NCBI GenBank assembly: GCA_037501455.1
Contig: JAZIFV010000019.1
Span: 186,001-250,000, forward strand
DNA: 64,000 bases
From: Lantana camara
Taxonomy: Eukaryota; Streptophyta; Magnoliopsida; Lamiales; Verbenaceae
Direction of reading: 5' to 3'
The notes under the pieces: generated by a model
The model's database searches: none
What the model was told of the DNA's origin: nothing
Seen by the model: the letters and a program-made list of their open reading frames with translations, nothing else
Program-made: the position numbers and the translations under genes
Part shown: positions 1 through 64,000 of the stretch, in pieces
How positions within the stretch are numbered: the stretch's first letter is position 1
How the letters are laid out: each line of letters begins with the position of its first letter

Positions 1-560
1 CGATGTAAGACGCGACTAACTCAACTTCAGCCTAGCAACAACTTGCAAGAGAACTGAAGGTTGGGGAAAGTAGGGTCAGTTTTTAGGAGTCTGAGAGAGA
101 AAGGCTACACCTATATATATAAAAATATGCACATGCAAGCCATAAACTCCAAGAAAGGTTTTATGTAAAAGTAGTTCTTGCGAAGGGCAAGAAATAGTTC
201 GTCATTGCTTGGATTTTACGGCTATATAATTTATAATTATTTTTACAGTTTTCAGGATAACAGTGGCTCGGCGAGTGAGCGTGCATAAATCTCCAACCTT
301 ACTCCAACAGTGTACAGTATAGTCAATGAGGACAGTCAAGTAGTACAATCAGTCCAATCTTCTTTCTCTGGGTTGATGGTATAGCTAGCTAGCCCTTAGC
401 CTTCCAAGCTTAACGAGCATCAGACACATGACTCTTATGCTCGGGATTCATTCCTGCACCGAACCTCCTGTGGATTCAGTGCTCATCCAAAAAGAAGGGA
501 AAGTGCAAGAGTTAGCCGTCAGCCTAAGCTTTCACGATTCACTAATTACACAAATTCTAG
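1..560 (-). repeat. Gypsy LTR fragment, left part
   Basis: Minus-strand interior of a Gypsy LTR cut off by the window edge. It carries LTR landmarks in reverse complement: a ggcgagtgagcgtgc block near 265-285 and the agccgtcagcc...gctttc stretch near 513-535 that recurs at 23620 and 42830. It is interrupted by the solo LTR at 561 and resumes at 3789 (gggcccac), where the copy at 42860-42885 continues without a break. Confidence 0.7.
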
Positions 561-1265
561 TGTAACATCCTGGCTCTTCGGCCTTCCAGGTACGATCGTC
601 ACGAGTACGCTAGGTGTGCTTTTAATTAATTAAGTATGCTATTATGTGATTTATTTTATTATTTGGATACCTTTTCACTCGTTTTAATTCGTTTAATCCC
701 ATTTTCAAATTCCATTTTTTTTGTAACAACTTGCTATACATGAAATATGAGATTTATAAACTTGTTTTTATACTCATTTATTATTTTTGAGTTCGTTCGA
801 TAAGGTTCTTAAACCTTTTTATTTGTTAGGGACTCGAGGGCCTAACTCGTTTTAGTGCACCTTGGGTTCCGGTGGTCATAACTTGAGCTCGTGAATTCAG
901 ATTCGAATTTGAAAAGTGACACCGGACTCGTAATGAAGAAAGGAAGCTAAGGAACCTGGATTTATATTTTTCTAAGACACTTTGGATCTCCGAATTTTGC
1001 CCGAACCGTGACCCATGTGACAGATTCGCCACCTTCGCCCGTTTTGCTTATATCTGGCCCGTTTCTTATCCGAATCACCCCATATTTGAACCATTTTGAC
1101 CCTAACTTATCCCTCTTTCACCCCAATTGCACGCCATTTGGACCCCAACCAAGAAAAGAGAAGAAAGAAGTAGCAAACCGGGAGGAAGAGAGAAGGGGAT
1201 TTTGATACTATTCATTTTGGCCATTTCTAGCTCCATACACGTCCATTTCGTCCCAAATTCGAAAA

Positions 1266-3383
1266 GTAAGTCCGGTATTGTGATCTCCACCTTTTTCTCT
1301 TTCTTTTATGTGTTTAAACTCTGAATTTCATGGTGGTTTGAGCATGTTTTGATTAATGTGTTGAATAGTTAGGGATTTTGATTCTTTGATGAATTTCTTC
1401 CCGGTTGATTGCGTGATCTTTGAGTTGATCTTTGTCTTGTTTATATGGGTTGTTTTGGCTTGAGTTTGCTGCCTTTTTCCCTTCCTTTGAGTTGTTGTGT
1501 TGATGTTGTTGAGGTACAGGGGAGAGCAGTTATGGCTGCTCTCGGTTTTGTGGAGAAGAAAGGGTTAACGCCCGTTAAGGCATTTTTTCTTTAAGAAGGT
1601 AACGCCCATTACCTACTCCAGCCTTGGAGAGCTTATGCTCCTGCATCCCATAATGGGGGTTACCCCCTTTTTCTTTGGGATTGGTAACCCCCGTTACCCC
1701 CTTCAGTTTTGTGGGTGTACATGTGGTGTTGTTTGGTTTGTTCTCGGTTTTGTTTCGTTGTTTCATTTCTTGCTTTGTTCTTGATTGTATTCGTATTCTC
1801 CCACCCCAATTATGATCCCTACATGTTAATATGTGATTATATGATATGTTTGGTTATTCATTGTAATTTTATGGATTCATTTGACAAGTGTAAATGTGAT
1901 TTGGATTGGTATGCGTTTAAGTGATACGTGTGATATCTCTTTGCATCTCTTACCTTGTTTATGTGATTTAAACTTGAATATGCATGTGTTATGATATAAA
2001 GTGTTATATGACATGATTATTTAACATGCTATGTGTTTATTTTACATGTTGTTTATGGAATTTCATGCATATATGCAAGATATGTTCTATATGCTCCATA
2101 TGTTATCCTTTGTGGCTTCGTTTATATCTTTTACTTCCTTGTGTATTTTAAATATGCTCTTGGTATGCTATTATATGATGTCTTATGATTTTGATTTATG
2201 TGTTGTTGACATGATTACGTGGTAATTGATTCGATGTATCTAAGTTTGAACGTTTGTGACTTGCATCGTATCATTTGCATCCATATGCATTTGCCGAGCA
2301 TTTATATGGTTCATTTTGAGTCTCAGTATGTCTTTGATGTTTGTCTTGTTCAGAGGAGTATCCCGTTGGTGACGAGATTGCTCCGTAGGCATTGGTTTTG
2401 TTCCCGTTTGCCCGGTTTCGTCGGTATAAGGTGCAGTTAAGTTATAGTTAAGCCAAAATGATATGTGTCCGATGTGTATACATGTGAAATAAGCCCTTCG
2501 TATACGTACTACGTGTGAAATATGAATATGTATGCTAGGTTACATGTTAGAATATGTACGCTAGGTATGTTATATGTTGTGTTAAGTTGGATACGAAATG
2601 ATACGTAGGGCTAAGAATATGTTGGAATTATGATTATGCTACGATATGAGTAGGAATAGGAATACGATTATGATTCGAGTAAGGTATCATTATGCTAGGT
2701 TTTGAATATGTTTGAATATGCTAGACTATGATAAAATGTGAATATGCTAGAATTAGAAGTACATTAGATTATGCATGTTAGGATATGAATATGCTAGATT
2801 ATGGTTTTGCTTTGTATATGAAACGTTAAATATGATTCGTTTATGTTTTGATTTTGAATCTGAATATGATACGGTTGTGAATACGAGTTTGGATTTGAAC
2901 GAGGTATGTCTTTGAATACGGTAAGACTCCGATTTTGATTCCGATTCTGAATATACCTGGGGCTCGGTGATTATGGGTAAGGGAGACTCGAGGTGATGAG
3001 TATTACTCCTGTGCATGATCATCGGGATGTGGGTAAGGGAGATCCGAGATGGATAATATCCCTGTGCACATTTCCCGATTTGCTTTGAAGTTTGAGTTGT
3101 GTGTACATTTTCATTATGTTAGATGGTTATGTAATAGTTCGTGATATGGGAGTGGATTCTTAATTATGTAAAAAATTGGTCGTTTTGGCCTTCGGCCTAA
3201 CTCCTTTACTCCCTATATATAGTATCACGTGTGAAAATGGTTTAGAATGCAAAAACCACGCCCCGGTTCATGAACTCCTCTCTTTGATATGTAATGTGCT
3301 CCTTATACGTATGTATGTGTGCGTGTGTAGCCCCTCACTCAGTCAGTGTGACTGACCCCTCCCTCATTATGTTTAGTTTGCAG
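1266..3383 (+). other. Putative LTR-contained intron
   Basis: Begins gtaagtcc after gaaaa and ends ttagtttgcag before gtttcgg, matching plant splice-site consensus. Sites at equivalent places occur in the other Gypsy LTRs of this window. Splicing is inferred, not shown. Confidence 0.5.
1565..1698 (+). repeat. Palindrome cluster, arms ttaac/gttaa
   Basis: Four short inverted repeats with a G/C core: ttaacgcccgttaa (1565-1578), ggtaacgcccattacc (1598-1613), gggggttaccccc (1655-1667) and ggtaacccccgttacc (1683-1698). The units are separated by unrelated sequence. It lies about 300-430 bases after the putative donor. The same phrase is used by the solo LTR at 6187-9516. Confidence 0.8.
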
Positions 3384-3788
3384 GTTTCGGTCCGTTGGTT
3401 CGAGCTAGGCGGTTTGTTGTATTTTGAGTCCTTGGTAGTTTTGGTTGGGTCTGAGTTCAGTCTAGAGCATGTTCTGCATTGTGTACTTTGTTACTTTGTA
3501 ATTCGAATTATGTATTTGTAGACTTTTGGCCGTGGAGGCAAGTTTGTATTTAATTATTCTAGTTTTGTATAACTTCACACTATGCCTATGTTTGTTTTGT
3601 TAATGCTTCTACTTTTGGTGTGTTTATGTTTTACGCGCTCTGTTTGAGGGTTTAGACCGCCTAACTTAGGAAGGTCTTTTGGTTGTCACTCATTCGCTAG
3701 TGTTTGGTGCGTGTACGGATTCTCAGTTTCGTTAGACGTGTAGGGCTCTAGTACGGGGGATGTGGCACCTTACGCTCAGGGTGCTACA

Positions 3789-3966
3789 TCCAGGGCCCAC
3801 GAGACAGTACAATACAGTAATCAGTGCTCACCAAAATATGGTTGGTTCAGGAAATCAGTTCAATATTTATAAAACGGATCATTTTCAGGAAAAATTTATT
3901 TAATGGACACGCTTGAAAGTGGTATATATGTATATAAGTATAGTTTTTGGCGAAAACTTTTCAAAT
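3789..3966 (-). repeat. Gypsy LTR fragment, continuation of 1-560
   Basis: Continues the LTR interrupted at 560. The text matches the minus LTR around 42870-43000 (gggcccac, tatataa...tttttgg landmarks). The right boundary, where similarity to other LTRs stops, is approximate. Confidence 0.55.
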
Positions 3967-4666
3967 CTCCTTCGGGATGTTCTATTATTGTTGATGTTTA
4001 TCTAGGAGCATCATCATTGGTTGCTTGAGTTCATTTAATCACTTCTCTAAGATGGCTAGTTGTTGCTTTACCCAAACCTCGACATCGCTAACAACCTTTC
4101 ATTTGCGATCCGATGTTGAGCCAAACGTGTAACACAACTACAACAAATAATAGAGAATCCCATCTCTCAGCACGTAAGTGAGAGAATCCCGTCCCTCGAC
4201 ACACACAAAAGAGAGAACCCCGTCTCTCAAGCACATAATTGAGAGAACCATATCTCTTAAACCTAAGTTTGACAGATTCCGACATCACCCAAACATCCTA
4301 GTTTGAGAAAATCTGGCATTTCTCAAACTCTTAAATTCGAGACCATCCAACATCTCCTGAATATCTAAGTACGAGAGAATCCAACATCTCCTAAATATCT
4401 AAGTATGAGAGAATCCAAAATCTCTCGCGTATATAAGTTAAAACGAATCCAACGTCTTTCTAAAACATAAATAGAGAGAATCCTACATCTCTCTAACACA
4501 CAAATAGAAAGAATTATCATCTTCCTAGCACGTAAATAGAGAGAATTAACATCTATCTCACACAAAAATAGAGAGACTTTAACGCTTGCACGTAGGTGCA
4601 ACTATGTAAAGCCCTCATACATACGCACATCAAAATAACGCAATTAGAAAATTACAACAATCAACA
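3967..4666 (-). repeat. Gypsy internal-region remnant with hairpin array
   Basis: No open gene. The stretch is dominated by the repeated hairpin units at 4146-4580, which on the minus strand match the array beside the purine tract of the element at 27911-38479. I take it as the 3' internal part of a related element in minus orientation, its LTR junctions lost or blurred. Confidence 0.5.
4146..4580 (-). repeat. Degenerate hairpin minisatellite (about 14 units)
   Basis: Units spaced about 30-35 bases, each a small inverted repeat such as gagagaaccccgtctctc (about 4212-4229) or gagagaatcctacatctc (near 4473). Arms are gagaga/tctctc, with loops around atcccgt. Units diverge progressively to the right. 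It is the reverse complement of the units at 34278-34438. Confidence 0.75.
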
Positions 4667-6186
4667 TGTAGCAACCCAAAACGGGAGGCACCACATCCCC
4701 CGCACTAAGACCCGACACGTGTACGAAATGGAAAGTCCGCACACGCACCCAGTCATAGCGAACGGGAGACAAATAAAATTTGACCTAAGCTAGGTGGTAA
4801 GTAAACCCTGTATAACGGAAAGATGCAAGACCTGAATGCGGAAGCGATGCAAAATGTGAACTTTCAAAAAACTTCATACATCAAACATATAGTGTAATCC
4901 ATAAAAAAATATATCTACTACACGAGTTCAACCGATCCTAGAAACCTATCCCGATTAACATACAATAAAAACAGGTTTAACTTAACATACAATAAAGACG
5001 GGTTCAATTGGCCCTAGAAACCTGTCCCGAATAATATAACATAATGAATAAATTAAACTTGTACAAATTACAACGTAGAACAAATTTGAATGAATGTAAG
5101 ACATATACAAATACAAAAGACCAAACTCAACTTGAACATAAACGAAAGACTCGACCCAAAACCGCCTAGCTCCAATGAACTCCATAGAAAAACCTACAAC
5201 TCAAACAAGAGAAGGGGAAAAAAAGAACCAACGAGGAGGGGTCAGTCCTAACGACTGGTGAGGGGGCTAACACACACACCCATACATATGCATATGAGTA
5301 AATTATATATTAAATTCAAAAGCTCGTGAACCGGGGTATGGTTTTTGCAATCTAGAATATTTTTCGCTTGATAATAGATATATAAAAGAGTTTAAGGCCC
5401 AAATGCTAAAATCAACCAATTTTATTAATTACGGATCGATTCCCGTTTCATGAACCAAATTCAAATTCAAACTAACTCGATAAGTACGAGTTTTCTGACC
5501 AAACTCCTCATAGTCAAATTCATATTCAAATTCAAAGCCAAATCATAAACCAACCTTTACACCATTTGGGGCAGAGAGGAGCTACCCCTCAACCACTGGT
5601 TCAAATTCACACGAGTCAGGGTTCAATTACCTTCCTGCACCTTAGAATTCACACGAGTCATGGTTCAAATTCACACCAAGGTTAGGCGAATTCTCTCAAA
5701 GGTGGAGTTGTGTTGATGGGAGAGCTCGATGATCCCACGGCTGTCCTGAGTTTCCATACCACTTCTCCGCGGCCCAATTCAATGTCAAATTCATATTCCC
5801 ACAAACGACCTATCTTTCAAGGCCAAATATCGCTACGGAATCAAACACACACACACACACACCAACCCTTTTCAAAATCAAACGGAAAATATCGTACACA
5901 TATATAAAAACGTTTTCAAAGGTTTTCAACAAACGGGACAAATCCCTCAAAATACATATCAAACATGTATATATATATATATATACATAGGTCACATTCG
6001 GGCTCAAAACACATTTAGGGTTGTAGGCCGACATAACTAAAAAAAAAAAAGAAAACCTCATCTGGTACAAAAGGAAACTGAAGACAAAGCAAACGGTTCA
6101 CCCCGGAACCTACAAGACCCACTTGTAACCACCCCGGGTGCACTTGTACCAACTGAATACAAAACGAAGGACTTAGACTCAAGAAT
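4667..6186 (-). repeat. Gypsy LTR H1, U5-side segment
   Basis: Starts tgtagcaaccc, the reverse complement of an LTR end. It then shows the near-invariant ccacatcccccgcac, the terminal stem-loop (about 4690-4765), gcctagc, and an acceptor in reverse (aaacctacaac, boundary 5194). The cagtc/gactg hairpin lies near 5225-5245. No TSD partner is assignable. It is interrupted at 6186 by a solo LTR and continues at 9517, 12415 and 54788. It carries a CA run (5847-5862) and a TA run (5969-5984). Confidence 0.72.
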
Positions 6187-6613
6187 TGTAGCACCCTAGA
6201 CGGAAGGCACCACATCCTTCGCACTATAACCCAAACTCGGTTACGAAATGGGAAGTCCGTACCCGCATCAGGATCATAACGAACGGGAGACCACTCACAC
6301 ACTATGCTAGGCGGGGCTAAACTTCAAAACCAAATAAGCAATTAACCAAAATTAAATTCACTTGCGGAAGCAAATCATAAGTTCAATCACAATATAAGCA
6401 ACAAGTGATGGGTTCCACTAACATAGATACCTAGTCCCGAAATTCAAACTTAAATCATAAATCATAATTTTCACAATTCACGGGTTCAACTATCCCTAGA
6501 AGCCTGTCCCGAATATCACAAAGTACAATGCATAATATTTGATATGCGGGTAGTGTGACTCAGACTTGACTATACGACTCGACAGACCCAAAATCCCGCC
6601 TAGCACTCCAAAC

Positions 6614-8962
6614 CTGCAAAAGAACAGAAAACAAAGCCGGGTTCAGTCAAAAAGAGACTGGTGGATATAAAACAGGGTTTAATATTATAATAATACAAGA
6701 ATTTAAACACCCACGCATGCAAGCTATAATCCCGTTTGAGGTTTTGAAACATTTCCCTAGTGGGTGAAAACAAAATAAAACAACACTCGGGATTACAACA
6801 ATCAATATCATTCATTCATTCATGAGGTCAATACGTGAGCCCGGCGAGTGGGCGAATTCTCGAACCTCCACCTCGTGTGTGCATTTATTCATTTATTCGT
6901 TCATTAGCGATCACACAATCATTCATTCAGTCACAATCATTCGTTCATTCAATCATGCAATACACTTACACCTTCTTCCTCCGGGTGGTGGACGGGTTAG
7001 CAAGACCCGACCACCTCAATCATTGACCAAAGGGGTGTCATGAGTTCCCCAAAGGCGCTCAGCCCCCTTCCCTCGCTAATCTCCTAGCGAGTTCCAGAAT
7101 CTGTAATTTGGTTGGGACTAGCACATAGGATCATTGTCGGCCCTTGCCTCCCCGGATCGCAATATGTACCAAGCCCCGGGCCACCATATGTGCAATCATT
7201 CAATACTCGCACAAACATTAGGCAGGGTATCCCGAAATAAAAGGGCTTAACATTAAAATCATAGACTCTTTGAAAGACTCGATATATACATATAATAGTT
7301 TGGCTTAAAACGTTACACATTGGGAATATATCGGTTCATATATCTAAGTAGAAGGGAAACCCACCTATTACACCTTACTGAACAATACCAAGAAGGAAAG
7401 AAGACTTGGAAGAAGCCTAAGAACCCGGCACATCTCCGCCCTGGAGAAACTGTACAAGAACTAACATGGTGCACTCGTGAGACTCACGACTACATATGAA
7501 CCAATTATGACGCACAGAAATGAAATGCTCATGTTATGAAGTGCATAATATAAGTAACCATGTCACAATGCCACATAAACGATCAATCATTCAAGTTCAA
7601 TCAATACAGGAAGGTTTGAAGTTCATTAGTTCCATATCGCTCATGAATCATAGCAAATCGATCCATATCCTTAAAACAATGATCATAATACACATAGAAA
7701 CATGTTTACAATATATAAAATAATATAAAGGCAATAGGATTCACTTAGGACATCAAAAGAATGCAAGAAAGCACTTAACATTTCATATAGAAGCACCTAA
7801 GCCACGTTATAGCATATTAGCTTGTTACCCGACAAAATCATATCGAAACACTCCACAACTTTAACACTCAACAATTATAACACATAATACAACATGTTAC
7901 AACATATCATGGTCATTCATTAGTTTAAAATACATAAGAGAGTCAAAGAATACAAGAAAGCTTCAAATGTATCATTTAAACATTCATTCATTCAAGTCAT
8001 GCTTACACTTATCAAATGAAACTAATCAAACATATCATATTATATCAATTAATCATGTATACATGCATTTAAACCACATACGGAGCCCGAGGGAGTGGAA
8101 GGAAAGCAAGAGAACAGATTTAGGCGAGTTTTTAAAAGACCTGACAGTTTTTGGAATTGCGCATGCTGTAGAAAAACGGGAATATCTCAAGTTCTAGAAG
8201 TTAGAATTGGGCTTTGTTTGTTGGATATAAAACTAGACAATTATACCTTTAAAATGGTATGAGGCTCGAATCGTGGTTGAAAGCGAGGTGAAAATGGCGT
8301 AAGCCCGAAGTTGGATGAATGCAAATTCCTGGTGAAGTGGCGACACCAAATTAAAATGATTATAACTCACAAATGAGAAATGATATTGAGGTTATTCCAA
8401 TTGGAGGATGTTCTAGACTCAATGTAGTTTCTATAGTTCGAATATCATGTCAATTGGAGTTCATTTGGACAGGTAACGATGGATAAAACCGAGACGTAAA
8501 TGAATAAAAGAACAAAATGGTAGGCCAGTCAAAATGGAGGGTAACGGGGGTTAACACTTTCAAGGCAAAATTTGGTAACGGGCGTTAATGGCAATAGGCG
8601 ATTTAAAGCTTGGAAATGGGTGGTGGTAACGGGCATTAACAATTGTAAGTGAAAAAGGGGTAACGGGCGTTACTCCCCCCTCGGACTGCAACTCCAAGTT
8701 TCGCCTTCAATGACGGAAAACACACCCAAAAACACACAAACACCACACCACACCCCAAAATCACACAATAATCAAGTCATAAGACGTAAATAACATGTAG
8801 ATCACATATTTGCAAGTTAAAGCTCGTAAAATGAGCTTGAGCATAACAAATCTCGACCCCCAATACTATTCATCGTCTTCCCCAATAAGCACATAGGCAA
8901 GGATCCAAGTTACAATTTATAGGTAGAATTGAAGCACGTAACGAGAGGAATGCAATGGTTAC
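6614..8962 (-). other. Putative LTR-contained intron
   Basis: Read on the minus strand: donor cctaag|gtaacc, acceptor tgttcttttgcag|gtttgg. Same placement as in sister LTRs. Splicing is inferred. Confidence 0.5.
8541..8673 (-). repeat. Palindrome cluster, arms gtaac/gttac
   Basis: Four units on the plus strand: gtaacgggggttaac (8541-8555), ggtaacgggcgttaa (8574-8588), ggtaacgggcattaac (8625-8640) and gtaacgggcgttac (8660-8673). The spacer sequences between them are not repeated. Confidence 0.82.
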
Positions 8963-9516
8963 CTTAGGTCGTTGATTGGACGGTTGGATCTCGAAAATCC
9001 AGAGCTCAAGGGTTCATCGCCAAAAAGGGGGAAGAACTTCTCCTTCTCTTCCTCTTCTTCTTGCTTGTACGTGGAATGAGGGAGGAGGAAAAAGGGTTGG
9101 CCCTTTTTAGGGCTGAAACGGGTCGGATTAAACGGTTAGGGTCAAACAGTATCTGGTCCATCCGGATCGGATTTTAAAATGGTAGGGCGATCAAATGGCT
9201 TTAAAAGTTTAAAAGGTTAATTCATTGAATCCGAATTACCAAAACGAACTCAATGTTAAGGTTGGAATTCGAATTCGAATCCCGAGCTCAAGGTAGCCAC
9301 AAACGGCCCCAAAACACCCTAATTATAATTAGGTCCTTAACCAGCAATTATTGGACAATTGAGTCCAAGAACAATTTAAATAATTATAAGGCGTACGAAA
9401 TTAAATAGAGTTACACGTTGACACGTAAGCATGCGACGTCACATAAATTCCAAAATTACCAAATTAAACTCTCACGTGGCCTCGTACCTGGCTTGCCGAA
9501 AAACTGGGGTGTTACA

Positions 9517-10220
9517 AGAATGAACTACACGACACACGACAATGCTCATGAATGCACAAAATGAAATACATAAGATGCACGTTCGCAAAACAAGCCATTC
9601 GTATTCATATAACACATTTCATATAGAATTCACGTATTGCAAGGCCAAATAGATCATAAAATAGCATTGTTAGATCCAAACGAATTCAAATCATACCAAT
9701 ACTTAAATCAGGACACAATATCCATCACATTCTTAACAAGAAGTTGGGTAATAAAAACATGCTACGAATTCCAATAAGAACCACAAAGTTTTAAGTTTTC
9801 ACCTCTGCACAATACATTAAGCGCACAATCACACGTCAAAGTATATTACAACCTTTGTTCATCTTCCCAATTATGTCGCACTGGATGCATAATTCAGAGT
9901 TTATAGGACATATGTCACAACACTTTTACACTTGTGTTTCTTGTTTACACAACAATTAGCGCATTTTGCTTTAATACACACAATGGATGTTTATTGGTGT
10001 AAAATATCATGTAATTTATTTTTACAGCGATGTGTCATTTCATCACACAAAGATAGTTGTAATTTAATTGTCTTATGAAATTAACATGCACACAATGTTC
10101 ATTACACGTAGTGCATTTCAACATTTGCTCACATAAATTATCATGTGCAACCTTCACAACTTATAATCCACTATTTAAGAATATATGTATTAAGTTGTAC
10201 ATTCATTACATAGATAGCCA
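9517..10220 (-). repeat. Gypsy LTR H1, middle segment
   Basis: Continuation of H1 after the solo LTR. AT-rich LTR intron-type sequence similar in style to 58000-58600. No gene is visible. It ends where the LTR at 10221 begins. Confidence 0.55.
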
Positions 10221-12414
10221 TGTAACGCCCTGACCCCAAACACACTGTTTCAGGGCCCGATTTGTTACTCGAGTCGAGTAAGTATCAGAGACGGAAAAAT
10301 AAAAGATAATTTACATAAAAAACCAAGTTTAAAACATTACATAAGTCGAGATATACATCCACTAGATAGCAAAAGCATCTATTCAAATAAGAACTTAAGC
10401 AAAACGTAATTATATAACTTCTTCTTAGCCAGTAACGACTTCTTCTTCGAAATCGATTACTTCCTTCAAGACTATTTACCTGTATTATTTGAAGAGCAAA
10501 GGAAGAAAAATGGAGCGGTGAGTCAAAATGACCCAGTGAGGTGAGCTTGGGTTTAGTGTTAGAAAATAATTCGAGCCACGAGAATCAGGTGATTATTAAT
10601 TTCAAGATAAAATATCAAGTGGGGTGCAAGCAGATAGAAAATTTCATATTGAGGTCAGGTCCATCCTTTTATCGCCTCTTTTCGGTTGGCCAATCACGGA
10701 CACTCAGTCAATGTGACTAGCGGGAACCCCCACATAGTCGTTCCAAGGGAATCCCCAGGGAACAATACGAACTATAGGATCCCCTATAGCCGCCAGTACA
10801 ATGCAGTAATTCTCCTTCAGATGGGTAACAGAACAATCAAGAATATCTCAACAATTAAGCAGTAATCCAGGTACAATAATAAACAAGGATAGCTCAATCA
10901 AGCAACAAGGGTTCAAGATCAATTCAATTATGAGAAATTATATCGAAGATAAAGCAGAATTTGCTCTCCAGCAAGATAGGCATGGTAACGCTCACAAATG
11001 AGAAGGTTCAAAAAACCTCACCAGAGATTTTTGCTTGCTCGTTCGACGCTTAAGAATTATTTGAATCCTCGCACAGCACCTATAAGTTTATAATTTTAGC
11101 CATGATTATTAATCACTTGAATATTTTAGGTGGCGTAATAATTCTTGAACTTTTAAAGAGCTATTCAATCGATTAGCTAACCAACTTCAAGATTTTAGAA
11201 TAAATTCGAAATATTTTCTCAAAATACTAACCATTAGTTATTAGGTGACATTTTTAATAGTATAATGGATTACTCTTCCGGAATAGTTCTATTCATGATT
11301 GCAATAATAATACTAATATAATTTCCATTATAATAATATCAAGTATCTATAGCTATGCTCAGAAACAAAACATTATTTAGTAATTTCAATTTTTATAAAA
11401 TAGACGATTAAAATATCATTACACGTATACCGTTTATAAATTCAGGGAGACTATATTTAATAAAAGTTACCATTTAATTCATTTTTAACTACAGAAACAT
11501 AGGATGAAATTGGGAGGTCGAGACGGATTTTTTGATTTTTGGAGATTATCGATCTGTCGCCAGAAAGTCACCGAAATGCCGGCCACCGCCCCTGGACCAC
11601 CATCGGACATTCCTCAAAAATTTCAAATGGCATATCAATAGATTCGTCTCGACAAATCATTACTAATTTTCAGTTAATTTTGTAAGAAACCAATTAGATT
11701 AATTTAATTTTGCAAAAACCCATCAATAAATCCTAAGTTTTCAAAATTTCATAGTTTTAAAATTAAATCCGATTTGCTCGATATTTCTAAAAATTGATCA
11801 TATAATCATGTTACCTAAGTCGAGAAGTACCTTAGTTACCGAAAAGTCAATCGAAAATCTCGCGGAAGTTCGCCGAAAATTGTATCGAAACTTTCAACCG
11901 TTTTTTGGGGCTTCAGAACCCACTTTGGACTTCCCAAAACTGAAAATTGCTTACACCATTGTGATTGTCTCGGAGAAATAATGAAAACAATATATAATTT
12001 TATAGGGTTCGGCTGATAAATGGGAAAGAATGAGTTGTTCGAAAGAGCATACTATATAATCTTATGTATACGTTATATATCTATGTAAGTGGGTGTGATG
12101 TAGCTATATTTATTCATGTGAGACTAAGTATTTGTAGCATTTTAAGTGAAAAAGAGTTTGAAGGAGTGATGAGTTCTTCCAAGTCCCATCTTATTTATAG
12201 TTAACTTCTACCAATCAAATGCAACTTTTAGTCCAAGGTTTTTCAATAAAACCAACAACAAACCTTTGTTTTTGGCTAATGGATTTGAAGAAAACAAACA
12301 ATTGAACCATTGTTTGAAACTCATAGTTTTGAAGGTTGATGGTTTCGATGCCCACAACTTTATAATACCATCAAAATATTTTGCTCATAGTTTGAGCACT
12401 AAAACCGCATTACA
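10221..12414 (-). mobile_element. LTR of a different Gypsy-type family
   Basis: A 2194-bp unit from tgtaacgccc to gcattaca, with the TG...CA termini of an LTR. A TATA-like box read on the minus strand at 12192-12199 places U3 on the right, as expected for minus orientation. It lacks the gcgggggatgtgg block and the acceptor hairpin of its neighbours. Flanks agcca and agtga do not form a convincing TSD, so it is either old or its edges are slightly misplaced. Host H1 sequence resumes on the right. Confidence 0.55.
12192..12199 (-). promoter_or_regulatory. TATA-like box of the 10221-12414 LTR
   Basis: tataaata on the minus strand, about 215 bases inside the U3 end of the LTR. Placement fits a Pol II retrotransposon promoter. 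Confidence 0.5.
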
Positions 12415-12870
12415 AGTGACATAGTCATTTTAAATGTTAATTTCACGCAAACATTTTGTGCATTTACATTAGTTTAATTAATTCAAGTCATATAATTTAC
12501 GTAGTCTTGAAAATTACATATATACCCCTTCTACGTTAAACAAATAGCACAAACTTGACATATCAGAATTCAAATTACAAATGAAAATATCAATACATAT
12601 CACAATTGCTTCAATACATGATTTCATATATATTGGATTAAAATTCGATCAACCAATCAAGCAAATCATAATTAATTTACATTTAAAACAATTAAACCAA
12701 TTAATCTTAAATATATAAAATAATTCGTAACAAATAAACCGAGCATCCAATTAACGAACGAAAAGTGGCGTTGGACCACCACAATGAGACGGACAATCCG
12801 AAGGCCTTCGGAGCTGCCGAAAAAGCCACCGGTCGGGCGCCACCGAAAAAATTCCAAAACATCACCCTTG
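12415..12870 (-). repeat. Gypsy LTR H1, further segment
   Basis: Matches the H2 LTR at about 58890-59260 closely: aataattcgtaa followed by ataaaccgag, then gtccaattaa-type text, then the CCG-rich exon region. It breaks at 12870 where element G begins. H1 resumes at 54788, where H2 shows the two parts contiguous (59260-59460). Confidence 0.7.
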
Positions 12871-12911
12871 TGTAACATCCCGCTCGTCCGGCCATTTTTT
12901 TACGCAGTTAC
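12871..12911 (+). mobile_element. Start of 5' LTR of Gypsy element G
   Basis: tgtaacatcccg...cgcagttac matches the first bases of the LTR at 51530 (tgtaacatcccg...cgctgttac). It is cut after 41 bases by element E1. The last five bases, gttac, are the expected upstream TSD of E1. G's flanks (ccttg upstream, ccata at 54788-54792) match at three of five bases. Confidence 0.68.
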
Positions 12912-14195
12912 TGTAACATCCCGATCATTCGGATTTCCAGGTACGCCGTAACAAGAGTGTTATATGCGCATTTAAATTATTAAATTAAGCAATTAAGTGT
13001 TATTTTAGTGCTTATATGATTATTTGAAATTATTTGTTTAACTTCTAACTTGAATTTTAGACGTATTTGACTACGTGCCTCAGATTTGCTTTCTACGTGC
13101 TCGGATTTAATTCCGATTTTTGTGGAATCTTGGTATGTATGAATTATGTGAGTTATGAATATGATTATATGCTCGTTACTTGTTTTTGAGTTTATTTTAT
13201 TTGGTTCTTGACTCATTTTGTAAAAACGGGACGTGTGAGGGACTTGAGGGCCTAACTTTTTTAGCGCACCTCGTGTTCTGGAAGGCGTAACTTCAGGTCG
13301 GGAATTCAGATTTGAATTCCAGAAGATGCTTTGGACTTGTAATGAAGAAAGGAAACCAAGGAATCCAACTTTGTATTTTTCTAAGCCCATTTGAGCCTCC
13401 GAAATTCAACCGAAACGAGCCCCTTGCGCCAAGGAGATACCTTTTGACTATTCTTGCACTTGTGGGCCCCATTAACCCCAAAATAAACCCAACCCTTGAC
13501 TTATATTAACCAAGGTAAGCCCTCACTCACTCCCTCAGCCCTTATTTCGAACCAAACCCTTCTCAAAAGAAGAAAAGAGCAACCAAGTTCAGCTCCAAGG
13601 AAGAATAGAGAAGAAAGAAGGGCAACTATTCACATCTTCAAGAATTTGGACCCAATCTTCATCAAATCTCTTCCAAATTGAAAGGTAAGTTAATATTGGT
13701 GATCTAATTGCCTTTGTGATCATTTTACCTTCCACTTTGCAAACTTTCATCTATGTTTGATCATCCTTTGGCTTAGAGCATGAATAGTGAGGGTTTAATG
13801 CATTTTCTTGATTCTTGCCTGATTCTTTGTGGAATCTTTTGATCTAAAGCATGCTTTATCATCCTATGACATCCTATGTGACTTATATGAACTTGGTTTG
13901 AGATTTGGTTTTGGATTTTTGAGTGTGCCATTGTTGGTTTTTGCATAAACTTGAAGAACTTGAACTTGTTTGAGCATCTCTTTCTTCCTCATCATTTAGC
14001 TTCGGTTTTGGCATGTTTTAGGGCATAAAACTTTGCATCTTTGCTGCATATATCTTGTATTATGTGCTATCTAGAGTGTGTGTTTTGTTTGTCACCCGTT
14101 CGCCATAGCTTGATACGTGGGCAGAGTTTCTATTTCGTTACACGTGTCGGGCTTTGGTGCGGGGGATGTGGTGCCTTGCGCTCTGGGGTGCTACA
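12912..14195 (+). mobile_element. Gypsy element E1, 5' LTR (internally deleted)
   Basis: Begins tgtaacatcccgatc and ends ggggtgctaca directly before a primer site. It is only 1284 bp because about 2 kb is missing after about 14087 relative to the general LTR plan. The lost part covers the palindrome cluster, cagtc hairpin and acceptor. The donor aaag|gtaagt is intact at 13685. The 3' copy at 15872 shows some of the lost sequence. Confidence 0.85.
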
Positions 14196-14202
14196 TCTTA
14201 AG

Positions 14203-14214
14203 TGGTATCAGAGC
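14203..14214 (+). promoter_or_regulatory. Primer-binding site of E1
   Basis: tggtatcagagc, complementary to the 3' end of initiator-Met tRNA, seven bases after the LTR end. Confidence 0.93.
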
Positions 14215-14416
14215 TTTGGGTTTCAAAATTGGAGCTCTAGCGTCATGTTGGGTCTGTCTAGGTCGTTCGACTTAGGATTACGTGCTTGTTTGCATTCATT
14301 TTCGTCAAATATGTGAATTATTTGATTTATTTGGATTATTTGCGTTAATTGTTCACATGAACATGCAGTAAACCCGCACTCATCGATATTTTGGAAATCA
14401 TTTTTCTTATTTCAGG

Positions 14417-15422
14417 ATGACTTCTCGACATCAATACGTATCTTTGAGGGAAGGACAAGAAAAGCAAGAGTCTTTGGTATACAAGTAATTTAAAGGATTC
14501 AATCCGCCGAAGTGGTTCGGAGGTGATGAAGTTAGAGCCGAAGCGTGGTTGTTCGAAATATTAGGGATTTGGGAAAATTATCCGGGAGCTTCGCAAGAGA
14601 AAGTGAAGTGCATATGTCGCTTATTTCAAGGTCGAGCTTCAAAATGGATAAAGGAATTAAGATCAAAAGTGGAAGGACCCAGAAAAGAGCTTACTTGGAA
14701 GATATTGATTCGAGAGTTTTGTTACAAATATATCCCTCCAAGCATTATGGTTACAAGACTCAAAGAATTCTTGAATCTCGATCAAGGATTGAAGAAAATG
14801 GATGATCTCATATTGGAACTTGAGAGCTCGGGAGCCGAGAAAGATTGTCCTAAGTTTCGGCGTTATCTACAAGAGCGTAGAGATAATGTTCTCCAAGTCT
14901 TCCAAGCCTCACCGGTACATGAATGGTCCGAAGAAGTTAGAAGGATGGTTCAAGTGGAAATGAATAATCAAAGGACGGAGTCTCATTCCTCTTATGTGGG
15001 ACAAGAATTGGGTTCGAGATCTAGTTCAAGCAAGAGATCCATACCTCAAAGGGAGCTTCAAGAATTCCCAAAGGTCAACAACGACAAAATGAAGAAGAAA
15101 ATTCGATCATCAAAAAAGGAATTTAATACCTCGTGCATCGGAGACAACTCAATGCTCGTATTTTCAAGGCCTGAATCATATGGAAGAAGTTTGTCCGAAG
15201 AAGTTCGATAGATGATACAAGTGCGGAGGATCGGGACACTTAGCAAAGGGTTGTCCAGAGGATAAGAATCTGAAGCCTATGAAGAGTCGTAGTTCCAAGA
15301 CTCTAAATCAAATTCGAGTTGACGCAAGTGGAAGTGAAGAATCCAACCACGAGTTCTACACCACCGCCACGGTGAAAGGTGCACTAAAGCATTCATGGCA
15401 TCTCACCTCATGCATATTTTAA
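14417..15422 (+). pseudogene. gag: Decayed Gypsy gag of E1 (Tekay/Del-like)
   Basis: Gag would form the virus-like particle and bind element RNA. It starts at ATG 14417 (MTSRHQ...), with an early stop near residue 24. It then shows the FNPPKWFGG motif and a long open stretch with the retrotransposon-gag core (KYIPPS, ELESSGAEKD, VHEWSEEVRRM). A frameshift near 15150 leads into two CCHC zinc-knuckle regions. The first (15153-15194) has its second Cys replaced by Phe. In the second (15213-15254) the first Cys codon is TGA. The natural end seems to be TAA at 15420-15422. No protease or pol follows. Lineage is inferred from gag motifs and from the relative at 48935. Confidence 0.85.
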
Positions 15423-15857
15423 TCTCGGGGAAACCCACGTACTTGTTACCTCTTTCTTTGTTCTTTAAGTGTTTTTGTCTCTTCCTTGTTATGGGTTTTC
15501 TTTCTTTCTTCGCCCTTGTTTGTTGTGTGATTCTTTCCCTACTTGGCTCTTATTTGTAGTGTGTTTCCTTTCCTTCTTGTTTTTGCTCGTTGTGTGCTTT
15601 GTTTTTCCTCTTGTGTTACTTTCTTGTGGTGAGAGTTGGTAGCATGGAGTGTTCGTGAGCGTGGGTGAGTTGTGAGGGTCGAGCTGCTTCCAGTGGGTTT
15701 CTTTGAAGGCGCTTTGTTTTCTCTGAGTTTGGTGTTCGCTTCTAGGAGGTAAGGTCTAGAGAAGCTTGCAGTCTGCTTAGGTTGGAGGGTTTTAGTGTGA
15801 AGTTAGGTTGTCTTCGAAACCGTTCAAGACCTTTAGGACCTGAGGATAGGTCCTTTT
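15423..15857 (+). repeat. E1 non-coding spacer where pol is missing
   Basis: T-rich stretch, then agttgtgagggtcgagct, matching the sequence after gag in element G (about 49970-50110). No RT, RNase H or integrase is recognisable, so E1 is a gag-only (TR-GAG-like) derivative. Confidence 0.7.
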
Positions 15858-15871
15858 AAAGAATGGAAGTT
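15858..15871 (+). promoter_or_regulatory. Polypurine tract of E1
   Basis: aaagaatggaagtt immediately before the 3' LTR, equivalent to gaaggagtggaggt in element G. This is the second-strand primer position. Confidence 0.7.
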
Positions 15872-17515
15872 TCTAACATCCCGATCGTTCGGATTTCCAG
15901 GTACGCCGTAACGAGAGTGTATATGCGCATTTAAATTATTTAATTATGCAATTAAGTGTTATTTTAGTGCTTATGTGATTATTTGAAATTATTTGTTTAA
16001 CTTCTAACTTGAATTTTAGACGTATTTGACTATGTGCCTCAGATTTGCTTTCTACGTGCTCGGATTTAATTCCAATTTTTGTGGAATCTTGGTATGTGTG
16101 AATTATGTGAGTTTATTTTAGAGTTTATTTTATTTGGTTCTTGACTCATTTTGTAAAAACGGGACGTGTGAGGGACTTGAGGGCCTAACTTTTTTAGCAC
16201 ACCTCGTGTTCTGGAAGGCGTAACTTCAGGTCGGGAATTCGGATTTGAATTCCAGAAGATGCTTTGGACTTGTAATGAAGAAAGGAAACCAAGGAATCCA
16301 ACTTTGTATTTTTCTAAGCCCATTTGAGCCTCCGAAATTCAACCGAAACGAGCCCCTTGCGCCAAGGAGATACCTTTTGACTATTCTTGCACTTGTGGAC
16401 CCCATTTAACCCCAATTTAAACTTAACCCTTGACTTATATTAACCAAGGTAAGCCCTCACTCTCTCCCTCTGCCCTTATTTTGAATCAAACCCTTCTGAA
16501 AAGAAGAAAAGAGCAGCCAAGTTCAGCTCCAAGGAAGAAGAGTGAAGAAAGAAGGGCAACTATTCACATCTTCAAGAATTTGGACCTAATCTTCATCAAA
16601 TCTTTTCCAAATTGAAAGACAAGTTAATATTGGTGATATAATTTCCTTTGTGATCATTTTACCTTTCACTTTGCAAGCTTTCATCTATGTTTGATCATCC
16701 TTTGGCTTATATGCATTTTCTTGATTCTTGCATGATTCTTTGTGGAATCTTTTGATTTAAAGCATGCTTTATGATCCTATGACATCCTATGTGACTTATA
16801 TGAACTCGGTTTGAGATTTGGTTTCTGATTCTTGAGTGTGCCAGTGTTGGTTTTTGCATAAACTTGAAGAACTTGAGCTTGTTTGAGCATCTCTTTCTTC
16901 CTCATCATTTAGCTTCGGTTTTGGCATGTTTTAGGGCATGAAACTTTGCATCTTTGCTGAATATATCATGTATTATGTGTTATCTTGGTGTTTGTGTGGT
17001 TTGTTTGGAGTTTTTAGGGAGTTTGCAAGCTTTTCTCTCGAAAATTTGGCCCCTGACTCAAATCCAAAGGGGTGGATTTTCTCTTTGAAAAAAAATCCGC
17101 CGGGGTAGATTTGAGGCAGGCCCTCTTCGGAAATTTTCTGACTTGAATCCGCCGGGGTGGATTTTCCCTTTGAAAAAAATCCACCGAGGTGGATTTAGGA
17201 CAGTGGCTCCCTTAGCTCTGAACTTTGTTTTCTTGTTTCTTTTTACCTGTTTCCTTATTTTTCCACACTTAATTTGATCCCCATGCTTTACTAACATGTT
17301 ATATTATGTGTTATAATTAACATATTGGATTTATGGATTCGTTTGACGTGATATGTGCACTATATGGTTTAATATGCTCTCTTATGTGCATACATGACTT
17401 AATACTTTGATTGTTGCCTCTTGTGTAATTTCCTTGCTCTTATATGAAGTATACGCATTCCTAATGTGTTGTATGACTCCTTATGTGTATAATATGGATT
17501 ATATGAACTTGTTTA
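15872..17515 (+). mobile_element. E1 3' LTR (5' portion)
   Basis: Begins tctaacatcccgatc (second base changed from the usual tg) and parallels the 5' LTR from 12912. At 16619-16620 the donor reads aaagac instead of aaaggt. It carries a palindrome cluster (17060-17196) deleted from the 5' copy. It is interrupted at 17515 by a Copia LTR, and I cannot place the rest in the window. Confidence 0.8.
17060..17196 (+). repeat. Palindrome cluster, arms aatcc/ggatt
   Basis: Four units: about 17060-17079 (aaatcc...ggattt), 17093-17112, 17145-17164 and 17177-17196, with cores such as gccggggt and accgaggt. Spacers include repeated ctttgaaaaaaa. Placement after the donor matches the other clusters. Confidence 0.8.
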
Positions 17516-19326
17516 TGTTGGAAAACAGGAATCAGAAAGCAGCGAAAATTTAAAAAAATTTCCAACAAAAGGATCTTGGACTCGCAATCGTGTATCCAAA
17601 TTCGTAGAGATCAAGAAACTCACTTGGGTAGTAGCTTTCTTGACACGTTTTGAGCCGCCCTCAAACGCGCTTCATGCGGTAATGGCAACCCGTCCCTCGA
17701 AAGTCTCTTTCTACTTCAGAATCCATTGTAGGGATAACAATCCACACCAATCTAGATTCAAATCATGTTAGGGAAGTTCTTAACAATATAACATAAAGAA
17801 AGAAACATGAAACGAGAAAGGCATGATTGAAACTCCCTTCGAAAACCAGTTTTGCGAAAGTAGAAATCTGCCAGCCATCAAACCCTCGTGAAAAAACTCA
17901 TCTTTCAGGATATGGACGAACGGTTTTCGCCATCTTCTTTGGTTCGATTTTTTCACTCGTTTTCTGTTGGGTTCAGAATCGTTTCATCATCCCTTCTGAT
18001 CGTTTTGATTGATCCCCACTTTTGGTAAAGCTCGAATCTTCAAAAACTTCTAACTTGAAGCTCTCTAGAGATAGTCCACCAACTTGGCTACAATCTAACT
18101 AGTAAGGATGCTAGTTCTCTAGTTAGTGTTTAGGCTTAACCTAGGGTTTCGTTTATCTTAGAGAAAGGATGGTGTTCAACACATGAACCAAAAGAATTCT
18201 CGATTAGCTCTAAGAGGAGCTCGAGCTCCCCTATTTATAGGAGGGGAAGGGACGCCCAAAACCTAGTCCTTTTGGGCTAAGGATTTGGTCCCTCTCTCCT
18301 ATTACTTGATCATCAAGTAATTTTGACTTTGACTTTGAATTCAAATTCAAATCAACTTTCAAGAGAGCTAAAATATGCAAACCCTTTTGGATATTATTAT
18401 ACTTTATTTATTTAAAATAAATAACTTATTTTATCTAATTAATTAATTCACAATTAATTAACTGGATTATTTTTCTCCAAAATAAGACTTTCTTTTTAAT
18501 TCAAAATTAAACCAAAGTCTATTAAATAATTAATAAATTAATTATTTAATATTCAATCAAATAAACACGTGTGGCACACGTGTCCCTATGACAAGTGTCC
18601 AGTCACGTAACCCACACGTGTGGTTTCACACGTGTGGAACCCTCTAGGCCCGATTAACTCGTTTAATCATTTTAAAGCCTCAACTCATGTAACTAAGTTG
18701 TTGTGTGTGACCCTCTAGGTTCTCAATTCAATTAGTAGTGACCCTAATTAATTAATTCACTAATTAATTAATCAGTCCACAGATTAAACGACCATAGTCT
18801 AGCAACAGGTGTTTAACCCCTAGCTGAATTGGAATGTTCGGATTCGACAGAACCTTTAAGTTATTGATTCATTGTGAGATACAATCCTCCTACTTACTAT
18901 CTCTCAACCAAGATCTAGGGTAAGGGAATAATCAGAACCCTAATATTCCGGTCTTAAAGCTAAGTGCATTTCATATCCATTTGATCTCAATCCAAGAAAT
19001 CCTTTTCTTGATGTCTTGATCTACTGCCTTGGCCAAGGACTCCATATGGTATATGAATGACTTACACAATAAGAGATCACCTTGCAAATGCAAGTGTAGG
19101 TCCTTTCTTGATTGTCATTCACTTTCATGAATCACTTGTGCAGCCCCAACATAAGCCTTGAATCAGTTGTCTAAGGCGACACCCTTTAAAGCTTATACCA
19201 AAGACTACAGAGTTAACTCATAAAGTGACATGGAACCTCAAGTCTAAGGATCAATTAATCACATCAATGACTCGTGACATATTTCCTAATCTGGAAGTTT
19301 CCATTTCCTAAAATAGAAACTTCCTT
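17516..19326 (-). mobile_element. Copia (Angela-like) LTR, minus, truncated
   Basis: Starts tgttggaaaacagg, the reverse complement of the LTR end at 62098. It follows the 60174-62098 LTR through to the aaacttcctt region, with a TATA-like box in reverse at about 18233-18240. It stops where LTR F begins. The last roughly 480 bases of the LTR are missing, and no primer site lies on its left. Confidence 0.82.
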
Positions 19327-21421
19327 TGTAACACCCCGCATTTTCGGAGCAAGATACGATGTCGTTTTCGTACGATTAGAACATTATTTATTCAACCTTG
19401 CACGTATTTGAATTGCTTTATTCACCTCTTAATTGTTTATTTGACTCAATTGCATACTTATGAAAATATGTGGACTTAATTGAAATAAGTGTTTAATACC
19501 TATTTGCTCTTTAATTTGAATTATGTGGGTTAAATTGTAATAACTGAACTTTGGGTGTCAATTTTTAATTATGAGAAATTCAATTGGACTCGATTGGACA
19601 CTACTTTAAATCTTTGGAGTACTTTTATAATTTCTAAAATCCGAATTTGGACTTACTAATACTTTCTTTAAAACCTTGGGGATGCTTTTATAATTACATA
19701 ATCTCTAATTGGATTTATTTGAACCCTAATTGAACTATGTGAACTCAATCGCATCACCTAAATTCTCGAGGGACTTGATTGCAAATTCGAAAACTGGGAT
19801 CCCTTTTATCACGTGAAACCCTAGCAGCTTTCTTCATTATTCTTCTCCCCTTTTCTGAGTTAGCAGAGGCGCAGCAATTCCTTCCTCCCCCTCATCAACG
19901 AAGGCTCGCCGACAACCACCACCATCCTTCCGCCAGCAACCACTCCCCGCCGGCACTTCCAGCGCCGATCACCCCCACCATCCTTCTGCGGTATCATCTT
20001 CAGAAGCCTCCGCCGACCATCATCCACCATCTTCGGACAACCATGGATTCCGGCAAACTCCAACGAGGCACCGCCAAATTCTTCACTCCGGCGCAACTCC
20101 AGCTCTCTTCTTTCCTCTCGTCTCAGATTTAGAAGGCTTCATCGCCGGTAATCACAATCGCAGCCGTTTCCCCTACCTCAGTGTCACCTTCGCCGCTGGT
20201 GTCTCTCCTATCAACGTCTCCATCTGAAGGCTGCTGGAGCTCAGCCAGCAAAGTTCCGTTAGTCACCTTCCAGCCGTGAGTCAACAACGTATATAACAGC
20301 TCCAGTCGCCGGCTAATTTTGCAGCCACCAGTTGTAGTCCCTTACCACGATTGAACCTAGACCGGCGAGAGAATCTCACCGACAACCACCAAGCACCACC
20401 ACATCCCTTCTTCCAGCGAAACAACAACACTTGAATCAGAGACCTCCCCCACCGTCTCCCTCAGATCTGACTCGCTCTCTCTCTCTCTTCGTAACCCCTG
20501 CTCCCGAGCCAAAGGTAGCAGCAACAGTAATCGCTGGTGGCCCTGTTTCCTCTTTCACGCTCCACCATCAGGCCTGCTCTTCGGATTCCTGCGACCACTG
20601 CTTTTCCTTCCCTAAGTTGTGGTAAACCATTGATGAATCTTTTTTCCCCTCTCGACATCTCCATACAGTTGTGTTATTAAATGTATAGCTATGTTAGATT
20701 CTTAATGAAATTCAAGACACAAACTATTGGATTTTGTGTATATTGATATCAGATTGTCAGAATTGTAGTATTTAATTAAATATTGTATGTATCTATATTG
20801 TACGTTTTAATGCAATTAGAAATATGAATGTATGTATTCAGTTTGCTAATGTTGAGTTATTATTAGTTTGAAGAATTTGTTGTATTAAAATTATTTACTT
20901 ATGAATAATATCTAATTAACTTGTAATTAGGTGTTTTAGGCTATTATAGTAGAATTGGGTTTCTGGTAAACACACTTATACTTGTGCTGGATCTAATATG
21001 AGTTCTTTATAAATTACAGTATTTCACATAAATTTAGGAAATGACTTGAGTTTGGAGTTTCGGAATATTTTAATAACTCTATAATTGGTTTCTAAATGTG
21101 TTTAAGTGATAGCTTAATTATTTAAGTTTGTTTATACCTAACCTATTTTGTGAATTAAATTAGTTTAAATTAAACCTGTTTGTTGATCAATTAGTGTGAT
21201 GTTAAATTAATTAAGTTAATAGATTAGTGTAGTGATGTGTGTGCGGGAGGTGGGTCAGCATTCCTTTTTAATAATAATTGATGAACTTTATAAAGGGTAT
21301 AAAATTGATTATATTTATGTCTGCATATTAGGTAGTTAGTGGATTGTGTTAATTAATTTAGTATATTTACTTCTGAATGGGTATGATTGCGTGTCGTACA
21401 CATGTGGGTGTATGAATTTCT

Positions 21422-21472
<51 letters not shown>

Positions 21473-22551
21473 TAAAAAGTGTAATTGCTAATTATATTAT
21501 ATTTTGAGTTCAATTGAATTGTGAATCAATTCGGATGTATATCAATTTGTTTTGAGGATACAATTGTTATAATGAGATCTCTTGTACGTTGATTGGAATT
21601 GGTTGATATGTATTAAATTGAACTATATGATATGTTTTGAGTTGTCTACGTGCTACGTGTGCTGCTGTAAATTGAGATAATTGTTTAGTTGTTAATAGCT
21701 TCGAGTGTTTAGTTGAATGTCGTGTTCATTTGCTACGTGTAATATTCATTGTGCACATGAGCACTTTCATGATACATCATATTATTCTATAACCTTGTAT
21801 ACATGCTCCATCATCCCATATCACTCATGCCACCTCATATTATAGCCGTGGGATAGAGTCTTTCTGAAAATGGTTTCTAAACTTATATATATATATATTT
21901 GGGTTTTGCTTTGAAACGCTTTGGTATGCAACACCTATTCCCGGTTCATGAGTCCATTCTTTTGTTCTGTGCTGTGCTCTTTAATATATATAATGTGGGT
22001 GTGCGTTAGCCCCCTCACTCAGCCAGTTGACTGACACCTCATTTATCTTTTAGTTGCAGGTTTCCTTTCGGCTTGAGCTAGGCGGAAGTGAGTCTCTTGA
22101 GTCACACTTGTCAGTCTAGTTGGTATTAGGATGCATTTGTCGCATACCTTATTTATGTTATGTATTTATGTTTCACACTTGAAGGTTAGGTTCTATTTAG
22201 AATTAAACCCGTGTGGGGTTAATAAATTAGTATCTGGATGTTAGTAGATATTATGATGATGTTTATGCTGTTTATTATCTTGGATTATGAATTGATATTC
22301 GGGACTAGGTATCTATGCTAGTTGAACCCGTCACCTGCTTTGCATGTTTTGTAATAAATGCTTCCGCTATCTATTGTTGTTGCTTTTAATTGCTTCCGCA
22401 CTCTGAGTTTATCGAGTTAGATCCGCCTAGCCTAGTGTGTGAGTTGGTCTCCCGTTCGCTATGATTCGGATTCGGGCATGAACTTTCCATTTCATGACCG
22501 GGTCTGGGTCCTAGTGCGGGGGATGTGGCATCCTCCGTTTGGGGTGTTACA
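19327..22551 (+). mobile_element. Gypsy LTR F
   Basis: A 3225-bp LTR from tgtaacaccccgc to ggggtgttaca with stem-loop and gtgcgggggatgtgg near the end. The region 19860-20600 is CCG/CAC-rich, unlike the AT-rich remainder. A TA dinucleotide run lies at 21424-21469. The flank tcctt is not repeated downstream. What follows (tttaagtactgg) looks like a damaged primer-site region, so this is probably a 5' LTR of a truncated element. No palindrome cluster is visible. Confidence 0.8.
20622..22059 (+). other. Putative LTR-contained intron of F
   Basis: Donor ttgtg|gtaaac, acceptor ttttagttgcag|gtttcc. At 1438 bases it is the shortest of the set. Splicing is inferred. Confidence 0.45.
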
Positions 22552-22739
22552 TTTAAGTACTGGACATATCGGGGATTTCAATGTCCGACGGGTAGAGGAA
22601 TCTCCAACATCAAATCAAGTGTTGAGTCGGATCACTACCATGGAAGATTCCCGAACAACGATGAACGGTACATCAAGCATCCACGGCATACGCATACATG
22701 CAACTTAAATTCGGATAATTTTATGATGCTAAGTGATTT
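22552..22739 (+). repeat. Internal remnant of element F
   Basis: Short piece after the LTR. It carries a gatgaacggtac...catacatgcaa module (22657-22706) also found in the internal regions of E1, G and the 27911 element. No reading frame survives. Confidence 0.5.
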
Positions 22740-23867
22740 TGTGATGCCCTAGCGTGGGCCCCATATCCCCCTCACCAAGAGCAAGCTCATGTACGAATAC
22801 AGTCCGCACACAAGCCCAATCCTAGCAAACGGGGACCCGACACGGACCCTGGCTAGGCGGGAATAACCCTGCACCAACAATCCGAACTTTAGCAGGAATA
22901 TGTACACGATCGAAACAGGAGTTGCAGAAACATAGTTATATCAAAATAAAAATATACAATCAAACCACAGGTCTTATGTACAAAACCATCAAGATCTAAA
23001 GGTATCCGGCCCACTCGGGCATAAGATAAGACAAAATCAGTAGTAAATACAAGTGTGTGGTACAGGATGAGTGTGACTCAAGCTAGACACAAAATTAAAA
23101 TAGCTAATGCAATTTCCCACCTAGCTACGCCAAGAAGTACCTGAGGGACAAAAAAGGGAGAGGTCAGTCTCTACAAGACTGAGTGAATGGCATAAATAAT
23201 ATATATAAAGCAGTAAAGATCATGAAAGCCATAATTCCATACAAGGTTTTCAAAGAAACAAGTGAAATACGGGCTATCAATGTATGGAATTATAACTATC
23301 AAGTTTAAAAACGAGATGAGGGATTAGTGGCTCGGCGAGTGAGCATTCTCTAACCATACTCCTTTAGTGTACATGATAAATTACCAAGTGATCATGTAAG
23401 GATTAGGTTTCACTTAATACAGGATTCAATTCAGGTGCACAAGTACTCCTTTTTCCTCCGGGTTGGTGTTTCGGGTAGCTAGCCCTTACCACCCAGGACA
23501 GGATGATCAATGGGTACATGAATCCCAATGATCGGGAGCCCCTTCAACTCACCAAACCTCCTGGTGAAAGTCCGGGTAGTCCGAGTAGTCCGAGTTTGGT
23601 TGGGACTTATGCAAGAGATAGCCGTCAGCCCATGCTTTCCCGGTTCTCTCAATACACAAGCCCCTGGGCCCCAGGAAAAGTAACAGTCTCGCCAAAACAG
23701 GACAGGATCAGGATTTCAGGTACAATTGAGAACATTGATCATTTGAAACCAAAGTATATGTATAAGTAGATTTTTGGCTAAATTAACACATAAGGAGGTT
23801 GTAGGGTTTATATTATTTATCCTAACAAATCCTCACCTGCATCGAGCCAAAAGAAAGGAAACAGACT
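22740..23867 (-). repeat. Split minus Gypsy LTR, U5-side half
   Basis: Begins tgtgatgccctag (reverse of an LTR end). It has the stem-loop near 22755-22835, an acceptor in reverse with boundary 23141 (ctcag|gtac), the hairpin near 23164-23188 and a ctcggcgagtgagc block at about 23332-23345. Similarity breaks near 23867. Its U3-side half, with matching donor and palindromes, appears at 46356-47463. Confidence 0.65.
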
Positions 23868-24809
23868 CGAGCTATCCCTAACAATGACATAAGGACAACC
23901 GCCTAGCACGAACCTTCAAAAGAACCTACAACTTAAACAAAAGGGGAAAACAGAAACAAAAACGAGGGTCAGTCCTAAAGACTGGCGAGGGGGCTAACAC
24001 ACGCACATATACCTATAAGTAAGAGCATAGCATATTCAAAAGTTAAAGAGTTTATGAACCGGGGCATGGTTTTTGCAAGGTAAATCATTTTATCCCGTGA
24101 TAATATATATATAAGGAAAAAGGTTTAAGGCCGAAGGCCAAATCATCCAATTTTAATAAATTGAAGTCCACTCCCGTTTCACGAACCATATTCAAAACCC
24201 AAATCAAAAGACTCGGCGAGAACGAGTTCAAATCCACCTAACTCCTCTCATAATCAAAATCAAAGCGAAATACATACAAATTCCATAAACAATCCTCCTT
24301 CTCTGGTTGGGAATGAGGAGGCCTTCCTCAACCCCGTTTGCCCATCAAAAGTGTGAGTCGGGGGATCCTACCCGACTCCCCGACGATTTTTTACTGCCGG
24401 TTCTCGCGAAATTACCTTCCCTTCTACCTCCCAAGGATGGGCAATTCCCCTACATACAAAGTTGGGGTTGTGTTGATGAGAGAGCTCGGCAACCCCATGG
24501 CCGACCTGAGAATCACATACCACTTCCCCCGGGCCCATTCATAAGTCATAATTCATAATCTTAGTAATTTTGAAATTTCATAATTTTTCGACTTCATATT
24601 CAAAGTCGTATTCTTTCTATTCTTTGTTCCATCCTCTGGTTCCATTTCCCCCACTCTGCTTGAGGAAACATGGTGACACACTAATGGCGAGTTCCTCAAA
24701 TACCTGTGCAAACTCCGGAATAGACAAAAATCATGGATCAACAGGTAATCATGGATTTTCAAAATATCGTTGGACTTCGAGTAGAATCGGATGACCTAAT
24801 TGAAAAAGG
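23868..24809 (-). repeat. Gypsy LTR fragment, G-like
   Basis: Reverse complement of G-type LTR text (compare 47700-48330): acceptor-side aacctacaac near 23930, hairpin near 23970-23990, gaaccggggcatgg and gagagctcgg stretches. Both ends are broken, and the edges are approximate. Confidence 0.6.
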
Positions 24810-26154
24810 TGTTGACTGATGACGAAGAAATATTCTTCTTCCCCTCAATTCGATAGGACCGGGGTTTAAGCGATCATGGAACATAAGATGGAGAGAGAAT
24901 CCTAATAAATAAACACTAAGTAATGCATGTCGGGTTAAGATGTCAATGCGCATATTACACTTGTAAACAATTTAAGATGCAACACGTTGGAACAATAATA
25001 TCAATTAAAGATGCGTATATAAATAGAGAAATTTAAATAATTTAAAGCAATGTATGATGCACGTGCCATGGAAGCGATAACCTGTCACCGTAGGGGTAAG
25101 CTTTACTAGGCAACTTGTCCCTCCTTTCTTCCATTACAGCTTGTCTCGAATTTGTTGGTTATTTCTTGTTTACCCACGGTCTTCTAAAATTCTCTAGCAT
25201 AAACTCGTACATTTCTATGGCTCAAGATCGCCATTTCTTAAACACAAAGTCTCCTACACTCATGGAATTGGGTATTTTGATCCCGTCCTGAGAATGGATC
25301 TCCAATTGTTATCAAAATCTTCTCCATGGTTGTTGCTTTGATCAAAGCTTCGTCGGTTTATTCTTTATGAGTTTGAATAATTGAATGAACTCACCCTCCA
25401 ATTGGTTACACTTGAGCACATAATTTTCCTTCCAACAGTTCTTTGCCTTTCTTCATCGTTTCCTTTTGTTGCTCCATATCACCCAATTTGCGCTCACAAC
25501 ACGAAAATTCAGCTTGGATCTGGAAAATAACCTCCAACCTATCCGAAGCTAGAACTTTTGGCATCTTGGCTTTCCATGGACTTGAAACGATCGGTTCTCT
25601 TTAACTTCTCCAATTCGACTTCTTTCTTTTCCCTAAAATCCGAAGTACCTCAATTCCCTCTTCCTCGAACTTGACTTATAAGAGCTTAATTTATTTCGGA
25701 AACTCTTCTTTGATGATTGTATTGTTCGCCATTCATAAACCCTATTTTATCTCGAACCTTATTTGGTGTTGTTTGTCGTTTATCACCCCCGAACCGATTT
25801 TACCTTGAATTCTCTTAAAAGTCTTCGCCTCTTTATTGGTCTGAACCTCAAATTTAACTACCTTCAAGATTTCTTCACTCCATTCTTGAGTTTAGGTGAT
25901 CCTATGGAACCCAGTTGGATAATTTTGTAGAGTAGGCATGAATGTTAACCTTGTGAGTTGTAATTGCCACTCACCCCAACTCTATCTCATCGAGGATTCA
26001 CCATCTCCAATACAAATTGCAAGCTTTTCATCAAAAATCGACTTCCTATTCCAAACTCTAACCCTCGAACCATAGCCCCAATTAGAGAAGGCCATGAGTC
26101 TTGACTCCTTGTATATAAATCCCAACGCCTTCCTTGCATCCTTCGACTTAAAGG
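24810..26154 (-). pseudogene. Decayed internal ORF region of a Gypsy relative
   Basis: Read on the minus strand, this keeps stretches of plausible protein rich in Glu, Lys and Gln (for example a segment around MEQQKETMKKGKELLEGK near 25430-25490), broken by many stops. The same segment aligns at DNA level with 32756-32870 in the young element, and the 25048-25102 module aligns with 33125-33180. The composition suggests a coiled-coil-like protein, but I do not recognise the family. Left edge approximate. Confidence 0.5.
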
Positions 26155-27910
26155 TGTTGGGAAAAGGAAACAGAAAGGCAGCGGAAATTTAAAATTTTTC
26201 CCAATAAGATAGAATCGAATCTTGTAATTCCTATTCCCAAATTCGTAGAGATCAAGAAACTCACTTAGATAGAAGCTTTCTTGACACGTTCTAGCCGCCC
26301 AAGAACGCTCTTCACGTGGCTTGTCCCCAAAAGCTCCTTCGAATCTTTCAAGACTTCACGATAGTAGCTATCTAGAGAATTAGTCCACCAACCTCGACCA
26401 CGATCCGAATAGGGAGGATGCTAGTTCAATATTCGGTGTTTAGGCTCTAGGGTTTAGTTTAATATTTGGAGAAGGAGAATTTTGTGTATCATCCATCAAG
26501 GGGTTCGAACCCCTTGTATTTATAGCTATAGGGTTCGAAACCCATCTCCTATTAGAGATAGGATTTTGACCCAATAGCTAGTATATTATTTGCTTGGAGA
26601 GAAAGACTCTTACTTTGACCAAAAGTCTCTTTTTGACCAACTTATCAAGCAAGAATAATATCCAACTCTTTTAGATATATGTTATTTTACTTTATTTATT
26701 TTATAATAAATAACTTGAAGCTAATAATTAATTAATGAATAATTAATTATTTATTAGACTTTATTTCTCCAAATTAGAACTTTAATATTAATTCATAATT
26801 AAATTAAAGTCCGTTAAATAATTAATCAATATTAATTATTTAACCACACTATTCATGTGACATGTGTCACTTAGGACACTTGACCCACACGTGCTTCACA
26901 CGTGTGGACCCCACCAATCTCCTATTGGTTCGATCAACTCGTTTAATCAATTCAAGCCTTAACCCATATGGCCGGGTTGTTATGTGTGACCCTTTAGGTT
27001 ATTAATTCAATTAGTAGTGACCCTAATTATTATTTCCCAATTAATTAATCAGTCCCATAAATCATATGACCATAGTCTAGCAACAGGTGTATGACCCCTA
27101 GCTGAATAAGAATGTCTCAATTCGATAGAACCTTTAAGTCATTGATTCATGTGAGATACAATTGTCCTACGTCCCATCTCTCAATCAAGATCTAGGGTAA
27201 GGGAATAATTAGAACCCCAATAATCTCGATCCTAAAGTTAAGTGCATTTCATATCCATTTGATCTCAATCAAAGAAACTCATTTCTTGGCATCTTCATCC
27301 ACTGCCTTGGCCAAGGACTCCATGATGGCATATGAATGACTTACACAATAAGAGATCAACTTGGTAATGCAAGTGTAGGTCCTTTATTGATTCTCATATG
27401 CTTTCATGTGCCACTTGTACAGCCCCAGCAGAAGCTTTGAATCAGTTGTCTAAGGCGACACCCTTTAAAGCTTATACCTAAGATTGCATAGTTAGCGCGT
27501 AAAGCATCAATGGAACCTCAAGTTTAAGGATCACTTAATCACATCAATGACTCGTGAGATATTTCCTATTCTGGAAGTTTCTATTTCCAGAAATAGAAAC
27601 TTCCTTTCCAATTTAGAAATCTTCTCACACGGGACACCTCAGTGTACCTACTTAAAATAAGTAAGCACCATTGTATCACGCATGTATCAACAATACACTT
27701 TGCACCCCATGAAACATGGTGGTCCTTTTTAAGGGTGTGATCACACGAGCAAGCCTCGAGCGAGTCAAGTCGACACTCCCACTGTCTTTAGGACTCATCG
27801 GCTTGGAGTGATTTCTAATCATGACTTATGTGATATAGGGCTTGTTCCATGAACCACTTCACCTAAATGGTTTAGTTCTATAAGTCATTTTGATTAGGGG
27901 AGTTCTTGTA
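26155..27910 (-). mobile_element. Copia 3' LTR, first part
   Basis: tgttgggaaaagg onward follows the 60174-62098 Copia LTR in reverse, with a TATA-like box at about 26518-26525. It is interrupted after ttgta (27906-27910) by the complete element at 27911 and completed at 38480-38636, where it abuts the Copia purine tract. Upstream flank aaagg has no partner at the other end (46356-46360 gtttc). Confidence 0.85.
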
Positions 27911-28838
27911 TGTAACGCCCCAGTTTTTCAGTTTAAATAATGTGGCGTATTTGTTTATAAATTGCGTAAATTAATTATTTAATTATATGATTACTTGTTC
28001 ATAAGTGTTTTTATTTGATTTAAACTATAAACTATTAATATTTAATTTAATTCATTTTATTTCTACTTTGATACTTAGTGTTAAATTCTTAATTAGGGTT
28101 TTATGTTGCCTTAAATATTTCGGTAATTTCGTTAATTAATTTCAACATGTTATTAGTTGGTTTTAATTTAATTAATGTGGAATTTAGGTTTAGTAAATTA
28201 TTTATAACTATGTGAATTCGTTCATGCGCATGAGTGTGCTATTGGCGCTTCGTTCACATATGTATTGATATCGGATTGGTATGAAAATTCAGTACGTCGT
28301 AAATATATGTGTTATGAACATGCCTACGTGCTCGGTTTATGTTTTCGGATTTATTTGACGTGTTTAAGAATTTAATTTTGATTGTGGAACCAAATCGGGG
28401 GCTAACGAGCAATTAGCGCACCCTTGGTTCCGTGCGTGATATCTTGAGCTCGGGAATTCGGATTCGAATTCCGTCAACTCCGTTGCCTTCGTATCGACGA
28501 TTCGGAGACAATGGAACAAGCCTCATACCTTTTTGAAATCATTAAGACCTCCGAAATCCAACCGTAACGGACAACTCGTGCAAGAAGAGCCCTTATGTTG
28601 ACTAGTCTTCATGGTGGGACCCCATAACCCCCTCTTAACTTAACCAAAGATTAACCATGACTTATCTACCTTGAGTTAAGCCCTTTCTCTCCTCTTTATC
28701 TCTGAAAACCGAACCATATGCCTCCATTTCCAGCTGCAACTGATCGAGAGAAGGGAGAAGAGGAGAAAGGAAGAAAACCTTGGCCATCCTTTGTGATTTT
28801 GAGCTCAAATCACCATCTTTCTTCACCAAATCTTTAAG

Positions 28839-31468
28839 GTATGAATATTTATGTCTTCTATACTCACTTATGCTTGATTTCATCTATTTAAAACATGATT
28901 TGGATCAGATTTGATTAGGGTTTGAATGTTGGGTTTTGTATGAACTTTTGGGGATTTTTGCTCTAGTGACCTATATGTTGGTGTGGCTGAATTCCTTGCT
29001 TATATGTGATCATATGAACTTGTTTCTTGACTTATTTCTTTCCTAACTCATAGTATATGATGTTAGGAGGATTTCATCTCTTGACCCTTTTATAAAATTA
29101 TGAGATATGGAGCTCCAAACTTGATGATCAAACTATTTCCCCTGTTTTCGAACTGCTGTGTGAAATTTGGGGTTGTTGCATGATCATATGGCCTCCATTT
29201 TGTGTGAAAATGCATGGAGTTGATGTACACTCATTGTTCTATATGTTAGCCTTCATGCTTTAAGTATTTGGTTCCATTTGAAGCCTCAAAACCGAAGTAC
29301 ATGGCTTGTTCTTATGCATGATTGTTGACAGAATTGTTGCTGTTACATTTTGTAACTTGTTGATCATTCTAATGTGCTTTAAATTGTACCATTTTGCATA
29401 TATAGGATGTATATTAGTTGTTTTGTATGTTAGCATGCATGCCCCAAAGTTTCAGATCCAAACTCAACCCCTAAGTACTTGATCAAGGCATGATAGAATC
29501 ATTAGGTTTCATATGTGCGATTTTGGCGACCCAGTTTTGTTGCATGGATTCGATGATCATAACGTGTGATTTAGCTTTTGCATTCTAAATGAAAAATGTT
29601 CATAACATGCCAAATATGCTGCATATTAAGTTTCAGAGCATTTGGAGTTCATTTGGTATGCTTTTGGATTGAGTTTGTAAGGGATCAGTTTTGCCGGAAA
29701 AACCTTATGAACGGTTTTGGTTCTGTACCGTGACACCCCCGTGTCACATTTACTCATAAGAGTGAGACACGGGCGTGTCACACCCTCTGCTCAGTTCTGT
29801 ACTGAGCCACGCCCGTGGCTCAGTTTGGCTAAGGGAGGTGACACCCCCGTGTCACTTCCCATGCGCAGTCTTCGTCACTTCCTCTTCGGTTTTTGATTTG
29901 TTTCCCCTCCTTAATGACTTTATCTCCCTTTATGTTGAACTATGAACTTGTTGTACTATGTGTTAGGAGTATTTTGGTTTAATTTCATGGCATTTGGAGG
30001 TGCTATAGGCATGCTTTTACTTGATGCCGGTTATGGGTGTTTATGTGTCGTTTATGAATCGCCTCGTTTAATTTCTATATCTTATCACTTCTTCTTGATT
30101 GCCCAACCTTGAATATATGCTATGTTATGTAATATGAAGTATATGGTAACATTATCGAAGAGCTTGAACATGTTTTGTGCCCTCATTTGGATTCTTGAAT
30201 TATTGGATTGGGAGTATGAATTGAATGATTTATGATTGAACAAGTGAACAAATTGGTTATAGGATTTTCATGACTTAATATGATCTTTATGTCTTCATAT
30301 CATGTGTGAGCATTGCCGTGCGTCATATATGGTTCATTTAGGGTCTTGAGTCTCACGAACACGTCTTGTGGTCTTTTGTACAGTTTGTCTCCAGGGTGGA
30401 GAGCTTTTGATCGTCAGGCACTTGGTGCTCGATCCTTGTTTCATCACGGTTCAGGTGAGGGTGGTTTTCGTTGTAGCTATATAACAAACCCTACAACCCT
30501 TACGTGAAAAGCTTTGGCCAAAACCTTATGATTATATATATATGATTTCCAAACGAAGCTATCGAGTAAATTCTTCTGAATTATACGTATGAGCGTACAT
30601 AAGCTTAAACATGGTTTTGTAATGAGGCTATGCTCCAAACCGTGTGTCGTCATGCTAGCTATGGATTAGGATGACACGGAGAGGTACGTATATAGCATAT
30701 GCCGAGTTACAAGGTAAGGTATGATTTCTTATAGTATGTATCCTATGTATGTATTAATATGTTTTGGCGAGACACATTTATCACTTATCACAGAACGGGC
30801 CCCGGGACTTAGTATATGTGGCTAACCGAGGAAGCAAGGGCTGACGGGGATCCCATATACTAGTCCCAACCAAATTACAGCGGTACCGGACCTCGTCAGG
30901 AGATTGGCGGGGAAAGGGAGCTGAGTGCCATCTGGGGAGTCATGTAACCCCTTTTGGTCAAAGACAGAGGTGGTCGGGTCTTGCAAACCCACCACCAACC
31001 CGGAGGAAGAAGGTTGGAACTTATTTATAATTGAAATGATTGATTGACTGATTGATTATTGATTGATAGGCACCGTGCGGGAAGGCCGGGAACCGGATTG
31101 CCCAAACGAATATGATTTAGGATTTGATATATGAATTGTGTGTATTATGATATATCGCATGATCACCTATTTAAAATATTATTGATATTTGTCGTACACG
31201 GTCGGAGTTTGGATGGAGGTTGTGCACGCTCACTCGCCGAGCCTCATATTTATGTACGATTTATGAATGTAATGAATTTAATATGAATTAGTCATAAAAG
31301 TCGAGCATTGTTTATCTATTTTCTTGCCCTTAGTGGGAACTAAATTCTAATAAAACCTTGCACGGGATTTATGACTTGCATGTGCATGTTTTATATATAT
31401 ATATCGCTCCTGCTCACTCAGTCTTCTAGAGACTGACCCCTTTCCCTCCCCACTCTTTTAGTGTGCAG
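28839..31468 (+). other. Putative LTR-contained intron (5' LTR)
   Basis: Donor tttaag|gtatga, acceptor ttttagtgtgcag|gtttga. The 3' LTR copy would be 35427-38056. Because reverse transcription needs the full LTR, unspliced RNA would have to serve as genome. Inferred only. Confidence 0.5.
29730..29855 (+). repeat. Palindrome cluster, arms gtgaca/tgtcac and gagccac/gtggctc
   Basis: Units: gtgacacccccgtgtcac (29730-29747); gacacgggcgtgtc (29766-29779); a long one at 29802-29823 with arms ctgagccac and gtggctcag; and gtgacacccccgtgtcac again (29838-29855). Exact copy in the 3' LTR at 36318-36443. Confidence 0.9.
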
Positions 31469-31899
31469 GTTTGATCTTTGGAGTTTCGGGCTAGGCGGAG
31501 GTGTTTGGAGTCCTTTTGTGGGTCGAGTTAGGTTAGGAGAGTCTCTGCACTCATTCATGTATTGGAATTATGTATGATTCGTGTTATTATATCATGAACT
31601 TGAATATTTATGTAATTGTCATTGAATTGTATTACTGGATTTCGTTATTGTTTAAAAGAGGCCTGAAGAGCCCAAATTCTGCCTATGGTTTGTATGATTG
31701 AACTTTGGTTTTCTATGCATTATATTTTATTGTATGGTTATCACTGCAGGGTCTAGCTCCGCCTGGCTTAGATAAGTTTTTATGTTTGTCTCCCGTTCGC
31801 TATGGTTGGATACGGGTGCGGAGTCACTGTTTCGTTACTCGTGTCGAGCCATAGTGCGGGGGATGTGGTGCCTCACGTGCGGGGTGCTACATCCTTAAG

Positions 31900-31911
31900 T
31901 GGTATCAGAGC
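31900..31911 (+). promoter_or_regulatory. Primer-binding site
   Basis: tggtatcagagc, matching initiator-Met tRNA, eight bases after the LTR end. Confidence 0.95.
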
Positions 31912-34485
31912 CCGGTTGCAAAACCGATGTTCTTGAGTCGTGCCGGAGGCAGTCTAAGTCGAACGGCATAGGGACTATGTGATATTGTGTGCATTGCATC
32001 GATCTTGAATATGGAATTTGGTTTCCTCAGGAATTTTGTTGAATTACTTGTTGCATTTTATATGGATTCTTGTCTTTCGTATTGAATATGTGTCATGAGC
32101 ATGCACTAATCGCATGCATCTACTCTTGAAGTAAGCTATGATTTATAGGTTATGGAGATAATATCAAACCACGGCCAAGTTCTACGACAAGGAAGATCGA
32201 TTGCGAACCTCTCTGAGACACGGAAGATGGGCAGGATACTCTGGGAAGAATGTGGAGAATGCTAGATGCGAGACTTCCCAAATAGGGCTAGAGATCAAGG
32301 ATTAGGCTTCAGGATGGGAAGATTGAATTTAGAGACGCGGTGGCAGAAGGACACTTGGTGAAATAAGGATTGATTGTGGGATGGTTATGATCTAGAAGAT
32401 TGACCGATATGGCTCTGTCACATAAGGTGCCTTGGATTGGATGCACGGGATCTTTCAACCTAAAGAATAAAGTGAACGAACCTTGAAGATATTCTGATTC
32501 GGGACTTGATCGTTGAAGAGGTATCAATAATTAGGAGAAACTAAGATAAGATGGGTCCGGTAGGAGTGGTGCACATGGGGTCGACAAAGAAGGAATTCTG
32601 ACTAAGCCTAGGAAATTGAAATTTAGTCTGTCGAAGTTAAGACCGGGAAGAGTTGGACTTGGTTGCTTTGGATTTCAATCATGAAGGGAAACTCATAAAT
32701 AGTATTCACGGGAATCTTGATCAAGGTGTTGATTAGGATATGAGTTCGTTTTTCCAAACAAAGCTGAATTGCCATGTTGTGAAGTAAAATGGAAGATATG
32801 AAGCAACAAATGGAAATGGTAAAGAAAGGAAATCATGCGCTCAAATGTAAGCAGTTGGAGGTGAATTGAACTCACAAAGGATAGGTACAGGATTCTTGAT
32901 CAAGGTGACAATTAGACGTAAAGGTCGAATTGCGAGGAGAAGTGTGGATGCTAACTCAGTGGACGTGGAAGAAGTAAGGATCAAGAAATTGCAATCTCGG
33001 ATAGTAGAAGATACAAGTGATGCAACTCATGGAAAACTTGAAGACCGTGGGAAAGGCAAGGGATCATCACCAAGTCAAAGTAACCTTGGGATTGGAGGAA
33101 CGAGGAAAAGCTACTGAGCTAATAGCTTACCATATCGGTGACAGGTTCCAAAACATTCATAGCACGTGCATCATAGTTTACATTAGTTATTTATTCTCTT
33201 GACTTTATGTTCAACCGTGCCTTTCTAATTGGTTTCGTTGCGCTAATGCGTTGTATAATTGCTTGATGTAAACGTGACCCATGCATTGTCATTTTAACCC
33301 AACATGCATTTTAGTGTTTACTTGATAGGAAGTCTTTTCTCCTTAACTATCAAGTATCAGTTCCACCGAGCCGCATCTGAGTTATGAGGAGGAGAAGCGA
33401 GACTAGAGTTCTGGACAAGATTAAGAAAGGAGTTCGGACATCAAGAGAACTAAGGAAGGAGTTGAAGGGCCACATTTTTGATTTCTGCATCAGTTAAATT
33501 CCACCTCATGGGATTTACTCATCAAGAGTTCGATAAGAGAAGAATTGATGGAGTTCAACTTGGGACAACAGAAATTTAAGGGGGAGAGCACGACCGAGAA
33601 ACAAATTGGACGATTGAAAAGGTGCTCGAAGAAATATTCTAGTGGGAATGACGAAATTACAAATTAAGGAAGACCTGAGAGTCCTATTAGTGATGATCAG
33701 AAATAAATAAGACGGCGTGAATGGTTAAGCTGTGAAGAGGAGAGTTAAGTTACTCAAGTCGGGTTAGAGTCCCTCATTAGGTATAAGGGAAATGTCTTGG
33801 AGAATATTCCTATGTATGGAACATGGATCTAGGGATAATAGAATTATAAAGGAGCGTCTGGAAACTCCTAAGTCAGAATTGACAAGAGAGAGTGTCGAAT
33901 CAAGTTGGCATATGATGGAATGATGGCGATCACGAGTAATCCCATAGGGTACAAAGACGAGGTTCAAGACAAATGGGGCACCGAGTTATATTTGGGACAG
34001 ATCATACCGTGGACCATGACAACTCACCAATCTGAATTTTACTACTACGGTGAACGGTACTTATAACATTCATCATACATGCATCCATGCAAATTTAACT
34101 TATATATTTTTCTTATGTTAAGTGTTTTGATCTGCACGGTGTTAAAATTACTTGGAGTAATTGGTAACCAATATGGGTGACATTTATTACTTGCTTTGGA
34201 TGCCTTACGTGATTTTAAATTTGGTTTTGCGTGAGTTGCTTGGGAGTATTGGAGACTTCCTTGTTTTATTTTCGGTTAAGAGACGGGGATTCTCTTATTT
34301 TGTTTGAGAGACGGGGTACTCTCTTTGCTTGCGAGAGACGGGGTTCTCTCATTGTTGTGGGAGAGACGGGGTTCTCTCATTGCTGCTCGAGAGACGGGGC
34401 TCTCTCCTTGTTGCTTGTGAGAGATGGGGGAATCTCTCATTGTTTGATTTCAAGCGTGTTTTGAATCCGAGGACGGATTCTTTTT
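31912..34485 (+). repeat. Non-coding internal domain of the LARD-like element
   Basis: Purine-rich and full of stops; the longest open stretch is about 80 codons. The segment at 32756-33180 is homologous to the decayed ORF at 24810-26154. The cggtga...cattcat module occurs twice (33125-33180 and 34045-34096). It ends in the hairpin array 34278-34480. Nothing recognisable as gag, RT or integrase. Confidence 0.75.
34278..34480 (+). repeat. Hairpin array next to the purine tract
   Basis: Six units spaced 27-30 bases: about 34278-34296, 34306-34323, 34333-34350, 34361-34378, 34389-34406 and 34419-34438. The best form is gagagacggggttctctc (perfect gagaga/tctctc arms). A seventh inverted repeat with different arms (gaatcc...ggattc) lies at 34463-34480. 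Confidence 0.88.
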
Positions 34486-34498
34486 AAGGGGGAGAGAT
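34486..34498 (+). promoter_or_regulatory. Polypurine tract
   Basis: aagggggagagat directly before the 3' LTR. Plus-strand priming site. Confidence 0.9.
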
Positions 34499-37400
34499 TG
34501 TAACGCCCCAGTTTTTCAGTTTAAATAATGTGGCGTATTTGTTTATAAATTGCGTAAATTAATTATTTAATTATATGATTACTTGTTCATAAGTGTTTTT
34601 ATTTGATTTAAACTATAAACTATTAATATTTAATTTAATTCATTTTATTTCTACTTTGATACTTAGTGTTAAATTCTTAATTAGGGTTTTATGTTGCCTT
34701 AAATATTTCGGTAATTTCGTTAATTAATTTCAACATGTTATTAGTTGGTTTTAATTTAATTAATGTGGAATTTAGGTTTAGTAAATTATTTATAACTATG
34801 TGAATTCGTTCATGCGCATGAGTGTGCTATTGGCGCTTCGTTCACATATGTATTGATATCGGATTGGTATGAAAATTCAGTACGTCGTAAATATATGTGT
34901 TATGAACATGCCTACGTGCTCGGTTTATGTTTTCGGATTTATTTGACGTGTTTAAGAATTTAATTTTGATTGTGGAACCAAATCGGGGGCTAACGAGCAA
35001 TTAGCGCACCCTTGGTTCCGTGCGTGATATCTTGAGCTCGGGAATTCGGATTCGAATTCCGTCAACTCCGTTGCCTTCGTATCGACGATTCGGAGATAAT
35101 GGAACAAGCCTCATACCTTTTTGAAATCATTAAGACCTCCGAAATCCAACCGTAACGGACAACTCGTGCAAGAAGAGCCCTTATGTTGACTAGTCTTCAT
35201 GGTGGGACCCCATAACCCCCTCTTAACTTAACCAAAGATTAACCATGACTTATCTACCTTGAGTTAAGCCCTTTCTCTCCTCTTTATCTCTGAAAACCGA
35301 ACCATATGCCTCCATTTCCAGCTGCAACTGATCGAGAGAAGGGAGAAGAGGAGAAAGGAAGAAAACCTTGGCCATCCTTTGTGATTTTGAGCTCAAATCA
35401 CCATCTTTCTTCACCAAATCTTTAAGGTATGAATATTTATGTCTTCTATACTCACTTATGCTTGATTTCATCTATTTAAAACATGATTTGGATCAGATTT
35501 GATTAGGGTTTGAATGTTGGGTTTTGTATGAACTTTTGGGGATTTTTGCTCTAGTGACCTATATGTTGGTGTGGCTGAATTCCTTGCTTATATGTGATCA
35601 TATGAACTTGTTTCTTGACTTATTTCTTTCCTAACTCATAGTATATGATGTTAGGAGGATTTCATCTCTTGACCCTTTTATAAAATTATGAGATATGGAG
35701 CTCCAAACTTGATGATCAAACTATTTCCCCTGTTTTCGAACTGCTGTGTGAAATTTGGGGTTGTTGCATGATCATATGGCCTCCATTTTGTGTGAAAATG
35801 CATGGAGTTGATGTACACTCATTGTTCTATATGTTAGCCTTCATGCTTTAAGTATTTGGTTCCATTTGAAGCCTCAAAACCGAAGTACATGGCTTGTTCT
35901 TATGCATGATTGTTGACAGAATTGTTGCTGTTACATTTTGTAACTTGTTGATCATTCTAATGTGCTTTAAATTGTACCATTTTGCATATATAGGATGTAT
36001 ATTAGTTGTTTTGTATGTTAGCATGCATGCCCCAAAGTTTCAGATCCAAACTCAACCCCTAAGTACTTGATCAAGGCATGATAGAATCATTAGGTTTCAT
36101 ATGTGCGATTTTGGCGACCCAGTTTTGTTGCATGGATTCGATGATCATAACGTGTGATTTAGCTTTTGCATTCTAAATGAAAAATGTTCATAACATGCCA
36201 AATATGCTGCATATTAAGTTTCAGAGCATTTGGAGTTCATTTGGTATGCTTTTGGATTGAGTTTGTAAGGGATCAGTTTTGCCGGAAAAACCTTATGAAC
36301 GGTTTTGGTTCTGTACCGTGACACCCCCGTGTCACATTTACTCATAAGAGTGAGACACGGGCGTGTCACACCCTCTGCTCAGTTCTGTACTGAGCCACGC
36401 CCGTGGCTCAGTTTGGCTAAGGGAGGTGACACCCCCGTGTCACTTCCCATGCGCAGTCTTCGTCACTTCCTCTTCGGTTTTTGATTTGTTTCCCCTCCTT
36501 AATGACTTTATCTCCCTTTATGTTGAACTATGAACTTGTTGTACTATGTGTTAGGAGTATTTTGGTTTAATTTCATGGCATTTGGAGGTGCTATAGGCAT
36601 GCTTTTACTTGATGCCGGTTATGGGTGTTTATGTGTCGTTTATGAATCGCCTCGTTTAATTTCTATATCTTATCACTTCTTCTTGATTGCCCAACCTTGA
36701 ATATATGCTATGTTATGTAATATGAAGTATATGGTAACATTATGGAAGAGCTTGAACATGTTTTGTGCCCTCATTTGGATTCTTGAATTATTGGATTGGG
36801 AGTATGAATTGAATGATTTATGATTGAACAAGTGAACAAATTGGTTATAGGATTTTCATGACTTAATATGATCTTTATGTCTTCATATCATGTGTGAGCA
36901 TTGCCGTGCGTCATATATGGTTCATTTAGGGTCTTGAGTCTCACGAACACGTCTTGTGGTCTTTTGTACAGTTTGTCTCCAGGGTGGAGAGCTTTTGATC
37001 GTCAGGCACTTGGTGCTCGATCCTTGTTTCATCACGGTTCAGGTGAGGGTGGTTTTCGTTGTAGCTATATAACAAACCCTACAACCCTTACGTGAAAAGC
37101 TTTGGCCAAAACCTTATGATTATATATATATGATTTCCAAACGAAGCTATCGAGTAAATTCTTCTGAATTATACGTATGAGCGTACATAAGCTTAAAAAT
37201 GGTTTTGTAATGAGGCTATGCTCCAAACCGTGTGTCGTCATGCTAGCTATGGATTAGGATGACACGGAGAGGTACGTATATAGCATATGCCGAGTTACAA
37301 GGTAAGGTATGATTTCTTATAGTATGTATCCTATGTATGTATTAATATGTTTTGGCGAGACACATTTATCACTTATCACAGAACGGGCCCCGGGACTTAG

Positions 37401-38479
37401 TATATGTGGCTAACCGAGGAAGCAAGGGCTGACGGGGATCCCATATACTAGTCCCAACCAAATTACAGCGGTACCGGACCTCGTCAGGAGATTGGCGGGG
37501 AAAGGGAGCTGAGTGCCATCTGGGGAGTCATGTAACCCCTTTTGGTCAAAGACAGAGGTGGTCGGGTCTTGCAAACCCACCACCAACCCGGAGGAAGAAG
37601 GTTGGAACTTATTTATAATTGAAATGATTGATTGACTGATTGATTATTGATTGATAGGCACCGTGCGGGAAGGCCGGGAACCGGATTGCCCAAACGAATA
37701 TGATTTAGGATTTGATATATGAATTGTGTGTATTATGATATATCGCATGATCACCTATTTAAAATATTATTGATATTTGTCGTACACGGTCGGAGTTTGG
37801 ATGGAGGTTGTGCACGCTCACTCGCCGAGCCTCATATTTATGTACGATTTATGAATGTAATGAATTTAATATGAATTAGTCATAAAAGTCGAGCATTGTT
37901 TATCTATTTTCTTGCCCTTAGTGGGAACTAAATTCTAATAAAACCTTGCACGGGATTTATGACTTGCATGTGCATGTTTTATATATATATATCGCTCCTG
38001 CTCACTCAGTCTTCTAGAGACTGACCCCTTTCCCTCCCCACTCTTTTAGTGTGCAGGTTTGATCTTTGGAGTTTCGGGCTAGGCGGAGGTGTTTGGAGTC
38101 CTTTTGTGGGTCGAGTTAGGTTAGGAGAGTCTCTGCACTCATTCATGTATTGGAATTATGTATGATTCGTGTTATTATATCATGAACTTGAATATTTATG
38201 TAATTGTCATTGAATTGTATTACTGGATTTCGTTATTGTTTAAAAGAGGCCTGAAGAGCCCAAATTCTGCCTATGGTTTGTATGATTGAACTTTGGTTTT
38301 CTATGCATTATATTTTATTGTATGGTTATCACTGCAGGGTCTAGCTCCGCCTGGCTTAGATAAGTTTTTATGTTTGTCTCCCGTTCGCTATGGTTGGATA
38401 CGGGTGCGGAGTCACTGTTTCGTTACTCGTGTCGAGCCATAGTGCGGGGGATGTGGTGCCTCACGTGCGGGGTGCTACA
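34499..38479 (+). repeat. 3' LTR of the LARD-like element
   Basis: Same 3981-bp length as the 5' LTR, offset 6588. The three differences are listed under the whole element. Ends ggggtgctaca before TSD ttgta. Confidence 0.95.
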
Positions 38480-38636
38480 TTGTACATGCGCAGTTAAAGT
38501 AATGAAATAATCAAACAAGAGCATATAAAGAAGTGTTGCAAAAAAAAAGTTATATCAATCAAAGATTGTCTATGATTTACAAAAGGAAAGTACTAAGCGG
38601 ACTATTACATCGGCTTTCAGGACACTATTCCTAACA
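38480..38636 (-). mobile_element. Copia 3' LTR, second part
   Basis: Resumes the Copia LTR with ttgtacatgcgc and ends cactattcctaaca, the reverse of tgttaggaatagtg seen at 60174. Confidence 0.9.
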
Positions 38637-38650
38637 AGCTCCCACTTGCC
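38637..38650 (-). promoter_or_regulatory. Copia polypurine tract
   Basis: On the minus strand ggcaagtgggagct abuts the LTR start. A typical Copia tract. Confidence 0.8.
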
Positions 38651-38658
38651 CATCAAAT

Positions 38659-39170
38659 CTATTCATGAGCTAATCTAAGTCCCATCTTTGCAAGATGACC
38701 TTCGAAAGCTTTTCGAATAAGGGGTTTAGTAAGTGGATCTGCCACGTTCTCTGCTGATGCGACCCTCTCTATTTGCACATCACCTCGGTTGATGATATCA
38801 CGGATTAAGTGATATTTCCTCATAATGTACTTGGTCTGTTGGTGAGATCTTGGTTCTCTTGGTTGAGCAACCGCCCCAGTGTTGTCACAAAACACAGTAA
38901 TGGGGTCTTTCATGCTAGGAACGACATTCAATTGTTGAATGAAGTTTCTAATCCAAACACATTCCTTAGCTGCATCATTTGTAGCTAAGTATTCGGCCTC
39001 AGTGGTCGAATCTGTAGTGGTTGATTGCTTGGAACTTTTCCAGCTCACTGCTCCACCATTAAGGCAAAAATTGTATCCTTACATTGACTTAAAATCATCT
39101 AAGTCAGATGCAAAGCTTGCATCGCAGTATCCTTCGACAATTTGATCTTTCTATCCTCCGAATACTAAGA
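38659..39170 (-). pseudogene. Copia pol, RNase H domain (decayed)
   Basis: RNase H removes genomic RNA during reverse transcription. The open part ends at TAG 38659 and shows MSWKSSKQSTTTDSTTEAEY, then a CDN motif, then the KYHLIRDII and VADPLTKPL motifs typical of Angela/Tork-like elements. Upstream, EGYCDASFASD is readable but a stop (near 39083) separates it. Continues the same pol as the RT at 39460. Confidence 0.88.
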
Positions 39171-39459
39171 ATAAATCCTTAGTACTTCGCAAGTACTTTA
39201 AGATGTTCGTCACGGTAGTCCAGTGAACTTCTCCTGGGTCAGAAGAAACGACTTGTTATGCTTAGAGCAAAGCCACATCCAGTCAAGTACACAACATTAC
39301 ATACATTATGCTACCTATTGCGAGGCATAAGGTATACGAGTCATTCTTTCCTTCTTAAGGTTTGTCTTAGGACACATCTCTTAGAAAGACATGTTCCTAC
39401 ACTCATAGGAAGAATCTAATTCTTTGCATCCTTCATGGTAAATCGTTGCAGCACTTTGT
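39171..39459 (-). pseudogene. Copia pol, RT to RNase H linker (heavily decayed)
   Basis: Contains fragments of the connection region between RT and RNase H in several frames, with stops. No intact stretch of useful length. Confidence 0.55.
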
Positions 39460-40230
39460 CTACGATTGCGATAGTCCTATCAATCTCTTAGATCTATCTC
39501 TATAGATCTTTATGCCGAGAATGTAGGACACACCACCACGATCTTTCATCTCGAATTGGTTCGATAACCAAGACTTGGTAACTTTCATGTCATCCTTCGA
39601 ATTCCCAATTAGAAGAATGTCATCAACATAAAGTACCAAGCATTGCACTGAAGTCACCAATTCCTTTCTATACATACAGGACTCATTCAAATTTTGAACG
39701 AAGCCAAACGCTTTGACTGCTTCATCAAGACAAATGTTCCGATTCCTAGAAGCTTGTTTCAATCCGTAGATTGATCTTTGGAGTTTGCAAACCTTTTGCT
39801 TACTCCCACTGAATGTGAAACCAATGGGTTGATCCATATAAATGTCTTTATCAATGTCTCCATTGAGAATGACAGTTTTCACATCCATTTGCTATATCTA
39901 ATAGTCATAATATGCAGTTATGGCAAGCATGGTCCGAATGGACTTTTGTGTTACAACCGGTGATAAGGTTTGATCAAAGTCCATGTTGGACCTTTAAGTG
40001 AAGCCTTTGGCAACCAGCCTTGCCTTATAGGCTACAACGTTTCCATCTACTCTGAGCTTTCTCTTAAAGATCCATTTGCACCCTATGGGTTTTACCCCAT
40101 CAGGTAAATCAACCAAGGTCCAAACTTGGTCGGAGTATATGGAATCCATTTCGGACTTCATGGCTTGTTTCCATTGTTCAGAATCTGAGTCTGATAGTGC
40201 CTCCTCATACGTTAGAGGATCATTATCCTC
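39460..40230 (-). pseudogene. Copia pol, reverse transcriptase (decayed)
   Basis: Open part 39460-39888 holds MDVKTVILNGDID, IYGLKQASR, the catalytic LYVDDILLIG, and SYILGIKIYRDRSK. Upstream (to about 40230) KARLVAKGFT and TLSPVV are readable but broken by at least three stops. Sequence type is Angela/Tork-like. Not functional. Confidence 0.9.
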
Positions 40231-40461
40231 TTAACAGATTTCATGGAGAAAATCATACCACCTCTAAGGCTATCTAGGAGTGCGTTCAAAACGCCTTAGA
40301 GGGGGATTTTCACATGTATCAAAGTTCGTGATTGGTTGTGGGATGTCAAAGTGGGACGCGTCTTCTGAATGTGGCGTGGGACTATCTCGAATTTCTTCGA
40401 GTTCTGTGATCTTGCCTTTCTTTTCATCTTGGAACGGTTCCTCAAGAAAAGTTGCATTTCT

Positions 40462-41295
40462 TCAAACAAATACCTTTTGTTCAGTTTGATCATAAAAGTA
40501 GTATCCAATTGATTCCTTAGGATAGCCAACAAAGTAGCTTAAGTTAGAATGAGCTTCTAACTTATCTCCCACTGTCCTCTTCACATAAGCAGGACAACCC
40601 CAAATTCTTAAGTAAGAATAACTAGGGATTTTACCATGCCACATTTCATAGGGCGGCATAACCCCAGAAAGAAGGTGGTAAGTCAGTGAAACTCATCGTG
40701 GAACGAACCATATCAAGTAGGGTTCGATTCCTTCTCTCAGAAACTCCATTAAGCTGAGGAGTTCCCGGAGGGTTCCACCGAGAGATAATTCCATTATCTC
40801 TGGGATGACTAAGGAATTCTTCACTAAGATACTCGCCACCTCGATCAGATCGAAGTGTCTTTAACTTGTGACCAGTTTGGTTCTCAACCTCCTATTGAAA
40901 TTCTAAGAATTTCTCAAAAGCCTCAGATTTGTACTTCACTAAGTACACATAACCATAACGAGTAAAGTCGTCAGTAAAGGTTATGAAGTACTGATGATTG
41001 CTTCGAGTGCTTACACTAAGCAGTTCACAAACATCAGAATGGATCAAATCCAAGGTCTTTGTGGCTCGTTCCATACTCCCTTTGAAAGGAATTCTAGAAA
41101 ATTTTCCTTTGAGACAGGATCCACAGGAAGTTTACGGTTTGAGGTCATTTTCAGAGAATGTCCCTAAGGTAGTTAACCTGCTAATTCTGTTCTTGGAAAT
41201 ATATACTAATCTAGCGTGCCATAAAGATACTGAGGCTTTGTCATCTCTCTTACGTTTTGTTTCTCGTTGTATATTCAAAATATTGGTGTTTTGAG
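40462..41295 (-). pseudogene. Copia integrase (decayed)
   Basis: C-terminal part 40462-40659 has PYEMWHGKIPSYSYLRIWG and YFVGYPKE. The core 40892-41074 has LIHSDVCEL and FTDDFTRYGYVY. ERRNRTLLDMV is readable near 40710-40745. Frames change and stops intervene, so the integrase is dead. Confidence 0.88.
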
Positions 41296-41988
41296 TTAGA
41301 TAATATTGGATTCGTAGACTGGGAGTTTTGTCAAGTCTAAAGGACTTAATAGTCCATCCGAAATTAGTCTTTGGATCCTGTTTGGATTAATATGACCGAG
41401 GCATAGGTGCCACTTGTATGCCTCATTAGGCATAAGGGTTTTTTTCTTGGATGGTAAGTTGAGTTTAGTAGTGTTAAGTTCGGAATTAGGGTTTTTATCA
41501 GGACCATCGTTTATTGTACCAGAGCAAATAAACCTTTTAAGATTAATGGTTAAACATCGTTCAAAATAAAAACTAAAACCATTATTCATTAAACAACTAA
41601 CAGAAATCAGATATCTGCGAATAGAAGGTACATATAAAGTTTCTTTTAAAATCAAAACCCTACTGCCAAAATATAATTCTACAGTCCCTACTGCTAATAC
41701 AGATATACTAGTATTATCTCCGAGCAGTAGCTGCATCTCGCCGTCTTCAAGCTTCCTGGTTAGTTTGAATCCCTGCGATGAATTGCAGATATGATTAGTT
41801 GAACCTGAGTCCATACACCAGGAATCCGGTGGACTTCCAACTAAACATACTTCTAATAAACAAGACATCACCATACCTTGTGCAGACGACTTACCAGGAA
41901 GACTGGCTAAGTATTTTGGGCAATTCCTTTTCCAGTGCCCATTTCCTCTATAATGGAAACATTTTCCTTTTCTTGGCTTAGCTTTCTT
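41296..41988 (-). pseudogene. Copia gag end, zinc knuckle and protease
   Basis: Minus frame begins at the break with the solo LTR. Zinc-knuckle region CFHYRGNGHWKRNC has Tyr in place of its second Cys. Then the aspartic protease motif WCMDSGSTNH (active site about 41803-41811) and the gag-pre-integrase motif KWHLCLGHINPNRIQRL. The gag half continues beyond the inserted LTR at 44603. Confidence 0.9.
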
Positions 41989-42360
41989 TGTATCACCCCA
42001 AGCGTAAAGGCACCACATCCCTCACACTATAGTTCAATCCACATATGGAACAATCACCCATACATGAACCAAGCCTATAGCAAACGGGAGACAATAAAAA
42101 AAAACACAACACTAGCTAGGTGGGCTAACCCTCAAATTATATAACAATGTATAAAGAGAGGCGGAAGCATAACTATGTATATACAGTCCATTAGCAATCT
42201 TGTTCATTAATTACATAACCACGCATTTCAAACCCTTAGCATCAAGCCATAATATACATATACTTCCACATGTTTCAAAATTATACAAATACTAAAATGT
42301 GAATAAAATGCTAGACTTGACAAAAGACTCAAACCCGCCTAGCACTCAACCTGCAAAACC

Positions 42361-44054
42361 TGAAAATGTGAGGTGTCAGTCTATGAAAGACTAAGTGAGG
42401 GGTTACAATTTACAAGCACAAGTACCTTGCAAGTTATGATCTCGATTAAGATTTTATAAAAGGTACAATATAGGTTCAATAATAATGCAATACTCTCCCG
42501 AGATTACAACTAATCAATTTACAATTCAAACGATTATCAATTCAATCCGTGGCCCGGCGAGTGAGTGCAATCTCCAACCTTACTCCAATAGTGAACAATC
42601 ATGAGTGTTTCAATTTATTAAGTGAGCATGCAAATCATTACGTGCGATCAATTAGCAGTTTCATGAACCCTTCTTCCTCCGGGTGATGGTGGGCTTGCTA
42701 GACCTAACTATCCAATCATGGTGTACGTCGGGAACATGACTCCCATGTACTGGATTTCTTCCTCCATCAAACCTCCTGTTGGATTCATAGGTGATCCCAA
42801 AATGGTGAGGATAGTGTAAGAGTTACCCGTCAGCCCATGCTTTTCCGATTGGCTCAATACCCTACCCTCGGGCCCACAGTGAACAATACATGTACTCGCC
42901 CAATCAATCAATCCTTTCAATATTTTCAGAAAATTATTTGTAAAACAAGAGATTTGAAAACTACAGGTATATAAATACTTTTGGTCAAAAACGTCACATA
43001 GGGTAATAGGGTTCTAGGTATCTAGATTAACCTCACCTTTACCAATCAAGAATAACAAAGAACCACTTTACGGAGCGTGCTCCTTGTCTCCGAGACCGTG
43101 ATCTGTGTAACAATGACAAGTGTACGTGAGACTCGACCCGTGTGAACCAATTAAGATGAACGGCATGTTCAAATAATGTCAATCATGCAATTACAATCAA
43201 TAATTATCATAAACATATGCACTTTAGCAATTAAAGTAGCAAAGATCAAGTATTCAATATATAATCAAAGAATACAATTATTACACTAACCTCCCCTATG
43301 AAATCACATGATACATACCATACACATAATATAATACATTAGATGGCATATCAATAAAGTGTTCATATCGGAAACGGACTAAAAAAACCATGCACGAGAA
43401 GTTTTTAAAATCCATTTTGCATGCAAAAGTAGCTGGGTCGCGGGCGCGACCAAATTCCTTTACAAAAGGGTCGCGGCCGCGACCGAGTATTTTTGCCCTA
43501 ATTTTCCTCCAAATTTTCCAAAATCTCGAAACAGGGCCAAATTTTGGTCGCAGTCGCGACTAATTTTCTTCATAAAAGGGTAGCGGTAGCGAGTACCTAT
43601 TTTTGGCCGAATTTTCACCCAATATTTTCAAAACTCGAAACTAGGCAAAATCGAGTAGCGGCCGCGACCGGTTTTACACGTGAATTAGGTCGGAGGCGCG
43701 ACCACTTACGCAGCAGCAGCAAAACAGGGGATTCCAAACCAAATACCACAAAATCAACAACAAGGACAAGTTCACTCCATAAGAATTAATTCAACCCATC
43801 AAATACAAATTATACTTCAAGCATACACCAAACAAATCATGAAATATGCATCCAAGCACTAAAATCAATCATGAAAACCCCAACTATATACATACATGCT
43901 TCCAACTTTGATATACCCCAAGATATTCATGCAAGTTCAATCCCTTATGATCCTAAACATGCTTCTAGCTCCCAGCATACAAGAATTCATCATTCAATTC
44001 ACAAACCCTGCTCAATTACTATTTCAAGGAATTCATAAATTCTCCAAGTTATAC
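42361..44054 (-). other. Putative LTR-contained intron
   Basis: Minus strand: donor tttaag|gtataa, acceptor ggttttgcag|gttgag. Inferred. Confidence 0.45.
43436..43703 (-). repeat. Palindrome cluster, arms ggtcgc/gcgacc
   Basis: Six units: ggtcgcgggcgcgacc (43436-43451), ggtcgcggccgcgacc (43469-43484, perfect), damaged ggtcgcagtcgcgac (43546-43560), gtagcggtagcgag (about 43580-43594), gtagcggccgcgacc (about 43655-43669) and ggtcggaggcgcgacc (43688-43703). A sharp CpG-rich island in AT-rich DNA. Confidence 0.9.
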
Positions 44055-44088
44055 CTTAAACCCAAGAAAGAAATGATGAGATGAAGAT

Positions 44089-44120
<32 letters not shown>

Positions 44121-44602
44121 CTTAGCTCCAAAATCCCTCAAGTATAGCTTGAATTTTGAGATAAAATTTCCTTCTCTTCCTTGGTGTAAATGTCGGTTTT
44201 TAGTGTGTGAGTGTGTGTGAAATTCTTTTCTCTTCAATGAAATGAAATGTGATGGACTAACATGGAAGAAATGAAATGATATGCTCAAAGTTTTGCATGA
44301 AAGTGTGTGATTCCCCACAATTTGCACATAAGCCTTCCTAATATTTGAATTAATGAAAGCAAGTATCATCTCTAACCAACAAGTCAATTAAACCCATTAC
44401 ATGCTATACAATTAAGTCACTTATATCAATTAGTTCATATAACTCACATAAAGGACAATTCATTTAAATGCATAGAGAGGTGATGCATATACTATGATAA
44501 AAATTGTAAATAATTGAATCAAATAATTAAATTAAACCTCCTAACTCCCGAAGACCCGCTCGTGGCGTGCTTACCTGAACTTCCGGAAATTGGGGCGTTA
44601 CA

Positions 44603-45314
44603 TTCTTCTTCTGAACCTTACCTTCAGGATTGGAAACTTTTCCCTTTCCTTTCTTCCACTTATTGGCTTTTGGAGCCGTGGAAGTCGATGCTTGTGCCAG
44701 GAGAACCGTTCCCTTAGCTTTCATTACCCCTTCTGCCACCTTGAGTTCATTCATTAGTTCAGGCAGCGTGAAATCCAACATATTCATAGAATAATTCTGC
44801 CTGAACGTATAGAATGATTTTAGCAGAGAGCACAGGATCATGTCCTATTTGTTGAGATTATCCATCTTAGCACCAAGGCTCTTAATTTCGTTCAGATAAG
44901 CCATCATGTTCATAACATGATCCTGAACAAGTGATCCTTCAGACATCTTAGTTACCACCAACCTTCTCATCAGCTCGTGCTTACGTGTACGATTCTGTCC
45001 ACCGAACATCTGATGAAGATGTTCCATCATGTTCTTAGCAGTAGGCATCTCATGCATTTGATGTTTAAGGACATTTGAGACAGATGCCAAGATGTAAAAA
45101 TAGCCAGATCATTATGCTTGATCCACTTAGCATAGGTGTCTTTCAAAACCAGGGTGGCTGTGGTTTCTGGTACTTCCGGACAAGGTTCAGTGAGCACATA
45201 TTTCAAACCCTCTTGTCCAAACACAATCTCAAGATTCATTTTCCAATCAGCATAGTTTGAACCTTCAAGCCTATTTTCCTTAATAATTGATTGGAGCGGG
45301 CTAGTGGACGTCAT
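44603..45314 (-). pseudogene. gag: Copia gag (UBN2-type), N-terminal part
   Basis: Starts at ATG 45314 (MTSTSPLQSIIKENRLEGSN), followed by ADWKMNLEIV and KYVLTEPCPEVP, typical of Copia gag. A frame change near 45060-45090 and a TAG near 44842-44844 break it. A Lys-rich linker then reaches the inserted solo LTR. No primer site lies between this ATG and the LTR-like sequence on its right. Confidence 0.88.
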
Positions 45315-46355
45315 TGTTCTAAAACGAAAATATTTAAAATTACATGCAAGTTATGAATCTGTATATTACTACTTTAGCGTCTAACCATTAAATTAAATCC
45401 ACATAAGCATTTTGGTTTACGCAATGATGACTTAACTAACCGCAGTTAACTCCCCGGAAGCAAGGTCGAAAGCTACTTAGAAAAGCAAGAACTATTCTTA
45501 CTTAATATGTCATGCAAGTAACACTTACCAAACTATGTTAATCCACCACGTCAACCTTTGGTCTCTAAGTGAGTGTAATAGAGCTCCGAAGGGAGGTTAA
45601 TACATCACTCAGTCAAGTGTACACCATTACCTAGAAATTCGTACTAGTAGGTCAAAACACTCCACGAAAGTGTGGTCGTGCTTGACTTTCCCCGTATTTC
45701 ATTCTATCCGAAGAAGTCTAATCTTGTATACAGCGAACACATACCCGCCAAAGTTTTAATTCGAACTTTGAAAATCTATTTCAGGAATATCTTTTAACTT
45801 TTCAGCAAAGCCATAGATTCCTCGATCAATATTTCTCTTCAGCTCATTTCATATAATCACTGAACGTACAAAGGTTTCGGTCATTCGATATTGAGACCTC
45901 TGTTATGAGCACATTACAATGATTAACACTACATGCTTAAAGTCGAAATACAACCAGGATTAAGAGTTCAATACTCCATTAGATTGGTTCATTTTAGATA
46001 GTAGTTTAAAATGAACTATCTCAGTGGTCCAGTTCGATGTTTCCAAATCTATTAAAAATCATCAATGTGTTATAACTGGAAACTCCATTTCCCTATGACG
46101 AAAGACTAATCATCTTATATAACACATTATAGTTTCGATAAGAACTTATTCTTATCTTACCGACTAGAACTTTAATAACACGTGATTTCGATATTCAAAG
46201 TCCTTTCCTATGAAACACATTTCATATAAGAATATCATCACACGTTATTAATTATGTTAATATACTCATAACTTGCAATAATTTCAGTTTTATTAATCCA
46301 ACAAAATACGAAGTATTTACAAAGAAATTGGATTTTCAGGGCACTAATCCCAACA
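45315..46355 (-). mobile_element. Copia 5' LTR-like unit (type B)
   Basis: Minus-strand unit starting tgttgggattagtgccctga at 46355. It shares only about 25 terminal bases with the Copia LTR on the other side of the element. It runs 1041 bp up to the gag ATG with no recognisable primer site, so the left part may be leader rather than LTR. Downstream flank gtttc does not match aaagg at 26150-26154. Confidence 0.55.
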
Positions 46356-47463
46356 GTTTCCAGCTCTCCCCGAAAAATCCCTCGCGTTTGTATAAGAATG
46401 CCATTTTTCACGCTTGGGAACGGCCTGTTCCGGCCCAAGGCCAAAATGGGAAGGGTCGTTCCTAGCCTCGCGCACCAGATCCTTCAAAGTAGTAGGAATG
46501 GCCGTTTTGAGAAAATAACTAAAATGGGAAAGGTCGTTCCCACCCTGTAGAAAGCTCAAAAACTGGGCAAAAACAGGGAAGCTCTCGGACCAAATTCAAA
46601 AACACCAAAACACCAACAGAATCACTTCTAAATGCATTAAATCAAGCAAGAAACATACCTAGGCACTTAAAATTCAATTAAAATCAATATGAACACTCCA
46701 TTCATGCCTTGATCATCAAGAATCTCCCATACTAAACTTATCATCCAATACCATAAACTTTAAGAGTTCAAGTTATATGTGAATAAAATCAACCCAAGAT
46801 CATCATATTTAGCTCATATAATCTCATGGAATTCAAAGGACCACAAAACCCTAACATAATCAAGGATTTCAATATATATATGTATGAACTTACCTTCAAA
46901 ATAGAAAAAATGAAAGGGGAAAGGAAGAGATGAAGTCTTGTGGTGATTTCCTTAGAGAAGATGGAAGAATTCATTGGCTCTTGGCTCCTTGGTTGAATCG
47001 AGATTGGAAGGAGAAGATATGGAGATGTCTTATGTTGTTCTTCAATGAAGAATGAAGAATGAAGAAGGTGTATTTATATCTGTATGATATATCATGTAAG
47101 AGAGGTGGGAAAAGAGAGAAAATTGCCAATAAGTGCTTTCAAAGTTTAAGTTATGCAATCAAGTTCCCAACTTATGAAAGTTACCATTTAGCCCTTACTA
47201 ATTCTTCAGTTAAGTCCACACGTTTAATAAAGTTTCACTTAAGGACAATTAGACACATAATCATGCTCGAGAAAATTAAATACGTAATTTATGCAATCAA
47301 TTGCACAAGGGAAAGAATCTAAAAGCTCATAATCCACAAGAAGTTCAATTAAATAATTAAATTGTGTAATATAATAACAAAACGGTATTAAATAAATCTT
47401 AAGTCTCAAAACTCACACGCGTGGCGTGCGTACCTGAACGGCTGGAAAAACTAGGGCGTTACA
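46356..47463 (-). repeat. Split minus Gypsy LTR, U3-side half
   Basis: Ends ctagggcgttaca (reverse of an LTR start). Contains a palindrome cluster (46417-46541) and a donor in reverse (gaag|gtaagt, boundary 46893). It lacks the acceptor and U5 end, which the fragment at 22740-23867 supplies in the same orientation. Confidence 0.7.
46417..46541 (-). repeat. Palindrome cluster, arms ggaac/gttcc
   Basis: Units: ggaacggcctgttcc (46417-46431), gggaagggtcgttcc (about 46448-46462), ggaatggccgtttt (about 46495-46508) and gggaaaggtcgttccc (about 46526-46541). Related to the gaacggccgttc phrase of element G. Confidence 0.72.
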
Positions 47464-47464
47464 A

Positions 47465-47528
<64 letters not shown>

Positions 47529-48722
47529 GATGTGTGTATGATACGCATTTTGTGGGAATTGACCCGTCTGCTATGAAATCACTTATGAAAAGGGCCGATA
47601 TATACGTAAGCTATATTTTCATTTATTTGTTTGAAAAAGGGCTGGTGTGTGTTATGAACTAGCGAGATTTTGACTTTGACATATAAGTCTTGAAAATTCA
47701 GAAATTTTGAAAATTCAGAACTTATGAACTGGGCCCGAGAGTAGTGGTATAGTTACTCGAGTCGGCCATGGGGTTGTCGAGTTGTCCTATCAACATGACT
47801 CCAACTTTAAGAGATTCGCCCAACCTCAAGAGCTTAAGAGGAAAGCGGTTTCTTGAGACCGGTAGTTAACCCTGTCGATGGAGAGGGTAGGATCCCCCGA
47901 CTCAACTAGTATGACGAGAGAATGGGGTTGAGGAAGTGCTTCCTCATCCCCAAATGAAGAAAGTGGATTGATTCTGAGCTTTGTATGTTTTTCATTTTGA
48001 TTATGAATATGAAAGGAGTTAGGTTGGTTAGAAACTCGTTCTCGCCGAATTATTTTGATTTTGATTACGTTTGTGGTTCGTGAAACGGGAGTGGATTTAT
48101 AATTTTTAAAACTTGGTTATTTTGGGCTTTTGCCCTAAATCTTTTCTATATTTAGTACACGGGCTAAAATGTTTTAGAATGCAAAAACTCTTTAATTTTG
48201 AATATGCTTTGCTCTTACGTATATGTACGTGTGCATGTGTTAGCCCCCTCACCATGCTTTAGGACTGACCCCTCCTTATTGTTTTCTTTTTCCCCTTTTT
48301 CATTTTGAGTTGTAGGTACTCGTTGGGAGTTTGTGCTTGGCGGAGGTCGTCTTTCGAGTCTTGGATCGTGTAGCGAGTCTCATGCATTTTGTTTAATTTA
48401 CTCATGTACTTTTGAGCTTTTGAACGCATGTATAAGGTTTTAAACTCGAAGTTGAGGATATTTTTATGATTTGACTCACTATGTTTTTTATTATCTGTTT
48501 ATATTTCGAGCATGTTTATTTATATGTTTGAATCCTGGTGCTTTCGCTTATGATTTCTTTTTTATTGCGCACTCTGTATTATGGTCTAGACCGCCTAGCC
48601 AAGGAGAGATTTTGTTTGTCTTCCGTTCGCTGTAGCTTGGTGCGTGTGTGGAGTTCCCATTTCGTTACACGTGTCAGGCTATAGTGCGGGGGATATAGTT
48701 CTCTGCGCTCCGGGGTGCTACA
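47464..48722 (+). mobile_element. 5' LTR of element G, 3' portion
   Basis: Begins in a TA run (47467-47525) and matches the 3' LTR from about 53740 on. Has tgtag|gtac acceptor (48315), cttggcgg, stem-loop about 48630-48690, gtgcgggggatatag and terminal gctaca. It contains about 235 bases (about 47728-47963) that the 3' LTR lacks. The part between 12911 and here is deleted or displaced. Confidence 0.85.
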
Positions 48723-48730
48723 TCCTTAAG

Positions 48731-48742
48731 TGGTATCAGAGC
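48731..48742 (+). promoter_or_regulatory. Primer-binding site of element G
   Basis: tggtatcagagc eight bases after the LTR end. Confidence 0.94.
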
Positions 48743-48934
48743 TCTTGATTACAAAACCGAAGCTCTTGTGTCGTGTCGGGTCTGCCTACGTCATTTGGCT
48801 TGGGATTATGTGCTTAATTGCATTCACTCTCGCATTTACATAAATTAATTATATTATTTGTGTTTGTAGTTTACACGAAGATGCACTAAAACCCCGTAAA
48901 CATCGATATTTTGGAATCAATTTTTTAAATCTGG

Positions 48935-49934
48935 ATGGCATCTCCACATCAACCGGTGTCGTCTAAAGAAGGTCAAGAAATACAAGTGTCTTCGGTTTAC
49001 AAGAGGTTTAGAGAATTTAATCCACCGAAGTGGTTTGGAGGTGGCGAGGTTAAAGCTAAAGAATGATTGTCCGAGGTAATAAGAATTTGGGAGAATTGTC
49101 CGGGGACATCGCAGGAGAAAGTGAAGTATACTTCTCCCTTGTTCCAAGGCCAAGCTTCAACGTGGCTTAGGAAAACGAGGTCAAAGGTGGAAGAATCCGG
49201 AGAAGAATTCACTTAGGAGAAATTTACCCAGGAATTTTGCTATAATTATTTTCTTCCATGTGTGATAGTTAGAAGACTTCGAAAATTTTTGGATCTTGAG
49301 TAAGAAGTGAAGAAGATGAACGACCTTATGGTGGAGCTTGAAAGTTTGGGAGCCAGAAAAGATTATCCTCATGTCCGAAGTTATTTGCAAGAATGTAGAG
49401 ATAATATTCAACAAGTTTTCCAAACCTCCCAGGTACACGCATGGTCCGAGGAATTTAGAAGGGTGGTTCAAAATGAGATGGATAACCAACGATTGAAGTC
49501 TCACATATTTCTTGTGGAATAAGAACCTAGTTCAAGTTCAAACAAGAGACCCGTGCCACAAGAGAAATCTCAAAGACTTCAAGTGAGTAACGACACTAAG
49601 AAGAAGAAGAAGAAGAAGCTTTAACTACCAAAGATGGATTCGATGCCTCCTCCACTGGAAACAATCAAATCCTTTTATTGCGGAGGCCGAACCACATGAA
49701 AGAAGTTTATAGGATGAAGTTTGGTAGATGGTTCAAGTGCGGAGAATCGGGACATTTAGTGAATAGTTTCCCGAAGAACAAGAACCTGAGACCTTCGAAG
49801 AGTCGTAGTTCCAAGACTCCGAGCCAAGCCGAATTGGTGCGAGCAAAGGTGAAGAATTTGAAAACGAGCTCGATATTATCGCCTCGGTGAAAGGTAGATT
49901 AAAACATTCATGGCATCTCATACATGCATATTTT
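48935..49934 (+). pseudogene. gag: Decayed Gypsy gag of element G
   Basis: ATG 48935 (MASPHQPVSS) with the same layout as E1 gag: FNPPKWFGG near residues 31-39, a core with three in-frame stops near 49064, 49214 and 49301, then MNDLMVELESLGARKD and VHAWSEEFRR. A GAA microsatellite (about 49600-49620) lies before the knuckle region. The second knuckle (near 49732-49773) has Trp for its first Cys and Phe for its last. The tail has the same KHSWHL module as E1 in a shifted frame. Confidence 0.83.
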
Positions 49935-51515
49935 AATCTCGGGAAAACCCACGTATGTGATACTTTTCTCTCTTTGTTGCCTCTTGGTTTGGCTTATTTC
50001 TTGCGTTGTTGTTTTCTTTGTGTAAACTCTCTTCTTTGAGAGAGTTTGGTAAGGTAGAGTGTTCGAGTGTTTGGTGAGTTGTGAGGGCCGAGCTTACCCA
50101 GTGGTTCTTCTTGAAGATGTCTTGTTGAGGTACGGAGCTACCTTAGGCGTGGGTTGGGTGTTCTAGCGGCGCGTTGTTTTGGTGGTTGCTTTTAGGAGGT
50201 CCATTAGGGGCTCAATGATATTTTCGGGTAATAGATTGAAGGCTAACCCTTTGTATCCTTCTTCGAAGTGGTTGGCTATTCCAGGACGGTGCGACAAGCT
50301 ACGTAGCTTACCTTTGAGTTAACTGAAGGATCGAGCCAAGCTTGAAGAGACAAAGATCATAGTAAGATTTCCATGATGTTTCCTTAAGGGTTGGAATTCG
50401 TTACCACCCGATAGGGACATTGAGGTTGTCGTGATCTTTATCCTGGAGATAAAACCTTGTTTGAAGATTCCCCACTGGATGACTCTAGCGTGGGTGTTGG
50501 AGTTGAATGCGTAGTTGATGAGCTCTTAGAAGGTAGTTTCATCCGTTTGAGTACTTCTTCGGCGAGTTCTTAGTCCTATCTAAGAAGAAGACGGGATTTT
50601 AGGATGAATATAAACTACCTTGAGATGCACAGGTTAACTGTGGACGATAAAATACCCTTTGCTCTTTTCGAGAGTTAATCGTTCTTCTTCAGAGTTTCGT
50701 GGTTGGCACCAGGTGTGGTTTTACAAGGGTATTATCGACTGAGTGTTCGAGTAGAAGAACTGAGTTTTACCTCAGAGAAGTCTCTAGTGTTATCGAGATT
50801 CAATACGAGATTAGTCTCTCTTTAGATGGCCATCCCGTGACATGAATTACAGGAAGAGGCACGGTTTTGAATGGGAAGAGGCAGTTGAAGTGAGTTACCT
50901 TCGGCACCGGCTTTGCTCAACCAAGGGTACTCAAGGCTACTTCGTTTATAATCGAGGCACAAAGGAAGGCTTTGGTTGTGGGTTGCTAGCAGGAGTGTGT
51001 GGCCTACACCTTGAGAAGTGCAAGGTCACAAGAATTATCCCACTCTTGGTTCGAGTCTATTCGAGGACTTGAAGAACTGGTTTGGTGTAGTGGCACGAGT
51101 AGAGATGTTGCAGACTATGTGCAGCAATGTTTAATGTGCCATAGGTTGAAGACCGAGCATCAAGAATCGGTAGGTTTCTCCAACTAGTTCCAAATTCCAT
51201 TTGGAAGTGGGAGCAGACAACTAAGGACTTCGTGTTCGGTTATTAAGGAGATCTCACGAGGTTTGATGGGTTGCTCGTTTTAACGAGTTGACCTATTTTC
51301 CTCTTAGTGCAATTGTTCGACGGGTTTCGAGAGCTTTATGGTTTGGAAGAGAAGATTCTTTAGAGTTGAAGTCTTCCACCAAGTCTTGTGGTAGGATTTA
51401 AAATCCGAGAAGCCACTTGAAGACCATATCAGAGTGGCGCAGCGGAAGTGTGGAGTTGAACTTCATTTCAGATCCGATCAAGACCCTGCTTTAGGACCTG
51501 AGGACAGGTTCTTTT
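49935..51515 (+). pseudogene. Shrunken Gypsy pol of element G
   Basis: Pol is compressed by deletions but still in order. The RT N-terminal region is readable as PDRDIEVVVIF...KIPHWMT near 50400-50490. An RNase H-like segment (50842-51000) has WEEAVEVSYL, GTQGYFVYNRGTKEGFGCGL. The integrase zinc-binding segment has RDVADYVQQCLMCHRLKTEH (about 51095-51160). A fragment of the integrase core (TKDFVFGY) lies near 51220. The motif set is Tekay/Del chromovirus-like. Not functional. Confidence 0.78.
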
Positions 51516-51529
51516 GAAGGAGTGGAGGT
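51516..51529 (+). promoter_or_regulatory. Polypurine tract of element G
   Basis: gaaggagtggaggt directly before the 3' LTR. Confidence 0.88.
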
Positions 51530-52763
51530 TGTAACATCCCGTCCAGCCGTACAGGTACGCTGTTACGAGAGTGCTACGTACACTTTTAAATTATTTAATT
51601 ATGTAATTATATGTTTATTAAATTGTTTACTTGCTTATTTGAATATTTACATGAATTATTTGATTTAGCTTTAATGTGAACTTGAACGTTTTACCCCTAG
51701 TTGCCTTGTTTTTAGTACGTTTGGATCCGTTTTCGATTCTAATTTCTGTGATTATGTGATATACATGAATTATTTATATTATAAATGTGTTTTTATATTT
51801 GTTGCATGTTTTTAAGTTCGTTTGATACGGTTTTCGAACCGTTTTATTTCTTATGGACTTAAGGGCCTAACTTGTTTTAGCGCGCCTTGGGTTCCGAAAG
51901 GTGTAACTCGAGATCGGGAATTTAGATTTGAATTCTGGCAGTGGTATTGAACTCATAATGAATATTGGAAGCTTAAGAACTTGGCCTCATAATTTTCTAA
52001 GCCCGTTTGGACCCCGGAACTTTGCCCGAACCGAGTCCCATGTGATAGATTTGCCACCCTTGCCCGTTTTGCTCATAACCGACCCGTTTCTTATCCGAAT
52101 TGACCCATTTTTGAACCCGTTTAGTCCTTTTTTAACCTTATATCACTTTCTCAGCCTCTCATTTTGGTTTAGCCCAAGGAGAAAGGAAAAAAAAAGCAGA
52201 AACGAGAGAAAGAAGGGAGAAAAAGAAGAGAAGGGCTGCCACTATTCACAACTTGCGATTTCTTGCTCGTTCGACCTCCGTTCTTCGTCAAATTCAAAAG
52301 GTAAGTATATTTTGTGGTCTCCATCTCCTTAACTTTCTTTTAAACCTGATTTTGCTCATTTTCATGGAGATTAGGGCCTGTTTTGCTCACTTTCATGAAT
52401 AGTTAGGTCATATGCGCACTTTGGAAGAATTCATCCCATACATGCTTTATTTCTTGAATTGATACATGATATATGAGCTAAATAATTCTTTATTTCATTC
52501 CTCAGCTTTAATTTCATTACACTTGTGTATAATTTGATCTACCATTGTTAAACTTTTGAAAAACTTGAAGCTTGAATGCAAGAATTTGAGATGCACTTTG
52601 GTCCTTGTTGCTGCATGGTTTAGGAGCTGATTTGGAGTGGTTATCTTCATTTTTTAATCAGAGTTATGTGCATATTTGAGTGCTATGTGTTACCTTTCTT
52701 TGCCTTGCTTTCTTCCCCTGTTTTTCAGCTAGAAACGAAGCAACACAGCAGCCCAACGTAGCA

Positions 52764-52886
52764 GCAAACGCCCGTTCGCCTAGCGTGAAGGAATGGTTCG
52801 AACGGTCGTTCATGTTCAGCTGTCACTTCTGTACAGCTGAATGGCCATTCAGGTTACAAGGATAAGGGGACTGAACGGCCGTTCAG
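52764..52886 (+). repeat. Palindrome cluster, arms ctgaac/gttcag
   Basis: Units: about 52764-52779 (gcaaacgcccgttcgc), about 52797-52813 (gttcgaacggtcgttc), ctgaatggccattcag (52837-52852) and ctgaacggccgttcag (52871-52886, perfect). Confidence 0.85.
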
Positions 52887-52897
52887 TTCCCTATGCA

Positions 52898-53079
52898 TGT
52901 GACACCCCTGTCCCACATCGAGAAAGTATGATAGTTAAGTTCAGTATATAAGTTAAAGAGTCCAAGTATAACCAATGGATATCCTTTTTGCAAGTGCTTA
53001 GGTCCAATTTCAGGTTATACTCGGTGGGCTTGGAGACTTTCACTTGCGTCCAACGGGGCCATGGTCCCGGGGTATTACA
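52898..53079 (+). mobile_element. TRIM-like mini solo LTR, TSD atgca
   Basis: A 182-bp unit from tgtgacacccctg to ggggtattaca with identical five-base flanks atgca at 52893-52897 and 53080-53084. It carries the tcccacatcg motif common in plant TRIM LTRs and a tataagtt box. It has no coding capacity and no 5S-like boxes, so not Cassandra. Inserted just after the palindrome cluster. Confidence 0.82.
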
Positions 53080-53740
53080 ATGCAGGTCAAGGAGCTACTA
53101 CGACAAAGATCTTCATTCCGGAGCCGTGCACGCGACCCTTTGCTTCCTTTCTTGAACCTATATGTTGTTATTGTTGTGTTTATGATTTTATTTGCTTTCT
53201 CCCACCCAGATTATGCTCCTAACTTTTTTTAATTTGAAATATTATGTGTTTCGCTGTTTGTTTTAATTTTATGGATTTATTTGCTAAGCGTAAACATAAT
53301 TTGAAAGTCTAACCATTTAAGTGATACGTGTAATTCCTCTTGCCTCTTTTACCTTGTTATGTGTTTTAATCTCATGCATGATTATAATATGTTATAATAT
53401 AATCTATTATGAGCTTGTTTGATGTGTTATGGGTTTAATTTATGTATCTTTGATAAGATAGTACGATATATACCCCGATATGCCTAAATTTGAACGTATG
53501 TGACGTACATTACATCATGAGCATCCATATCCTTTGCCGATCATATAATTGGTTCAGATTGAGTCTAAGGTTGTCTTTTGTCGTTTGCTTTGTTAAGTGG
53601 TTCATCCCGTGAGTGAGGAGGTGGTGCCATAGGAGTCTTTTGGTTCATTACGTCCAGTTTAGTCGACAAGGTGAGGTTTTCTTCTTTTAGTTAATACAAC
53701 CTACAACGCTACCTATATTTTAAGCCCACATGTGACATAC

Positions 53741-53793
<53 letters not shown>

Positions 53794-54787
53794 GGTATGT
53801 GTATGATACGTATTTTGTGGGAATTGACTCGTCTGCTATGAAATCACTTTTGAAAAGGGCTTTTATACATACGTAAGCTATATTTCCATTTATTAATTTG
53901 AAAAAGGGTTGGCGTGTGTTATGAACTAGCAAGATTTTGACTTTGAAATATAACTCTTGAAAATTCAAAAATTTCGAAAATTCAGAACTTATGAACTGGA
54001 CCCCGGAGTAGGTGGATTGATTTTGAGCTTTGTATGTATTTCGTTTTGATTATGAATATGAAAGGAGTTAGGTTGGTTAGAAACTCGTTCTCGTTGAGTT
54101 ATTTTAATTTTGATTACATTTGTGGTTCGTGAAACGGGAGTGGATTTATAATTTCTAAAACTTGGTTATTTGGCCTTTTTGCCCTAAATCTTTTCTATAT
54201 TTAGTATCACGGGCTAAAATATTTTAGAATACAAAAACCACACCCCGGTTCATGAACTCTTTAATTTGAATATGCTTTGCTCTTACGTATATGTACGTGT
54301 GCGTGTGTTAATCCTCACCAGTCTTTGGGACTGACCCCTCCTCATTGTTTTTTTTTTTCCCTTTTTCTTTCTGAGTTGCAGGTAATCGTTGGGAGTTTGT
54401 GCTAATCGGCGGTCGTCTTTCAAGTCTTGGGTCGTGTAGCGAGTCTCATGCATTTTGCTTAATTTACTCTTGTACTTTGGAGCTTTTGAACGCATGTATA
54501 AGATTTTAAACTCGAAGTTGAGGATATTTGTATAATTTGACTCGCTATGTTTTTGATTATCTGTTTATATTCCGAGCATTTTTATTTATATATTTGAATC
54601 CTAGTGCTTCCGCTTATGATTTCATTTTTAATGCGCACTCTGTATTAGGGTCTAGATCGCATAGCCTAGGAGAGATTTTGTTTATCTCTCTTCGTTATAG
54701 CTTGGTGCGTGTACGGAGTTACTATTTCGTTACACATGTCAGGCTATGGTGCGGTGGATGTAGTGCTCTGCCCTCCGGGGTGCTACA

Positions 54788-56196
54788 CCATAGATGTACT
54801 CCTTGTCCCCATTCCAAATCTTCGATCAATTTCTGAAAATTCCAAGCCGTTTGTCTCCAATTTTGGATCTAAGAACACAAAAACCTCAAAATCTTCAAAA
54901 CCGAATTACTTCCAAACCGGTGAACGAAAATCAAATCTATAAATTTCGTTAACTTACCCATGTCGAGGTCTTTGAAATGCATATCTTAATCGCCGGAAGA
55001 AGTCACCAGAAACGGCCACCACCGACTAACGTAGCTGCGCTTGTCGCCGCCCTCATTCTTCCATCTCTGGAGAGATTCAGGGGACACCATTGTGTGTTAT
55101 TAACCCACCTCATCGTGCAGAACATTTCCCCTAAGGTCCCATCGTCGGACGCTGATCGGAACAATGGTTTCAATCTCAGCCCCAAGCCACCGCTGTGCGC
55201 CACTTCTGTCACCAAAAAACTCTATTTCTGATCGATTTTGTTTCAATCCGTGGTCAGAATCAAGCTCAGGGGGTCGAAAAGGGTGGAAAACCATCTTTGC
55301 TCATCGAAAATGATCGTTGGAATCCCCTGTTCGACGTTGCTATAATAGCTATTGCAGCTGTTGACGATTGCGCTGCCAACTCGGTGTTTCAAGCCACGCC
55401 ACCAACACCATCTTGTTTACCATGAGGAGGCGCACCAAACCCACCCAAAGTCCGTCGGAGTTCACTTCTGGAGAGCCAAAAGTCGTTGAAATAAAGAGGT
55501 AAAAATCAACAATTTTTAGAGCTCCGCTCTCTTTTGTTTCTTACCGGATTTTGATTCTGAGCTTACGATTATGTTCTTCAATCTGGGTACTTCGATTTCA
55601 ACTATCAGCACGCTTGAATCGGTGAAGAAATGAACAATCCCCAAATCTTGGAAGGCATCGGATGTCCATGCCTGAAAATGAAGAATGAAAAAGACAACCG
55701 ACATGTATATTCTTCAATTTTTATGAAAATTACAATTATGCCTCAAAGTTTAGTTAATCATATTTTAACCCCCAAAACTAAAGAATTTTAGTTAATAAGT
55801 CCAATTAAACTTTAGGAAATTATAAATTCAACCACTCAAATTATTATTTCTAAATAATTAACACACGAGCATTTAAATTACACTAGTTTACATTAAAAAA
55901 AATATATATAAGGAATTAAACCACTTTTAAATATAAAACACGAAGACAGATATTTTGCAAGTAGGAAAATTAAATTACATAGCAATTAAATAAAATAAAG
56001 CATGTTTTGTCCACATATTTGGGGAATAAATCAAATGAGAGTTATAATTAAAATAAATTCGAAAAGTAAACAAACTCATACGTCATACCTGTCCTGCGGA
56101 GACGCGGGGAGACATATAACACATATCACTGTTTGACAATTATATCACGTAGTAATAAAACTTAATCAAATAAACGATGCATGTACGCTCATGCTA
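54788..56196 (-). repeat. Gypsy LTR H1, U3-side segment
   Basis: Continues H1 after element G: gatcaatttctgaaaattcc and the reverse donor aacttaccc (boundary 54957) match H2 at 59313 and 59447. CCG-rich exon-like part to about 55500, then AT-rich U3. It ends where the plus-strand LTR at 56197 starts. No gene. Confidence 0.7.
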
Positions 56197-56630
56197 TGAC
56201 ACCCCGCTTCTTCGATAGGTCATGTCTGACGTCCCGAGTGAGTTTATTTATGTATTTGTGTTCTTTTAATTTAAATTATGTGCTAATTAATTTGTTTAAT
56301 TGATTTAAATTTGCCTAAGTGTTTAACTTGATATGTATTAACTCATTCGAAATTATTTTAATGTGAATTCAATGCCGAGCATGCTCATATTATGAAACTA
56401 ATTGATTATATGATTTATGGATGTGATTGTGTGATATTAGATGTTTTAGGACTTGTTTGAATTTAGGTTTGGACCTAATTGCACTTTTTGGTAAGTGTAG
56501 GGGCCTATTTACAAATAGGCCATTTTAAGCCATTTCTTGACTAACTTGAGATAGGAAATTCGAATTTGAATTTTGAATTCTCCATTGGATTCATTTTGAC
56601 AATTCGAGTCCAAATGGAACAAGCCCCGTA
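56197..56630 (+). mobile_element. Start of a Gypsy LTR, interrupted
   Basis: tgacaccccgcttc resembles the LTR start at 19327. Includes the U3 block with gaaattcgaatttgaattt near 56550-56570. Cut at 56630 by H2; the remainder is not found in the window. Confidence 0.6.
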
Positions 56631-57126
56631 CGTAGCACCCCAAATGAAGGATGCCACATCCTCCGCACTAAGACCCAGACCCGGTCACGAAATGGAAAGT
56701 CCATGCCCGAATCCGAATCAAAGCGAACGGGAGACCAACGAACACACTAGGCTAGGCGGATCTAACTCGACAAACTCAGAGCGCGGAAGCAATTTAAACA
56801 ATCATCATCAGATAGCGAAAACAATTAAATCAACGTACAAAACGAGTGACGGGTTCAACTAGCATAGATACCTAGTCCCGAATCTCAAACCATCACAACG
56901 TAATAAACCAACATAAGTATTAGCAGAATAGCTAATTACATCCAAATGCTAGCATACTAACCCCGCACGGGATTAAGTCTAAGTAGAGCATAAAACATAA
57001 TCTCCAAAAGCGAAATATGAATACATAACATAAATAGAGTATGTGAAAAATGCATCTTAACACCAACTAAACCGACAATTGTGACTCAGAAGACTCACTT
57101 CCGCCTAGCTCAAGCTAAAAGGAAAC

Positions 57127-59447
57127 CTGCAACTAAAAGATAAAATGAGGGGTCAGTCAACTGACTGAGTGAGGGGGCTAACGCACACCCAATATATATA
57201 TATGGAACACAGCACAGATAAAAGGGTGGAATCATGAACCAGGGATAGGTGTTGCACAACAATTCATTTCAAAGAACCCGGAATAGATATAGATATAAGT
57301 TTAGAAACCATTTTCAGAAAGACTCGATCCCGATTCATAATTCCCAGACAGAACAAAACATATGCTCGGCGAGTACGAGCTTCCGACCTTTACTCCTCAG
57401 AACGGATCAAAACATAAAATATAGAATCAAATCCAACCGCTACACCAACGATGGAGGAGATGTACCATCCCCAAACCATCCAGAACAGACAAACCCTTAA
57501 AGGGTAGCTAACCCACAGGAGTCGTCCCCGGCTGTACACCGAAGGCTCAAGATATCACGCCTCCCCTATCTCCCTGAGTCGCGCGATGATATCTCAAATG
57601 GAGACTATGCACAGGCCGAGCCCTGACGGCCCTATACCGTCCCAGGGATTCCTTACCCATAGCTCCTCGGATCCATAATAGAACAGAACAGAACAGATTC
57701 CATATATCATGGCTAACTCGCTATAGAACAGATCATAAGATAACATAACTTTCCAAAACAGCTCACATATGCTTTCATATCTAATTTTTCCAAAACAGAA
57801 TTGATTCACAAGGTCATAAACATATCATATCCAACACATACGTATTCATAATAAGGTATACTCGCATGCAAGGGTAGAAATCAGCATATAAAGGCCATAG
57901 GTCGCATAACTATACAAAATCCTAAACCTCACCTCGTGAAAGTAGAGTCTGAGAGTGTGAAGGACAAACACTCCTAAACCTCGGGCACACCATCGCAACC
58001 AAACTCTGAAACAGAACATACAGAAGCCCGGACTTAGACTCTATATGAACCAAACAAGACGCACGACGTTGCTCAACATGATCGTGGTTATGCATAAGTG
58101 TTCATGTTGTGCTTTGATAGGGTATCGTGGTCATTCAAGGCATATCAATGCTCAACAAGGTCATATGTACAAGCAACCATCATGCAATTCCATATCCGAA
58201 GATGCAAGATCAATTTAGGAAGTCAATGTATTCACAACATGCATATTAAATCATCCAATGTCACAGGGTTCAATTATAATATTACAATTAAGCATCAAGT
58301 TAATGTCGAGTTATAAAGTGCATAAGTAAGAGCAACTTGATGATATAAACGCACAAAGTTGTTGTATGCAGATGGCATGCTTGATACAAATAAAAAGTGC
58401 ATTTAATTCACTTAAGATCATACTTTACAACTTCACAACATGTTTGGTACACAAGCTTAAGTCACATTGATAGTTTCATAAATATTGCACTTACATCCCC
58501 TAAGTCATTTATAAAAGTTTAGAATAATTACACATACATCTCCTTAGTCGATTGCTAAGCATAATTGTTCATTTAAAGTGTTTATACAATTATTCAACTA
58601 GGAATTAATTACTTACAAGCATGACAATTATCAATTTATCGTAATTCGTAATATACCATTTTTGAGTAGTAAGAGTAAATCAAGATATTACAATTCTAAC
58701 TCCTATCATGCATCAAGTCTCAAGTTGTTCAAGCATCCTTCATGTATCTTAATTTTATATTTGAAACACAATTTACAACAAACATAGCATTGAGAATGTC
58801 TCAAATTCGTATAGAGAAATCACAACATGTTCGTTCTTCTAAAATATCATTCAAGTTCATTTAGTCACATAAAAGATTAGTTTCTAAATATTACACTAAC
58901 ACCCCTTCGTACTTAACAAATAGCGTAAATCATCACATCAGGATTCAAATTGTAAATCAAAATATTCATGCATATCACAATTCATTCAATACATATTTTC
59001 GTATAGGATTGGAATACATCTCGATCAACAAACCAACAATAAACAATTTATTTGCACTTAAAACAATTAATTCAAATAATTATAATTATGCAAAATAATT
59101 CGTAATAAATAAACCGAGTGTCCGATTAATGAACGGAAAGCGGCATTGGACTCACCGCGTCGAGACCGATATTCTGTCCGAAAGTCACCGGAGTGCCACC
59201 ACCGGAGCCGTCGGAAAGTCGTCGGGCCGCCACCTGGCCCGCCGCCGAAAGTCATCGGAAAAATCCCAAAAAATTACCCGAGAAAGTGGTCTTCGTGCTC
59301 GTTTCAAATCCTTGATCAATTTCTAAAAATTCCAAGCCAATTGTCGTAGATCTTAAATCCAAGAATACGAAAACCCCAAAAACTTCAAAATCAAATTACT
59401 TCCAATCCGGTGAATGAAAATGAAATCCGTAAAATGCATTCACTTAC
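57127..59447 (-). other. Putative LTR-contained intron of H2
   Basis: Minus strand: donor catgg|gtaagtg, acceptor tcttttagttgcag|gtttcc. Inferred. Confidence 0.5.
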
Positions 59448-60128
59448 CCATGACGAGCTCTTCAAAACCCCCAAGTGGAATGCCAAAAAAAGTGGCCGAA
59501 AAACACCGAACGTGATTGCTACAGTTGCGTGCCGCCGTCGCCTCGCCTTCAGGCGGCCCGTGCGCCGCCACCTCCACTCTGATGCTCGTGCTACCAGCCC
59601 AGAATTGATTCTTAGTGAAAAGACCTTCAGATTGGTACCTCGTCTACCCAAAATCGCCGTAGAAAATGGGCTGCTAAGTTTCGCCCAGATTCACCACCAT
59701 CGACGTGAGTTTCGGGCGGCGCGTGTGGAGCCACCGCCAACCAGATGACTGCTCCACCACTTCCAATTTGTAGATCTCGTCAAGATGATCGATTTGCATA
59801 ACAATTTTGCTAGATTCCAATGTCGGAGGAAGCCGAACGAGGCTGTCGAATTTGCTATTGCAATCCAGTTGCGATTTTTCGAATTTTGAGCAGTTACGTC
59901 TGAAAATCGCAGATATCTCCTCCACCATTCATTATTTGGCCAAGATCTTTGTGCCGTCGTGATCCTCTCATCGAGCTCATCAAAATGGACTACTCATTCG
60001 TCGAATTTCGTTAAGAAACAGCCAACTTACGACTAGTGTGTGTTTTAGGTGTAGTGTGTGTGCGGGAATGAGAGAGAGAAACAAAGAGAGAGGAGAGGAG
60101 ATTGAAAGAAATGTGTCTTGTGCACAAG

Positions 60129-60136
60129 CTATATAC
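60129..60136 (-). promoter_or_regulatory. TATA-like box of H2
   Basis: gtatatag on the minus strand, followed (minus direction) by a CT-rich leader. Typical of a plant Pol II start. Confidence 0.5.
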
Positions 60137-60173
60137 AACCGGGTATCCTTATCGCTTAGCAAAGTGAAATAGT

Positions 60174-62098
60174 TGTTAGGAATAGTGCCCTAGAAAGCCG
60201 ATTGTATATCCGCTTTGTGCTTTTCCTTATTGTAATCACAGACAATCTTTGAATGAAATAACGAATTGAGGCAACACTTCTTTATATGCTCTTGTTTGGT
60301 ACGCGTTTACTTTATCTGTGCATGTATAAGAACTCCCCTAATCCTGATAACTTTAGGACTCTACCATTTAGGTGAAATGGTTCATGAAACGAGCCCTATA
60401 TCACATAAGTCATGATTAGTAAAATACTCCAAGTCGATGAGTCCCACCGACAGTGGGAGTGTCAACCTGACTCCTCTAAGGCTTGCTTGTGGGATCACGC
60501 CCTTAAGAAGGACCACCTTGTTTCATGGAGGTACAAAGTGTATAGTTGATACGTGCGTGATACATGAGGGTGCTTACTTCAATAAGTAAGTTCACTGAGG
60601 TGCCCCATGTGAGAACATTCCTAAATGGGAAAGGAAGTTTCTATTTCAGGAAATTGAAACTTCCAGATTAGGAAATATCTCACGAGTCATTGATGTGATT
60701 AATTGATCCTTAGACTTGAGGTTCCTTGTTACTTTATGAGTTAACTCTGTAGTCTTAGGTATAAGCTTTAAAGGGTGTCACCTTAGACAACTGATTCAAG
60801 GCTTATGCTGGGGCTGCACAAGTGATTCATGAAAGTGAATGAGAATCAAGAAAGGACCTACACTTGCATTTGCAAGGTGATCTCTTATTGTATAAGTCAT
60901 TCATATGCCATATGGAGTCCTTGGCCAAGGCAGTAGATCAACACATCAAGAAAAGTGTTTCTTGGATTGAGATCAAATGGATATGAAATGCACTTAGCTT
61001 TAAGACCGGATTATTAGGGTTATTATTATTCCCTTACCCTAGATCTTGGTTGAGAGATAGTAAGTAGGAGGATTGTATCTAACATGAATCAATGACTTAA
61101 TGGTTCTGTCGAATCCGAACATTCCAATTCAGCTAGGGGTTAAACACCTGTTGCTAGACTATGGTCGTTTAATCTGTGGACTGATTAATTAATTAGTGAA
61201 TTAATTAATTAGGGTCAGTGCTAATTGAATTGAGAACCTAGAGGGTCACACACAACAACTTGGTTACATGAGTTAAGGCTTGAAAATGATTAAACGAGTT
61301 AATCGGGCCAAGAGGGTTCCACACGTGTGAACCACACGTGTGGCTCACGTGAGTGACACGTGTGTAAATATATGTGTATATTTATTTATGTGTTAAATAA
61401 CTAATGTGATTAATTATTTAATAGACTTTGGTTTAATTTTGAATTAAAAGAAAGTCTTGTTTTCGAGAAAAATAATCTAGTTAATTAATTATGAATTAAT
61501 TAATTAGATAAAATAAGTTATTTATTTTAAATTAATAAAGTATAAAATTATCCAAAGTTAGTTTGGATATTTTAGCTCTCTTGAAAGTTGATTTGAATTT
61601 GAATTCAAAGTCAAAGTCAAAATTACTTGATGATCAAGTAATAGGAGAGAGGGACCAAAACCCTAGCCCATAAGGACTAGGATTTTCGGTCCTCCCCTTC
61701 TTATAAATAGGGGAGCTCGAGCTCCTCATGGAGCTAATTGGCAATTCTTTTGGTTCATGTGTTGAACACCATCCTTTCTCCAATAAACGAAACCCTAGGT
61801 TAAGCCTAAACACTAACTAGAGAACTAACATCCTTACTAGTTAGATTGTAGTCAAGTTGGTGGACTATCTCTAGAGAGCTTCAAGTTAGAAGTTTGAAGA
61901 TTCGAGCTTTACCAAGGAGAGGGGATCAAGCCGCGAGAAGAGCGTTCTTGGGTGGCTTGAAACGCTTCAAGAAAGTTAATTAAGAAAGTAAGTTTCTAAT
62001 CCCTACGAATTTGGTTACACGATTGCGAGTCCAAGATCCTTTTGTTGGGAATTTTTTTTTTTTAAATTCCGCTGCTTTCTGATTCGTGTTTTCCAACA
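60174..62098 (+). mobile_element. Copia (Angela-like) 5' LTR
   Basis: A 1925-bp LTR from tgttaggaatagtg to gttttccaaca, directly followed by a primer site. Minus-strand copies occur at 17516-19326 and 26155-38636 (split). TATA-like box at 61702-61709. Upstream flank is atagt; the 3' LTR lies outside the window. Confidence 0.93.
61702..61709 (+). promoter_or_regulatory. TATA box of the Copia LTR
   Basis: tataaata in cttcttataaatagggg, conserved in the other two copies of this LTR (in reverse near 18233 and 26518). Confidence 0.72.
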
Positions 62099-62100
62099 AG

Positions 62101-62113
62101 TGGTATCAGAGCC
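62101..62113 (+). promoter_or_regulatory. Copia primer-binding site
   Basis: tggtatcagagcc two bases after the LTR end. Initiator-Met tRNA type. Confidence 0.95.
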
Positions 62114-64000
62114 ACCTCGTTAATCGTGTTTCTGATTCGTCTCAATTATTATGAATTTGGTAGAAATTCTTAGGCTTGATGCGATTGAGTATTTGTAATT
62201 ATTTTAGAAAGCCTGAATTACGAAACTGTATTTTTTCCTAAAAGTTTCTGAAAATTGGTTTTTGCAAAATTTAATTTTGAATAACTATTTTAGATTTGAA
62301 ACTGTATAAACTGTTTTTGGATTTCTTGGATTGGTTTTGCTTTTGAACGAAAACACGAAACGAAAACCCAGATTACGACAAACACGTGAAACCCCGCGCG
62401 CGAAGGAGTCGCGCGCGCGGGCTTCGCGCGCCGCCGCCCGCCTGTCCTAGGCGTGCGCAAGGGCAACCGCCCAGCACCTCCCGCACGCCTGTGCGGGAGC
62501 CTCCCGGGTGCGCCTAGCCGTCACCGCCCAGGCCTGGCCGGGACAGACCGGCCAGCCACCCGCAAACTGGGCGATAGTGTGTGCGCACGCCGCGCACCGC
62601 TGTGCGTGCGGTCCCTTTCGCGTATGGGCCCCGTTGTTTTCGTAATCTGTTTTCGTTTATCGTGCGATCCAGTCCCAATTTTTTTTTATTTTAATTTTAA
62701 AATTTTATTTTTTGAATATTTATTTTAATTTCTGAATAAAACCTAAAATTAGAATTTTTAAGAAATAGAAACGGTTTATATTTTGGGAAAATACATCTTT
62801 GATAAAATTATTAATTTTCAGAAATTAATTGGAATTTTATTTGTTTTGTTAATTTGGGATTTATTGAAAACTTTTATAAATAAGACTCGCATCAAGTCGT
62901 GTTTTAAGTCATTAGGACTTGAAACGGGAATTTTAATTTATTGGCTAAATTTAAATTCTCGCAAAAGCATGTTAGGTGATCATGGGTTTAGACTTATGTA
63001 TGGTTTTAATTTATGTACATGGATGGTTTAAATTGGGGTTGGAGCCCTATAGTTGCGTTTTTCAATTGAGGTTGGAGCCTCACTTATGTACGTACTGTTA
63101 TGTGATTTATTATGTGGCTTTCCATATTACTGTTTTTGAGGCCGGGGTATGCCCTGTGTAATTGTCTAAGGCCAATATGAAGATTGAGCCTTATTACTTT
63201 ATGTCTTTTTCTTTTTATTGTAATTTGAGAGTAGAGATAGGTGGTGAGGTTTTATTTTCATTTTGGAGACAATGCACCCATGGAGTAAGATGGACCACAT
63301 TCAAGTAACAAGGAGGCCATAAGTGAAGACCCCTCAAAATGTTAGGGAGGGGAATCTCAATTGTAAAAATGTAATAGAGATAGGGCTCGTATTTTGTTAC
63401 CGCTTTCCCTTATGTGATTTAAACTGTTTATGTGGCATGTATGTTAGAATTTATGATTGTGGAGTGGCTCCCACATATCACGCATAAGATAGGTAGAACC
63501 CATGATCATTACATGTTAGTATCATGCTAGGACATGTTATCTGTTTATGTGCTTATTTGAAATGCATTTAAGTGTACTTGCATTAATCAAGACTAATAAA
63601 ATTGGATAACATATATGTTGGTGAGGTCGAATCGGACAACTCTCCGGCTGATTCGAAAATTCCCATTAAATATTAAGATAATTTCGAGCAAATAGGTATT
63701 TAATTCGAGATGCAAATTTTGAATTAAATTCCTAGCATTGCATCAATAGGTTTTAAGTTTAGTAAGTGAAGCTAGTTATTGTCCGCCAGTCGTGGGATAG
63801 CTTGTGGAGCTTATTAGTTCTTAGTTACCTAATTGATCATTTTAAATGATCAATATTTCATGATCAATTTTAGCAAGGGCGATGTCCGCGAGTCGTGGGT
63901 CGTTCGAACTAAATTTTGGTCATGATCTTATGAATGATGGGTCTAGCTTAACACCTAAGTAAATATGGATGTAGAAAAGGGTCGTGGGTCCATATTGAAA
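62114..64000 (+). repeat. Copia leader / internal region without gag
   Basis: About 1.9 kb after the primer site with no gag start or other domain. It holds a GC-rich hairpin block (62396-62600), then AT-rich DNA, and a repeated phrase (gtccgccagtcgtggg near 63781 and gtccgcgagtcgtggg near 63885). The element may be non-autonomous, or its gag may start beyond the window. Confidence 0.7.
62396..62600 (+). repeat. GC-rich hairpin cluster in Copia leader
   Basis: Four inverted repeats: gcgcgcgaag/cttcgcgcgc (62396-62405 with 62422-62431); ctcccgcac/gtgcgggag with loop gcct (62478-62499); ctggccgg/ccggccag with loop gacaga (62534-62555); and cgcacgc/gcgtgcg near 62585-62612. Base composition contrasts sharply with the flanks. 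Confidence 0.85.

Follow-up and report, generated by a model that had tools for sequence, protein, structure and literature searches.

Clusters of short palindromes downstream of a donor-like site in long Gypsy-type LTRs, possibly a hairpin region of the genomic RNA

Why do several LTR retrotransposons that lie side by side each carry a cluster of short palindromes with arms that are shared within one LTR and mostly differ from those of the next? The question is raised by seven distinct Gypsy-type LTRs in a 64-kb window (the whole stretch of DNA analysed here), and these seven LTRs are also our whole dataset. A first-pass annotation of this DNA had described the palindromes, and we find them where it placed them, 4 to 6 in each LTR with shared arms around a G/C core, except that the clusters at 8541-8673, 43436-43703, and 46417-46541 belong to LTRs on the minus strand. 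The window as a whole is a nest of plant-like LTR retrotransposons that are mainly decayed, with only two closed frames of at least 150 amino acids.

Element A (27911-38479, plus strand) is a young element of 10.6 kb with two 3981-bp LTRs of 99.9% identity (27911-31891 and 34499-38479, both plus strand), a PBS at 31899-31911 (plus strand), a purine tract preceding 34499, and an internal region of about 2.6 kb. Three more are solo LTRs, namely F1 (561-3788, plus strand; near-duplication TCTAG/TCCAG), M (6187-9516, minus strand), and P43 (41989-44602, minus strand; 2614 bp), the last of which adjoins Copia coding sequence with the domains RVT_2, Pol_BBD, and gag_pre-integrs that are part of the element harbouring it. 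C3 (15872-17515, plus strand; downstream limit placed by hand) and E3 (51530-54787, plus strand) are the 3' LTRs of elements C and E, respectively, and LTR N is present as its 5' part (46356-47463, minus strand), its low end truncated by another insertion as judged by eye. These LTRs had been called unrelated-looking, a description that we cannot uphold because they share the start TGTAAC (changed to TCTAAC in C3) along with a 3' end that is conserved wherever it is still present. The group has the hallmarks of LTR retrotransposons, i.e., LTRs of 2.6 to 4 kb with TG...CA ends (TGTAAC...TACA), 5-bp target duplications in A (TTGTA), M (ATTCT), and P43 (AAGAA), a PPT, and an initiator-tRNA-type PBS (TGGTATCAGAGC) behind three LTR ends. 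A testable gag exists for one LTR of the seven: in element C, the 5' LTR ends at 14195 and is followed by a PBS at 14202-14214 (plus strand; GTGGTATCAGAGC) and a gag-like frame at 14417-15208 (plus strand; in-frame stop at codon 24), a piece of which (14489-15211) matches the Gypsy-type gag family PF03732 with an E value of 7e-4, below the Pfam cut-off. The other six LTRs are linked to C through the similarity of their LTR ends. The lineage may be that of Del/Tekay-type Gypsy elements, although none of the 22 window frames scanned with Pfam (of 109 frames of at least 75 amino acids) contained a Gypsy RT, integrase, or chromodomain. A protein search with the gag piece left none of 229 candidates passing an E value of 0.001, and a PBS-junction pattern gave one match in viral contigs, where no LTR-like surroundings were seen, and seven in genome contigs (bacterial records) that we take as chance.

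The fixed place assigned to the clusters is a loose one, as they start at LTR positions 844 to 1235 in six of the LTRs and at 1820 in A. F1 has 4 units at 1563-1699 (plus strand; LTR position 1005) with the arm GGTAAC and the cores GCCC, GCCC, GGGG, and CCCC; M has 4 at 8539-8675 (minus strand; position 844) with the arm GTTAAC/GTTAC; and C3 has 4 at 17061-17195 (plus strand; position 1189) with the arm AATCC, set in a duplicated two-palindrome module. The 4 units of A (arm GTGACAC) lie at 29730-29855 of its 5' LTR, and the same cluster is found again at 36318-36443 in its 3' LTR (both plus strand). P43 carries 5 scored units and one decayed unit at 43435-43704 (minus strand; position 900; arm GGTCGC), N has 4 at 46415-46542 (minus strand; position 923; arm GGAAC), and E3 has 4 at 52763-52887 (plus strand; position 1235; arm CTGAAC). 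In element C, the 5' LTR (14092) aligns with C3 up to a point about 56 bp short of the cluster and continues from there with the conserved LTR end, an internal deletion having taken away the cluster region, and the LTR at 19327-22551 (plus strand), which is of comparable type, has no cluster. Other LTR remnants in the window either lack the cluster region or have limits that cannot be defined.

Stems of at least 6 bp with a loop of 2 to 6 nt and at least 50% GC are about 25 times denser in the clusters than in the rest of the window (17 in the 1172 bp of eight clusters, or 13 in 1046 bp without the duplicate copy at 36318, vs 37 across all remaining sequence). Against 2000 dinucleotide shuffles per cluster, with stems of at least 5 counted, the p values range from 0.0005 to 0.085 with the clusters at 17060 (p 0.085) and 46417 (p 0.046) as the weakest. 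Rfam has no match in the window at gathering score. The best 42 matches of a covariance model built on the units all fall into the source clusters or the copy at 36318, and the first match beyond them is at 62480 with 14.7 bits. Stems with the same arms outside the clusters are absent from the window for four arm groups and rare for AATCC (one, at 34464) and TGAAC (one, at 43157), while TGAAT gives four that are AT-rich. CpG density is within the top 7% of LTR windows of the same length for P43, E3, and N and is not for the other four clusters, and a CpG island is thus not a general feature. Two insertions lie near palindrome clusters: a 182-bp insert (TGTGACACCCC...GGGTATTACA, 52898-53079, flanks ATGCA) that starts about 10 bp past the last palindrome of E3 and looks like a very small solo LTR, and a break of LTR N about 61 bp after its cluster (at about 46355) by sequence beginning with TGTTGGGATTAGTGCCC, which by eye resembles the beginning of a Copia LTR.

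We scored 29 units from the 7 LTRs, leaving out the duplicate cluster at 36318 and the decayed P43 unit; the 19-nt unit of N was retained minus its middle base for unit scoring, arm identity, and the comparison of arms with LTRs. Arm identity is 0.75 within and 0.41 between LTRs (permutation p 0.0002; 29 units, 7 LTRs), and arms are thus shared within an LTR beyond chance. Across units, the middle (close to ACGNCCGT) is most conserved while the arms diverge outward, giving a variable stem around a conserved loop. An inner AACG is common to F1, M, N, and E3; CGGCCG occurs in units of P43 and E3, CGCCCG is found in units of these two LTRs and also of F1, M, and A, and units of C3 and N have neither. 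The orientation of the core flips between units of F1 and A (GGGG or GGGC among CCCC/GCCC), as symmetric arms would allow. The family specificity of the arms stands insofar as they differ between most LTRs, but F1 (1565) and M (8541) share their arms even though the closest LTR relative of F1 is E3 (1527 nt alignable), and arm identity does not correlate with LTR similarity (Spearman 0.13, p 0.57; 21 pairs, two LTRs incomplete). A barcode that tracks LTR relatedness is therefore not supported, and the proposal of a protein-binding barcode is weakened by the same two observations, i.e., arms that ignore LTR relatedness and unlike LTRs (F1 and M) with common arms.

Covariation between the two arms gave a divided answer. 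Among 28 units (27 distinct; the 19-nt unit of N is excluded here and from the covariance model), 81% of cells pair vs 54.6% in shuffles (reached by 0/500), and the covariation score is 0.659 vs 0.228 (0/500); sliding the partner leaves a score of no more than 0.136. Conversely, two of the five measures fail to exceed shuffles, namely pairs changed on both sides (7 vs 6.1, reached by 133/500) and further pair types (17 vs 15.3, reached by 115/500). Unit symmetry is inflated because the units were chosen for palindromicity. Within single LTRs, compensation taken alone (15 vs 8.1, p 0.064; pairing 159 vs 151.3, p 0.021) is only suggestive. One instance is found in A, where unit 3 (GAGCCAC...GTGGCTC) differs from unit 1, at an offset of 74 nt, by two compensated pairs, and symmetry was thus retained after duplication through two compensating changes per arm.

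That spacers are not repeated is true for M, N, and E3, but not for the other clusters. With the scored palindromes masked, spacer self-alignment shows no excess over shuffles in these three LTRs, goes beyond all shuffles in C3 and P43 (0/300 each, with the decayed palindrome counted as spacer in P43), and is moderate in F1 (3/300) and A (7/300), so that spacers are clearly duplicated in C3 and P43 and probably in F1 and A. A two-palindrome module is duplicated at an offset of 74 to 109 nt in C3, P43, F1, and A, and arm sharing within an LTR is therefore partly due to descent in some clusters. Duplication in six of seven clusters was rejected since palindrome masking leaves two clear and two moderate cases. 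The clusters are nonetheless no simple tandem repeats, as already proposed, because Tandem Repeats Finder detects no array inside them even at score 30 and degenerate two-palindrome modules repeat in some of them only.

The key to the architecture of the clusters is the donor-like site that the first-pass annotation had noted upstream of them. Clusters lie about 290 to 890 nt downstream of an AAG|GTA site, with the respective GT at 8961-8962 in M (minus strand; CTAAG|GTAACC), 28839-28840 in A (plus strand; TTAAG|GTATGA), 44053-44054 in P43 (minus strand; TTAAG|GTATAA), 46892-46893 in N (minus strand; TGAAG|GTAAGT), and 52301-52302 in E3 (plus strand; AAAAG|GTAAGT). AAGGTA occurs at LTR positions 451 to 1000 in six of seven LTRs, a count never above four in 4000 shuffled sets. 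The claim that clusters follow such a site is thus sound for six LTRs by motif but for only five by homologous place, because the match in C3 precedes a purine-rich stretch at a non-homologous position; the homologous places in C3 and F1 look damaged. Assigned from the motif alone and clear in one LTR, a TATA-like TATAAATA is found at position 386 of N, upstream of the donor-like site at LTR position 571. Ahead of the clusters, a stretch with 18% to 35% T is followed by the donor-like site and then by a stretch with 39% to 46% T, and the rise after the donor is seen in all seven LTRs (smallest in P43, 0.35 to 0.41; donors of F1 and C3 placed by eye). The clusterless LTR at 19327-22551 has its own AAG|GTA site; this lies at 20515, and a GC-rich frame-like stretch is visible by eye at about 19860-20520.

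A matching acceptor-like sequence, TTTTTCTTATTTCAG, is found in one element only, at 14401-14415 (plus strand) of element C directly before the G-ATG of gag (ATG at 14417); the homologous place of element E (ATG at 48935) has no acceptor and reads TCTGGATG. Donor and acceptor together suggest a putative leader intron that would run from the donor in the LTR up to the start of gag and enclose the cluster and the PBS, both of which would then be present only in unspliced RNA. After LTR position 700, the seven sequences examined contain 27 to 127 ATGs (C3 is incomplete, N includes other sequence, and A includes its leader), and an unspliced gag message would therefore translate poorly.

At the RNA level, the three clusters that we folded (of seven) are far more stable than shuffles with z scores of -7.8, -3.7, and -4.2. 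This fits the earlier suggestion of an RNA hairpin cluster, but the predicted folds frequently pair units with one another; separate hairpins are formed by units 3 and 4 of A and unit 4 of E3, while the fold of P43 is mainly long-range. Predicted duplexes between units have a mean energy of -17.0 within LTRs (self-pairs included) and -9.0 between LTRs, and the best predicted partner is the own LTR in six of seven cases. Stem mismatches on the sense strand comprise 15 A-C, 6 G-T, and 23 others (two-sided binomial p 0.078), a spectrum that gives no hint of G-U being tolerated in the sense RNA and, if anything, suggests the opposite, so that a sense-strand wobble bias was dropped as proof of an RNA role.

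Other palindromes were seen close to the 3' ends of the internal regions. In each of the three 3' junctions that were read (34463-34480, 51494-51511, and 15836-15853, plus strand), a single hairpin with the loop AGGA sits immediately ahead of the PPT; its stem varies between elements, and the two departures from pairing, judged by eye, are G-T in both cases on the sense strand. A second and clearly tandem palindrome array (GAGAGACGGGGTTCTCTC, period about 28) precedes the PPT of A at 34277-34439 (plus strand) and has a diverged relative at about 4144-4600 (minus strand); in contrast to the arms of the LTR clusters, its arms are common to both places.

Our best reading, which we hold tentatively, is that the clusters are hairpin clusters of the genomic RNA that serve its dimerisation or packaging. 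Under this hypothesis, each cluster would amount to 4 to 6 short hairpins within the leader RNA of a Gypsy retrotransposon with long LTRs, with transcription presumably starting slightly upstream of the AAG|GTA donor. For the gag message, the donor would be spliced to the acceptor one base ahead of the gag ATG, and this splicing would excise the cluster, the remaining LTR, and the PBS. Hairpins would thus be kept solely by unspliced genomic RNA, so that spliced RNA could be devoted to gag translation and unspliced RNA to replication. Acting as RNA, the hairpins may form a multi-hairpin dimerisation or packaging signal, similar to a psi/DIS-like region past a major donor, or may alternatively hold the pool of genomic RNA unspliced; arms would stay self-complementary because it is pairing that counts. 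We favour an RNA role because of the conserved core, the variable and covarying arms, and the predicted place in unspliced RNA only, and among RNA roles we prefer dimerisation or packaging as the best precedented (Ty3, BARE1). Several observations speak against it, namely the mismatch spectrum, the folds in which only some units stand as separate hairpins, the symmetry on both strands, the acceptor limited to element C, and the clusterless LTR at 19327-22551 despite its AAG|GTA site.

An extension of this RNA reading that seems rather unlikely to us is a homotypic recognition code, by which unspliced RNAs of the same family would pair with each other and those of co-resident families would not. 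Each family would then carry several interchangeable self-complementary hairpins after its splice donor, with the G/C core as the first loop contact and arms that diverge between families because mispairing is selected against. If true, an element would pick its packaging partner in this way, including short non-autonomous ones (27911-38479). By the predicted duplex energies, the self-recognition tag suggested by the first-pass annotation is a physical possibility only.

Nearly as likely as hairpins of the genomic RNA, and ranked just below them, is a regulatory array acting at the level of DNA, in which each palindrome is the site of a dimeric DNA-binding protein. This protein could be a host factor or be encoded by autonomous relatives, and the array could either enhance transcription from a promoter-proximal or intronic position or tag the element against silencing. 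Such a role would suit the mismatch spectrum without RNA wobble preference as well as the symmetry on both strands, which is reflected in near-equal scores of the hairpin (covariance) model on either strand. It could also account for motifs shared across LTRs: five of the seven (all but C3 and N) have units with CGGCCG or CGCCCG, and F1, M, N, and E3 have units with AACGG or CCGTT. The latter motif may resemble a MYB-type core. DNA binding has likewise been proposed for the palindromic "RM boxes" of Sireviruses, which also differ between elements (PMC2829016). However, those boxes lie upstream of the TATA box (PMC2829016), whereas the clusters described here are downstream of a donor-like site and, in N, also of TATAAATA. 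Furthermore, a dimer site predicts conserved arms and a free spacer while we observe a conserved core and variable arms, and a host factor is unlikely to switch its half-site LTR by LTR.

We consider it improbable that the clusters are a mutational by-product without function, built up and re-perfected through duplication of short modules together with template switches that occur at quasi-palindromes while the element is reverse-transcribed or replicated. Template switching is able to alter both arms in one event. The duplicated modules in C3 and P43 (and, moderately, in F1 and A) are in line with this idea, and the flips of core orientation between units of F1 and A are what strand switching is expected to produce. 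It leaves unexplained, however, why the same region is affected in seven divergent LTRs, why the core is similar across them, and how clusters without detectable spacer duplication (M, N, and E3) came about. Least probable of all is that the cluster is mainly a silencing hotspot, as has been reported for palindromes of maize Sireviruses, with transcribed hairpins that give rise to small RNAs after cleavage by Dicer-like enzymes, since this view, which could draw on the strong predicted folds and on the small-RNA hotspots in palindrome-rich regions of maize Copia LTRs (PMC5311732, PMC10760457), accounts for a consequence and not for the element's retention of the hairpins, and CpG is clearly raised in only three of seven clusters.

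Among known systems, several share single aspects of the genomic-RNA hairpins that we favour or of their hosts. Del/Tekay-type Gypsy elements have kilobase LTRs with TGTAACRCCCC...TGYTACA-like ends, and the LTR ends, the TGGTATCAGAGC PBS, and the LTR lengths of 2.6 to 4 kb match them. VANDAL transposons carry clusters of family-specific motifs bound by VANC; similar to the LTRs studied here, these are clustered short motifs in non-coding element DNA with a potential for self-recognition, but VANDALs are DNA transposons and their motifs are not known to be palindromic. In retroviruses, the psi/DIS region for packaging and dimerisation lies between the splice donor and gag, a position that the clusters of our elements would share given the predicted donor and acceptor. 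The yeast Gypsy-type element Ty3 dimerises its RNA in vitro via the short 5' palindrome PAL6 (PMC11381356). Our elements would likewise have palindromic hairpins near the 5' end of a Gypsy-type genomic RNA, though Ty3 relies on one functional 6-nt palindrome and the LTRs of the window have 4 to 6 longer ones. For the plant LTR retrotransposon BARE1, separate pools of spliced, Gag-expressing RNA and packaged RNA have been described (PMC3735527). We predict a comparable coexistence of spliced Gag RNA and packaged RNA; however, BARE1 is a Copia element with a 104-nt intron at the end of gag, unlike the predicted leader intron of about 2 to 3 kb that would cover most of the LTR and the PBS. A maize survey reports structure concentrated in Copia LTRs and, in its accessible text, Ty3-type elements generally without an obvious structure peak (PMC10760457), and clusters in Gypsy LTRs would therefore be a genuine difference of lineage or host. 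No title or abstract opening among the literature matches listed mentions palindrome clusters within a leader intron of Gypsy LTRs.

The closest named feature appears to be the RM boxes of Sirevirus (Ty1/copia) LTRs, which are clustered, element-specific palindromes with a CGG-CCG signature (Bousios et al. 2010, PMC2829016) and match in kind what had been annotated as without any named counterpart. Their main database matches are sites of stress-related factors, and the accessible part of that study calls them Sirevirus-specific because of their absence from the classic Ty1/copia elements compared, a comparison that apparently left Gypsy elements aside (PMC2829016). Like RM boxes, the clusters bring together short palindromes within the upper half of an LTR, with a motif that is common within an element and differs between elements and a G/C-rich core; the CGG-CCG signature has a partial parallel in CGGCCG or CGCCCG, which are lacking in units of C3 and N. 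They differ in their host, which is of Gypsy type (by a gag match below cut-off in one element) rather than a Ty1/copia Sirevirus; in number, with 4 to 6 units per LTR as opposed to at least eight per element; in CpG, which is raised in only three of seven clusters here while RM boxes form or border a CpG island; and in place, because RM boxes start 200 to 400 bp into the LTR (PMC2829016) whereas our clusters start at LTR positions 844 to 1820, past the donor-like site (and, in N, past the TATA-like box). Should this pattern hold genome-wide, it would replace a vague "regulatory palindrome" by an RNA hypothesis that can be tested and open the questions of how a plant element separates translated from packaged RNA and how co-resident families keep their genomes apart. 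Element-specific palindrome clusters would then extend from the Copia Sireviruses to kilobase-LTR Gypsy elements, in which they would sit in the leader intron and look like a Gypsy counterpart of RM boxes at a different place.
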